From: Hydnum rufescens UP504 | Lineage: Eukaryota; Basidiomycota; Agaricomycetes; Cantharellales; Hydnaceae | Direction of reading: 5' to 3' | Length of the DNA stretch: 64,000 nucleotides | NCBI GenBank assembly: GCA_014904985.1 | Contig: MU129040.1 | Location: 114,989 to 178,988 of the forward strand | Shown here: one piece after another, positions 1 through 64,000 of the stretch | Position numbering within the stretch: position 1 is the stretch's first letter | Layout: every line of letters starts with the position of its first letter | Translations under genes and position numbers: made by a program | The notes under the pieces: model-generated | Seen by the model: the letters and a program-made list of their open reading frames with translations, nothing else | Told to the model about the DNA's origin: nothing | Database searches by the model: none

Positions 1-104
1 CTGATCTCGAAGCGGTCGCCACAGGGACAAGGGTAATGGTATACGCCAGCTTCGGCGTCCCATGTCATATCCTCGATCTCGATTTCATCGTAATAGCCTC
101 CCAT
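1..104 (-). pseudogene. DPH3: DPH3 exon 1, partial copy A (cut by window edge)
   Basis: The minus strand from the ATG at 104-102 reads the first 34 codons of DPH3 ([16 protein letters not shown]...), including the first zinc-binding CPCGD motif, before the window ends. It is identical in this part to the copy starting at 6792. The rest of the gene would lie to the left, so intactness cannot be judged. It sits head to head with a degraded HVA22 copy starting at 199, the same arrangement as in copy C. Confidence 0.85.
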
Positions 105-198
105 CGTCACACTCTTGTGGTGTCGAGTCAGAATCACGTGCATACGTCCGGCCCTAGCCGGGTCTTCCCTGTCGAACAGCAACAACCCACGAGGAATC

Positions 199-1039
199 AT
201 GTCCCCAATCATCTCGAGCACGTTAGTATATGTGCATCACGGTTTTATGATGAGAGTTTCGCAGTTCTGCTGTTGTTTATTTGTTCTTAGCGACTTTTAA
301 AGTCCTTGGCGACCGGGCAGAACAATGCGGAAAGTGGTCGGACGATGTTATCTGTAGTGTTTTTGCTCGATATCGCTCAATTTGGCAGGCTGCTTGGTAT
401 CATTCCGGTGCATTTGTGCTTTTGAGGCTCGCTGAGTGGCTCTGACGATGGTGCGTCGTTATCTTTGGAACCATGCGATTAGTTTATTTCCGGGCTGACG
501 TGTGTATGGTTTTCTCCTTGTAGTTCCCCTTTTACACGAATAAAACTGTTGTCTCGTGTTTTGTCAGGGGTACTTCCTCGTCTCAATTTCTCCTTCTTTG
601 TGCGGTGCATGAGGTTTCGAATCACTGAAATTTCCGATATTACATTATCTTTCAGCCTGGGTTTATACAAAAATTGCTGGCCCACGCTACGCAGCTCTCG
701 AGCCCAGATAGACGGATTCGCAGCCTTCAAGAAGCACGTGATTATTCGTGATAAATACAGCTTCTATGACTTCGTCTTCCGACATCCGGACGTCGTCAGC
801 TCGCAGCTCTTGCAGGTCAAGCAGGCGCTCTTTCCACACACAGCAGCAAGTTATACTGCCGCTGGAAGAGCCGTGGGCTCGCGCGCGTTGAATACTTATG
901 AGAGCCTCCTCGCACGTGCTGTGTCTCTGGTGGTGCTGGTCCACCCAGATCAGCGCTCAGCGCCGCCTCCGATGTATGAGAGCCTGGCGCGACCGAGTTG
1001 GCGGTTCGAGAGACGGTACTATCCAATGGAGAGGCGTAG
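199..1039 (+). pseudogene. HVA22/REEP-family gene, degraded copy A
   Basis: This is homologous to 6887-7888 over its full length: the same ATG context (MSPIISST), the same exon blocks and the same 3' end. Dozens of short deletions remove splice sites and shift every exon. Examples are exon 2 around 271-345 and the HVA22 C-terminal exon around 655-1039. No continuous product can be read. Either it is a dead duplicate or it is unpolished sequence; the very high indel-to-substitution ratio favours the latter. Confidence 0.75.
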
Positions 1040-1554
1040 AGCGCGACCCGAGGAGATAACGTCGTGGAGAGACGGGCTGTCCCGGCGGCGTCGTAGTATC
1101 ATTCTATATCCTATTGCCGTTGGTGGTCTTCTATGTGTGGATCAGTGCGGTCCGTTTCCGCAAGTGAATTTGATCTCGGTTGGCTTGTTAGGGAAAAAAC
1201 AAACCTGTTTTGGACATGTTTTTTTCTCGTGCGTTTTTAGATTGACTCTGAATTTCATTTTTTTGTTTTGAGTATTTTCCGCCTGGCTTTTGGCGGGATT
1301 GGTGTGTTACGGGCGCGGAACTGATGTTCAAGCCTGTTTGAATGACTGGCTTGTGCGCGACGTCTGGCTGAGCAATTAGTGCCTGGAGGTTGGTGCCAGT
1401 TGGTGTCGTTGTTGCGCGGTAGTAGAAGTTAAAACTAACAGACAGGATTTCTGGCAGCTTAAGACGGAAAGAGTCGTACTTCGGCGGGCGCCTTACGAGT
1501 AAGTGTAATGACGAAGATTCAGACTTCACTAAGAAGGTGGCGCGAGACGTCGCT
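1040..1554. other. Intergenic part of block copy A
   Basis: This corresponds to 7889-8470 of copy C, the 3' flanks of two convergent genes. It is T-rich and contains no coding signal I can support. Confidence 0.6.
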
Positions 1555-1895
1555 GGTAGGGTATCGGTGGTACGCTGGTCCATCGTGTCAGACGTCTGAG
1601 GGTGTCTATAGTTCAGAGGTCTTTGTTGTGCGGTGATTGTACGAGAGCGCAAGGCCGATCAATGTCGAAGCATACATAGGGAATAATGGCGTAAACCGTG
1701 TGGATGTTGCACGTAGGCCGTGAATGATGCTGGGAGATGGCAGGCTATCTCTGAAGTACGTAGGCATCATGGACGCTGTGAATATTGCCTTGAAACTGTC
1801 CAGTCCGCGATTGCTGATATGCTGGTAATGGGGAAGGTGTGTGGTTGAGGGAGAAGACGTGGGGTGTCCGTGGTTTGTCTCGTCGGAGGATACAT
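1555..1895 (-). pseudogene. MGS small membrane protein gene, degraded copy A
   Basis: This aligns with the minus-strand gene at 8473-8854. The start region (CAT at 1893-1895), parts of the hydrophobic exon and the Arg-rich exon are recognisable, but the first splice donor and long pieces are deleted. It is not translatable as it stands. Coordinates are approximate. Confidence 0.5.
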
Positions 1896-2110
1896 GATGG
1901 ATTTGGTTTTAGAAATGGGAGGTTTAACGAGCTGGTGTACTGTTTAAGTACCCAGAGGGTGTGGGACATTCATGGTAATTAATTGATGGGCGGCATGTGG
2001 AGCCCCAGTGGATGGAATGATGATTGTGAATTTCGGAGATAACATCCGGTACCCGTATTCCTCAGGTTGGATTGTGAGATGACGGGTTGGGTGGATTTTT
2101 TTGGCTTGTT

Positions 2111-2174
2111 GATGTTTTTATGTGAGTCTTTTGTTTTGATTTTCTTTATTTTTGTATTTGTCTGCTAGTTCATG
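2111..2174. other. Spacer at centre of inverted repeat A/B
   Basis: A short T-rich stretch without counterpart in copy C separates the two arms. It marks the turning point between direct copy A and inverted copy B. Confidence 0.6.
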
Positions 2175-2387
2175 CGGGGGGTGGCCACAATCCCAACCGC
2201 ATTGGGAAATATCGGTGACCGATGTTATCTCCGTAATTCACACTCATTCATTCCATCCACGTGGGGCTCCACATGCCCGCCAGTCAATTTTAATTACCAT
2301 GACGTAGTGTCCCACACCCCTCTGGGTACTTAAAGCACTAACCAGCTCGTTAAACCTCCCCACTTTCTTGAATAACCCCAAATCATC

Positions 2388-2771
2388 ATGGTGAGTCCCC
2401 CCTATGGACGACGACAAACAGGACACCCACCTCTCTCCCTAAACACACACTTTCCCCCCTGTAGGGCTCAGTCATATCAGCAATCGCCGGCTCTTGGAGC
2501 AGTTGTCAATGGAATCGCAAATTTCATCATGGGTATCGTCAGTGGTATTGCCTACGTACGTTCAGAAGATAGCCTGGCATCTCCCAGACATCATCTTACG
2601 GTTTATCGTCTATCCACCCACAAGGTTTTATCGCCCATATTTTGATGTCATCTTTGATATCCTGTGCTGCCGTTGCGGCTCTCGTAGTCGTCGTCGTCGC
2701 ACCACAACCTCTGGAACCCTATAGGAACCTCTAGAACCTCTGGACGACGATGGGGATCAAGGCGGTACTAG
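2388..2771 (+). pseudogene. MGS small membrane protein gene, copy B (frameshifted)
   Basis: It has the same gene structure as the copy at 8473-8854. ATG at 2388-2390 is followed directly by GTGAGT, exon 2 starts at 2465 (GSVISAIAG) and exon 3 gives the DILCCRC and Arg-rich end, finishing at TAG 2769-2771. Exon 2 lacks two bases relative to copy C (around 2491-2496) and exon 3 has homopolymer differences around 2626-2645. As written it is frameshifted; sequencing error is a likely cause. Confidence 0.75.
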
Positions 2772-3345
2772 TAATAGACGCACTCGTTCGTCCCGCCGCC
2801 GACCCTCCCCTCCCCTGAGTGTGTTTGAACGTTGGACTCTTCCCGTATTACCCTTACCGTACGGCGCCGTGAAGTACGACTCTTTCCGTCTTAAGTGCTA
2901 TGAATTCGCTGTTGTTAGTTAGTTATTTATATACCAAATGACAAATGGCACGCCACACCCTCAGACCTAATCGTTCTCCGTCCAGGATTGCACAACAGTC
3001 CATTTCAAGGCTTTGAACATTACAGTTTATCCCGTAAAACATATCTCCAAAAGCCAGGAGGGAACAAATCATCGAAAACAAGGAAAAATGAGAAAATTTT
3101 CAGTCCAATGCCTAAAACACGCAGCGAAGAAAAAAAGGCAAGTCGCGTTCACAAAACAGGTTTTGTTTTTTTTCCCTACAAGCCCAAGCCGAAGGATTCC
3201 AAATTTCACTTGCGAGAAAACGGGAGCCGCGACCTGATCCACACGATAGAGACAATCAACGGCCAATTAGGATATAGAATGATACGGGACGCGGTGACCA
3301 GTTCCCCCACCTCTCTCCAACGTTAATTGTCTTCGGCGTCGCGCT
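2772..3345. other. Intergenic between convergent genes in copy B
   Basis: These are the 3' flanks of the MGS and HVA22 genes. They hold A/T-rich runs and no supported coding region. The stretch is matched by 7889-8472 in copy C. Confidence 0.6.
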
Positions 3346-4351
3346 CTATAGGTCTCCATTGAGTGAGTACCCTTCCGGAAGCCGCACTCGGTGCGCGCCA
3401 GAGCTCTCATTAGCACTCGGAGAGGGCTGGCGCTGAGCGCTTGGGATCCTGGGGTGCGGGGAGCCAGCACCACCAAAGTATCCAGCACCCGTGGCGAGGA
3501 GGGCCTGCTCCATAAGTATTCAACGCATCGCTCGCGAGCCCCACGGCCCTTCTTCCAGCGGCAGTATAAACTTGCACTCGCTTGGTTGTGTTTGGGAGAA
3601 GAGGCCCGCCTGCTTTTGACCTGCAGAGCTAGCGGAGCTGACGACGTCACTGATGTGCGGAAGACGAAGTCATAGAAGGCCTGTATGTTATCACGAATAT
3701 ATTCCATCGTGCGTGTCTTGAAGGCTGCGAGATGCGCGTCTATCTGGGGGCTCGTAGAGTGCGTAGCGTGGGGCCAGCAATTCTTTGTATACGAACCCAG
3801 AGCCCTGAAAAGATTAATGGTAATATTGCGGGAATTTCAGTGATTCGAAACCTCATGCACCGCACAATAGAACGGAGGAGAGGATTGGAGACTGATGTGT
3901 AGTACGTACCCCTTGACTCAGAAACACGAGGAACAAAGTTTTTATTTCTGTGTAAAAGGGGAACCTACAAGGAGAAAACACATCACACACGGGTTCAGCG
4001 GAAATAACACCTTAAAACCGCCATGGTTTTCCAAGATGACAGCGACGCACCATCGTATGAGCCACTCGAGCGAAGCCTCAAAAGCCACAAATGCACCGAT
4101 GATACACCAATACGCGAGCCTGCAATTGAGCGATATCAGAGCAAGAATAAGACACTACAGATCAACGGGCATCGTCCTGACCACTTGTCCGCATCTGTTC
4201 TGCCCGGGTTCATGCCTCAAGGATTTAAAAGTCGCGTAAGAGGGATACAAATACACAACAGCAGAACTGCGAAACTCTCATCATTAGTAACCATAGCGGT
4301 GGATGCAACATATTGTTTCACGTTATCTGTGCTCGAGATGATTGGGGACAT
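3346..4351 (-). pseudogene. HVA22/REEP-family protein, copy B (frameshifted)
   Basis: Minus-strand copy of the five-exon gene described at 6887-7888, with start codon at 4351-4349 and stop at 3348-3346. It differs from copy C by single bases. There is one extra base in exon 1 next to the first donor, and one C is missing in the exon-5 codon run after FVFR. However, it keeps a four-G run where copy C has three, so B restores the 3' reading frame that C lacks. Each copy is broken at a different place, which fits independent sequence errors better than two dead genes. Its promoter is lost at the 4370 junction. Confidence 0.8.
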
Positions 4352-4370
4352 GATTCCTCGTGGGTTGTTG

Positions 4371-6136
4371 CGAGAACCTGCACCTTAGTGTGCACATTCG
4401 AGAGACCGTTAGAGGTGCTGCATATCCTTTCACATGCTTATACGATGCGTCTCATCTGACCATTCTCACTTTTTTTAGGGCCGAGGTATTGTCCCTCTAT
4501 CGAAAGCAAGGTAATTCGATTCCATGAAAAAGATGGACATACGGTCTGGCTTGAGCCCGAGGGATATGACTCTGGTGCGTTCCGCCCCTTACACGTAATT
4601 CGCCTGCATACTGACGGGGCATTTGAAAGACGTTATATATCCCAATGGAATCTCTTGCACGCTCCCACCAGAAGCCCAGGAACGAATGCTACGTACGATC
4701 CCAGGGCTAGAAAATGTTGAAATGCTTCGTCCCGGATACGGAGTTGAGTACGACTGTATAGATGCTCGCGAGCTCCGAGGTGGGCGATCCATTCTTCCCT
4801 GACTGCACTTTGTTTGAGCTCATTGGGATCAACTCAGCTACGCTCGAGACAAAGAGAATACCTGTAAGGCCTATTCGTGCTGTGAAATCGAGGGGTTCCT
4901 CTGATCAATGTGATCTAGGGTCTGTTTCTTGCCGGTCAAATCAATGGTGAAGAGCACTCCAAATCTTGGACGTCGGGCTTGCTTACCATCCTTCTTTCAG
5001 GTACGACCGGTTACGAAGAAGCGGCTGCGCAAGGCATCCTCGCTGGTGCCAACGCAGGGCTCAGCGCCCTCTCCCGACCCCCACTGGTTCTCACGCGGGC
5101 GGACGCCTTCCTCGGAGTTATGGTTGATGATCTTATTTCTCGCGGGGCAGAAGAACCATGTGTGTTTCTCTCGCTTCCTGCGTGGGATTTTGAGGATTCA
5201 TGCGAATTCTTTTCGTCGTCTACCAAAAGATCGTATGTTCACGAGCAGATCTGAATATCGAATGACAATTCGGGCCGACAATGCTGATTCACGATTGACC
5301 GACAAAGGCACGGTTTCCTTTGGCGTAGCAGTTCAGCTCATTCACCTCGCCCATTCATAGGTCGCCTTGCTGGTATCGTGTCGGATGAGCGGTGGGCAGC
5401 ATTCGGCCGCACGCGAGATCAACTACAACGAGTGAGGGAGCTCCTTCATAATCACGCTTTGAGTCCACAGGTCTGTAGGATGGACTCTGGTTATGATGCA
5501 AGTATTGATGGCCTTTGAATACATTAGGGCTGGGCTGCGGCTGGTTTCAAGGTGTCGTCCGATGGTATACAGCGGAGGTCAGATATCACCCCCCTAACTT
5601 GTTGTGGAGGCTTTCTGACTGGGGAATATCTCCAGCGCATTCGATCTTCTTGGGCATCCGAATATCTCTACTTCTGCTTTTATACCTGTCATACCGCAGC
5701 TTGCCCACATGGAGCGCATACTTCTTGAGCGTGTTGATGTTGAAGGTAACAAGCTGCCATCCCCCGTTTTTAAAAGCATTCCACTCTAACATCTTCGCAA
5801 GGCCAATATCGCTTCTACTTGAAACGCCAAGCCCACGACGTCCGGGCTTTCATGCAAGACGAAGAAATATTGCTCCCACCCGAGGTTGACTATGCAAGCA
5901 TCCGAGGATTGAGCTACGAAGTGCGGGAACGTCTCGAGAGGGTACGACCTGCTAGCATTGTACGTGCTTTTTTTCGGATCCATTCTGGAAAATTTTAATC
6001 TGACGCTACGATTTCTTCCGCTTTCCAGGGCGCAGCGAAACGAATGGAGGGTATGACCCCTGCTTCTCTACTACATCTCATTGGACACGCCAAGAGCCAC
6101 AGTGCAAGAAGTCGCCATCAAAAGGAAATTGCATAG
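4371..6136 (+). CDS. MTO1: MTO1/MnmG, mitochondrial tRNA uridine-modifying protein (5' truncated)
   Basis: This encodes the C-terminal part of the FAD-dependent enzyme that, with MSS1/GTPBP3, installs the carboxymethylaminomethyl group on wobble U34 of mitochondrial tRNAs. Exons, each joined in frame: 4371-4414, 4479-4574, 4630-4779, 4838-4863, 4919-4946, 5001-5159, 5230-5307, 5361-5470, 5528-5577, 5636-5745, 5802-5959, 6029-6136. Conserved signatures in order are [58 protein letters not shown] and the C-terminal [17 protein letters not shown]. The intron at 5308-5360 would be of GC-AG type. The first roughly 250 residues, with the FAD-binding GxGxxG, are absent because the sequence jumps at 4370/4371 from the inverted HVA22 leader into the middle of an exon. 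The remaining exons need no frame correction. Confidence 0.93.
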
Positions 6137-6792
6137 AATATCCAGAACATGGTGTTCGATGGACCAAACCACTCTCACAACCACCATCAAAGTACCATCA
6201 GTATCACACCTTTGGTATGATCCCAGCCTTCCCATATGCAGTCCCATCCATAACCAATGTGCCCCCATTCTCGATTCTTCGCCACCACCCTGGACTCCGA
6301 TACCGCTAGAAGCGCGGAAGACATGCCCCCCGTCGGAAGCTTCTTGGTCTGTGTTTCCACCGCCCTTGATTTTGAGGCCCTGGATGGCATTCTCAAGACC
6401 CGTGGGGACGGGGGCGACGGCATCATCCTCTGCAGGCTCCTTTGGCTCCTCACTCTCCCCTGTGGATGAACTTTCGTCCTCTTCATCTTCGTCCAAGTCA
6501 TCCTCAAAGTCCAGCTAGAAAACAGTAGCAGAGTAGAATAGAGATTAATAATCCCAGAGTAACAAAATGTCAAAAGTGTGAGGAAGTCAAAAAGAGCAAA
6601 TGTGCGTACGGGATCATATATGACCCTTATGACCAAGCTGCAGCTGGGACAAGTTGCGATATCTTCGCATTCTGCCAGCTGTTTGCGGCTGATCTCGAAG
6701 CGGTCGCCACAGGGACAAGGGTAATGGTATACGCCAGCTTCGGCGTCCCATGTCATATCCTCGATCTCGATTTCATCGTAATAGCCTCCCAT
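6071..6792 (-). CDS. DPH3: DPH3/KTI11, CSL zinc-finger protein
   Basis: DPH3 donates electrons to the Dph1-Dph2 radical enzyme in diphthamide synthesis on EF2 and, as Kti11, supports Elongator-dependent tRNA modification. Exon 1 (6792-6610, 61 codons) is the full CSL domain, starting [16 protein letters not shown], with zinc ligands C26/C28 (PCPCGD) and C48/C51 (TCPSC) and ending VIRVIYDP. A 95-nt intron (6609-6515) joins in phase 0 to an acidic second exon ([16 protein letters not shown]...), open down to TGA at 6073-6071. The last 40-50 residues look non-conserved, so another intron or an earlier end is possible. As modelled, the 3' end overlaps MTO1 on the other strand by 66 bp. Its start codon is 94 bp from that of the divergent HVA22 gene. 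Confidence 0.93.
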
Positions 6793-6886
6793 CGTCACAC
6801 TCTTGTGGTGTCGAGTCAGAATCACGTGCATACGTCCGGCCCTAGCCGGGTCTTCCCTGTCGAACAGCAACAACCCACGAGGAATC
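6793..6886. promoter_or_regulatory. Bidirectional promoter DPH3 / HVA22
   Basis: Only 94 bp separate the start codons of DPH3 (minus) and the HVA22-family gene (plus), so both 5' leaders and core promoters must share this stretch or extend into the coding sequences. No TATA box is visible. The stretch contains a CACGTG E-box-type palindrome (6823-6828). Function is inferred from arrangement only. Confidence 0.6.
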
Positions 6887-7888
6887 ATGTCCCCAATCAT
6901 CTCGAGCACGATAACGTGAAACAATATGTTGCATCCACCGCTATGGTTACTAATGATGAGAGTTTCGCAGTTCTGCTGTTGTGTATTTGTATCCCTCTTA
7001 CGCGACTTTTAAATCCTTGAGGCATGAACCCGGGGCAGAACAAGATGCGGACAAGTGGTCAGGACGATGCCCCGTTGATCTGTAGTGTCTTATTCTTGCT
7101 CTGATATCGCTCAATTGCAGGCTCGCGTATTGGTGTATCATCGGTGCATTTGTGGCTTTTGAGGCTTCGCTCGAGTGGCTCATACGATGGTGCGTCGCTG
7201 TCATCTTGGAAAACCATGCGATTTTAAGGTGTTATTTCCGCTGAACCCGTGTGTGATGTGTTTTCTCCTTGTAGGTTCCCCTTTTACACAGAAATAAAAA
7301 CTTTGTTCCTCGTGTTTCTGAGTCAAGGGGTACGTACTACACATCAGTCTCCAATCCTCTCCTCCCTTCTATTGTGCGGTGCATGAGGTTTCGAATCACT
7401 GAAATTCCGCAATATTACCATTAATCTTTTCAGGGCTCTGGGTTCGTATACAAAGAATTGCTGGCCCCACGCTACGCACTCTACGAGCCCCAGATAGACG
7501 CGCATCTCGCAGCCTTCAAGACACGCACGATGGAATATATTCGTGATAACATACAGGCCTTCTATGACTTCGTCTTCCGCACCATCAGTGACGTCGTCAG
7601 CTCCGCTAGCTCTGCAGGTCAAAAGCAGGCGGGCCTCTTCTCCCAAACACAAACAAGCGATGCAAGTTATACTGCCGCTGGAAGAAGGGCCGTGGGCTCG
7701 CGAGCGATGCGTTGAATACTTATGGAGCAGGCCTCCTCGCCACGGGTGCTGGATACTTTGGTGGTGCTGGCTCCCCCGCACCCCAGGATCCCAAGCGCTC
7801 AGCGCCAGCCTCTCCGAGTGCTAATGAGAGCTCTGGCGCGCACCCGAGTGCGGCTTCGGAAGGGTACTCACTCAATGGAGACCTATAG
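6887..7888 (+). CDS. TB2/DP1/HVA22 (REEP/Yop1) family protein, copy C
   Basis: This is a tubule-shaping ER membrane protein of the REEP/Yop1/HVA22 family. Exons: 6887-6915 (MSPIISST), 6971-7057 ([13 protein letters not shown]...), 7121-7189 ([20 protein letters not shown]), 7275-7329 ([17 protein letters not shown]), 7434-7888. Introns are 55, 63, 85 and 104 nt and all phases join. The family signature YPxYxxFKxL, the WLxYW motif across the exon 2/3 junction, and FPFYxEIK are all present, followed by a soluble tail with Gly/Ala/Ser-rich low complexity ending NGDL. In exon 5 one G appears to be missing around 7692-7697 (three Gs where copy B has four), which creates a premature TGA at 7713-7715. 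With that base the protein would be about 231 aa. I assign the family with confidence but not a specific orthologue. Confidence 0.88.
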
Positions 7889-8472
7889 AGCGCGACGCCG
7901 AAGACAATTAACGTTGGAGAGAGGTGGGGGAACTGGTCACCGCGTCCCGTATCATTCTATATCCTATTGGCCGTTGATTGTCTCTATCGTGTGGATCAGG
8001 TCGCGGCTTCCCGTTTCTCGCAAGTGAAATTTGGAATCCTTCGGCTTGGGCTTGTAGGGAAAAAAAACAAAACCTGTTTTGTGAACGCGACTTGCTTTTT
8101 TTCTTCGCTGCGTGTTTTAGGCATTGGACTGAAAATTTTCTCATTTTCTCTTTGTTTCTCGATGATTTGTTCCCTCCTGGCTTTTGGCAGATATGTTTTA
8201 CGGGATAAACTGTATGTTCAAAGCCTTTGAAATGGACTGTTGTGCAATCCTGGACTGAGAACGATTAGGTCTGAGGGTGTGGCGTGCCATTTGTCATTTG
8301 GTATATAAATATAAACTAACTAACAACAGCGAATTTCATAGCACTTAAGACGGAAAGAGTCGTACTTCACGGGCGCCGTACGAGTAAGGGTAATACGGGA
8401 AGAGTTCAACGTTCAACAACACTCAAGGGGAGGGGGAGGGTCGAGCGGCGGGACGAACGAGTGCGTCTATTA
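7889..8472. other. Intergenic between convergent HVA22 and MGS genes
   Basis: A/T-rich 3' flanks, including a poly-A run near 8057 and a TATATAAATATAAAC stretch at 8303-8317. There is no supported gene. Confidence 0.6.
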
Positions 8473-8854
8473 CTAGTACCGCCTTGATCCCCATCGTCGT
8501 CCAGAGGTTCTAGATGTTCTATAGGTTCCAGAGCTTGTGGTGCGACGACGACGACTACGAGAGCCGCAACGGCAGCACAGGATATCAAAGATGACATCAA
8601 ATATGGCGATAAAAACCTGTGTGATAGACGATAAACCGTGAGATGATGTCTGGGGAGATGCAGGCTATCTTCTGAACGTACGTAGGCAATACCACTGACG
8701 ATACCCATGATGAAATTTGCGATTCCATTGACAACTGCTCCAATGAGCCCGGCGATTGCTGATATGACTGAGCCCTACAGGGGGGAAGGTGTGTGTTAGT
8801 GAGAAGAGGTGGGGTGTCCTGTTTGTCGTCGTCCATAGGAGGGGGACTCACCAT
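8473..8854 (-). CDS. MGS family small membrane protein (ATG-only first exon), copy C
   Basis: A 79-residue protein from three exons: 8854-8852 (ATG only), 8774-8682 (31 codons, GSVISAIAGLIGAVVNGIAN...), 8616-8473. Introns begin GTGAGT and GTACGT. The product is a continuous hydrophobic, Gly/Ala/Ile-rich segment of about 42 residues, then FDVIFDILCCRCGSR and a basic Arg/Ser/Thr tail ending RRY. There is no signal-peptide cleavage site; the CCRC after the hydrophobic part could be a lipidation site (inference). Two further members at 12126-12458 and 13221-13532 share the exon layout and the (C)CRC motif. I know similar small hypothetical proteins in agaricomycetes but no function. Confidence 0.8.
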
Positions 8855-9075
8855 GATGATTTGGGGTTATTCGAGAAAGTGGGGAGGTTTAACGAGCTGG
8901 TGTACTGCTTTAAGTACCCAGAGGGGTGTGGGACACTACGTCATGGTAATTAAAATTGACTGGCGGGCATGTGGAGCCCCACGTGGATGGAATGATGATT
9001 GTGAATTACGGAGATAACATCGGTCACCGATATTACCCAATGCGGTTGGGATTGTCCGGCAACCCCCGCATGAAC

Positions 9076-9925
9076 GCAGCGCCCTTGCCAGCGTAGGCAC
9101 GAGGTTCTTGACCTCTGAAAGCCAACTTGTTGCATGTTCTCTACCGCATGGCGAGGTCTGCCAAATATCGGGTGCTTGTTCTGATCTTCATCGCGCCCGA
9201 GTATCCCGGCGCCAATTATCTCTACGATTGCGGCCACTTGAGAAGCCATGGATCGTCAGTGCTCAAGCATACTCATAACGATTGTGAGAGGAATCACAAC
9301 AGCACACCGAGTTGTATTCCCTATCTGTACGCTGAAATCCTTCTATTGCCCCTGTGCGGATGCATATGGAGGCTGGTGGAGAACCTACCTATAGTGCGGA
9401 TGGGGTTTCTACGTTGATATTATATGAAGTCGCCACAGGAGTCCACGGTGGCGACCTCGAACGTCCATAGTAACTATAACACCATCAAACCAAGTCTTCG
9501 ACGGTGCCGTCCGTTCCCGTATGGTATCGTGCAGACGTCCCGATCAATTCATCATTCTTGGCCACTCATATCCGGGGGAGGGATGCACTATTCTCAGCTT
9601 GACACCCCCCGGGGCCTCTTCGTCAGCAGGGGACTATGGAATTGAGGGGCCACACTGTCATGATCGACTCTTTAGGGACCTGAGGCGGGTTGTTAAAGGG
9701 CTAGCTGCTATTGAGCTTGACTTCCCGGAGTGATGTGATTATTTCTTTCAATCGCGGTTCCGAGGGACGGATTACGCTAATTCCTCAAGAGAGGCTTTGT
9801 TTGCCCCTCGAGCGGGATTCTCGAGCGAATTCGTCCATTGCCCAGCACAGGTCACCGCTTGCTATCAATTCCTCACCATTCGATTACTATGGCTCCCACG
9901 ATAGTCGTGATAGAATGAGCATATA
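9076..9925. other. No supported gene
   Basis: CpG-rich sequence with only short overlapping ORFs. The best, at 9521-9733, gives a plausible but unrecognised stretch (PDQFIILGHSYPGEG). It may be an exon of the gene-like segment that continues to 10900. Confidence 0.4.
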
Positions 9926-9929
9926 GTAA

Positions 9930-10900
9930 TGTCTGTCACTTGTTCGAATCAGCCACACGTCGGGAATAACCCAAGCCAAATTCCCTCATCTGCTGCCACC
10001 TTGTCAGAGGATTGCTCGGGCACATCGGCATCGGACGTTCTATCCGCGATAATGCCCTTTGCGCGGATAGCACTGGGGTTATGAGATATGCCGCGGCACC
10101 CTCCCCCCTAGTGCGCGCCACATATTAACTCGTTTTGGGGGGCGGTCAAGTGCGTAAATTCTGATCGACTGGAGTACGCTGAGGGGACAGACGTTTCCAT
10201 GGTGCGTATGTGTGTGGCCTCGAATGGATTTCCTTCTTGGAGGATTTGAGTGAATCGGATCACAACCACGATAGAGTCGGTGGATATCTAGCATCGGAGG
10301 ATGAGCTGGATCGCTCGAGAAGGTGAAGGATACCATCAGGATCGCTGGAGGCACAATATGGCGACATCAAAAACGGGGTCAGTGAACTGCTTGTCTATCG
10401 TCCCCCCCTAGGATCCGGAAATGTTTGGGCGCAGGGAGAATGATATCAAGGATCGAAAGAGAAAGGAAGCCTTCTTTATCGCCACGACCTGGGTGAAGAG
10501 AGGAGGCAGGGGGGAGGACACGCGTTCCCCCCAAGGTTATATCCACTCCATCTTCACCGCGCCGCAGGACAATGGAAGCTTGTCTGCCTTTCGACCAAAA
10601 AATGTCATCCCCACGCCTAAGGTGAGTGGTACCAAGCGAGCAGTATGGATGGAAGGATCTGAGTCCTGTTTCTTTTTTTTTTTTTGCGGCGCCTAGTTAT
10701 CCCAAGCAGGCAAGCGCAGGGCTGCTATGGAAGAATAACCACTTCCACTCAGACCCCTTACTGAAGTGATTGTAGCAAGTTGCCCGGACTCCCCAGAGAG
10801 CAAAGAGGAGGGTGGGAAGGAGGAGCCTGGGAGGTAAACGGCTGTTACCACTTGAATTTATTTGTCAGGATGATGATACGATCTGACTCAGCGAGACGCG
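9930..10900 (+). other. Paralogous gene-like segment 1 (unrecognised)
   Basis: A possible first exon starts at the ATG at 9929 (MSVTCSNQPHVGNNP...). A later block, 10421-10621, reads ENDIKDRKRKEAFFIATTW and ends at a GTGAGT donor at 10622. The segment matches 14480-15510 in order and orientation: MRYA(A/S)AP near 10083 and 14720, TTCTTTATCGCCACGACCT near 10471 and 15102, and the block before GTCATCC near 10600 and 15220. Frames are interrupted in both. I do not recognise the protein. Confidence 0.4.
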
Positions 10901-12125
10901 TTAGGCGGAGAAGTCTCTGCGTAAAAAACGATCGCCCCGGCAGTGAATAGAATAGATATATATTGCTCTTGCGTGTTTATCATTTCTCGGTCACCTATGA
11001 TTACTGCAGTTGCGAGAGGCGACCGTTGTGACATCGTGTGCCAGTTGTCTCCCCACGTAGCAGGTGTCTCCTCCATAACCAGACCTGATGTCTGATATCG
11101 ATGGGTAAATATAGATTTGTTGTGATTGGCGCGTCTGACGCCACGGCCTTTAAACTCAACGCCGCAATATCTAGGTCACAGAAGTACCCTCCGACATTCC
11201 CAATTGTTGTCGTTTCAATTACGATTTTGAATGATACAAAACTGCGAGATGACCACTCACCTCACTCACTCACTAGCCATAGGGTGATTTCACGTTCAAG
11301 TTGGGCCACATCGACTGGTTTTTTTTGTTGTGGCCCAGGCCTTCACAATGGGGGGAGGACGAGCCTCCCACCCCCCCGGGAGCTTTGGATAAGGAGAGCG
11401 GCATCTCGTAAAACCGCCGCTCCATTTCCGAAGAAAGAAATAAAGACCTCGGTTAGTCGGCTCGATCTTTCCACAAAAGGCCTTCATCCAGGCACTGGCG
11501 CTTGGGTTTCCAGATAAAAAATTTTCAAAAAAGAGGGGGGGGAGCACTTGTCTGGAGAGGCGGTGGAATCAAATCGAGTGCGAGGACGAGGAGGGTACCC
11601 CATCTCCTCATCCCCCCCGAGGCCATCGTGCCCACACTGATTTTCGACAGCTTGTTTAAAGTGTGTGAATTGAGTCACGAGACGTTTGGAAGAAAAATAA
11701 TTCCCAATTCCACCAAGGGAGGGGAGGGACCGCTGGGGCTTCCCGCATGCAGCACACCAGCGATATTTGAACGGGATTCACACCTTTTCGATAGCGGCGA
11801 GTACCACTTTCAGGATACATATATATATATTTAGCGTGCAGAATACTCTTGGGGATCAGAGGAATTGAGCATAAGGACTTTCCCTCAGGCCACCAGTAAA
11901 TTCCAGTCTTTCGGCGTGCATACACACTTCCGTGAACTCGAAAAGAACATAATTTCATGTTTAGAAAGACATCGAGCGCTTGGCCAAGATAATGAAGACA
12001 GACATAAACAGCAAGTAAGACGGGAACACTTCTCCATTCGTACTCCAGGCAGTGCGAAACAAGGGGAATAATACAGGGGAAAGCCCCATCAGAGGACGAT
12101 AGAGGGAACATGTGGAGGCGGGCGG
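10901..12125. other. No supported gene
   Basis: Short ORFs only. There are G-rich runs at 11535-11545 and a short TA repeat at 11817-11831. A frame at 11101 (MGKYRFVVIGASDATAF) looks gene-like but cannot be extended. Confidence 0.4.
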
Positions 12126-12458
12126 CTAGTAGTACCGTGGTGACATCCAGCGCCGGGAGCGAGAATAGTGACGATCACCACAGCGGCATAACAGGATATC
12201 TTCGAGGACATCCCATATGGATATAAGGATCTGCGATAGATCATCAAGCGTAAGCTGGTGTCTGGGGAGTGGAGTTGATTGTGCGTACGTCGGCGATGCC
12301 CCCTATGATGGCTACAATGAGATTTGCAATGGCATCGATGATCGCACCAATGGCTCTGGCGATTGCTGATACTGACTGAACCCTGTGGGGGGAGACGTCC
12401 GTCAGTGAGACGAGTAGAACGGCACTGCTGGCCGTCGTGCGTAGAGGGGGCGTACCAT
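12126..12458 (-). pseudogene. MGS family small membrane protein gene, second locus (one-base frameshift)
   Basis: The structure matches copy C. Exon 1 is the ATG at 12458-12456, directly followed by GTACGC. Exon 2 is 12382-12289 and exon 3 is 12230-12126 (ILISIWDVLEDILLCRCGDR... ending SPRYY). Exon 2 is 94 nt instead of 93: an extra G at about 12371-12373 shifts the frame. Removing it gives GSVISAIARAIGAIIDAIAN and a clean 31-codon exon. The single extra base is probably an error, in which case the gene is intact (67 aa). Confidence 0.7.
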
Positions 12459-13220
12459 GACTCTAACACGACTTTATGTAGTTTATGGAAGAAACGGAGG
12501 TGATATGTGTGGTGCTTTTGTAGCTAAGGGGTGGACAATACGTCAGTAATAACGCTTGGACGTTCCAAGCCCTGAAAAAGTGAAGCAAAATGCTTGGACT
12601 TGAATCCGTTGTGCCGCACAAACGACGTCTTAGACGAGCGTTGGCGCCGGAGGGATTCGGGAGGGGTGATGGGATCCAGTCGGGATCAACCTGAAAATCA
12701 AGTGATTCCCGCACGTTTAAGGCAGCGAGGATTCACCTGGAATCAAGATGGAACCGGGTGATATCACTGATTCTTGACTGAATTCCGTGCCGTATAAAAG
12801 CACCGTTTCCTGTCGATTCTGGGTAGAACCTGAAACTCTATTCCCAGGAATCTGGATCCCAGAATCTGGCTCTGGATCCAGATTCTTATTCGAGGCCAAC
12901 GCTCTTGCCAAACCCTCTCGAACGCCCGTATTGGGACTTGCTGGATATACCATCGGTCATCAGTCACTGACATCATCCGGCAACTCCCGCGTCATTGACA
13001 CCATTCCTTCGGTTGTCGGCGCTGGAATTTAGTTTTGACGCGGCCAGAGGATGACACAGTGAGCTCGCATCCTTGGGGGCATGTATTCATTTCCGATAGA
13101 GACGAAATAATTCTCATATTTTCGCAATGACGTACCTTCAACAGTTCTGGCATCCACAACTTTGCAACTTCAAGGGTGAAATCTTAAAAATTCCTCCCAA
13201 CGTTGCTGGCTCTAAACCTC
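12459..13220. other. No supported gene; TATA-like box
   Basis: No coding region I can defend. A TATAAAAG at 12793-12800 lies upstream of an open but unrecognised frame (12787-13032). Confidence 0.35.
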
Positions 13221-13532
13221 ATGGTGAGGTCGACCAACTATCTCATGCTCGATAGTGCATTGAATCCCCCCAACTGCACAGGGTTCAATTGTTTCTGCTT
13301 TTGGAGTCACTCTCGAAGCCATTGTCAATGCTATCGCACGCGTAATCATAGCCATTATCGGAGCATTCACAGCGGTGCATCCAAATTCATTCCTTGGCTC
13401 TATATGTGACTCGTCAACTTGCGTGAATAGGTTTTGGCGGGTATATGCGACTTGTTCCTCGATATCTTACGCTGCCGGTGCCGGAGTCGTCGACAGCGCC
13501 GTCGAAGGCCGAGAACTGTGATGACAATGTAG
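13221..13532 (+). CDS. MGS family small membrane protein, third locus (intact)
   Basis: This member reads without any correction. Exons are 13221-13223 (ATG), 13282-13374 (31 codons, GSIVSAFGVTLEAIVNAIAR...) and 13431-13532 (VLAGICDLFLDILRCRCRSR... to TAG). The 65-aa product has the family layout: hydrophobic segment, DILRCRC motif and a strongly basic Arg-rich tail. Introns are 57 and 56 nt. It is convergent with, and 763 bp from, the second locus, so this part of the chromosome holds a small cluster of the family. Confidence 0.82.
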
Positions 13533-14479
13533 GATACGTACCACCATAGTGAAAATTCCCCTCTCGCATTACGCGCACCTCCCAACGAATTTTCCATGAA
13601 AATGATGTCGCCAAGTCCACTCTCTCCACGGTCTCGACTTGTTTGAAAGTACCTTTATCAGGTTTTTCTCTCATCGAGAGGCATTTCGGGGCTATCTTTC
13701 CGAGACGTGACCATACGTCTACTGTAGTTGGTTGTGATCTGTTGAGATTCTTCGCTCACCATCCTGTGACACATCTGTATATGTTTGTACCGCCCTTCAT
13801 CCCTCCCTTTGTATGTCCAGTAGTCTCGTCGAGCACAAGATCCAGAAATGCCCACTTCGTTGTGCCCGGCCATCTCCATGAATCTACTCATTGAATTGAA
13901 AACGAAGTGCGTTGCTTTCTGATCGTTCTCCCCTTGGTCTCATACGGTGTGCCTCTCGGGCAATCTGAGTCGCCACCCTTGATTATGACCGGCGGCAGTG
14001 GAAAACTAGACAAAATGGATTAGATGGTGATTCACCTTGTAGTACCCGTACACCGTCTGACGGTCTTCCCTGTGCTCCTCAAAACAGGGGTGAAGTGCAG
14101 GACTCGTCCTTCCGGAAATGATGGAAAGGATATGCCCTCAGGCTCGGTCACTGGGGCGGTGGACGACTTCTTTTCATAGACCTGAGACGGATTGCCGGCG
14201 ACGGTGCCACTATTGGGTGTTGACTTTCCTCACGACACCATCACCAGAGCGTGCTACTATTCGTCAGATCGCAGCCGCGAGATAACGTCTGGAAGACAAC
14301 GAGACCGGACGGACAATAGCCATTCCCGGCTGGATGCTATCTGGCCATCCCCGCTCGTATCTCCCGCCATATATTGGTCTTCCTGTCGTCCCCGGCAGCG
14401 CCTCCGCCTAACGGGTCAGCGTATAGCTATTATTACTGGTGTTTCCTTGCGTCCCCAACCGCCGTGATCGTCAAACGAA
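13533..14479. other. No supported gene
   Basis: Only short unassigned frames; nothing recognisable on either strand. Confidence 0.4.
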
Positions 14480-15510
14480 ATGAGTTCATTCATCAGCGCA
14501 GATCACGAGTCCCTATCGATTCCTGGCGATCCTGTCGCTATAAGTACACAGGCATCGTCGTCGCCGCTTATCCCAAATTAGCCCCACGATGTGAACGACC
14601 CGACGCGAAATTCCGCCCACTCACCAACTTGTACAAAGGGGTTTACGTTGTGCGCACCTTCGCGCGAACATTAGACGTCCGATGTCACTGGGCACAAGAT
14701 GGCCCTCATGGCCAAGGTTATGAGATATGCCTCGGCTCCCCTGCAGCATGCAAATACCGGGGAGGGGGTCGGCTCCAGGAATCCCCATCGCAGGGAGTGC
14801 GGCGAAGCTGCAGAAGTCTTTCCCAAGTGCGTATGCGTGTGGCCTTGAAATAATTTCCTTTTTGGAAGATTTGGCTGAACCATATTAAATCCCCCATAGA
14901 CCCTTGGGAGTCTGGCAGCAGGCCATAAGAGGGATTCGTCCAGGACGTAGAGGATATCGGCATGATCGCTGGAGGGGAACGAAAGGTGTCCCCCAATAAC
15001 GCTCATGCAGTTCTTCTCTACCGATCGTCCACTCATTGGGATTCCCGAACGCCTGGCGACAGGAATATTGATGATATCAAGATCGAAATAGTGAAGAGAC
15101 TTTCTTTATCGCCACGACCTAGGTGAAGAGGGAGGCAGGGTGATCGTGAGGTTATATCCTCTTATCTTCACCATGTCGCACGATAATGGAAGTTTGTTTG
15201 CTTTTTTCGACCAAAAATATCATCCTGCCACACATGAGGCAATGGCATACCGATGGGCGATGGGGCAGAATCCGAGACCTCCCAGGTTTTTCAGCCGAGC
15301 TTGGTCTCCCCAGGCGGCGGGCGAGGCTGCCAAATCAGAGGAACTGGCGCTCTAACAACCCTTCCAGGCACTTTTACAGGACAGGATGGCACTGAATAAA
15401 TAGAGGACGAACAAGATGGTGGGGGGGAGCTAAGCAAGGTAAGCAGATTCCCGGCTATTACCACCTTCCGCATTTGTCAGGATGATGATACATGATCTGA
15501 AACATTGCCG
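14480..15510 (+). other. Paralogous gene-like segment 2 (unrecognised)
   Basis: This is the counterpart of 9930-10900. A candidate start at 14481 gives MSSFISADHESLSIPGDPVA. The MRYASAP block is near 14720 and is followed by a GTGCGT donor near 14826. The SLSPRPR/TTCTTTATCGCCACGACCT block is near 15100. Similarity at DNA level resumes on both sides of diverged parts, so these are old paralogues, not a recent duplication. Confidence 0.4.
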
Positions 15511-18500
15511 TTCTGGGCCACATTAGACTGCTCCCCAAGTGCCATGGAAATCGGTGTGTGCCAGAGGGACCAGCGTAATAGGATTTATCATGGTAATTGC
15601 TCCGATCTCGAGGCTCATGGTTGTAGTACCCTTCCAACAGCATGTAATTCTTCCACATCCCGGAATGATGCTCGCTAGAGATACATTTGTGTAGGCCAGA
15701 TCCTTCGGACACCACTACCATCCACTCAGCCATGCGATATTTACCCTCGATCTATAAACTTTCTGTGACATGCCCAATTATTGTTTCACGTCTAATACTC
15801 ACCCATAACGGTGTGATTCCGCCTTCTGCTAGTGCGATACTGGCAGCCATGCCATGCGGGAACACAGAAATGTCTTGCGTCCTGACTTTTGGGAACCACG
15901 AAGCGAATCACGAGACTTTATGACGAACAAAAAATTGGCTGGCGGGCCTCCGCGATTGTCATTGACCGCACGATTGTTTTCCGTACGCGTGAACTTGGGT
16001 GTTTTTTATAACCAGGATATTCCTGTGCGTATCAGTGGTCCATTTAGCGCAAGCAATATTCTTGAGGATCGGACGACCATTGAGGTCGTCCGATGCAATC
16101 AATCGTTTCACACAAACATGGCCCAGTGAGAGACACATCGAGCAACTGGAAATGATAAAACATTAGCCCCTGGGGGGTGCAAGGGCCTTTTCGAGACACA
16201 GGGGTCGGATGTAGTTGATCCCGAGCACCCATACTGCTGGGGACAATGGACTTGGGACCAGTGCAACAGACTGGATGAGACATTGCTGCTCATCAACCAT
16301 CTTGTAGCAGGCCTATTGCATAACCTTCCCCCGCGAGATCACGGTAATCGAACCTAACGGGAGGAACTTTGGCCACCTTGAACATCCTGGCCCGGAGCGC
16401 TATGCCAACCCCAAGAATAATCAGACGACGGAAACGAAAGATCGACACATCTAGTCGTAACATGCCGCCGTTATCCCAAGGATCCCTTATAGTTGGGGGA
16501 ACGCGTGACGTGATTCTCGATAAACCAGGACGCTGGTGGTTCCCTCGAAACCAGTCGCATTGGACTTAGGTGCCCCTGGTTCACCGTATTGTTCATCCAC
16601 AGACATAGAGATCCCCTCCAAAAATGAGTATATATATGCATGTATCTTCGACATGTAGAACAGCTGCCTGATAGCACAATCGATAATCCAAAATTTTTGC
16701 TTGCTCGAGCTAGACAGCCAACTGCCGAAGCTGTTAGAAAGACACTGCAATTTCGTCATGAAAGCAGCCAGGACAAAGACCTCTATCTTGGCGATGGTTG
16801 GCCATTATCTGGAAGCCGTAGTAGCTGAGCGATAAGATGAAGCCACGGACGCTCATTTTCGTTTCTGGTTCCGTGTCGGCGCGGCCCGCCTCCCAGGCAC
16901 GGTACATTGACTATCCTTTACGCACTCTTCCCCATGTGCCCAAATGGAGTCCGACAGCATTATCGCGAGGTAAGGCCCAGTGTGAGCATCACACTCCGTG
17001 AGATGCCTTCTTTCTCTCTCAAGTTCACGATGCGCGAGCGCATGGTCAGGATCTGAGCGGGGACCCGTTCCGTGGTATGATATCAATGAAGCAAGGAAGA
17101 GGTGTCCGGCTCTTACCCTATTTCTGGCTACACTTCAGTTTCCCCATGGAGACACCGGAACGTCTCCTACAGTTATCGTAAGGTAAGAATCAGCCACTTT
17201 CGTGGATCGCGAAGCTTCTGGATCTCTCGCGGTGTTTACGGGATGGAATGTCCCCGCACGCGAGTCCCCTAATTGCTGAATTGTTAACTTCTCATAGGTC
17301 ATTGCATGGGGAGTCCTATCGCGAGGTAAGAATGAAATTTGATCTTCAGAATGGAACTCTCTATCTTCTGATGGACGGATGCCATTACTGTAATATTGGG
17401 CAAAGAACCATTGTTGGCTCACATGTGAAGTGCAGACGTGTGATGCCTGTACCCACCTGTTATCAACATATTTAGCGATAGTTTGGCAAGGCATCAGTTC
17501 TCACACCCTGGGTTCTCGTCTCAATATATGCGCTAGTCCCAATCAGGTAAGGCACCACGATAGTCTCTGCGAGGCCCAACATACCTTTGCAAGTCGATTG
17601 TGGTCTTTATCACGCCTTCTCGTTTCTTTGCGTAGGAAGATGACGAATCCTGAGCGGCTATACCAGGTGGAATCGCCAAGCTCATCACTTCACAGTAAGG
17701 ACCCATTCGCAATTGCCTATCTAAACTTGAAGGATATTTTCTTCGCGTATTGATTGACGATTTACCCACTGCTTTCCCCTCCTTTTTCAGGATATACATC
17801 AATGTCCTCGTGTCAACAGGCGGAGGTCAGTGAGAACTTCGGTAAATTGATTGCGCATCCTCCGACCGGAAAGCTCGGAAACTACGAGGGGTGTTTTGGG
17901 GTTGATGCTGATGGTTTGGCAACAATTGAGTGCGCGTCAGCTGGTTGGGCTTCTGGACATATAAGGCGAAAATGGTGCGATGAAGGACTGATATCGCTAC
18001 ACCCATTTGTTTCTCAGGGTACCGAATAAACTTGTGCGCAACCTCCACTGGCGTGCTTGGGGGTTTTGATTGGTGTTATTTCTTATTTGTGATTCGGTTG
18101 CAAGCCCCGATGAATTTGACCCCAAGCAGCCCCCCCTTCCCCCCACGAGCACGACTTTAGGGTTTTATGGGGTCAGATTTTCCGCTTTCGAAATGTGTTG
18201 GGCTTACAGTGCAATTTGGGGCCTTGCATTCCCCTTTAGGTCCGTTGTGTTTCTCGAATATTGGAATATTGTCTCCTCGACAGTTTTCCATGGATGTGGA
18301 CTGTTGAGTACTCTGTGGGGTTTTTCCGCTCGTAAAAGCCAATCGCATACACCTAGGAAGAATGAAGAAGTCAGCCGCCAGCCCTTTCTATATTTCCCCT
18401 TATCTTCGTCGTTTGCCCTCGTGACCATCATATCATAGCGACGAATCATATACACTGTCCTATAGATCGAACTTGGTCATTTGTTTCATGGTGATAATTT

Positions 18501-19272
18501 TTCCAGGCGCGTCTCAGATTGGTAGCTGCTATTCCTCGGCCTGGATAATACCATTTCACTTGAGAACTCGAGTGTGATCATATTGTCAATGGCTTATGTG
18601 TACATGTATATGCGGTCCGTTCCCTTCAGATTGGTTATACTCCAAGGTGTTTCGATGACCCTTATGGAAATAAGAGGTCAGCTAGTGGATCCCATTCGTT
18701 ACCCTATCTACAATCAATGCGTCTGCATTCTGTTGCGGGCCTTGATCCGTCCATCCATCCTCATAGCCCAATTAAGTTGATCAGCAACCAGGTAGGTGTC
18801 TTCCTCATTCGTTTGAGCTCGTTGAGGCTGTACGGTTCTGTACTATCATCTGGGTGATATTTAACGCATGCCAATTCCCCACCGCGGCTTGCTTGTTTCT
18901 CGAGAACTTTTGTGTCGTGTTGTCAGTGCATGCGTCGTGGATCTGATAAGCTTGAATTTTGCGTTCCTCCCTTTTCAGGTAGAGATCGGCGGTATTTAGT
19001 CTGTTAGGTCGACTTGTGGATTATTATTATTTCGTGCTCGCGTGCGTGCAACTGTTGATAACTTATTCGGCACTGGTGGCTTCGTGCGCGCGGCGATGTG
19101 GATCCAGTACAAATGGCTGGTTGCACGCAATTTGATGAAAGGGGAGTCCGGCACTGCCGCAGCGGTGCCTGGGTCGTTGTGCGGTGGTGGTAGTATATGA
19201 GGCAGGATTCGTCCAGAGTTAGCCATCGAAAATGGCGGCGCATCTTTCAATTCTGGATGGATGGATGAATGA
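15511..19272. other. No recognised gene in 3.8 kb
   Basis: Several short frames look partly gene-like: 15854-16129 plus, and 17754-18029 plus with KLGNYEGCFGVDADG. They are flanked by possible splice sites, but I recognise no family and could not chain exons. No repeat or mobile-element signature was seen. Confidence 0.35.
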
Positions 19273-20064
19273 ATGAATGGAGGACTCCCGAAAATGGAAA
19301 TGCGGAGGCCACGGCGCGTTACGATTCCAGATCATCATAAGTCAGCACACACCCAGGGCCTCATGTTTTTGGCCGCTCGCTTGCGAAATCAACCTTGCCA
19401 CACACTAGAAATAGAGCAGGTTATTCAAAGAACAACTCGTAAAAATAAAAATAAATTTGAACAGCTAAGCGCGGGCATACGATTGGACGGCGGACCCGTA
19501 TGGCCGGAGGGCAGTGTGTGTATATTTTTGTTACATATAGTCTATTCGGGGATACCATCTGGGGGATTCCGAGGAGATTCCGAGAAGCCACAAATCCAAT
19601 TGAAGAAAGGGGGCCAACCCGTACCTTGTAAACAGCTTGACAGCCAGTACCGTCCGTTCTCATCGCGAGAATTCCGGGATTTTTTTGGAAGCCTAGTGGA
19701 GATGAGTTCTCGAAAAGTCCAGGCTCAAAATTTCGGCCCCGGACACAACGGGAAGCCACAAAAACCTATTCAAAGGGCCAGCCGAATACGGAACCCTCGC
19801 AGTCGGCTTGGGAGGGCAGTGCTTTCCCGCCGGAAAAATTATGGGAGTGTTGGAAAACTAGCGGAGATAAGTTCTCGGGAGGTCAAGGCGCTCAAAAATT
19901 TTGCCGCATTAAAGGACGATTTACCGGGAATGCTGTGTGTTGATGTTACTAAATTAAGTAGCACAGCGGTACCACCGGGAGGGTATCCATCGTCATGGAG
20001 CGGGGGGTTTGACACCTGGCTCAGTGAAATCTCGGTCCCAGGCCTCTGCTTCTTTGATATCTGA
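19273..20064 (+). CDS. Unrecognised 263-aa ORF over a degenerate tandem repeat
   Basis: This is the longest single frame between 9 and 28 kb. Its second half covers two diverged copies of a roughly 170-bp unit (about 19575-19740 and 19751-19920). The protein therefore shows LVEMSSRKVQAQNFG followed later by LAEISSREVKALKNF. There is no known domain. The ORF may be a by-product of the repeat; I give it low weight as a gene. Confidence 0.25.
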   Translation: MNGGLPKMEMRRPRRVTIPDHHKSAHTQGLMFLAARLRNQPCHTLEIEQVIQRTTRKNKNKFEQLSAGIRLDGGPVWPEGSVCIFLLHIVYSGIPSGGFRGDSEKPQIQLKKGGQPVPCKQLDSQYRPFSSREFRDFFGSLVEMSSRKVQAQNFGPGHNGKPQKPIQRASRIRNPRSRLGRAVLSRRKNYGSVGKLAEISSREVKALKNFAALKDDLPGMLCVDVTKLSSTAVPPGGYPSSWSGGFDTWLSEISVPGLCFFDI

Positions 20065-21311
20065 TTTGCCAGTGCGAATATATGGGACTTCCTTGAGCGG
20101 TTAGCTTTTAGGCCTGGGATCACAGGTCCATCTGTACCTCACCGGATTTTATCGGGGCGCTCATAGCTTAACGGACAACAAGGCCGAAATGGGTCAACGT
20201 AGGAAACTCGTGGCTTCGGCCACAGAAAATGGGCAAGTCATTCAGCGGGATGGATGAAGACACGGACGATTTCTTCAAGGCAGATTTTTTGTTTCTTCGG
20301 ACGTAGGATCGAGGCCGATTTTGGAACCGAAATAGGTTTTTTTTTGGAAATGTGGCCCAGTTTTTTTTACCAGAAGGACAAATCTCGGGGTTTTGGAGCG
20401 CTAGCTCTCGACCGAGTTATACTGTATGCCTTCCCACCATCAGTATACTACTTATTCCTGAGAAAAATATTTTGGGGTGGTCATCGCATTGGACTACACA
20501 CTTATCAATTAATTAATTTTAAGGGACGCACCTGTTTCACAGACCACACACGGAACGAGCAATTGGACGTAATAATGGTTTGAAAGGCAACATCGGGTGT
20601 TCACGCGAGACCAGAGCTAGATCCTGCAACACGATGGAAAGGAGAAATGCCCCCCGACTGAGCGCTGATTCTGAAATTTGACCGTCAGTTATAAAATTGC
20701 GTTTTGTGGCGTTGATCTGGAACTTGACTATGTCCAATATAGAGGAGAGATGAGGACAAGCTCGACCTAGAGCCGGGCCCAGTTTTTCCCAGTTTTCCCC
20801 ATTCTGGAAGAGCGCGCGCGTCCCTTAGGCCACATTGAAGGGTGATGACAGAGGATCAAAAATAACGGAAGCCAATTGCTTAGTGAAAGAAATGAAAGCG
20901 CCGCCAATTTGTGCCCTCGTGTATACATACGTAGATCAGGGACCCAAGCGTTCATAAGTATTCTCGGCAGGGTGCGAGGGCACTTTAGTGACATCTTCTC
21001 AGGCATGCAGCAGGGTGCCGTAGTACTCAAACAAAAGGACGAACTCCGAATCCTAGCGCATCAATGTACGAAGGTTGCGGTATCATCACCTCCTAAACAC
21101 GAGCATCACATCAGACACGCCTAGTTCATTGGTGACTCGGGCTCAGGCCAGCAACTGGGCTAAATGAAATGCAGTTGGCGTTGAGCTGGCAGTTGCCGGC
21201 AGAGTATTGAATTGACACGCGACTCACATCGATCGACGTTATCATGGTGAGCAACCAGAATAACCAGGAAATGTCGGTGCTAGCCCCTGACGGACACGCC
21301 AAAAGGCACCC
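20065..21311. other. No supported gene
   Basis: Short frames and poly-T/poly-A runs (near 20339 and 20361); nothing recognised. Confidence 0.4.
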
Positions 21312-21640
21312 ATGTCTGTGAACAAACCGCATCTACGCGTATTCAAGTTTCCAACTAGCGCAATAGCGACTTTCGCCCTGGTACTGAGTTTATATTACGT
21401 TTCGCACGGGACTCCCGGGGCGTTCAGTATCGGTGGCGTCAGCGTACCTTTCGGTGGCCTTGCTCGAACGCTGTCCGCGATCTTTTTTTACACCGTCGAG
21501 ATCACTCATGTGTACGAGGCGTATCTGGCGTATTCCCTTGCCTCGGAACACCGCGCGAGCACTGTTAACAAGGTTGGTAACCACCCACTCTGAGGGGCCC
21601 AGGCTCTGCCTTATTTTTCCCGTCACTCACATTCCCCTTG
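21312..21640 (+). CDS. Two-TM membrane protein, DUF4499-like (tentative)
   Basis: The frame from ATG 21312 (MSVNKPHLRVFKFP) has a first hydrophobic helix (SAIATFALVLSLYYV), then LARTLSAIFFYTVEITHVYEAYLAYSLASEHRAS. The HxxEAxxAxxLAxxHR-type end resembles DUF4499/TMEM254-type proteins. The conserved final part (a W..TL..GP.L.L region) appears one frame over after 21573, so a one-base indel near 21575-21590 is likely. Upstream exons may exist; the ATG at 21244 followed by GTGAGC is a candidate. The family call is tentative. Confidence 0.4.
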
Positions 21641-24192
21641 GTCGCATTGACGACAATAGTTCCTCTATACCATTTTCACCTTTGTCTGCGGATTCCCTCT
21701 GCTCTTCGAGATCAGACGTCAAATCAAGCTCACTAGGGTAGGCACCATTGCGGGGAAGAGAACCAAGTAGATAATGTGCGAGAGAGTGTAGGAAATTCGA
21801 AAGAGTGTGCGGAAATGCTTTACAACCACAAAGTTTCGTCGTTATGATTCTTTCATGGGTTAATGGTGAAGTAAGCATCTAGAACCTGGGTTGAGGGAGA
21901 TCTTCTGAGCGGTGGGCAGGCCGAGCTCCCACGCCGCGAACAAGAGAAGTGCGATGGGACGGAGACAGGGCATTGCGGGTGATCGGCACATCTTGAATTG
22001 CAATTGCAACCGTGCATCTGCGCATCGATTCATCGATGCATCGATGCACACACAATTTGATTAGAAATTCCAATGAGGGGATCGGCAGAAAACCAACATC
22101 AAAGTGTGCACGAGCGATGGGTTCGTGTGCCGAGGCAAAAACCATGGGCTGTTATCGGAAAAACTTGCAGCGCCACGCACATGCCACACCGCCACATAGG
22201 GGACCAATCACCCCAATGCGACGACTGAATTCTGGCCTTTGGGAGGAAGGTGTGCTGTTTGCCCTGATGCTCACAAGGTCAATCCCAATACATGTCCGTG
22301 TTCCCCTCGAGTTCGGCAACGTGGCGACGATCCCCAAGGGTTGATCGCTTCCACGCATAAGTGCCCATCAGGCCCGAGAAGGCACAAAAGCGACCGTAAC
22401 TCGAGACCAGACTGACTGCGGTCTTCGGCATCATTTAGATCTGTAAAATCAAATAAATGGCGTGCGAGCTTGAAAACGTGGCACAAGGTTTCTTGGCACG
22501 GCACCCCTAACGTACCGAGCCTGGGTGGGTATAGGCCATGAGCACTTTGGAGTGACAAATGCCAAGCCCGACTCATGGTCAAGGAAGGGTGGGAAGGCGG
22601 CTGAAAGCCATTTGCTGCTGGCTGCGCCTAAAAGAATGGTGCTGATCTGATAGGGGTGTGGTTGAATTTTTACGTCCCCTCACGCCAGTGATAGCCACAA
22701 CAAAACTGCGGGCCTTGATATTCCGGGTGCTTCCAAAAATTGAGATATCAAGCGCTTTGTGATACGTACAAGCTCTGAAAGGGAGACCGCAGGATGGTGG
22801 CGGTGCCACTGCCAGAGGCCTGCAACAAATGCGGTTGTGTCACCCAGCACCATTATTACACCCTTTTGTTGCAGTTGGTTGGTTACTTTTTTGGGTGTTC
22901 CAGGTGCCTTTGTTTTTCCTCTGTATCAAATCCATTTCCGCCAGTTCCGATAAACTTTGGAACGATGCAAGGCCTCGTTGCATTGACACCGTAATTGTGC
23001 AATGGCTACACCCAATGGATAAGAATCATAAGCAATTTGGCTCAACGTTACCACTCAACGTTCCGAAGTCCGTTAGATGTGAGTCCCAATGTAGTGGTCA
23101 AGGCACGTTCGGGACCTGGATCTCAGCTTTCCTGGCCATGGCCCCTGGCACTCCACCGTATGAAAAACAATATAGACGGCTAAATTTTTCTACGCCCTAC
23201 TGTATGAGATGCCTGCACCCTTCATATGTAAGGTGTCAGAGTCTGGGGTTTTGTATATGATCCCTACGATCCGACAATCCATCAAGGGGACGCGGGCGGT
23301 GTAATGATTTGAATCGAGTAGTAGAATGCCGGAGGGGCGAGGCAGGCAATAGAGAGCCCGGCCATCATCAGGGGTGCATCAGTGGGCCTGATTAGATGAC
23401 CAAACCGCTAGGACATAGTTCTCCGTTGAAACGATTGCGCGAGTGGGACAGTACCGCAAATCTCGTAGATCATTATGGAGATCTTTTCTTTCTATTTACT
23501 GCCATTGAAACCATACAAGGTATTCATTAGGGACGGGGAGAATGATCCGCGCCCTGACGTGGATGGGAAGAGTAGACGCGGGAGAGGGTGCAAGGTAAGA
23601 TCGGCTAATTCCGAACGACCGTCCTCATGGCCCAGTTTGAAAAAACCAAGTTGAGGCAAGTGGACCCTGGTATTTTATACTGGATTCATTTCGCAGGAGC
23701 GCATTTCATTAAGCTGAAAAAGCTAGGAACCTTCCCATTTTATTGGCAGCCGCTGATGGATATGACGCTAGTCCACCTGAACAACGGTCTTGAACGGGGT
23801 GCAATTTATTTTTGTAGAATCATCCCCGCGCATTCTCACCGATTCTATGCCGTTACCGGCTTACAGTACCCGGTGCTTGTCCCGATGCGCGAGCATCCTG
23901 GAAAGCCCGCAATGGCAGAGGAGGGCCAGAAATGTTGATCACAGTAGATGAAATATTTATTCATTCCCTCAAACAGCATTAGACTCACGATTCCTTTTCT
24001 TTTCATCCCTGTCCTTGCGTTTCCGGTGTGCCGCAGCGACAAGACTCTCGTGTGAGGGCACTCCGATCAGGCGCTCATTGAGTGCGTCTGCGTCGGCACA
24101 CCTCCATCGGCAGATATCTTGATGACCGGGAGCCGAGGCAAAATAATCCTTTTGTACGAATCATATCAATTAGATCCTCGTGCCCCTTACGG
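21641..24192. other. No recognised gene
   Basis: Unassigned short frames. 22018-22048 holds nested ATCGATGCA palindromes. The frame at 23627-23938 (MAQFEKTKLRQVDPG) is open but unrecognised. Confidence 0.35.
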
Positions 24193-24198
24193 TATAAA
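24193..24198 (+). promoter_or_regulatory. TATA-like box of the DUF6593 gene
   Basis: TATAAA 75 bp upstream of the ATG at 24273, in a suitable place for a fungal core promoter. Confidence 0.4.
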
Positions 24199-24272
24199 GC
24201 GCCCACAAACACTCAAATTCTGCAACAGAACACCTACCACCATACTTCGACTTGACCACCCCTTTCTTCGCC

Positions 24273-25010
24273 ATGCCACCCTTTCAGCTCATCGAAGAAA
24301 ACGCTGAGAATATCACCAACACTGCATTTCGTGAAGCCCACAACAGATTATCTCCAATTACACTGTCCCCCGTCATCCACCATCTCCCAGAACAACGTGG
24401 TATCATCCAAATCGACGTCGAACGAAGGACATGGGTCGTCCTCGACTTTTCGATCCCAGGTGGCTCGATAACCTATCCACCGCGCGAGCCAAGGGCGATG
24501 GGTGTCTACCTCGCCTTCAGGCCGGGGGATTTTAGGTACCTTGCTTCTATTCACCATACCCTTCTGTATCCCCTCACTCCCTTTTCAAGGTCAATATCTC
24601 GAACGTTCATCATCAACAACGTCGCATACACATGGAGAGTATACGACGAACCCGACCTACTGGTCAGTGCCGCCTGCTCACTCGATAGCCCCTTTTCTAT
24701 TCTTCCCCTTCATCTCTAGCAATTGACCGATCCGGAAGGGAATTTTGTCGCTCAGTACGAGGTGCAATTCCTTCATCGTTCCAGTGTGGGCGGATCCGAC
24801 TCATCCTTCTCCCTCGCAGCCACAGCCAGGCTCTCAAAGCGCTGTCCTCACGGTCGTGGAGAGCCACCGATTCATGTTAATAGGTCGGATATCCTTGCAC
24901 CCTAACACGCGAATCCCAACACCTCATCAATTCTCTATTTCTGTGTAGAAATTGTCGCCACCCACACCATCGTCCGTCATTATGTCAAATTTACTCATCG
25001 CAGAAGATAG
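24273..25010 (+). CDS. DUF6593-type protein
   Basis: Exons: 24273-24535, 24590-24662, 24720 to about 24883, and 24949-25010. Exon 2 reads SRTFIINNVAYTWRVYDEP, exon 3 begins QLTDPEGNFVAQYEVQ, and after a final intron the protein ends EIVATHTIVRHYVKFTHRRR. This pattern (xxxxYTWxxxxxxxxLxDxxGNxVAxF ... EIVAT) is that of the basidiomycete DUF6593 family, whose function is unknown. Between QYEVQ and the later LTVVESHRF part the frame changes by one base around 24770-24800, so one indel is assumed. The first 88 residues are less conserved and hold a PREP-containing loop. Confidence 0.62.
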
Positions 25011-25386
25011 TATTATTATTCCTGTCAGGACAGGCCGCCTTCCCTTCTTGTTGTATGTTACAGGCATCTTGTATTCTGTGTGGACAGTCTCCGCGCGTTC
25101 AGCCCCGAGTCCTGATAGCGCACACATCCTGTTTGTTTCGCACACCCATCCTCATCTGCGCTCCTTCATTCGTTCTTGGTTCCTTGTACATAGGCATTTT
25201 CATTAACATGCCTCCCAATCCCTTCGGTAATGTGGGTAATATTAATGCAAATCACCTTGAGGAACTAGACCATTCTCGGACGCATCCGGACCCCAAGTTT
25301 GCACTTGTTGACATTTCGCTCACTCCATGACCGCGCCACCCCCTCAACTTGTTCTCCCTGAACCCTGCCATTTATGCCCCACAAAT
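25011..25386. other. Intergenic
   Basis: Spacer between two plus-strand genes. A 41-codon frame at 25208 (MPPNPFGNVGNINANHLE) may be 5' leader or a separate small ORF. Confidence 0.4.
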
Positions 25387-27509
25387 GCCTCGCAAACGCG
25401 AGGGTGGTGGCATGGTACGCGTCGTTCAAAGTCTCGTATGCTCGTACTTACGGTGTGCATGGATTTGGGCGCGTCGTGCTCATCAAGTGCACTCGGGCGG
25501 CGAACAGGACTATTCCATGCTAGCGATAGTTTCCTCTCTCTTCCTCATGGGTCGCTGTCCCCCTTCGCTCGAATATGGTCAGTTGCTCTCGGCTAGACTG
25601 CCTCAACGTGTGCTTACCGCGACCTGGGGGGTCATCGCTCGCGTCTTTCGCAGTCCCTAGCGAGCTGTTCCAGATTGTGGGTGCTTCTGAGAGTTTGAAC
25701 AGTGAAATTTGCAGGCTTGGGATGCTTATATGCTTCTTCACGCGTAGATCATGCTCGACGGTGGGCTGAACACTCAAGATCTCCTTCGATGCTCACTTGT
25801 CTCTCGAACACTGCGCTATCTTCTCACCGATAAAGCACTCGTCAAAGTGTGGCAGGTTGCTCGCGCCGCAGCATCTCCCTGCCGTTCCACCCCCACAATT
25901 CGGCATTTCCGAACATCGCTGGGCTTCGTTTTTGTTTGGTAATCGCCAGTGTTGTGTATGTTTCATCCATCCTATTCTTCAAGCCCTTAACAACCCAAAC
26001 AAATTTCTCCTAACAACATAGATTTGTCGCCAACTGACTACTACTCTCCCAATCTCGTACACGAACATGCTAATCCAATGCCCCACCGTATGTATATACG
26101 CCAATATCGACTTTCCTATGCCTGGACTCAAATATGTCGGACTATCTGTCCTTTCTCGCTGACGATTAGTGTAGTGATAATTTCTACAAACGGCGACTGT
26201 GGGTTTCCGTTGTCCAGTGACCCCATCAATCATAATGATTCTAATCGTCCGTTGGATGTCACCCAGGAATGTCATTCGCCCGCTTACCTTTCAAGAGAAT
26301 TATGCAGCCCGTTTTCTCTTCCCGTTGGATTTCCAGGCCACAGAGGGTGCGTCCTCCAGGTTACCAATGTGTATCTTCCCCCTAAATGTTTACTTTGTCG
26401 TTTCCCAGATGTTCAGTATTATTGGAAGCCCTCTTTGGACAAGCTTATAAGAGAACTGGTTGAGGCCCACGGTGAATCCACCACCCACTGGCCTAAATTA
26501 CATCCCAGTTGTCCACGTCCTGTCGAGCTTCGCAAGGAATATGTCAGTGTTCTTCAAGTACGTTGGTTTTCTCCCTTCGTCTTGTAGTCCACCTAAAGGC
26601 AAAGCATCATTTGCGATTACAGGGTGCTAAATATTATCGCGAGTGGAGGAAAGCTGTTCAAACTGCAAGGAAACATGCCGTCACTTTCAGTGCGAACAGG
26701 TTCGTATCGACTATTTATTTTCAAGATTTTGGCGGACCAGCCCTGATGGTACCAATTCTCGATCGAAATTTAGACTCAGAAAGTGGTCCCAAAAGAAGAA
26801 CTTGAAGTACATTGCGTTACGCGAGAGCGCCCCGCAGGCAATGCGAGCCTTGGATTATAGCATGGAGCGAATGGAAGTTTTAGATGGTGCTGGTATGTCT
26901 TTTGAAGGGTTGGGTTAGCCCCGTTGCAAAATTTTTGACCTCCACAAATTGACAATTGCTTTGGGATTCTGTTTATTAAAGCTTGGTCTATATTCAGAGA
27001 GCGAATCGAACAGGAAGTATTGTCCAATACTCCTAGCAGGCCGTCCCCCTGTTGCTGCTGAACCCAGGACTAGTTATATTAAGCGCGTATTTGGGGTAAA
27101 CTCCGGGATCGCCGAGATTCCCGAGATCTTTAAGGGGAGGTTGCGCTGTAATCATTGTTGCCAGACAGCCCAGGGCCGATGTATCAATCCACTGACGATG
27201 CGGCAATTTGATCATTGTGGTTTAGCGATGCATTTGAAAAACAAGTATGTGCCATCTATTTTACTCGCTTCGATGTGGCCAAGGGTGTGTCTTTGGCACA
27301 AACCCCTAGTTCTGTCCTCCGCCGCGCACCCAGGGATCTCCATTGAAGACTTTGCTCGTGTGATTTTGATCTTGGGTCTAGGCATAATATCGGCATCGTT
27401 ACACAAGCGGATGTATTCGTCCACGCCGCTGCATCTGCCAGGGACGAGGATGTCCAAGGGCAATGGCGATGGTGCTAGACTTCTAAACAATCGAATGTGG
27501 CGGACCTGA
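25387..27509 (+). CDS. F-box protein (exons only partly resolved)
   Basis: The core F-box reads LPSELFQI (before 25677) joined over a 71-nt intron (25677-25747) to IMLDGGLNTQDLLRCSLVSRTLRYLL. It continues to WASFLFGNRQC near 25948, the usual order in agaricomycete F-box proteins. A one-base shift near 25875 interrupts this exon. Further downstream are exons with AKYYREWRKAVQTARKHAV (26623 on) and CNHC...MRQFDHCGLAMHLKNK (27151-27240), like the zinc-finger-like C-terminal repeats of this family. The start (ATG 25387) and the exon chain between these anchors are inferred. Its likely role is substrate receptor of an SCF ubiquitin ligase. Confidence 0.5.
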
Positions 27510-28657
27510 TTTCCCACGACTACATATATTCTTCCCACTACTTGACTATCTGCCGACAATGTTTTCGATACTCGATATGTCAACGTCTTCCGCCGATAAC
27601 TTCAAAACTATTGTCTCATTTCCTGCCTCCCACACCAACTATCTATCGTATACGTACAAATACGTACAAGGACGGCCGTTCCGCACCCTGAACCCAATTC
27701 AGCAAAGGTGGCAACGCAACAGCCATGAGTTCCGACCTCCCCGCATCTTTTGCCCGATAACAACGTCAGCCTAGCCTGTAAACTGCTCCTTCCTGGTACA
27801 GTATTGTCTTACAGAGACCGACGGACAAAGCAACATCCACAACATTTCTCCCACAATCGACGTCCATTTCATTCGGGGCCCGCTTCTCCTGTATTGGCTC
27901 TCATTTTCGCTCTTTTTCGAGCCTCATTGTCCACCAAGATTATATTGTCCAGTACGTTATCGTGAAGGATATTCCCATCTGTGACAGCATCCATAGCGCA
28001 ATATATCGTGTATCGAAGTTTGTCCCTTCCCCCCCTCCCCCTAACTTTTTGCTTCCTTCGGCCCTCATGATCAACAAGGAAAAAATTAAGGAGCCAACAC
28101 CCGGGCATGCCCCCGCGTCAATTGACTTTTTTGTCGAACAGGGTAATCCTGTCGAAAATTTTGAAATCAGGCTTCTGTGCCTCGCGTCTTTCATCAACAC
28201 CCTATAATCATAATCACGTCGACTCTTCGCCAATCCCGCTCCCCTTCAGACTTTTGGCCTTCCGAAAATACACGCCTTCTATCAGAACACTCTAAATGCT
28301 TCTGATCCAGACCAGCTAATCATTTATCCAAGAAGCTTGCAATTGATCGTATTGAGGGGGGAGGGTGGGGGGGCTAGATGGGGAAACCTGAACCTGAACG
28401 GGTTATCGGAGCCGCGGCTCCAAATGGGAAACTGACATCTCAATCCTCATTGTTGTTCTTCACCCAACCTAACCACTTCTCTGACGACTGACGACATGAA
28501 ATCACCCAGACGGCACCTTCACTAATAGCCATAAGAACATCCCGCTTGCGGAATTATAGATTCAGCCGAAGCTTTTCCATAACCAAGCGAGTATCCCCCC
28601 GTTCTGTTGGTTCTTTTTCCAGGCTTCAATCGTTAATTCACGCCACTATTACATCCT
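27510..28657. other. No recognised gene
   Basis: There are open frames at 27559-27774 (STSSADNFKTIVSFPASHTNYL) and 27962-28207 (MKDIPICDSIHSAIYR), possibly exons of one small gene. No family is recognised. Confidence 0.35.
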
Positions 28658-31600
28658 TTACCAGAAATCGTCTTCGATCTTGCTTTTCTTCCCCCCTTTA
28701 TTCGCCAGGGACTGACGCTGATACATTTCAGCAATCTGTTTATGAGAAAACGCGAAAGCACGAAGCGTCAGGTTTGGATTTTTTTTCCCCCTGGAAATGG
28801 GGTGCATGAGGTTTTTCACCTGCTCGGGCCCTGTCGCATCGTCCGCGTTCTTATCGTCCCGCATACGAATGAATCGAGGGAATCTGAGCGAGATCCCACG
28901 AGCCTCCACCTAGTCCGAACAATGAAAAAAAAACAGCCATACGGATGAGGAAAGATCAGTGGTTAAACGGGGTACTAATATCGCTTACCAGGCCCTTTGC
29001 AGCGGAATAGATCGGACTTAGGCTCAGGTCTGCTGCGAGCACCTCCCAGACTATCTTGGGCTCGAACCACACGTCAGGTTTGGCTCCGCCCGTGTCAACG
29101 TCTGCTCTGCACTTAGCCACTTCCAGGTCCTTTAGTGTCTCCGCGTGCGTTTTCAGGATTTCTTCTGAAAATCCAGTGCCGATTTTGCAGATGTTTGGAA
29201 CGTTTCACTATCGGGATCGTAGCACGCGAGGAGAAAGGCACCGTAGACGGCAGTACGCTTTCCTTTGCCATGGTATCCCCCGACAACGACCAGGTCAAAC
29301 GAGTCCCCCACACCATTTAGATAATCCTTCTTAAGCTATAGTGATCATGCGATTGTAAACACGCACACACCAGAGCGGACGGAAGCATTGATATACCTTG
29401 AGCCAGTTTATACTCCGTCGACTGGGTTCGTAGAAACTCGCGTCAGTATCCAACATCTTGACCATAAGACCTTCGCAACCGTCCTTCACACTCTCTTCAA
29501 GGAAGGCTTGAATTTCGTCAGTCGTCTCCCCGTCTGATGCCTTGGCGACATGAACTCCCCCGGTGACCTCCGCGAAATGTTTTCGTAGTAGCTCGCGTCT
29601 GTCAACTAATGATCTATGCAATAGTGGCTATAGATATCGTGAGTTCCAGCTTGCGAGATAGAACACGGAACTCCCAACTAACCTCGCCGTTCAAATACAA
29701 TAGGTCAAACGCAAACAGACAAACCCAGACTTTGATGTCCTCCACCTTGACATCCTTCCGTTTTCGACGCGAAAGCTCCTGGAACGGTAGAAGCCTCATG
29801 GTCGTTCTGTCAATAGCTACCGCCTCGCAGTCTAAGACGAAGGTCGTTGTCCCATCTTTGATTGCCTAAATTTCAAACACTTAATCGTTTGATTCCAAGG
29901 AAATCATCGGTATCTCGATTGAACGAACTTTAGGCAGCTGTTCAAAGATATCAGGGTACTTGGCACTCATATCTTCCGAATTCCGGCTGAAGACACTCAA
30001 TTCGCCGCCCTCGGTTTTGTGCACCTTATTGAGGGGGGCTCAAGATCAACGAGAGCGAGAGGCGGCATGGGGCAGTGTATTGGACTAACCTGGGCGCGCT
30101 CTCCGTCGTACTTGTACTCACACGTGAAACGCTTTCCTTCGAATCGATCAAGGACTTCCCCAATCGCCTTTGTAGGTTTCGCTAACATGGGTTTGAGCGG
30201 AATGCCTAATTGCCATGAGACGGGGGGCTCAGAGTCAGTGCTTCCTCTCAAGGAAATGTAACGTAGACGCACCAGGTGAAAGCTTGCAATCGGCCCTTAG
30301 CCCTTGGATACCGCCTCGGAGTAGAGCAGGAATGACGTGGTCGTACGAAGGCAGCTCGCTATATTCGAGAATCAGCGCAACAGTAGATATTGCTTGCTTT
30401 AGGACAGACCTGTACACACTCTTGACGATGTTTGCGCCCTCTTCTAGTTTTTGCGCCAAGGTTTCTTTATTCCACTTGTTTCCACCTGAACGTATGGGTC
30501 AACGAGCATGGCTTGGCCCAGAGGTTTACGGCCTTGCCTTTTTCATTCTCCGACAGCACTATGGCATGTGCAAGCGAGACGATCAAAGTCCGCTCAGCTA
30601 ATCCTATACGGAGTTTTCCTGAGAGTGATTGGATAAGATATTAGGCTCCCAAAACGGAGAATGAGACAATGAAGGAACTGGATTTGCCTTCGAGGGATCG
30701 AATGATGTACTTAGCCTCTTGGGATGTAGCTTTGCACGCAGCTAATAGTTTGGTGACGATCTGGATCTTCTTATTTTGGGACTATTGCCAGTTCGTTATC
30801 AAAGTGGAAGGAGAAAGAGGGATTCGATGGTTAGACAATTTACCGCGTTACCCGACGTCATGGCGATTTCAGTCAACTGCGTAAACACGAAGGAAACAGT
30901 GAGGGGTTTTGGCTTGAAGAGCGTGCGCTGGCTATTCTTCGAATTCTACAACGTTAGAGATCCCCCATTCGTTAGAATGGACCCATGAACGCTAAGAACA
31001 GAACAGAGACGCTTTAACGCACTATGGCCACGAGTCCAAGATCACCAACTTCTTTTAGATCAGCTTTGATAGCCTCAAGCTTCCGACCTGTGCTCTCCGC
31101 AATAGCTTTCTGAAGCAGCGACTCGCCGATCCCGAGTTCAAGACCCTTATAATCAGGACAAAGCTAATTATGGGATCGGTACAAGTGATTGAGAAAGAAT
31201 TAATAAGGAAAGATCAAAATCCTCACTCGATTTATGCAAAGATATACAGCCTGCCGCAAGGAGTCCGTATCCCCCTCCTTCGATCGCTTGATGACAAGAA
31301 GGAGAAACGACGTGAGGAGCGCGGTAATCTCAAGACGCTTCGAAGTTGCTTCGATCATGCCGAAGACATGTGTAAGTGCCGCGTAAGGAATACTGAAGGT
31401 GGGTGAGACAAGGGTTAGAAAGATAATAAAGATACCACAGTAAGCGGTACCCACCTCTCGCCAACTTTCCATCCGCCATCTACATCGACGTCCACCGTCT
31501 TCGACATTGCTAGTTGTGCATTTGTAATAGCAGCGCTTCCCTCTTCAGTATCCGAAATCAAAAATTCCTCTTCCTCCTCGATGGGTTCATCGGTTGGCAT

Positions 31601-31963
31601 AGCCGATGGAAGAGGCTCGCCCTCGTCGTCCGAGTCGATTATCCGTCTGCGCTTTGCCCTACCGCCGGTAGTCGATGGGCCAGGTTCTGTTCTGTCGTCG
31701 TCTTGAGAAACAGGGGGGGATGATGCACCTACAGGACTACCTTAATCCGGACTAAACAGGAAAGGCCATATTTTCGAGGGACGTAGCTCACTCGTAGTCC
31801 TTTGTTTGCGCCTACGGGGTTTACCTTCTGTGCGACCGGCCAGATCAACGTCTTGAGCTGCGTTCTCCCCAGTTGACGCGTCTTTGGGCTTGCTACTTCT
31901 CTTCCTCCACATTTCGTGCAAGTTGGACTGTTGCGGAGGGGGTGCTTTGGCGCCGGGCGGCAT
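28658..31963 (-). CDS. CDC9: DNA ligase I (ATP-dependent)
   Basis: This enzyme seals Okazaki fragments and repair nicks in the nucleus. It starts at ATG 31963-31961 ([19 protein letters not shown], a PCNA-binding-like N-terminus) and proceeds through an acidic linker. Recognisable blocks follow: [21 protein letters not shown] (31414 on), [21 protein letters not shown] (about 31140), [17 protein letters not shown] (about 30610) and [17 protein letters not shown] split by an intron (30440-30340). Next is the adenylation motif [11 protein letters not shown], with the nucleotide-accepting Lys at 30113-30111. [40 protein letters not shown] and GGYHGKGKR follow, then the C-terminal [24 protein letters not shown] (28890-28815) and IEDDFW. 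The stop is at 28660-28658. One base seems to be missing at about 29188-29195 (ETFQ to ICKIGTGF changes frame). Many short introns are present; I did not fix every boundary. Confidence 0.93.
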
Positions 31964-32170
31964 TGTAAAGAACGTGCTAACCACACATTATAAGTTTGCT
32001 GTTGTGGCATATTGTCACGTTATGAGCGTACCCGAGGGTCTTTTGACGAGCTACCACGGGCATGCAGTGGGCAAAATTACCCTTGGCGTTGAAACAGAGA
32101 CGAAGCAGATTGGCGGCGACTCGGTTACACGTTTCGGATGCAAAGAGGCGAATCCCCCTCAAGTTGCAAT
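31964..32170. other. Upstream region of DNA ligase I
   Basis: About 200 bp between the ligase start codon and the retroelement insertion. No core promoter motif stands out. Confidence 0.4.
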
Positions 32171-32183
32171 CCATACGCGGGGT
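32171..32183 (+). repeat. Target-site duplication, left copy
   Basis: CCATACGCGGGGT, repeated exactly at 34537-34549 on the other side of the non-LTR element. Confidence 0.85.
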
Positions 32184-34241
32184 ACTGTGACGAAATGCAA
32201 GCAACTAAAACAGGGATCCCACAGGGCAGCTGTGTCTCGCCCATTCTGACTGCATTCTTCTCTCCCTTGATCGATTCTATCAACGCAGCTACCTCAGAGG
32301 AAAAGTTCCCCCAACGCCTTAGACGTAGGATCCTGTCTGACGCTCCCCGAAAGCCATCGACTGTACTCTATGTCGACGACGGAAACTTCCTCACCTTCTC
32401 CAAAACTGTTAAAACGAATAATCATATCTGCCGACTCGCTTACATAGCAGCAGACTACTGGCTAGACGAACCCGGCCTCTTTCTAGACTTCGTCAAAACT
32501 GGTGTTACCCACTTCATGCGCGTACGTCAAGAGCCCTGTGACCTCATCATCCCAGCCTCGAATGATAGACCCCGAAGAGTGATCAAGCACTCCAAAGAGA
32601 CCAAATGGCTGGGAATCATCTGGGATTCAACTCCCCACGTCCGCAAGGTCACAGACAAGGCACTGAGAGCCGTCAATGCCATGTCTATCCTTGGCAACTC
32701 TACAGGCGGAATGCACCACACCCAACGCGGCCTAATATACCTTGGGGGAATTGTTCCAATGATGACCTACGGAGTACCGACGTGGTGGAATTACCAATCC
32801 ACGCATACGAAACTACTCTCTAGCGTTCAGGATCGTGCCCTCCGCACCATATCGGGAGCGTTCAGAACGACCCCAATTTATGCTCTTGATTGAATGCTCA
32901 ATCCCCCCAGTTGACCTTAGAATAGAGTTCATTATCCGACGTGCAGCTAGTCGCTTTGCCAAACTAGATGCCGACAACCCTGTAATTAGCCGCCTCTCCC
33001 GCAACCGATCCCACCTCGTCCCCACAGATTCCAACACCCCCCCTTTCCCTATCCCGCATCCAGCCCGCCGTCGCTTCAAATCAACCAACATCCGTATCCG
33101 AAAAATGACTGAAAAGGACAAGGAGTGTACAAGGATATGGAAAATGGCCCGTACGTTCAACCGTGATGCGGAAATTACACTACTCTGGAACGAGCCACTC
33201 TGGGCACGAACCTTCGACGATTTTGACAACCGCCTAAGACTCACTATCCCAACAAACGAAGCTGGGAAATCACGAAAGGAGTGGGCGCTGGAGCACAAGA
33301 AAGAGGCTAAGAAACTTTCCAACGATGAGTCTTGTTTCTTAATGTACACTGATGGATCACTTTCGTTCGACCGTGGCTCTCGTAAAAATGGATTCGGATA
33401 TGCAGCCTTTCGTCGCGGCAATGTTTTGCTCCAAGGCAAAGGCGGCACCGGACCTCGTGTGGAAGTATACGACGCCGAGATGGAAGGCCTCGCCCAAGCG
33501 GCCGAACACCTCACATCTTGGCTAGACACACCGTCCGACAACGCTCCCCCTGCACATTATCTTTTACTCAGATAACACTGCGGCCCTCCAGCGCATATTC
33601 GCCACCACCCCAGGCATCGCCCAAAATCAATCATCCCGTTTCAGAGGGTGCATCCTTAAGCTCCTCGACGAACGCCCAGCGTGTAAAATCGAGTTGAAAT
33701 GGGTCTCGGATCACCACAAGATCAGAGGCAACGAGAAAGTCGACACCCTAGCGAAAAGCGGATCACTCCCCTCCATATACCCATACTCAGCATCTAACGC
33801 GTATGTCGGCAACTTGAACAACCAACGCCTGCTCAAAGACTGGCAACTACGATGGGCGAACGATCCCTCACAAAACCGGCCCACAGAGTATCTATGTGCA
33901 ACGTCAACCCCCCACTTCTGCGTCTTAGCAAACCATTCAAATCACTCTCGCGAAAATCATTCAGCCGACTAGTCCAATGCCGTACGGGACACGCCTTCAT
34001 AGGCCAATACTATAAGCGTTTTGTACTGGGCGAAAGCGAGGCATGCTGCTGCGGGGAACGCCTCGAAACACGAACCCACATCCTCCTAGACTGCCCCCTG
34101 TACGTCGACTGGAGACCCCTACTCCTGGACTCAGAAGGCGTAATTAACATCACTGATCTCTTCGGAACCGACGCGGGATCTGAGCGCACTTCTAAGTTCA
34201 TTGACCTCAGTGGAGCGTACGAGAAAAAGTCATCCGAATAA
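32184..34241 (+). pseudogene. Non-LTR ORF2 remnant: RT, RNase H, zinc knuckle
   Basis: The RT catalytic motif YVDD is at 32369-32380 with downstream WLGI and the thumb region. RNase H carries TDGS (about 33348), the YDAEMEG glutamate (about 33470), SDNTAA (about 33570) and GNEKVDTLAK (about 33730). The C-terminal finger CCCGERLETRTHILLDC starts at about 34044. The frame changes at about 32885, 33550 and 33860, so no full product is made. Long minus-strand frames opposite this stretch are shadows. Confidence 0.85.
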
Positions 34242-34536
34242 CGATTCCCTACGATACAAGACAACCCGCCGACGAAGGCTGCTTCCAATCTCGGTTACGA
34301 TCCCGTCGACGAAAGTGTGAAGCGGACACCATGTAAATGAGGACTCCGTTTGGTATTGGCGTGGTATCTCAGGTCGAAGGGTCTGGAGGTCTGCGGTCAT
34401 GGACGTCTTCTCTATTTTTATTTCCTCTTCAGTGTATGTACGATACCCCCTGGACCTTCGGTCCCCTGCCCTTGGCGCCCCTCGGGAGCAGCCGGTAGTT
34501 GCAGGCTAAATATCGAGATATTCATCATCATCATCA
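32184..34536 (+). mobile_element. 5'-truncated non-LTR (Tad-like) retrotransposon
   Basis: The element is bounded by a perfect 13-bp target-site duplication and ends in an ATC/TCA microsatellite tail (34521-34536), the expected outcome of target-primed reverse transcription. It begins inside the reverse transcriptase, just before GIPQGSCVSP, so the endonuclease and the first half of RT are missing. The order RT - RNase H - CCHC finger fits the Tad group known from fungi. It sits 220 bp upstream of the DNA ligase I start codon. Confidence 0.88.
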
Positions 34537-34549
34537 CCATACGCGGGGT
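34537..34549 (+). repeat. Target-site duplication, right copy
   Basis: Exact copy of 32171-32183, directly after the microsatellite tail. Confidence 0.85.
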
Positions 34550-34979
34550 TGCCGAGCAAGCCGAGGGCGGATGTTGGTGAGTGCAGAAAGTTGTGTAATT
34601 ATACGTACCACGTTTCACCCGCGTATTTTCTCCTCCCCATCTTCGCCGATTTGGGGTCTGGATTATACAAGTGGCAAGCGGGAGCCACCAGGTTTCGCGT
34701 CGGGGCAGTTGAAGATACTAGCCATCTGCCATATCACAGTGAGGCGATCCAATATTAATGGCTGGCATCCCGCATCCCAATGGTGAAAAAGATGCTGAGC
34801 TTGACTCCATTCTTTCGGTTTGTTCCTCTTAGTTTAATATTGCTTGGTTGCACACGCTCGAGACTGACGATCTCTCGCCGACAATGAATAGCCAACGATT
34901 GGCTCACGAAAGATATCTGTCTGGAAGACCACTGGCATAATATTTTGTTGCACCTTGGCCATGGTGCTCAACGTGTGTG
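34550..34979. other. Intergenic / 5' region of MFS gene
   Basis: No supported exon. The N-terminal exon of the transporter may lie here. Confidence 0.4.
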
Positions 34980-37349
34980 GGCTTCTAAGAATCTCACCCA
35001 GCTTCCACTTAACAGCACCATGACGCCAAAGATGCTGCTGGCAACGGCTTCACCGCGGCTCTGCCCACGATAGGGAAAGACTTGCATATCATGGAGGGTA
35101 ATCTCCAATGGGTCGTGTCATCATACACTCTTACGTCGGTCGGTTTTTCCATTCCCTTATCGTATGATTTTTGCTATTCGTCAACTTTATTACCACGGCA
35201 CTATTTCAGGGATGTTTTCTTTTGCTGTTCGGAAGACTTGCAGATATCTACGGTCGCCGGGTTGTCTTCCTTATCGGAATAGCCTGGTTCATCTTCTTTA
35301 CCATAGATGCGGCTTCGTCCACAACGAAATATCGATGGACGTGATGCGTGCATTTCAAGGGCTAGGTCCAGCAGCCTCCATTCCAGTAGCGCTTGGGATT
35401 CTGGCCCAGAGTTTCGAATGCGGGAGCACGATCCGTACTATTGCATTTGCAACATTCTCGAGTGGGGCGCCTATTGGTGGAGCGTTCGGTGGTACGATGG
35501 GTGGTGCTCTGACCCAACTAACCAAGTATGCGTATTTTCTTTACTTCGGTTTTCATTTAGGTACGCTTTCGCTCATGCAGGCAGCATGTCGCTTTCATCA
35601 GGTTATCCTGGCGTTCTGCGTTTCTCTTGAATGCCGGCCCTGGCGCTCTGACTTTTGTCATTGGGCTGTTGGCTATAGATCCGGATAGACATCACCTCGA
35701 TCCTAATCTGGACCGAAGAGTGGATTGGATCGGGGCGGCTCTAATTACATCTGGCCTCGTCTTGTTTACCTTTGCGATTGGAGATGGAGAGACTGCCGTG
35801 CGCGGTTGGAGAACCGGATGTGAGCACACGGTTTCTTTTCTCCAGTCCAGAGGTAGATTGCAAATCGCTGACCCATATATAGATATCATTGCCACCCTGA
35901 TTGTATCACTTGTCCTGATAGCGGTGTTCATTTATTGGGGATGGGTGCTCGACCAGGAGGCAGCCCTTCCTTCGGGCCAAAGCCGACGAGCACAACCATT
36001 AGTCAGTTTGAAGCTGTTCGTACGTGCTAATGGGCGACTCGCTGTCATGCAGACGATGGCTTTCTTTATATGGGCTGGGTTTTGCAGTTGGATGTTCTAT
36101 GCGCAGGCGGGTTCTCCCCTACTTGTCTCCCCACTATCTAATGCTGATGTTATTTGCGTGACTGAATAGCTCTAGTATGTTCTATCCAAGAGAGACTCTT
36201 TATGGCCATAATCTCATTGATTCATGGTTTTAGTTACCAAAACTACCTAGGTCTCACGCCCGTGAGTACGGTTGGTTCCCATCCATTATGCGTACCCTTT
36301 CGATAATGATACGACGCAGATCCTTTCCATGCTCCGGATGTTGCCTATGTCCGTGACGGGGGTGTTTTGTAACGTCGTAGGCATGCCTCCAGTGACTTGC
36401 CGAACCTGGGCATCCTGACTGTATTATGTTCTGATGTGTGTTGGATCTGCGTTTTCAGTCGCGTTGGCAGTCGCGCATGTACAGGGAATCATCCTTGTGG
36501 CCCTCGGGTGTATTATGACGGGCCTCGCACCCCTTTTGTTCGCCCTGATCAAAGTTAATGCGCCTTATTGGCTTTCGGGTTCCCATCCGCGATCTTGTCG
36601 GTAGTTGGTGCTGATTTGTAAGTTAAATAATCCTCTACTCTTGTATCTGAGTGTATCCAATGACTCGATCGCGTAGTATTTTCGCCAGTGGCTCCATATA
36701 TGTGGCGAAGGTGTCCTTACCACATGAGCAGAGTCTGGCTGCGGGGCTGTTCAATACGTTGATGCAGGTAGACGATTTTCTCTGACCTGCATTTGCCATA
36801 ATGTGATCAAAGTAAATCCGGGCCTGACTTTTAGTTCTGCTAGGTTGGTGCCTCGCTCGGCCTTGCACTCTCCTCCATTGTCCTCGATAAAACCATTAGG
36901 AAGGAAACACGTCGATTGAATGCATCCCAGCCAGCAGTGAGTCCTCAGCTGACGGCGAAAGCTGGTCTTCTTGCGGGATATCGGGCTGTACAGTGGCTGA
37001 ATTTTGGGTTTGTTATGTTTGGTGCGTTCCAGATAGCCCCTAAAGGTCTTAAGGTGATCGAGAAAGCTGATTAGCAAACCGACATTTTCTTCCCTTAGGC
37101 CTTGTACTGGCTTTGGTGTTCTTGAGGGATATCGGCGTGATTGCACGCAAACTGCGTCCACCAGTTCATCCCCAAGGAAGACCGAAGTTGATCGAACCCG
37201 ACGAGAAGGTTGTCGACCCCACGCCAGTTGAGCAGAGCCCGATTTATGTGGAAGACATCGAAACTCTTGGATTTGAAAACCCTGCTCCCCACTCGGATGT
37301 CGGTGTGGCTACAAGGGAACCAAGCGAAGGTCAGACCAGGACCTCCTAG
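34980..37349 (+). CDS. MFS transporter, DHA2-like (14-TM drug:H+ antiporter type)
   Basis: Successive exons read AALPTIGKDLHIMEGNLQWVV (35040 on), LFGRLADIYGRRVVFLIGIAW (about 35235-35290, with the motif-A-like GRLADxxGRR), MRAFQGLGPAASIPVALGILA, SSGAPIGGAFGGTMGGALTQ, GPGALTFVIGLLAI and DWIGAALITSGLVLFTFAIGDG. Further hydrophobic helices continue to 36168, with YQNYLGLTP near 36240. The end is a cytoplasmic tail (RDIGVIARKLRPPVHPQGRP ... EGQTRTS, stop 37347-37349). This is the order of membrane segments in fungal DHA2 multidrug or aminotriazole-resistance type exporters. The stretch 36170-37090 has several broken frames, so helices 9-14 cannot be chained cleanly. Start codon unresolved. Confidence 0.75.
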
Positions 37350-38769
37350 AATCTACGTGCGTTAAGAATGTGTAGACACTGGGATGATGAACGGATGAGG
37401 TCAGGGTATTTATGACATACTCAGCTTTGCAGGGTGCATGCGAGGGCATTGCATGTTGCGTTCGGCAGGGACAGTGAGACGTCCCAGTTTCTTTTTCCTG
37501 CGTCATCCCGTTAGGGCTCGTCTAGCCCACCATGTCCAATCTCTGGGTCATCACCTATATAGTCTTACTGTCGTTTTCATGATCCGAGTCGCCGCCGGAT
37601 TTCGCCGCATACGTAAATGGCCGCCAATCTTGTGACCCCGATTTCTCCATGACAAGAGAAACTAGACACTCAAGATTCAGTGTGAGACCTCATATAATAT
37701 ATCTCCAGGTCATGTCGAGGCCAGAATTACAGTTTTTCAATTTTTAGAGATTTTAATTTTCAAACAGTATTTCCCTATTTATGCGCCCAGTTTTGGCCTG
37801 ATGGATACCATTTTTAAATATGTTATTAGGCTCATGGATATCCACCTAATGTCGAAGCCCAATTTTTAAAATTCCCATTTTGAGAATTTTCATATAGCAA
37901 AGTGTACTAAGAGTTGAATCCCAAGTGAAATTTCACAAAATGCTCCTACTCCTCCACAAATTGGCACATGTGTTCACCAACATATATTGAAAATTGTCTC
38001 ATGAGGATTAGTTGATTGCTCCAAAAATGCGAGCTCAAATTATGGCTTAGTGAATGTAGTGGATTTCCAACCAAAAAACTTGTAGACCAATTCATCCAGG
38101 GCACCCGGTCCATTGCCCATTGGAGATATACCTCAAATTGCTTCCTGTAGCACATTCTGTGCATTACAACACCAAAATTCACTAAGGGTATACTTTATAT
38201 CCATCTGATGGTTCAGTGACTCAGATCCAATACCTGTCTTTTCAGTTCCGTCTGCCATGCCCCATCTGGTCAAAAAGTTGGGTAAGAACTTGCTGGGTAG
38301 GAAGCACACTGTTACTGGGACTCCTAGGATGGATTCTCCCCTGGAAGAAATCCAGGTCCTTGAGACAGAAGCAAAGCCCCAATGAAAAAGGTGAAGTCCA
38401 CTCAAAGAAATATTCATCTACTAATAGTCTGAGGCAGGTTCAGCTATGATTATGTGAGGAGAGTGGCAGTGACCCACCTAATGCACCTCAAAAAGGTACC
38501 TCTTAGGTGGGTTCCGGTTGCATTTGCCTTTGACCTAAGAGGTGGTTTTTATATAGGCATGTCTAGGCAGTGTCTAAAGGTGTTCAAAAGATGAAACTTT
38601 TCTAAGTCCCTATAATAGGCGTGCCTATCTGTGCACACCACAGGCACCACTCCCAGGCTTTTTAACTATTTGATAGGGATTCTGGGGTTGATTTGGGCAT
38701 GCCTAAATCAGTTGTGTCTAATGATGTCTAGAGCTTAATTATTGACTTTGAATTGAAGAGGCCTATCCA
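37350..38769. other. Transition region, no gene
   Basis: Base composition turns AT-rich and CpG becomes scarce from about 37640. Short frames only (38216-38449 plus, 38133-38417 minus); none recognised. Confidence 0.5.
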
Positions 38770-39037
38770 GCAGGCTGGTCAGACACTCTTAGGGGCCTTA
38801 AAAGGTATGTCATTTTGATATCTGTATAGTGCCTGATAGGCTTGTATTATGTTTGATATCAAAAAGTGATCAAAAGAGTATTTGATAGCAAAAGAGTTGG
38901 GTTTTGAGCTCAATTTGAGATCAATTTTGTAACTTGTAGAATCCTGCAATGCTTTACTGTACATGTAGTGCGGACAAGACATTTTATTATGCAAAACATT
39001 TACATGGTTAAAGGAAGTATCATTCTGAGTCCAAATC
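38770..39037 (+). repeat. Left terminal inverted repeat, 268 bp
   Basis: Starts GCAGGCTGGTCAGACACTC and ends ...CTGAGTCCAAATC. It is the reverse complement of 43569-43837, nearly base for base. The only difference I noted is T for C in the GGGGCCTTAAAAGG stretch. Confidence 0.92.
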
Positions 39038-39691
39038 TTGTTCTACAATTACTTGGTCCACTGCTGCTATCTAACTGGCTTCCTGCAGCTCAAAGCAGGA
39101 GTAGCTGTAAGATTTTTCCAGGAAATTGGTGTAAGAATTGATGTCAAGGCCAGGAGCTTCATGGGATAGCATCACACAGGAAGTAAGTGCTGCTATGGAT
39201 ATATTTGTCAGCCTTGGAGGGTAACTGGAGCAGGATCAAATTCAAATTATGAGTGGAGGCAGATGGACATATTTGGGTGGGGGTATCAGGACAGGTCCCG
39301 GCAAGCCCAGGAAGGTTGAATGGGTCAGCAGGCTGTACGGGCTTATTGGGGATAATTATGATCATTATTTTTCCTTATTATTAGTTTCTCAGTTCATGGG
39401 GGGGGCCACTCATGGGCTATTAAGTATTATTATTATTATTATTGACTAGTATATACACCTTTGTACTCACGCAGGTCTTCACTTGGCTACTCATGCTTTG
39501 TTTTCACAGGGGTATTCGGGTGTGGGACTTCATGTGGGTGCAGGCACTCAAGCTGCATGTGGTACCTTTTTTGTTCCTCAGGTGCTCTTTGGGTGTTTGG
39601 TCGGTGTCCCATTTGGGCATTCGGTTGGTATTTCGTTTGGGCTGCATTGTTGCAGGGTTCAAGTGTATCAGGCTGTGTTGGACGTCACAAT
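39038..39691. other. Left arm between terminal repeat and array
   Basis: Unique AT-rich sequence with TTATTATTATT runs near 39425-39444. No coding signal. Confidence 0.5.
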
Positions 39692-41061
39692 CTGGAATTA
39701 ATGATATAAGTTTAGTTTAAGTGGCACAAAAGGAGCAGCTCTTGCTGCTCCTTTTGTGCCACGGTATACATTATAATAATAATAAAAACTTACCTCATGG
39801 TACCATGCACCCGCTGCAGCAGGTGCGTGGTACCTCCTTTGTTCCTTGGGTGCTCATGCAGGTCTTTCGTCGGTGTTTCGTTTGGGCATTCGTTTGGGCT
39901 GCATTTGTTTGGGGTTTGCATGGTATCAGGGTGTGTTGGACATCACAATCTGGAATTAATAATATAAAGTTAGTTTAAAACTTAAAAGCAGTGCAAAAGG
40001 AGCAGCTCTTGCTGCTCCTTTTGCACTGCGGTATACGTTAATAAAAAATAACTTACCCCATGGTACCACGCACCTGCTGCAGCGGGTGCGTGGTACCTGT
40101 TTGTTCCTCGCGTGCTCATACAGGTGTTTGGTCGGTGTCTCGTTTGGGCGTTCAGTTGGTAGCAGGTGCATTGGACATTGCCATCTGGAATTAATACTAA
40201 AATGTTAGTTTGAGATGTAAAAGCAGTGCAAAAGGAGCAGCTCTTGCTGCTCCTTTTGGGCTGTGGTATACAGTATAATTAAAAAAAACTCACCTGATGG
40301 TACCATGCACCTGCTGCAGCGGGCGCGCGGTACCTTTGTTGTTCCTCGGTTGCTTGTGCAGGTGTTTGGTTTGGGTGTTTGATTGGTATCGGGGTGTGTT
40401 GGACGTTGTAATCTGGAATTAATAATAAAATGTTAGTTTAAAACTTAAAGGCAGCACAAAAGAAGCAGCTCTTGCTGCTCCCTTTGCGCCACGGTATACA
40501 TTATAATACAAAATAACTTACCTCATGGTACCACGCACCCGCCAAAGTGGGTACGTGGCACTGTGTTTCTCTTGGTCGCGAGGTGTCCAGCGAGTGGGGT
40601 TTGGGGGCCATTCATTTGGGGATTTGGGGTGGTGTGGTTGCACGAGTCATCTGGAATATATAATATACATTAGTTAAGTTAACAAGAGCACAAAAAGAGG
40701 AGTGCTATGGCGCTCCTCTTTTTGTGTTATTGCATGGCAAGGGACTTACGATATAGTACCACACACCTGCAGCGGCAGGTGTGGTACTGCATATTGTCGC
40801 GTACTGCGACGTGTGGCAGTGTGTCAGTGCTGGCATTCACACTGTTGGCTGTGTGGGCTTTCATTGCCGGTTTCTGTGTGCTATTCGTTCGGGTAGTGAG
40901 TAAGAATCTAGAAAAGCTAGAATAAAAAAGGTTCAGTTAGTTATGAATCAAGACCAGCGCAAAAAGAGCAGCTTTTGCTGCTCTTTTTGCACCATTGTAG
41001 CTACTACGAAAACGAACTCACCTAGCGACCACACACCCGCAATGGTGGGTGTGTGGTCGTC
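39692..41061 (-). repeat. Left array: six exon/hairpin-intron units
   Basis: Read on the minus strand, each unit has a 30-36-bp palindrome (GGTACCACGCACC type, or ACCACACACCCGC in the inner units). Four to eight bases later comes a splice donor GTAAGT, GTGAGT or similar. A perfect hairpin around AAAAGGAGCAG/CTGCTCCTTTT with a 6-base loop follows, then a CTAAC-type branch point and a YYAG acceptor. Predicted introns: 39793-39692 (102 nt), 40056-39950 (107), 40293-40185 (109), 40521-40413 (109), 40749-40651 (99), 41021-40916 (106). Hairpins: 39721-39762, 39988-40029, 40223-40264, 40451-40492, 40687-40728, about 40957-40996. The exons are not in a common open frame. Confidence 0.85.
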
Positions 41062-41261
41062 TGTTTCCTTGTTGGGTGGTGGTGTTTGCGTAAAAGAGCG
41101 CAACTCAACACCGGCAATTGCTGGCATCCAAAAAGTGCCCCAGTGCCTGGCACCATGAGTGCCGTATAAATTAGTAGCAAGTAATAGGTGTATAATAAAT
41201 AATAAACAATAAATACTTGCCCAATAAGATCAAGAAGATCAAGACAATCAGTCCAATAAGG

Positions 41262-41580
41262 CATGATATGCTACATTGCAAAGTGGATTGGGCGATTTCT
41301 ACTGTTCAGAATTGGCCAAAATTTAAATATATTGCTGGCATATATGTATCCTATGTGGGTGATTAATTATTTCGGATGCTCTCTCCATTTTTCAATTTTT
41401 CACACCTTCAATTCCCTATTTAGGGAATTGAAAGCATGAAACATTGAAAAATGGAGAGAGCATCTGAAATAATTAATCGCCCATGTAGGATACATATATG
41501 CCAGCAATATATTTAAATTTGGGCCAATTCTGAACAGTAGAAATCGCCCAATCCACTTTGCAATGTAGCATATCATGCCT
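41262..41580. repeat. Central palindrome of the mirror element
   Basis: Two arms of about 150 bp (GGCATGATATGCTACATTGC... and its reverse complement) meet around CAATTCCCTATTTAGGGAATTG at 41410-41431. The mirror symmetry continues outward with decreasing identity to at least 41030 and 41835. The arms hold TATTTAAATT/AATATATTTAAA stretches that could serve divergent promoters. Confidence 0.9.
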
Positions 41581-41787
41581 TATTGGACTCTGACTGATTG
41601 CCCTGATCTTCTTGGTCTTTTTGGGCAAGTATTTATTGTTTGTTATTCATTATACACCTATTTACTTGCTACTAATTCATATGGTACTCGTGGCACCAGG
41701 CACTTGGGTGCTTTTGGATACCGGCAATTGCTGGTGTTGAGTTGCGCTCTTTTACCCAAGCACCACCACCCAAACAAGGAAACAGAT

Positions 41788-43302
41788 GACCACACACCCA
41801 CCATTGCAGGTGTGTGGTCACTAGGTGAGTTTCCTTTCATAGTAGCTACAATGGCGCAAAAAGAGCAGCTAAAGCAGCTCTTTTTGCACTGCTTTGAGTC
41901 TTTTTTACTAACATATTTTTTATTACTTTAGATCATGGCTTGCTCCAAGGCAGCAGATGAAACTGGCCAAACGACGAAGGCCCAACTGGCCATGGCCCAG
42001 ACGGCCCCATACCAGCCAACATGAGAAAGAAAACTGCAAAAATGCGACCAATGCGACCAATGAGTGCCACATGATGCCTGAACCACACACCCGCTGTAGT
42101 GGGTGTGTGGTTCTCTATATGAGGTGAGGCCCCCCCCCAATATATCCAACTGCACAAAAAGAGCAGCGAAAGCTGCTCTTTTTGTGCTGGTTTTAATTTT
42201 TAACTAACATTCTTTTACTCTATATCATGAATGTGAAAGCTCGCCCAACGAATATCCAGGGATATGCTAAATGACCCCCCCCCCTTTCTCGTACACCATG
42301 ACCACAAAAACTGCAATCACAAACAGACAACACGCCCTGTGAGTGGGCGCATGAACCACACACCCACCGTAGCGGGTATGTGGTTCTCTATATGAGATGA
42401 GTCCCGCCCCTACCCCCCAATATACAACCACACAAAAAGGAGCAGTGAAAGCTGCTCTTTTTGTGCCGGTTTTAATTTCTAACTAACAATTAATTTTTCT
42501 AGGTTTTTCGCCTCATCTATGACCAACAAGATGAAGAACCCCCCAACAAGGACGAATGGAACAGATGCCCGCCGAACGAAGACCTGACAAATGAACCCAG
42601 AGCCCCCTGAAGCCCACAACATGAACATGTGCCAAGGGTTGCACGCACAACGAAAACCGCATGGGCGAAGGACCACCCGCCAGATGAAGATACGAAAGGA
42701 CGTGGAGCCAATGAGCAGCCCCAGTAACCATGCACCCGCCCTGGCGGGTGTGTGGTAGTATTTGAGGTGAGGTACATACAGCTGCGCAAAAAGAGCAGCA
42801 AAAGCTGCTCTTTTTGCACTGGTTGTGATTTTCAACTAACTTGTATCTTTTATTCTATTTCAGGAAGGTGAAAACCTGCCCAATGACAACCCGGGGATAC
42901 ACCAAACGATAACCTGGCCCACACAGTGAATGCGCAGGAACAACAACCCACGGGATGGACAAAACGAGACCGCGGGAAGCCCATGCAGCACACACCCGCC
43001 CCAGTGGGTTGTAAGTATTCTCTATACCCTCATGCAAAAGGAGCAGCTGGGGCTACTCCTTTTGCGCAGCTTGTCTTTTTCTGTCTTTTTTCACTAATGT
43101 TTTGTTATCCTGATGCTCGACTTGAAACCCACGTGAACCACCAACTGAAGGTTGCCAAATGATCAACCGAATGAAATATGAAACCTGACTCAACACAACA
43201 CAACCTGCTGGGCGGAACAATGGGCTGCACCCGCTGCAGTGGGTGTAAGGTTTTTTCGATTGTAGTAGATAGAGCTGCAGCTCTGGCTGCTCTTTCTGTG
43301 CT
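41788..43302 (+). repeat. Right array: six exon/hairpin-intron units
   Basis: This is the mirror counterpart of the left array on the plus strand. Upstream palindromes are near 41788, 42082, 42352, 42725, 42989 and 43227. Intron hairpins (AAAAAGAGCAG...CTGCTCTTTTT) are near 41850, 42152, 42430, 42781, 43032 and 43268. Clear introns are 41825-41931 (GTGAGT ... ACTAAC ... TTTAG) and 42767-42863 (GTGAGG ... ACTAAC ... TTCAG). In the other units either donor or acceptor is degenerate. Units are more diverged from each other than the terminal repeats are. Confidence 0.8.
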
Positions 43303-43568
43303 ACTGTGGATGAGCTTGCTGGATGTATGTATACAATAATAAATAAATAAACAATAATAATAATAGTATTTAAATCAATGTTAGTAATAATATGCTATCC
43401 CATGATAGCATGGGTTTTTAGCCTATAATCTTATCACTGGGGCTAGGATTGACCTAAGGTCACCCTCTTGAAATTATTTGATATCAAAGGATTTTGATGC
43501 CTCTTAGGCTTTTGATTTGATGCAGTTTGACATACCTATTGAGGCCCCTCTAAGTGGCTGACCGAGGT
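43303..43568. other. Right arm between array and terminal repeat
   Basis: AT-rich with AATAATAAATAAATAAAC runs near 43335-43370. No gene. Confidence 0.5.
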
Positions 43569-43837
43569 GATTTGGACTCAGAATGATACTTCCTTTAACC
43601 ATGTAAATGTTTTGCATAATAAAATGTCTTGTCCGCACTACATGTACAGTAAAGCATTGCAGGATTCTACAAGTTACAAAATTGATCTCAAATTGAGCTC
43701 AAAACCCAACTCTTTTGCTATCAAATACTCTTTTGATCACTTTTTGATATCAAACATAATACAAGCCTATCAGGCACTATACAGATATCAAAATGACATA
43801 CCTTTTAGGGCCCCTAAGAGTGTCTGACCAGCCTGCT
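43569..43837 (-). repeat. Right terminal inverted repeat, 269 bp
   Basis: Inverted partner of 38770-39037. It ends GACCAGCCTGC at 43837, eleven bases before an unrelated open frame begins. Confidence 0.92.
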
Positions 43838-43847
43838 TCCTCCTGAC

Positions 43848-44717
43848 ATGCATGGCAGGCAGACAGCCTGTACTGCTGAACTCACTCGGATTTTTGAAGA
43901 ACAAAATGACACAGCAATTGAGCCAAAGTTTCCTTGGAGCACAATCCCGGTGTTCCTTATTCAACATCATTTATACATCTCTGGCTGGCTGTCGAAATCC
44001 GAGTTTCCTAGTGTACTTGGGTTGATCATATCCTCACTGTGGACAGAACATTGGACCAACTTGTGGAATTGGTTGTTTGCTGTGGAGGAGCACAAGTGCC
44101 TTGTAGTTAAATGGCTTGACATACCGGCCAATGAGGACATTTCAGATGATACTTGTCTCATCAGAGACAACAACAACTCAATGTTGTCTGTAGTGGACTG
44201 GCATGAGCATATCAGGAAACAAAAACCTGTTGCCTCTGGAAATGTTGGGACTTCAGGAGAACAGGCTAGGGAAGCGGGAAAATGATGGAAGACGAAAGAA
44301 GTACCTGGGGGTGGGTCAGGGAAGGGAAAGAGGAGGAAGGTGCTTTCAAATCTGATTATAGATGAGGATGAGAGTCCTGAGCCATTGGTTGGAGGTGAGA
44401 GCCCTGAGCCATTGGTGGGAGGTGAGAGCCTTGAGGATCACCAAGTTTCTGTGCCACTGGAACCCTTACAATCCACCATGTTTGCAAAGTTTGCACCAGG
44501 GACATTGTTCAACCCATCCCTGACCAACTACAACTTTGACTTTGATGAGCAGATTCACTTCGACATGAATGGTTTGAATCCTAACGGGGGGACAAATTTG
44601 CTTGACTTTGTCAACCCAGCCAGTCCTGCTGCCAACACACTTAATCTTGACTTCTCTCAATTCCCAGACCTTGATATGTCTGAAAATCAAGATTTGTTAT
44701 TGTGCCCAATGCTATAA
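43848..44717 (+). pseudogene. Unrecognised ORF with one in-frame TGA and acidic repeat
   Basis: One frame of 290 codons is interrupted once, by TGA at 44283-44285. The first part (MHGRQTACTAELTRIFEEQN...) is Trp-rich (EHWTNLWNWLF). After the stop comes a basic patch GKGKRRK, then two copies of ESPEPLVGG and an acidic, Asn/Phe-rich end (FDMNGLNPNG, FSQFPDLDMSEN). A basic nuclear-targeting-like patch followed by an acidic region suggests a regulatory or transposon-encoded protein, but no domain is recognised. It lies directly between the mirror element and a second hairpin-intron array. Confidence 0.45.
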
Positions 44718-44841
44718 TATTTTCCAGTACATATTTCATTAATAGATTTCTCTGGCAGTTGCTGACATTGAGTTGTGCTCTCCTTGCAACTACATACCCT
44801 GAACCAACCAAACAGGGAGCCACCTAGAAAGGCAGGTACAG

Positions 44842-45554
44842 ATGACCACACCCATTGATGTGGGAGTGTGGTCATATGAGGTAAGTTTTTTTTTGGATTG
44901 TAGTAGATACAACAGCGCAAATAGAGCAGTGAAAGCTGCACTTTTTGTGCTGCTTTGAATATCATTACTAATGTTGTTCTTTTATTATTTTAGATCCTGG
45001 CCTGGTTCGGAGACCCAAACGAAAACCTGAGGGCCCCATGTTAGGGTCCAAATGACGAAGTGCTAACTGAAAACATGCCAAATGGAAAGTGCAACAAATG
45101 ACATACATGAAGCCACAGAGAAAAATAGGCAGCCACACACCTGCTGCAGTGGGTGTGTGGCAATATAAGGTATGTATTTTTTTTAATAGCTATGAATGCA
45201 CAAAAAGAGCAGCAGTCACTGCTCTTTTTTGCACAAGTTTTAATCTTAACTAACCTATTTCCTATTTCCTATCCTAGGTCCAGATGTCCCATCCCAATGT
45301 GCAAAGTCACCTGGCTGTGAGCTCCAACCCATGGACCTGCCAGAATTGCAATGAAACCCAGCACCCAATTACACACAAGCACACAAACAAATGAAGGGCA
45401 ATGCACGCACACAGCCACAGAGTAAACGAGGGAGCTACACACCTGCCCCAATATAAGGTAAGTTTTTTTAATAGCTGCAAATGCACAAAAAGAGCTGCTG
45501 CTGCTGCTCTTTTTGCACAGGTTTTACTTTAACTAACAGATTATTTTCCATAAG
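44842..45554 (+). repeat. Second hairpin-intron array, three units
   Basis: These have the same unit design as in the mirror element. Palindrome 44842-44871 precedes an intron at 44881-44993 (113 nt). A palindrome near 45132-45161 precedes an intron at 45170-45277 (GTATGT ... CTAAC ... CCTAG, 108 nt). A half-palindrome near 45435 precedes an intron at 45458-45554 (97 nt). Hairpins lie at about 44913, 45196 and 45482-45519. The 100 bp before the first unit (from about 44755) resemble the innermost unit of the mirror element (41720-41830), so the array starts at the same point of the larger unit. Confidence 0.8.
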
Positions 45555-45593
45555 TGTCCCACCTGACATTGTGGAGTCAGGAATCAAACACGA

Positions 45594-45860
45594 GAACCCA
45601 CACAGCCACAAAGGCATGCAAACATACAAACTGGGCCCACACAAAGGGGCAAATGAAGGCCCACATGCCTGCTGTGGCAACATGAGAACCCACCCAGCCA
45701 CAAAGGCATGCAAACACACAAACTGGGGGCCTGCACAAAGGGCCAAATGAAGGCCTACACACCTGCTGCAGCAATGTGAGAACCCATGCAGCCATGAAGG
45801 CATGCAAATGCATGAACCAGGGCCCATGTGAAGGGGCAAATGAAGGCCTGCTGCAGCAGA
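45594..45860 (+). repeat. Minisatellite, about 92-bp unit, three copies
   Basis: Units contain AGAACCCACxCAGCCACAAAG, GGCATGCAAAC and GGGGCAAATGAAGGCC in fixed order. They follow directly on the last hairpin intron. Confidence 0.8.
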
Positions 45861-46139
45861 TGTGTGTGAATCCAAGGTGTTAGATCTTTAGCATAGGTGT
45901 AGGCCTACAGACTGTACTACTCCATATGTTTAATAATAATAAGCAAATAATCCTAATGCCTGATAACCCCAGATAGTCTGCTAAGTGTTGAGAAAGATGT
46001 CAATTTGACATCCAAAGATTGTCAATTGACATCAAAGAAAAAATAGGCCTGTTAGGATGACTAGATGAGGCATTTGTCCTGCCTATTAAGGCCTATCCAG
46101 TTGGCTGACTGAGGTGGATTGTTGTGTGATGGTCCAGAA
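45861..46139. other. No gene
   Basis: Short AT-rich stretch between the minisatellite and the chromovirus remnant. Confidence 0.5.
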
Positions 46140-46379
46140 GATGTGGAGTGCAGAATGCTGATGAGAGAGGACTGCCAGGAAGTCACTGGAAGGACCTTGG
46201 AAGACCCAGACACCCACAGAGGGCAACACTGATGATGATGACAAACTCTTGACACTGGAAAAAGAAGATGCCATCTTTGCAGCCTACTTCCCCAGCAAGT
46301 CTGAGCACTCCAAGATTGTCTGAGTGACAAGCACCCCCTCTGAGAGGCTGGCCAAAGCTGCCAAAGCCAGGGCAAATGA

Positions 46380-49300
46380 ACCAGTGAAGACATTCGAGGA
46401 GCCTGTCCCAGAAGAATTCCATTACTTCTGAGATGTGTTTTCCAAGGACTCCTTTGATCAGCTCCCTGGCCGGAAACCATGGGATCACCACATCAAGTTC
46501 AAGGAGGGAACCCAACTACCTCCCCCAGCCAAACTCTTCCCTCTCCCCAGCTGAGCAAAAGGAACTTGATGACTTCCTGAAGGAAAACCTTGCCTCTGGT
46601 TGGATCCACCCATCAAAGTCTCCAATGGCTGCCCCAGTGTTCTTTGTCAAGAAAAAGGATGGAGGATTCCATTTAGTCCAGGATTACTGGAAGCTCAATG
46701 ACATCATGGTCAAGAATGCATACCCCTTGCCCCTAATCTCTGATGTCATTCACTGACTCTGAGGAGCCAAAGTGTTTGGGAAACTGGACTTATGGTGGGG
46801 CTTCCAGAACATCTGGATAGCAGATGGAGAGGAATGGAAAGTAGCTTTCCAGACTAACTGTGGCCTCTTCAAACCCTTGGTCATGTTCTTCAGACTTTGC
46901 AACTCCCCAGGCACCTTCCAAAACATGATCAATGATGTCCTCCAAGAGTGGATTGACAATGGAGTGTGCATCGTATATCTGGATGATATCTTGAGCTTTG
47001 CCAAGACATGAGAGGAGTATGTCCATGGAGTCCATGAGATCTTACAGACACTCCAGGAGAACAAGCTCTTCCTGAAGCCAGAGAAGTGTGAGTTCTTCTG
47101 AGACCGGATTGAGTATCTAGGAATGGTGTTCACTCCAGATCATGTGGAGATGGACCCTATCAAGGTTGCAGGTGTGATGGAATGGCCAGAACCCAAGAAC
47201 TTGAAGGAGATGCAGTCATTCCTGGGGTTCATCAACTTCTATTGCCAATTCATTCAAGACTTCACTAAGGTCGCCAGACCATTGAATGACCTCACCCAGA
47301 AGGACACCCCCTTCTGATGGACTGATGCCAAACACAATGCCTTTGTCAAGTTGAAAACCCTTGTCACCTCTGCACTGATCCTAGTCTTCCCATCTGAGTC
47401 TGGACACTTCTGAGTAGAAGCTGATGCCTCTGGATATGTGACTGGAGCAGTACTCTCACAACTCCAAGAGGATAGGAAGTGGCATCCAGTAGACTTCCTG
47501 TTGAAGAGTTTGTCAGAAGCTGAAAGGAATTATGACATCTATGACAAGGAACTCCTGGCCATTGTCAGAGCTCTAGAGGCATGGGGACACTACTTAGAGG
47601 GTTCCCCACATCCAGTCGAGATCCTGATGGACCATCAGAACCTTCAGTACTTCAGGACTGCACAGAAGCTGAACCAGAGACAAGCCCAGTGGAATATTTT
47701 CCTCTCCTGGTTCAACTTCACCCTCCAGCACTGCTCCAGATCCCAGTCTGGGAAGCCAGATGCCCTCTCATGACAAGCAGATCACCCATGGGGAGACTCT
47801 GACAACTCTGATGTAGTCCTACTGAAGCCCACAGCCTTCCATTCCTGGGCTCTGGACACCTTGGAGGTTGTGGCAGTGGAAGGACCTAGCCAGAGCTTGA
47901 TGGCTTGGATCAAGAGGGCAACAGAGATTGATGACAAAGTCATCCAGGTCATCAAGGAGTTAAATGGAGATGGGCCAAAGGCACACCTGAAGGATTGGGA
48001 ACTCCAAGGATCTCTGGTTCTCTTCCATGGATGCATCTATGTTCCACTGGACTCCAAACTCCATCATGATTTAGTCCATGAACACCATGGCACTCCAACC
48101 ATGGGCCACCCTGGATGATGGAAGACATACAAACTTGTATCTCGGCACTACTGGTGGCCAGGGATGTCATGATATGTTGCAACCTATGTTTCCACCTGTG
48201 ACACCTGTAACTGAACCAAGACTTTCCCATCCAAACTGTCCAGAACACTCCATCCCAATCCAGTCCCAGACCACTGATGGAAAGCCATATCTGTGGACAT
48301 GATCATGGAGCTCCCAGAGTCACATGGATTTGACAGCATCATGATTGTAGTTGACCATCTCTCCAAACAAATTCATGCCATGCCCACCACCACAACAGTT
48401 GACTCTGCCAGTGTTGCTCACCTCTTCTGGGACAATGTATGGAGAGATCATGGACTCCCAGAGACAATCATTAGTGACCAGGGTATGACCTTCACCTCCA
48501 AGTTCATGAAGGAACTAAATTCCCTCCTTGGAATCACAGCAAATGTGTCAACAGCATACCACCCATGACAGATGGACAGATGGAATGAGTCAACCAGGAG
48601 ATTGAGCAGTACCTCTGGATCTTTGTCAACCACCAACAAAATGATTGGGCAGACTGGCTCCCTATGGCAGAATGTGCATACAACAACTGGATTCACTCCT
48701 CCACCCACAAGACCCCATTCTGCCTTGACTCCAGCCAAGACCCTCACCTCAGTACTGAACCAATCTGCTGTGGAGTTGTTGAGGCAGCCACAGACTTTGT
48801 CACATGGTGTTGGAGGGATAAAAGCCCACTACATACATACCTCATCTGGGCCCAACTACCTCCTCAAACAAATCCATATTTCTATATTTCTCTCATATCC
48901 ACACTCATTATTCCTTTGGCCATCAAATAGCATGGATTTCATATCCCAGGAACCATGGTCCTTTTGCTTTTCCTCCACCCTATATATGAGACAATTACTT
49001 GTCCATCCTTGGCACTTCAACAGGCCATCCAGATTGTACTTATTTCCAAGCCAGTTTAACCAGGCTATAGCAATTCAACTTGCTTACTTTTGCCACCTAT
49101 TGTATCACTATCGGCATATCCAATTGCCTCAAGGGCAGTATTTGACCTTGGATTATGTAACACAACTCCCACTTTGACTCACCGACTTGTCACATGTTAA
49201 ATAGGGGCTATTCCAATACTCTCAAGGAGTATTTTGCTAATATCTTCACCATTTTGATCGGATTGACTTGGAAAAATGGCGCCCAGAAAGCTACGATCAA

Positions 49301-51473
49301 TACCTATCTAACAGTACCACACACAAGTTTATTGGATGCAAACTGCTTCCCCCAGATCAATTTTACCTCATGCTCCATACTATCCTTCAGTATTTCAAGA
49401 ATATTTCCATCAGTTTTGATCTGATTTGTTAGAAACAACCACCCCTGGAAAGATGCTGAAAATTCGCATCAAACAGTAACAAGGAAAAAATGAGCGGATT
49501 AGAACTCGGCTTTCTGTAATTTAGTCTCCCCATGGCTCATTTCACTTTTACCTATGCTTTTCTGATTACTAAAGGCAATTATGGTTTCGGCACCCTATGT
49601 CCGATGGAGGGTATATCTAGGGCGACCAGTTCCACCTTTTCCCAAGGGATTTTGTTCAGTAGAAGAGGAGGAATACCTTGGTAAAGCCATAGTCCCCAAT
49701 TCTGACTTGATATTGGAATATCTCCTTCAGTTTTGAAGCTTTTGACTTGATTTCTTTTTCATCATTTTCGCCTTGATCCCACATTTCCGCTGGTTACCAT
49801 AGCAGTTTTTTGTGATGTATATTAAGTGCAGGAGATGTGAATTTCCATTGTCTTTCCCCCCATCCCCAGTTGAGAAGCTAGTTGAACTGCTGCTGGTGTT
49901 AGGGTAAATTCCACAACTCAACCCCCACTATGGATGCTGCAGTTCAGGTTTAAACCTGTGGAACCTGAGTTTAAACCTGAACCTGACCCAGGTCAGGTTC
50001 CATTGGGGTCAGGTTTCATTTCATTTTCTTCAGGTCAGGTTCAGGTTTTGCCCTTTCCCTGAATCCAAAAACTGGTCTGAAACCAGGTTTAAACCTGAAC
50101 CTGAAAGCTAGGGTGTAGGTTCCATTCCATGTAAATTGACCACTATTCTGGCACCAAATCTGGCAATTTACACATGTGACTATAGTTCTGGAGTCAGAAG
50201 TCACATGACTTGGCCATCAAATGAGGTAATTGGTGCAGGTTGCAAGTCACATGACAGAATGTAGTGACTAAATACCATCTCCAGAAGATGTGTGAGCAGT
50301 AAATTGAAGTGAAAGGGGGCTAGGAAGGAGATGTGGATGTAAAGCAGGATGTAAAGGGAGTGGCAGAGGCAGAGACTTGAGCAGAGGGTCTAGATCTGTA
50401 GTACCCCCTGAAAATGTTGGCTTCCCTCATACCTCAGGTTTCAGGTTTAAACCAGGTTTAAACCTGAACCTGACCTGAATGAGACCAAACCTCAGGTCAG
50501 GTTCAGGTTTTGCCCTCATGGGTGATTTTGGAACCTGGTCAGGTTTAGGTTTTGCCCAAATTGGGCAAAACCTGACCAAAACCTGACTGTGGCAACCATA
50601 ACCCCCACTAATCACACTTTTGATAGGCTCTCAAGAGGAGGACCTAGAGTGTGATTCCCCAATTTAATAACTCCTTCATTTATTGTCTGGATAGGCTCAG
50701 TCTATACAGGACAATTTCACCCATCCAAAGACCTCCCTCCCCTTGGACCCTAACATTCAGATTGGCCCTGTGATCCCCTCTCTTCATCCTCATATCCATT
50801 TCATGGACTGTGACTGGATTCAACTTCTGATTCCTGCTTACAATGGATGCAGAAAACCTCCAAGGAAGCCCAGTCTGCCCTCCACCAAGCAGCTGAGGAC
50901 ATGGCTTGTCACTATGATGCTCACTGGATGGGAGCCCCAGAGTATGCAGTTGGAGACTCAGTATGGCTGGATGCTCACAACATCTCCATTGACCACCCAG
51001 CCCAGAAACTTTTGGACAAGTGGTTAGGCCCATACAAGGTAGATAAGGTGATCTCCCACTCTGCTGTCTGGCTCAAACTCCCCTCCTCCATGTGAGTCCA
51101 CCCAGTATTCCATGTCTCCAAGCTCTGACCCTTCTGACCAGACCCAATTGCAGATTGTGTTGCACATCCTCCACCCCCTCCAATCCTACAAGGTGGGGAG
51201 GAAGAGTATGAAGTTGAACGGATTGAGAACTCCTGCTATTTCTGGGGTTGACTCCAGTACTTGGTGAAGTGGAAAGGTTACCCACCCTCAGAAAATCAGT
51301 GGCTGCCAGAGACTGACTTAGGTAATGCCTGGGAAGTTGTTGTGGAGTATCATCATGACCATCCGGAAGCTCCAAGATGGATCAGCACCATCAAATTCTC
51401 CTCCATTGGGTTCTGGCCATGCCCACTTTTAACAGAACCACCTCCACACCTCCCAGACTGGTCAGCCCATTGA
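46380..51473 (+). pseudogene. Chromovirus pol remnant (RT-RNase H-integrase-chromodomain)
   Basis: RT begins near 46430 ([18 protein letters not shown]) with [12 protein letters not shown] and the catalytic YLDD at about 46974. RNase H covers about 47390-47780 (EADASGY). The integrase zinc region is near 48120-48215 and its DDE core has VDMIMELPES (about 48290) and SDQGMTFTS (about 48474). After the interruption the frame resumes near 50840 and ends in a chromodomain (YEVERIENSCYF ... YLVKWKGYP, about 51205-51390). In-frame stops at 46754, 47009, 47099, 47315, 47411, 47771, 48116 and 48566, and more later, are all TGA. Most stand where related proteins have Arg (CGA). There is also a frame change near 46545. 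Confidence 0.88.
48860..50820. repeat. Interruption inside the chromovirus
   Basis: About 2 kb not alignable to the polyprotein. 49190-49440 resembles part of repeat family R (CGCCCAGAAAGCTACGATC). 49940-50110 and 50430-50600 are dense in GGTTTAAACCTGAACCTGAC-type words and their complements. Exact insertion points are not visible and no target-site duplication was found. Confidence 0.5.
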
Positions 51474-51510
51474 GCCCCACTCCTCCCACCAATAGGGATG
51501 ATTGGTCCTA

Positions 51511-51519
51511 AGAGGGGGG
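51511..51519 (+). promoter_or_regulatory. Polypurine tract of the chromovirus
   Basis: AGAGGGGGG three bases before the LTR start, in the position used for plus-strand priming. Confidence 0.8.
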
Positions 51520-51522
51520 TGA

Positions 51523-52157
51523 TGTCAGGGTTCCACCCTTTTTCTGATCTACTCCAGTCAACTCTGATCTACTCTGGTCTACTCCAGACCACTCCTCCCT
51601 CTGTCCACTCCACTCCACTCCTGCTTCCCTGAGTTCAGTTTGCTTCCAGTTTGCTTCTGATTTAATTTAATTTCCTTTTCATTTCCTGTTGCTTCTGGTA
51701 TGCTCCCATGCATTCCTGTTCCTGTCCACTTTCCCCCTGCCCAGGTTCCTGTTCCTTCCCCCTTGTAACCAGCTCCTGTTTAGCGATCACTCCCCTGTAG
51801 TATAGCAATAATGTATAAGTAGTCCGGCAGTGAAGTCCAGAGACCTCAGCTTTGGTCTCTCAGGATTTCTGCTGTTACTCCAGACTACAGGTCAGCCTTC
51901 TTGTATTCCTTGTTCATATTACATAATCTCAGGATTTCCACTGTTACTCCAGACTACAGCTCCAAGTATTTTCCAGTTGACTCCACAAGCTTAAGAACTG
52001 CTGTGCTCATTTCCGCCCAGTCCCTTCCAGGCTGCTGGACCACTCCTCTGACCTCTCTGACCTTCTTATCTCATTCTTGCCTGGATTCTTGAAGACTTAG
52101 CTGGAATTATTTGTGTTTATATTTGTTTGGTGCCCTCATCACAGCATGGCCCTGACA
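51523..52157 (+). repeat. 3' LTR of the chromovirus, 635 bp
   Basis: Begins TGTCAGGG and ends CCCTGACA, a perfect 8-bp inverted end. It follows the polypurine tract directly. It contains tandem TCTGATCTACTCCAG-type words near its start (51545-51590). Confidence 0.88.
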
Positions 52158-52262
52158 GGTGTCAGAGTTGAGTGTTAGATGGACATTGTCAGGATCAAAT
52201 TGACATTTGCTTCCACCTGAGGACTTACCCATCAGAGTATCATTCTTCATCAACTCTATCAT

Positions 52263-52409
52263 ATGGCGCCTACTTCTTCAAATGCTCTCATCTCCTCTCT
52301 CCCTCCATTCAGTAAGGGGGTTATTGTCATCCTTGCCATTATTGGCATTTCTCTTATTATTATTGCCCTTGTTCTATTGGGCCTCAACCAGTGGGCTATG
52401 GCTAGGTAG
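52263..52409 (+). CDS. Small single-TM ORF, 48 aa (uncertain)
   Basis: MAPTSSNALISSLPPFSKG followed by a clean hydrophobic helix (VIVILAIIGISLIIIALVLL) and a short end GLNQWAMAR. It lies about 100 bp after the LTR. An uninterrupted helix in otherwise decayed sequence is suggestive, but length and context make it weak. Confidence 0.3.
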   Translation: MAPTSSNALISSLPPFSKGVIVILAIIGISLIIIALVLLGLNQWAMAR

Positions 52410-52470
52410 TCAACCAGTGGCAGCATTGGTGCCCTTGTCAGCACCTGTCATTCCCTCACTCCCTGCATTA

Positions 52471-53389
52471 TAGAAGAAGGATTGGGAGCTCTGATGACTG
52501 TCAAATCAAACTCTGGTTCAGCCAGTGTGTAGATGGGAGACTGTATTTCTGTTTTTATTCAATGGGCTGGTTCACTCTGATGGTTGATCACTCTCTAACA
52601 AGTTGTATATGATATTCAGTGGAGGATAAGGTTGTGGTATGGACTAGCTATGGTCAATGATATATTGTGGATGCCTGTGAAAGGCTTATATGTGTTGTAT
52701 TGAACTGTTTACTGCTATTTGTGTGTACCTATTTGTGTTCTCCTGGTCAAAATGCAGATTCTAAGGTGGGTTCTAGACTAGTTTAAGCTTGATTCAGTGT
52801 GTCAATGTGTTTCTTTCTTCTTCTGACTTGACTTTGTTATTACTCACCTTTCCTTGGATGTCCAGCAACTCTAACCTTAGGTCCTGCAACTATCCTTGGC
52901 TTAGTATTTCATGTAGAGGGCTTCCAGTGACTTAGTCTTAACAACCTTGTATATGACTTAGCTCCAGATGGCTTTAGATCAGTACTCTCTTCAGATGCAA
53001 GCAGATTTGTAGACAGTAGTATATTCCAGTAGTGAGGAGATGGAGGGATACAGGAAAATCTACCAGCTTGTATACCTTTCTGAAGGTGGCTGTGTTTAAA
53101 GAATATGACTCACTCCTAGGTGAGTCATATGTGAGAACAATAGGGTTGTCAAGGAGGGTGAGTCATTCATAAACAGAACAAAAGGGTTGTCAAGGAGGTG
53201 TTATCTTTCTTATCTGTGAAGTTCTAGAAGTTATTTGTGGCAATGGGAGATGAAATCAAAGGATATTTCTGAGTTCTTGGAGATTAATTTGTTTGTAGTC
53301 CAGCGGTTAAGATGTTTTTGTTGCTGGTTGATAATGGGGACAAGTGCATGGGATGGGATTCGATGCAGAAACAACAGTTTGCATCTGTT
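52471..53389 (+). repeat. Repeat family R, copy 1 (5' part)
   Basis: Starts TAGAAGAAGGATTGGGAGCTC and runs to the point where copy 2 begins in inverted orientation. It is the inverted match of 54916-53923 and the direct match of 56258 onward. Confidence 0.88.
53103..53130. promoter_or_regulatory. Paired TGACTCA palindrome in repeat R
   Basis: ATATGACTCAC and GTGAGTCATAT flank a 6-bp centre, giving two Gcn4/AP-1-type sites in inverted arrangement. A related arrangement is at 54245-54280, and a diverged one is at 57043-57072. Binding is inference only. Confidence 0.4.
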
Positions 53390-54916
53390 GTGGAAGATAA
53401 AAACATCCAGTATCAGAAAATGCAAATATCCATTGATCCCAGCCTATGGAATGATCATGTGACCTATTACAAAATTAATTATGGCTATGCATGAAAACAG
53501 AGTTCATTCAATTACTCCTTCAGTTTTTATCGGAGAGGTACGCCCATATAACTATTGGAAAGCCATGATTCACACCTTTCTAATGGTACCAAACATAAGT
53601 TGAATGGACCAGAACTGCACTCTCCAGACCAATATTACTATCAAAATCCGAAATTTCTAGTAAAAATGGATTTCTCTGTCAGTTCACATCCAATCCTCCT
53701 GAAATAACCTTGCCTAGAAGGATATAAACAATCCGCATCCAACGGTATTGAGCGCACAAAGAACAGATTAAAACTGAGCTCTATAGAACAATATTATTAT
53801 CAGAATCAACACCCATTAGTATTTTATGAATTTCTCTGTCGGTTTGCATCTGATCTGCTTGGAACCACTGCGCCCAGAAAGCTGTTAGGAATCTGCATTG
53901 AATGATACCAAGAACGTCTATTACGGATGCAAACTGTTGTTTCTGCATCAAATCCCATCCCATGCACTTGTCCCCATTATCAACCAGCAGCAAAAACATC
54001 TTAACCACTGGACTACAAACAAATTAATCTCCAAGAACTCGGAAATATCCTTTGATTTCATCTCCCATTGCCACAAATAACTTCTAGAACTTCACAGATA
54101 AGAAAGATAACACCTCCTTGACTACCCATTTGTTCTGTTTATGAATGACTCACCTTCCTTGCAACCACTTTATGAATGACTCACCCTCCTTGCAACCACT
54201 TTATGAATGACTCACCCTCCTTGACAACCCTATTGTTCTCACATATGACTCACATATGACTCACCTAGGAGTGAGTCATATTCTTCAAACACAGCCACCT
54301 TCAGAAAGGTATAAAAGCTGGTAGATTTTCCTGTATCCCTCCATCTCCTCACTACTGGAATATACTACTGTCTACAAAATCTGCTTGCATCTGAAGAGAG
54401 TACTGATCTAAAGCCATCTGGAGCTAAGTCATATACAAGGTTGTTAAAGACTAAGTCACTGGAAGCCCTCTACACGAAATACTAAGCTAAGGATAGTTGC
54501 AGGACCTAAGGTTAGAGTTGCTGGACATCCAAGGAAAGGTGAGTAATAACAAAGTCAAGTCAGAAGGAGAAAGAAACACATTGACACACTGAATCAAGCT
54601 TAAACTAGTCTAGAACCCACTTTAGAATCCGCATTTTGACCAGGAGGACACAAATAGATACACACAAATAGCAGTAAACAGTTCAATACAACACATATAA
54701 GCCTTTCACAGGCATCCCACAATATATCATTGACCATAGCTAGTCCATACCACAACCTTATCCTCCACTGAATATCATATACAACTTGTTAGAGAGTGAT
54801 CAACCATCAGAGTGAACCAGCCCATTGAATAAAAACAGAAATACAGTCTCCCATCTACACACTGGCTGAACCAGAGTTTGATTTGACAGTCATCAGAGCT
54901 CCCAATCCTTCTTCTA
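53390..54916 (-). repeat. Repeat family R, copy 2 (full, inverted)
   Basis: Read on the minus strand it starts TAGAAGAAGGATTGGGAGC at 54916 and ends ACTGGATGTTTTTATCTTCCAC at 53390. This is the same end as copies 3 and 4. It abuts copy 1 tail to tail. Confidence 0.88.
54140..54235. repeat. Short tandem repeat in copy 2
   Basis: About three copies of a 31-bp unit containing ACTTTATGAATGACTCACC and CCTTGCAACC; expanded relative to copy 1. Confidence 0.75.
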
Positions 54917-54924
54917 TGCCATAA

Positions 54925-55457
54925 TAGATGTTCATGGTATCATTTGATGCATATTTCTAACAGCTTTCTGGGCATGGTGGTTCTGAGCAGATCAGATGCG
55001 AACTGACAGAGAAATTCATAAAATACTAATGGGTGTTGATTCTGATAATAATATTGCTCTATAGAGCTCAGTTTTAATCTGTTCTTCACATGCTCAGTAC
55101 TGTTGGATGAGGATTTTTTTATATCTTTCAAGGCACAGTTATTCCGAGAGGATTGGATGTGAACTGACAGAGAAATTTGTTTTTTACTGGAAATTCCAGA
55201 TTTTGATAGTAATACTGGTCTGAAGAGTGCAACTTTTGTCCATTTAACTTGTGTTTTGTACCATTCGAAAGGTGTAAATTGTGGCTTTCCAAGAGTTATA
55301 TGGGTGTACCTCTCCGATCAAAACTGGTGGAGTAATCGAACAAATTCTGTTTTCATGCATAGCTGTAATTAATTTCATAATAGGTCACATGATCATTCCA
55401 TAGGCTGGGATCAATGGATATTCACATTTTCTGATACTGGATGTTTTTATCTTCCAC
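54925..55457 (+). repeat. Repeat family R, copy 4 (3' third)
   Basis: Matches the last roughly 530 bp of family R (AACAGCTTTCTGGGCATGGTGG ... CTGGATGTTTTTATCTTCCAC), ending at 55457. Confidence 0.82.
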
Positions 55458-56257
55458 AGATGGTGAACACTTTTAATTGCAGCCCCTTGCAATGTCTTTT
55501 TGTCTTCTTCTGCCTTATACAACTGAACCCAAATTGCCTTTCCTTGTGTAGTACCACCATTTCCATCCTTCAAACCAAAGCGAGATCTCCTGCAAGTTTA
55601 TACTTTGATTTTGATGATAGAAGTCACTTATTGTTGGGTATGGATCTCTTAATATCTGCATTTTCAATAGGTTTTTCTTTGTATAAGTCCCAAATTATTA
55701 AGCAAATACCCACTTTGGATGACATTGTTCAGGTGGAGATCAAGAGGATCTGTGGAGAAGGTTCGATGAGGCACAGATATGTTCTCTGGAACATGGAGAA
55801 GAAGGACAAATTCAATTTTGAGGTCATGACGTAATGTGGGTCGATTGTTGAACAGTTCTCTGAACTTGTACATTGTCCAATCGACTCTTTTGTCTTTATA
55901 ATGCCATTGAATGTGACTTGGGGATTTGGGAAATAACAGATGATCATATGGGATTCAAGGTGGGTGAATGGTTCAGGATAGAGATAGTTGAATTGCTGGT
56001 AAATGATCGTGTGAAGTTCCAATGGCATGGTGAACACTTTTGATTTGTACCTTGGGGATAGTCATTCGATTTGCTGTTATGTCATTTTTGCATCCATAGG
56101 TCTGTAATCATGTGTCAACCTTTAATTTCGCTTAGGCCTCCCATGAGCTCAGATTCCTTCATTAATCAACAGGGTCACTTGTTTTCACATTTCACTATTG
56201 TTCCCTTTTTATATCAATGTCATTAGGTGGAGGTGGAGGTTTATTTTGTAATCGGTA
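55458..56257. other. Decayed coding-like stretch
   Basis: Overlapping open frames on both strands: plus 55460-55834 and minus 55729-56037 (MPLELHTIIYQQFNYLYPE). Neither is recognised; the minus-strand frame looks more protein-like. Confidence 0.3.
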
Positions 56258-57965
56258 TAGAAGAAGGGTTGGGAGCTCTGATGACTGTCAAATCAAAATC
56301 TGGTTCAGCCAGTGTGTAGATGGGAGACTGTATTTCTGTTGTTATTCATTGGGCTGGTTCGCTTCAATGGTTGATCACACTCTGCAAGATGTGTATGGTG
56401 TCCAGTGGAGAACAGGAAGGGATATGGACTAGCTGTAGTCAATGATATATTGTTTGGGATGCTTATAGAAAGGCTTATACGTCATAGGGGATGCTTGTAG
56501 AAAGGCTTATACGTCTGGGATGCTTATGGAAGGCTTACACATTGTGTAGGATGCTTATGGAAAGGCTTATACATCTGGGATGCTTGTGGAAAGGCTTATA
56601 CATTGTTTGTGTTGTGTTGGTCTGTTTACTGATATTTGTGTATACTTGTTTACGTTCTCCTGGTCAAAATGCGGATATCTGTGGGTTATAGACTGGTCAG
56701 TGCTTGGTTAGTCTTTGTTAGTATATTTCTTTCTTCTTTCGTCAAAACCTGATACATATTTCATTATGCTTACTTTTCCTTGGATGTCCAGCAACTCTAA
56801 CCTTAGGTCCTGCAACTATCCTTGGCTTTAGTGATTCGCGTAGAGGGCTACCAGTGGCTTTGTCTCAACAACCTTGAAGATGACTTAGCTCCAGATGGCT
56901 TATAGATAGACTGTTCTTTAGAGGCAAGCAGAAAAGTTGACAGTGGTTGACAGTGATGATTTCCAGAGAGGAGATGATTGTGTGGGGGTACAGGAAATCT
57001 ACCAGCTTTTATACCTTTCTGAAGGTGGCTGTGTTTAAGAAATATGACTCCCCCATGGGTGAGTCATATGTGAGTCATAGGTGAGAACAAAAGAAAAATA
57101 ACAAGATGATGTAATAATGCGGTCATAGCTGAGTCATTCATAAGGAGAACAAAAGGAATCATGAGGGGTGATGTCATAGTGATGTCATTCATAAAGAGAA
57201 CAAAAGGAATCATGAGGGGGGGTGATGTCACCAATTTGCTGAGCATGTGGAATGCTTGGAGCATGTGGTCTCTGACCATGTGGAGCATTCTGGAGGCGAA
57301 ATGAAAGGATATCTCCGGGTTTTGGAGATTAATTTGAGCATAGTCCAATGGTTAAGGTGTTTTGTTGTTGGTTGATAATGGGGACAAGTGCATGGGATGG
57401 GATTTGATGCAGAAACAGCAGTTTGCATCCGTAATAGACGCTCTTGGTATCATTAGATGTGGATTCTTAACAGCTTTCTGGGCGCGGTGGTTCCAAGCAG
57501 ATCTGGTGTAAACTGACAGAGAAATTCGTTTTTTACTGATGGGTGTTGATTCTGATAGTAATATTATTCTGTAGAGTTCAGTTTTGATCTGTTCTTCGCG
57601 TGCTTGGTACCGTTGGATGCGGACTTTTTATATCTTTCTAGGCGCAGTCGTTTTGAGAGGATTGAATGCGAACTGACGGAGAAATTCGTTTTTTACTGGA
57701 AATCCCGGATTTTGGTAGTAAAATTGGCCTGGAGAGTGCAGTTTTGGTCCATTCAACTTGTGTTTGGTACCGTTCGAAAGGTGTGAATCGTAGCTTTCTA
57801 AGCGTTATATGGGCGCACTTCTCTGATCAAAACTGACGGAGTTATAGAACGAATTCAATTTCTGCGTGTAGCCGTAATTAATTTCATAATTGGTCATGTG
57901 ATCATCCAAAAGCTGGGAATGGTGTGATTTCGCGTTTTCTGATACTGGATGTTTTTATCTTCCAC
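56258..57965 (+). repeat. Repeat family R, copy 3 (full)
   Basis: Direct-orientation full copy from TAGAAGAAGGGTTGGGAGC to the common end TTTTTATCTTCCAC at 57965. It contains an expanded 33-bp minisatellite (56456-56612). It retains more CpG than copy 2, so it is probably younger. Confidence 0.86.
56456..56612 (+). repeat. 33-bp minisatellite, five units
   Basis: Units of GGGATGCTTATAGAAAGGCTTATAC type with small changes. Copies 1 and 2 of family R have only a single unit here. Confidence 0.85.
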
Positions 57966-59030
57966 ATTGGTTATACAATGATTGGGATTGTGTGGGTGAA
58001 ATATGGGTGGGGGCACTCTTCATCCTCCAAATCTCCAAATACTATGATAAAATGAGTGATCTGAATGAGGAGGCGACCATCCAAACTGAAGTCTTTGATT
58101 CAGATTTGATTCAGGCAAGCAAAATAGAAGTGTTCGTTGTTGTTTTTGGTGTCAGGATAAAATGCACCAAATTCCCCTACTTGTGGCAATAGGAAGGGCA
58201 AATTGTGGGTAGTTATGTATACTTTTAAGCCGATTTCAGTTTCTGGCATTGTTGTGAAGTCCTGACATGAAAGAGAAATTCCATCAGCAGTTGAATTTGA
58301 ATCACTGCCTGAGTTCTCGATATCATCTAGGTTCCTGTTTGTTTAGTGAATGTCCTTAATGATTGCAGTTTTCACATACTGGTTGAGCTCATGACTTTTT
58401 CGAGGTTGTAGCAGGGGGTTTTGGATTTGCAGATGAAGGTGTTTGGTCCACGTTTTTCAATGATTTTGTATCCAGTTGTTTGACTTCTGGCACATGACTG
58501 AATTTGCAATTTCATATGCATTTATGGCATTTTCATGATGGAGGAGGATTTTGTTTTTAGTGGTGGTTCAATGATGATGAGGGTTTATTTGGGGAGGTCA
58601 TGGGTGAATGTAGGAAGGTAGATCGCCTCTCTATTGACATTTCCATACACAGTTAGCCTTATCTGCACCCTTACATGAAAATAAGAATCATTGGAGTAGT
58701 CTTGGGTCATGCAGTATGATTCAATGTGGGCGATCATATACGTTTGGATCGTGGTTGTTGTGTTGGGGCAAAAGTAATCCCTTCATCTGATGTGAAGATT
58801 TAGAATAGGGTCATTCCAGTCCCAGATGTGCTGCACAAAAAAAACCATGTGCCCCACTGTATCATCCAGGATGTATACACTGTTGAGGTTGGATGGGAGT
58901 TCTGCGTGGGTTTCAGAAATGCTGTCCATAAATGCATTGGTAGGCATAATTGATGGTGTTCTACCCCTTTTTAGGTAAGCATTTATATAAGTAGCATTGT
59001 TTCTGACATACATTCTTTTTAGAGTTGTGT
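57966..59030 (-). pseudogene. Decayed unrecognised ORF
   Basis: The minus-strand frame from about 59013 (MYVRNNATYINAYLKRGRTP) runs to 58783. It continues after a TGA, read as RDYFCPNTT...HIESYCMTQDYSND, to about 58590. Another block is at about 58350-58000 (FTTMPETEIGLKVYITTHNL). The stops are TGA, as in the neighbouring elements. A transposon origin is likely from the context, but no domain is recognised. Confidence 0.4.
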
Positions 59031-59635
59031 GGATGGGATGAGAAAAGAGGAATTTGTTTGTTGGAGGTGTTCTTATAAGTTGGATTGGATTGGTCTAGGC
59101 CTAGAAATTTACTTGGATTTTCAGGGTTCTAGATTTGGGTTCGGATTTGGTGTATTAATTTGTTAAGTCATGGGTTTGATTTTGCTGTTTATAGACTTGT
59201 AGTTTCTGTTTCTGATTTTAGTGTGGTTTTTTATGGCTTGGTTCAGGCTATATGGGCCATAACTTGTTGAGTTTTGACTTTGACTTTGGTCTTTGGTTGA
59301 TTTTTTTTTTTTTTTTGATTTTGCTAAGTTCAAAGTAAGCATTGGGTGAAGTCAAACATATTTTTAAAGGTAGAACAGGAATCCAGGATTTTTAATTAGG
59401 AGTTTTTAGATGAGTTCAGACACTTTTAAGACTTTTTAGAGAAGAAAAAAAAGGAAAAGATAAGGTTTTTCTTGGCCAATAGGTGACATATTTAGTACAT
59501 TTGGACTTGGAGCATATGCAAAAGGAACATTTGAGGCACAGATTTTATAGTTAAGGATGGGATCAGTGAGAAAGAAAGAAAGAAGAGAAAAGACAGAGAG
59601 GAGTAGGGAACAGATTGGATGACTATGAAATGCAG

Positions 59636-60060
59636 GGTTATGAGGTGTGAGGTTGCAAGGCACAAGATTGCGAGGTGTGAGATTGTGAGGCATGAGATAT
59701 GAGGTATGAGTTTGTGAGGTGTGAGATTGCGAGGCACAAGATATGAGGTATGAGTTTGTGAGGTGTGGGATTGTGAGGCGTGAGATACGAGGTATGAGTT
59801 TGTGAGGTGCAGGCTGCAAGGTATGAGATTGCAAGGTGTGGGCTATGAAGTACAAGTTTGTGAGATGTGAATTGCAAGGTACAAGTTTGCGAGGCATGGG
59901 CTACAAGGTACAATATTGCAAGGCGTGGGCTACGAAGTATGAGTTTGTGAGATGCGAATTGTGAGGTGTGGGGAGAGAGTGTGTGTTTTGAGATACAAGG
60001 TGTGAGATGCAGGTTGCGAGACTTACGAGAGAGTGTGTTTTGAGATATGAGATGCAATGG
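59636..60060 (+). repeat. Minisatellite of GTGAGATTGCGAGGC-type words
   Basis: About 20 degenerate copies of a 19-22-bp unit (GAGGTGTGAGATTGCGAGGC). Minus-strand frames over it give SQTHTSYL-type repeats, which are artefacts of the repeat. Confidence 0.85.
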
Positions 60061-60379
60061 ACCATGTTGGGCTACCACCCATTTGAGTCAACATCAGAAT
60101 CCTTGGTTGCTGGATTGGATGGGAGGTCTGCAAGCTCATAAGGGGCCGCTGGGTCTTTCTTGAATTCAGCCCATTCATTGTCTAGGGGGTCATATTGGAT
60201 GTTGCATACATGTCTAGTGTAGTAGAGGACTGCTCAATCATCAGGCACAATTGTTAGAAAGGAAGTGTCTGTTTCATGGAGGGACAATGCAAGCTGGGAT
60301 ATTGTGGGGGCGATATGATGATGGAGGGCAAAGGCTGCAGAAGGCATGTCTAACCTATGATGTTGTCATATAATATTGG

Positions 60380-61624
60380 CTGCATGGATAAAGATACAGG
60401 ATTGTCTGTCAGTCTGTGATATGTGATGAAATGCTGAAGGATAGAGAAGACAATTGCACCAGTTAGCAATGCATTCTTCATCACGGGCTAACTTGATGTC
60501 GCAATTGTTGAGTATCTTGGATTTTGTTTTGAGGTCAGCCTCTCACTGATGAAGAGTGGATGAGAGAAGTGCAAGGGGCAGCATGAGAGAATCGATTTGC
60601 ATGTTATGATTGGCAACCATGCAACTTAGCTGGTCAAGAAGATCTGCATGTTGCTTTACATCCTCATAACACTTGTCTTCATATTCTTGTTGGACTTCAT
60701 CCAGTCATTGTGCAACATTGTGCTCATGATCTATGATTGCTTGTCTGTATGAAGGCCATGCATGGTATGAGTTGGCATTTTTGCCAGGTTGTGGGATACT
60801 GATTGGTTGCTTATAAAAGTTGCATGGAGCACAAGGAGGGTGTTTTGATGAATGAGATAGGTGGGATGAGATACGGGACAATGGATGAGAAGAGTTTGTC
60901 AAGTTCAAAGTGAGTGAATCTGTGGAGGAGTGGAATATTTCGCATAGTTGCTGAGTGGTTGGAGACCTAGTTTGACTTGCAGTTTCTTTCTTGGCAGTCT
61001 GATTCATCTCAAGTTCTTGTCGTAATGTGAATAGGTCGCCTACAGTCATATCAGGAGGGAATGATTTAAGAGGAATCTCTGTTTGAACAGATGATGGCAG
61101 TTGTGAGTCAGAAGCATGCTGGGTCTCAGGGTTCTTTGGTTGATCTTCTGCATCATTTTGTTTAGCCTTTTGTTCAGCTATGAGATGGTCAGAGAATGAT
61201 GTGGCAGACTGAACTGGTCTGGGGTGTAGATCAGTGGTCTGATGGTGTAATGTGAGACATGGGTCAAGTGCAAAATGGACATTGGAGCCTACAGGTTGGC
61301 TGGGGTTAGACTGTTCATCATTATTGTATATTTTTACAATTTGGTTCAAAGACAAATTGATAGAATCAGGCCAGAAACTCTGTGTTGTGTTAGTATTATA
61401 TGGGTGTGTTGATGTAGAGGTTTGTACCTCATCCAACTCATCTTTTGCTTCAGCAAGGAGCTGAAGAAGGTATCATTGCCAAGCTTGATTTTGGTTAGCT
61501 GCATAGGAGGCACAGGCGAAGGAGTGGGTGTATTGATATACTGGAATGTGTAGTTGGGAGTTGAGGTCACAGTGAGGTCAAGCAAGGCTGAGTTGGACAT
61601 AGTGAAGACTGTGGAGTAGTTCAT
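60380..61624 (-). pseudogene. Coiled-coil-like unrecognised protein remnant
   Basis: The frame starts at ATG 61624 (MNYSTVFTMSNSALLDLTVT). It shifts by one near 61455, giving LLAEAKDELDEVQTSTS, and runs through a long Ser/Thr/Gln-rich part. It crosses TGA at 60707-60705 and another near 60547 and then reads LDEVQQEYEDKCYEDVKQHADLL. Both stops are TGA where CGA gives a sensible continuation. The end is heptad-like. It could be a gag-type or host protein; I do not recognise it. Confidence 0.45.
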
Positions 61625-62160
61625 ATGATGGTTGGCTGGTACTTTTGTTAGTGGATTGTCTGTGCTTTTATACCCATCATTCTCACCTGTGCCTGAGCTT
61701 GATGACTCGTTTTTTGTTGTGGGACAGAAGTTCTAAGCGAAATCAGATGATAGCTAGCCAGCAGAGTCATCCTTAGGTCGTTGTGCGAAGTGTTGTTCAT
61801 AGATATGAGTGGACTGAGAGAAAAGAAAAAGAGAAAACAATAAGCAATAATTTATGTGATTTAAGTTATGGGGAAGCAGGAGGAGGTGATTGTCAACAGT
61901 GGTGATTATCTAGACATTGCAGAAGGAGGATGAGGGCGAGGGGACACTGATTTTGCAATGTGGTCTTCTTTTTAAAAGCAGTAGCATCAATTTTTCATGG
62001 CACAGCACATTCCGTGACTCAACGCCTCATGGCCCAGGGTGACAATCGTGGGATTTTCTTAGTCCCACATCATTGGAGTGATCTCAGATTCATATGGTTA
62101 CCAATAATTTTTGTGATGTGGCTTTAGTCAAAATAATTTCAGGGATTTCCTTTTTAAGAC
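61625..62160. other. No gene
   Basis: CpG-poor sequence. 62005-62085 contains TTCCGTGACTCAACGCCTCATG and a TGGGATTTTCTTAGTCCCA inverted repeat. It could include the downstream end of the neighbouring Ty3-type element, but no LTR boundary is recognised. Confidence 0.35.
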
Positions 62161-64000
62161 TTAAATTTCCATATCTAGACTTTCTTCAGATGACTTGTAA
62201 TAAGATTCAGTGATTTGGGGTTCTTCTGTGTGACTTCCTAGAATTTCTTGAAGAATGTTCCATCGCCTCCACTCCACTAATTTGTCTTCCCAATACCCCC
62301 ATGAATCTGTGGCTCTTGGTGGTGGCCAAAGATAGCTACTTAATTGATTTTCTGGTCCAAGGGATACTGGTGGACATTGTTTCTTGATAATAATATCCCT
62401 GTTGAATGTCATTGCATGTCCTGTATTTTTTGTGTATTTTTCTGCATTTTCTTGAATTGATCCTTAGTCTATGGCACTGTGGCTCTCATTGCTGGCAACG
62501 TCCATTGTGGCTATATGGTCATGCATATGATATTTTTTTAAACAATTTCCAGTGAATGTTCCATTGATTAGCATACCACTAATTCTTCTAGTTGATAGGA
62601 TCCACGGGGATGGTGATGCCGAACCCAGTATGGTCCAATCCACTGTACCTCCCCCTTTTGTCCATGTTGCATTAGTAATACAGAATTGAACACCAATACA
62701 ATTTCGCCTGGTTGGTAATCCCCATTTACTAGTACATTTTCATTTTGTTTCATGTAATCTTGAGCACTCTGGATTCTTGCTTGAAGAACATCATTTGAAG
62801 CAGTTTGAATGTCTTTGTCATGATGGGTTAATTGTACTCTGCAGATAGCTAATAATTCTTCTGTAGTTTGGACTGCACCCCATTTTAATGTATACCATGA
62901 TGCATCTGTAATATCGAATGGAAACACATGATGTTTTCCATAGAGTAGGTAATAGGGGGTATGACTGGTCATCCACTTTACTGTTACTCGGTCTGCCCAC
63001 ATACATGAATAAAAATATTTTGACCATTGGCTCAGATTTCCTTTACTAGCAACAAATAGCAAATTTATCCAGGTTCTATGACCATGTTCTATCATTCTAT
63101 TTGCTTCTGGGTGATATGGGGCAGCTTGGACAATTGGTACATTATATTCATCCACCATGATTTGGACTAATCTGTCAAATTCTGTGCCATTGTCCATGGT
63201 GATTTGTAATACACAGCCGAACCAGCACATGACATCTTCAAATAGAAACCAGGTGACATTCTTACTTGAGGCCTTATGTAACATTTTTGCTTCCAGCCAT
63301 CTGGAGAGATCATCCTGGAGATCAATGATGTATTTGAATCCATTAGACACTGGCATGTGAACTGTGTCCATATTAAATTTACATAATATTGTATTAATGT
63401 AGGTTAGGCTCAATGTGATTTTTGGGTGGGTCACAGATCTTTGCTGGCATTCATGGCATGTCCAGCAATACCAGGCCACATAGGATAACATATTAGGCCA
63501 GTAAAATCTGTCTGATAATTTTTTGAACATCAGGTCTCATCTGCAGTGACCAGATTTGTCATGTGCTGCCTTACATAAGTGGGCTCAATCATCTGGGTTT
63601 TTGATAACTTTCAGTGGCAATTGACCAGTTTTAGGCCTTCTCCATAGGGTTTCTTGATACAAAAAATAGTGTTTGGTAGTCTGAATAAATGTTTTGGTGT
63701 TCTTGACTCCTGAGGGTATTTTTAAGTGGTTTAAATAATATTCAATCCTTTTCCAATGGTCTTCTCCATCAGAATCTTTGAGTTTGTGTGGATGTTCTTT
63801 GATTTTTGAGTCAATCTCTGAATGTTGTGAGACTGTATTGAAATTTCTTTGAGTTACTGAGTGGCTTGGCATGAAAGAGCTACAAATTCACCATTTCTAG
63901 ACATATTTTCTTGTGGTTTGAGTGATATTGCTGTGTTATTTTGTCTGAATTCAATGATGTCTTCATATGGTTCCCTTTTAATCCTTGTAGCTGATAGTGT
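62161..64000 (-). mobile_element. Second Ty3-type element, integrase end (runs off right edge)
   Basis: Minus-strand pol whose RT part would lie beyond 64000. The integrase is described separately. Downstream of it, 62412-62161 reads RDIIIKKQCPPVSLGPENQLSSYLW in another frame, a possible C-terminal tail. It differs from the chromovirus at 46-52 kb in integrase sequence and lacks a chromodomain. Confidence 0.75.
62568..63872 (-). pseudogene. Retroelement integrase with in-frame TGA stops
   Basis: Reads DGEDHWKRIEYYLNHL...LYQETLWRRPKTGQLP, then an HHCC zinc region (AHDKSGH ... CWTCHEC, about 63560-63450). The DDE core follows with FNMDTVHMP (first Asp, about 63370), ITMDNGTEF (second Asp, about 63195) and NRMIEHGHR (Glu, about 63090). 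The end is GEVQWIGPYWVRHHHPRGSYQL. TGA interrupts at 63587-63585 and 63539-63537, in one continuous frame and at CGA-like positions. The order and spacing of the DDE residues are otherwise intact. Confidence 0.85.

Follow-up and report, generated by a model that had tools for sequence, protein, structure and literature searches.

The hairpin units found between 39.7 and 45.6 kb of the window, by which we mean the whole 64,000-nucleotide stretch of Hydnum rufescens DNA analysed here, are best explained as the interior of non-autonomous TIR DNA transposons that appear related to KDZ (Kyakuja-Dileera-Zisupton) elements and are probably moved by KDZ transposases. Each element would hold two arms, and each arm would be a non-coding RNA gene running from a conserved central leader outward to the TIR, through about 3 to 8 units in which T-poor exons alternate with spliceosomal introns of ~107 nt. 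Palindrome A would end the exons, about 12 nt 5' of the donor, and hairpin B would lie between donor and branch point. From the sequence, we regard this outward architecture with splicing as rather probable, and on our best reading the intron hairpin is the best-conserved structured part of each arm's RNA gene. The bounds of the elements, the stranded and long-constrained intron signatures, the conserved leaders and the non-coding nature of the arms are visible in the sequence itself, and a promoter function of the leaders, production and splicing of the RNA, and action of the hairpins as RNA are inferred from it.

Units and the elements that carry them

A unit consists of exonic palindrome A, a GTRWGT donor, hairpin B of ~40 nt, CTAAY and a YAG acceptor, and some copies are damaged. 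The left arm, on the minus strand, has six units (donors at 41021, 40749, 40521, 40293, 40056 and 39793), all six with hairpin B and five with CTAAC or CTAAT matched by pattern; by eye, the unit at 39793 has ACTAAAC where CTRAY is expected and its acceptor CCAG at 39692. Six units also make up the plus-strand right arm, two of them intact (41825–41931 and 42767–42863) and four decayed in the window copy, with damage to the acceptor in units 2 and 5, to the donor in unit 3, and to hairpin and branch in unit 6. A third group, on the plus strand, has three units with donors at 44881, 45170 and 45458. The initial annotation had counted six units on the left, at least two clear ones on the right and three at 44.8–45.6 kb, each with a full set of signals and a predicted intron length of 97–113 nt. 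The counts stand, the same length range is found wherever all signals are present (102 nt by eye for unit 39793), and the intron-like hairpin units are real and extend well past the window. The full signal set fails for the unit at 39793, with its ACTAAAC branch, and for that at 45458, which lacks a YAG at the expected place, and the supposed single array is split over two mobile elements (38771–43569, and one ending at 46116). To the earlier description we add the exonic palindrome just 5' of the donors. The features are as follows.

38771..43569, no strand assigned: array element 1, a 4.8-kb, array-only TIR DNA transposon; copies elsewhere, no transposase ORF
38771..39095, no strand assigned: left end, carrying TIR CAGGCTGGTCAGACACTCTTAGGGGCC; its ~325 bp share 88% identity with the C9 KDZ-encoding locus, at the end of that locus on the KDZ side
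39692..39793, minus: left-arm intron 6; GTAAGT, non-standard branch, CCAG by eye; 102 nt
39950..40056, minus: left-arm intron 5; GTAAGT, CTAAC; 107 nt
40185..40293, minus: left-arm intron 4; GTGAGT, CTAAC, CCAG by eye, with an earlier TAG at 40197
40413..40521, minus: left-arm intron 3; GTAAGT, CTAAC; 109 nt
40651..40749, minus: left-arm intron 2; GTAAGT, CTAAT; 99 nt
40917..41021, minus: left-arm intron 1; GTGAGT, hairpin B, CTAAC, TAG; 105 nt
41058..41255, minus: conserved left-arm leader, putative promoter and exon 1; bounds approximate
41250..41589, no strand assigned: central palindrome with 169-nt arms (95%), the head-to-head meeting point of the two leaders
41583..41788, plus: conserved right-arm leader, putative promoter and exon 1; bounds approximate
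41825..41931, plus: right-arm intron 1, intact; 107 nt
42083..42110, plus: exonic palindrome A (example), a short way 5' of the donor
42124..42229, plus: right-arm unit 2; donor GTGAGG, hairpin B, CTAAC; no acceptor found
42152..42187, plus: intronic hairpin B (example), 16-bp perfect stem with GAAA loop
42396..42502, plus: right-arm unit 3; donor damaged; hairpin, CTAAC and acceptor kept
42767..42863, plus: right-arm intron 4, intact; 97 nt
43011..43111, plus: right-arm unit 5; donor, hairpin, CTAAT; no acceptor found
43245..43311, plus: right-arm unit 6; donor GTAAGG, hairpin decayed, no branch
43530..43569, no strand assigned: right TIR, reading inward CACCTCGGTCAGCCACTTAGAGGGGCC on the minus strand
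43838..46116, plus: second element, partial; orphan companion gene remnant, then a three-unit right arm, then TIR CACCTCAGTCAGCCAACTGGATAGGCC at 46116 (minus)
44881..44993, plus: second element, intron 1; 113 nt
45170..45277, plus: second element, intron 2; 108 nt
45458..45551, plus: second element, unit 3; donor, hairpin, CTAAC; no YAG where expected
Other core matches of palindrome A start at 40069, 40534, 40760, 41030, 41791, 42357, 42731, 42991, 43226, 44847 and 45134

Copies of element 1 on C33 and C357 match the window from 38771 up to 43569–43572 at 89–95% identity, the C33 copy with an insertion near its right end, and a copy on C76 has only the right part, from 40921, and the right end in common with it. 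The array elements have CA..TG termini and similar TIRs, and three of them are flanked by exact 8-bp TSDs (ACCACAAC on C33, GACAGAAC on C42 and GCATGCAT on C56). The window copy, whose right flank is rearranged, has no clear TSD, and the flanks of the C357 copy do not match when a TSD is looked for. No stop-to-stop ORF of at least 150 aa lies within 38771–43569, and for this reason we do not claim an autonomous KDZ element there. The predicted structure of the companion protein is poor (mean pLDDT 48.7). Pfam searches with 10 of the 27 window ORFs of at least 150 aa gave integrase domains at 62568–63536, a weak RT match at 32093–32893 and nothing for the other eight.

Splice signals, hairpins and outward arms

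Splicing of the units is strongly supported by their sequence. Of 229 hairpin-anchored units, 125 have all three signals (donor, branch and acceptor) in the sense direction and 0 have them in antisense; with shuffled flanks the figure is 29 of 1,145. Where the spacers have reached a mismatch of 0.556, the values are 0.034 for the branch, 0.082 for stem B, 0.132 for stem A, 0.132 for the acceptor and 0.187 for the donor, in a test that used the first unit profile, including some wrongly oriented rows that can blur the result. Another profile, for which units had been chosen by their splice signals, is not counted as evidence, and hits of a search pattern that requires CTAAC and TAG say nothing about those two signals. 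The best-conserved part scored is therefore the branch CTnA, which lies outside both palindromes. These values bear out the earlier remark that splice signals and hairpin are kept while spacers vary, and the earlier term "spliceosomal-intron-like" is well founded, as donor, branch and acceptor stand in order on one strand under long-term constraint. One public gene model agrees across a junction: an array-exon query matches six Hydnum proteins, and protein P0026 has the same peptide across the predicted junction, although public gene models may be ab initio. Without the hairpin, the introns would measure ~107-40 = 67 nt, compared with exon gaps of 56–64 nt in one chaperonin gene. The CTRAY pattern was found in neither of two recovered host introns, and these two thus do not confirm a host branch consensus.

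Allowing up to two mismatches, the 63-Mb genome contains 6,164 copies of the hairpin B core and 0 of its reversed control. On compensatory change in the stems, which the initial annotation had named as a check, both sides have changed in at least one of 52 units for 18 of the 29 predicted pairs. Counted on oriented units, GU exceeds AC mismatches in hairpin B (77 vs 47, p 0.009, a value that is optimistic because the units are related). In hairpin A the two are alike (45 vs 35, p 0.31; 37 vs 37 in a coarser count), a pattern that fits a DNA-level palindrome equally well. Rfam gave no match at gathering score in the window and, at a loose threshold over 41650–43330, 15 hits, all sub-threshold with E up to 5; a tRNA scan with the bacterial code gave 0. 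A pattern scan of IMG/VR returned five stretches with an exact hairpin match, which we take as chance.

Given that their primary sequence is strongly kept, the hairpins could also be DNA-binding sites. Taken further, both palindromes may be subterminal transposase-binding or cruciform sites of a long-TIR element of the Foldback/Galileo kind, with the intron signals as bystanders inherited from an ancestral intron. The inverted placement in both arms and the lack of a GU excess in hairpin A are in line with such an origin. We nevertheless think it unlikely, as the branch outside the palindromes is kept better than any other part scored while the spacers diverge, the splice signals lie on a single strand, the exons are T-poor and the leader is conserved.

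The arms point outwards from head-to-head leaders, which are conserved, contain AT-rich TATTTATT-like stretches and look like a divergent promoter. Of 29 unit-bearing stretches, 24 have units on both strands, and all 24 switch from minus to plus, giving outward arms; in the window element, arm-to-arm sequence identity is found only near the centre. Outward-facing arms would also mean that a host transcript running through the element always has sense introns in its final arm; splicing would then limit insertion damage, and the element would be tolerated. The uniform orientation and the many donors and branches near consensus suit this idea, but it leaves hairpins A and B and the conserved central leaders unexplained, and the surroundings of the C33 copy look, by eye, like the pol gene of a retrotransposon and not like a gene of the host. 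Such a protective role thus appears quite unlikely.

If each arm is a spliced non-coding RNA gene, splicing would free introns with a stable hairpin B, in the manner of snoRNA host genes, and a protein encoded by the element or an RNA factor of the host would recognise hairpins B and A, to the benefit of the element. This working is the most likely one in our analysis, yet it is a guess that we would sooner expect to fail than to hold.

The unit of mobility and the non-coding exons

Introner-like multiplication, one of the ideas first put forward, would make each unit a singly multiplying mobile intron and the arrays mere clusters. The units do carry their own splice sites, and hairpin copy number is very high. 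On this idea the mobile unit would be the intron itself, with its own TSD or TIR, whereas here TSDs and TIRs enclose the whole array element in three cases (C33, C42 and C56). None of six isolated-looking loci taken from pattern listings, a small sample, was a solitary unit, and palindrome A lies outside the intron. We consider this origin very improbable.

The exons of the array are non-coding. Their T content is 0.113, compared with 0.365 in the introns. A comparison of 103 exon pairs gave 308 indels, of which 256 have a length not divisible by 3, and substitutions that fall evenly on the three positions (658/661/688). An open frame is present in 46 of 108 exons, where shuffling gives a mean of 40.1. 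The frame in which public models translate the palindrome varies, and no protein conserved across families was found. These frameless exon changes, together with the conserved leader before unit 1, support the other early idea, a multi-intron non-coding RNA. A decayed multi-exon protein gene amplified within a transposon, to which the uneven exon lengths modulo 3 (47/25/36, n=108) and the proteins called there by public annotation might be ascribed, is hardly credible against these indels, substitutions, open frames and mixed palindrome frames.

Relation to KDZ transposons and other known systems

Terminal sequence points to the array elements being non-autonomous relatives of KDZ transposons, the shared terminus being the 325 bp at 88% identity to the end of the C9 KDZ locus, and they were probably mobilised by KDZ-type transposases. 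Since TSDs of 8 bp occur in hAT elements too, it is the terminal homology that carries the KDZ link. With 150 of the 584 candidates scored, the KDZ domain was present at no fewer than 154 places. At C1 and C189, both with a KDZ gene, the 14 and 10 kb that were read contain no unit, and the array is therefore not needed there. C309 is the only locus at which an arm comes after a KDZ gene and no intervening TIR was found; the other end of that locus was not found. A KDZ gene at C56 was considered as part of an array element and rejected; a TIR separates it from the downstream units, which makes it a neighbour. In Kojima 2025 (PMC12730594), 8-bp TSDs are given for Zisupton and a Dileera, and Kyakuja is described with 7-bp TSDs and no TIRs. 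The array elements resemble KDZ transposons in their 8-bp TSDs, CA..TG termini, terminal homology to a KDZ-encoding locus and the many KDZ copies in the genome, but differ in having no transposase. In the main text of that paper, "hairpin" and "subterminal" occur 0 times, and "intron" is used solely for gene models.

We tentatively propose, with a little less than even confidence, a new kind of mobile element: its payload would be paired divergent multi-intron non-coding RNA genes, which would have arisen when a single exon-intron unit was amplified serially. Each intron would deliver a conserved RNA hairpin, of which this one genome now has more than 6,000 copies, and the hairpin RNA, once spliced, would aid the element's own mobility or its escape from silencing. 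Introns are usually seen as parts of genes, or as what transposons become. The transposon lineage described here seems to maintain series of introns under selection in non-protein-coding sequence. If the units are spliced, splicing as such would be under selection, to a selfish, non-coding end; work on splice signals and intron structure would gain a natural collection of related introns; and the use of spliced hairpin RNAs by transposons would become a testable idea. The arrays also serve as a warning, as public annotation treats them as protein genes.

A search of the open literature found no description of transposons carrying intron arrays, in agreement with the initial impression that no such element had been described. 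The nearest comparisons are threefold. The first is with snoRNA host genes and mirtron-like intronic RNA clusters, which likewise have non-coding exons and a conserved structured RNA in each intron; the arrays differ in matching no Rfam family at threshold and in being borne by a transposon. With Foldback/Galileo elements, which have long TIRs and multiple transposase sites in the account consulted (PMC3688188), they share long inverted arms and repeated motifs, but their units bear splice signals, and sequence identity between the arms of the window element is confined to the region near the centre. Introners (Gozashti 2022, PMC9860276), where the main text mentions "Hydnum" 0 times and ascomycete introners are described without TIRs and TSDs, are similar in their repeated units with donor and acceptor and their tie to DNA transposons; in Hydnum, unlike in those systems, what moves as a single element is the entire array, introns and non-coding exons together.

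Element bounds, layout and the KDZ link

The units at 39.7-45.6 kb, each with an exonic palindrome (A), a donor, a hairpin (B), a branch point and an acceptor (some copies are damaged), were described in the initial annotation as one array at 39692..45554. The units are real, but the array is not single, as all of its units are held by two mobile elements, placed in the window as follows.

38771-43569: element 1, a TIR DNA transposon with two arms, bounded from copies on other contigs
43818-44720: companion-gene remnant of the second element, orphan protein family

In the assembly (63.2 Mb, 539 contigs), of which the window is C132:114989-178988, copies on C33 and C357 align with element 1 from 38771 to 43569-43572 at 89-95% identity, and these sequence comparisons show its bounds. 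The C33 copy carries an insertion near one end, and a rearranged copy on C76 is common to element 1 only from 40921 to the right end. Directly after that end, the left end (38769-39037) is repeated inverted at 43569-43837 (269 nt, 99.6-100% identical), which is a recent rearrangement or an aborted transposition. Three units at 44.8-45.6 kb are part of the neighbouring element, which ends at 46116 in a related TIR.

Both strands were present in 24 of 29 unit-bearing stretches, and because all 24 switch from minus to plus, the arms face outwards; five stretches have an extra plus-to-minus switch, either a border between neighbours or a weak unit. The C42 element (5.3 kb), for example, has eight minus-strand and then six plus-strand units, and exact 8-bp target-site duplications were found at three array elements (C33, C42 and C56). 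Ahead of unit 1, alignment of 64 matches, most of which agree and some of which are doubled or spurious, shows a conserved leader, a putative promoter and exon 1.

Over its leftmost 325 bp, element 1 matches one end of a KDZ-encoding locus on C9 at 88% identity, and the KDZ domain has at least 154 matches in the genome (150 out of 584 candidates were scored). The KDZ genes on C56, C9, C1 and C189 each have a TIR within ~0.25-0.93 kb after them, and the C1 gene is flanked by CA..TG and an exact 8-bp repeat of low complexity. On C309 the order is KDZ gene, leader, three units and TIR, and a TIR was looked for between gene and arm there and not found. An orphan companion gene stands before the arm at three loci (the window's second element, C9 and C122); its protein has 118 genome matches at E <=0.001, many of them distant, with no Pfam domain and no confident predicted fold.

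Elsewhere in the window, a 2.2-kb inverted repeat (2168-4371 / 6867-9075, 96.6% identity) makes a large palindromic structure, with a further inverted copy (73%) at 179-2076. In the AT-richer right part, long repeats, both direct and inverted, cluster at 52470-57966, the inverted ones 81-100% alike. Integrase domains at 62568-63536 (minus strand) are retrotransposon-like, and 46200-49200 resembles, by eye only, a decayed retrotransposon pol gene.

Splice signals and hairpins

Profiles run over the fetched stretches recovered 206 distinct units, of which 68 are <85% identical to one another, and a few rows were in the wrong orientation; a cleaner set holds 239 hairpin-anchored units. A good donor is present in 175 of these (GTGAGT 75, GTAAGT 54, GTATGT 15, GTGAGG 14, others fewer), and a full intron in 144 (mean 107 nt), with median spacings of 38 nt from donor to hairpin core, 25 from core to CTAAY and 24 from CTAAY to AG; palindrome A precedes the donor by a median of 12 nt (128 units). 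Minus its ~40-nt hairpin, an array intron is about host intron size, judged from one chaperonin gene on C27 (exon gaps of 59, 64, 61 and 56 nt). A pattern check of that gene recovered GT..AG introns in two of four gaps (62 and 67 nt), and CTRAY was absent from both.

When 229 hairpin-anchored units were scored without selection for splice signals, all three signals occurred together in 125 in sense, in none in antisense, and in 29 of 1,145 controls whose flanks had been shuffled; 104 of the 229 fell short by one strict signal or more. The pairwise divergence test took in 198 of the 206 units. Where neutral spacers differed by 0.556, the branch differed by 0.034, stem B by 0.082, stems A and acceptors by 0.132 each and the donor by 0.187, in line with the initial observation that splice signals and hairpin are kept while exonic spacers vary. 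These comparisons show the predicted signals to be strand-specific and constrained. In young pairs (spacers <0.1) the donor diverges about as the spacers do, stem A more, stem B equally or half as much, and the branch less, a pattern that we interpret as selection while copies are active, with decay once they are dead. A role at the DNA level alone is disfavoured, because the branch point, outside both palindromes, is strictly conserved.

Compensatory stem changes, named beforehand as a test, were found: RNAalifold of 52 units gave 29 paired columns, 18 with a pairing-preserving two-sided change in at least one unit. Six window units, each folded alone, gave z from -4.9 to -11.9, and sequence shows the stems to be paired. 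Hairpin B leans to RNA (wobble 77 vs A-C mismatches 47, p 0.009) and hairpin A does not (45 vs 35, p 0.31), both p values being optimistic because the units are related.

Exon coding potential

The 108 predicted exons (mean 201 nt) contain little T (0.131 over the full length, 0.113 minus the last 45 nt) compared with introns (0.365). An open frame occurs in 46, against a shuffled mean of 40.1 (20 shuffles), and lengths modulo 3 are 47/25/36, uneven among copies that are related. Across 103 exon pairs, neither indel lengths (52/179/77 for 0/1/2 modulo 3) nor substitutions by codon position (658/661/688) keep a frame, and we take the exons as non-coding, in line with the multi-intron non-coding RNA proposed initially. 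Six Hydnum proteins in the public annotation match a query made by splicing one array arm. In one public gene model (P0026) the same peptide spans the predicted junction, and among these models the palindrome is translated in more than one frame. Another, P0029, appears to continue into the hairpin, and therefore splicing at the predicted site is not in all public models.

Genomic scale, mechanism and known systems

The hairpin B core (<=2 mismatches) occurs at 6,164 places in the genome (reversed control 0), and a stricter search, requiring the hairpin together with CTAAC and TAG, gave 672 matches (control 0), with loop and flank widely variable among the matches listed. Introner-like multiplication of single units was an initial idea. 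All six isolated-looking loci had at least three hairpins and none held a solitary unit, so no introner behaviour was found in this sample, small against thousands. L056 (C2:641000-646500), one fetched locus, has eleven hairpins, five on the minus and six on the plus strand, spaced 265-282 bp within each arm around a TATA-like stretch seen by eye, and is a good copy for RNA work.

We suggest that the arms would be transcribed outwards from the leaders, the transcripts spliced at the unit introns and the hairpins act as RNA; such an architecture with splicing is reasonably probable. For function, the likeliest candidate is that intron-delivered hairpins are bound by a protein of the element or of the host, itself a guess with the chances rather against it. 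In agreement with the initial impression of novelty, no description of a payload of outward multi-intron non-coding genes was found in the open-access literature. The backbone carrying it is of a known kind, a KDZ-like non-autonomous TIR element.
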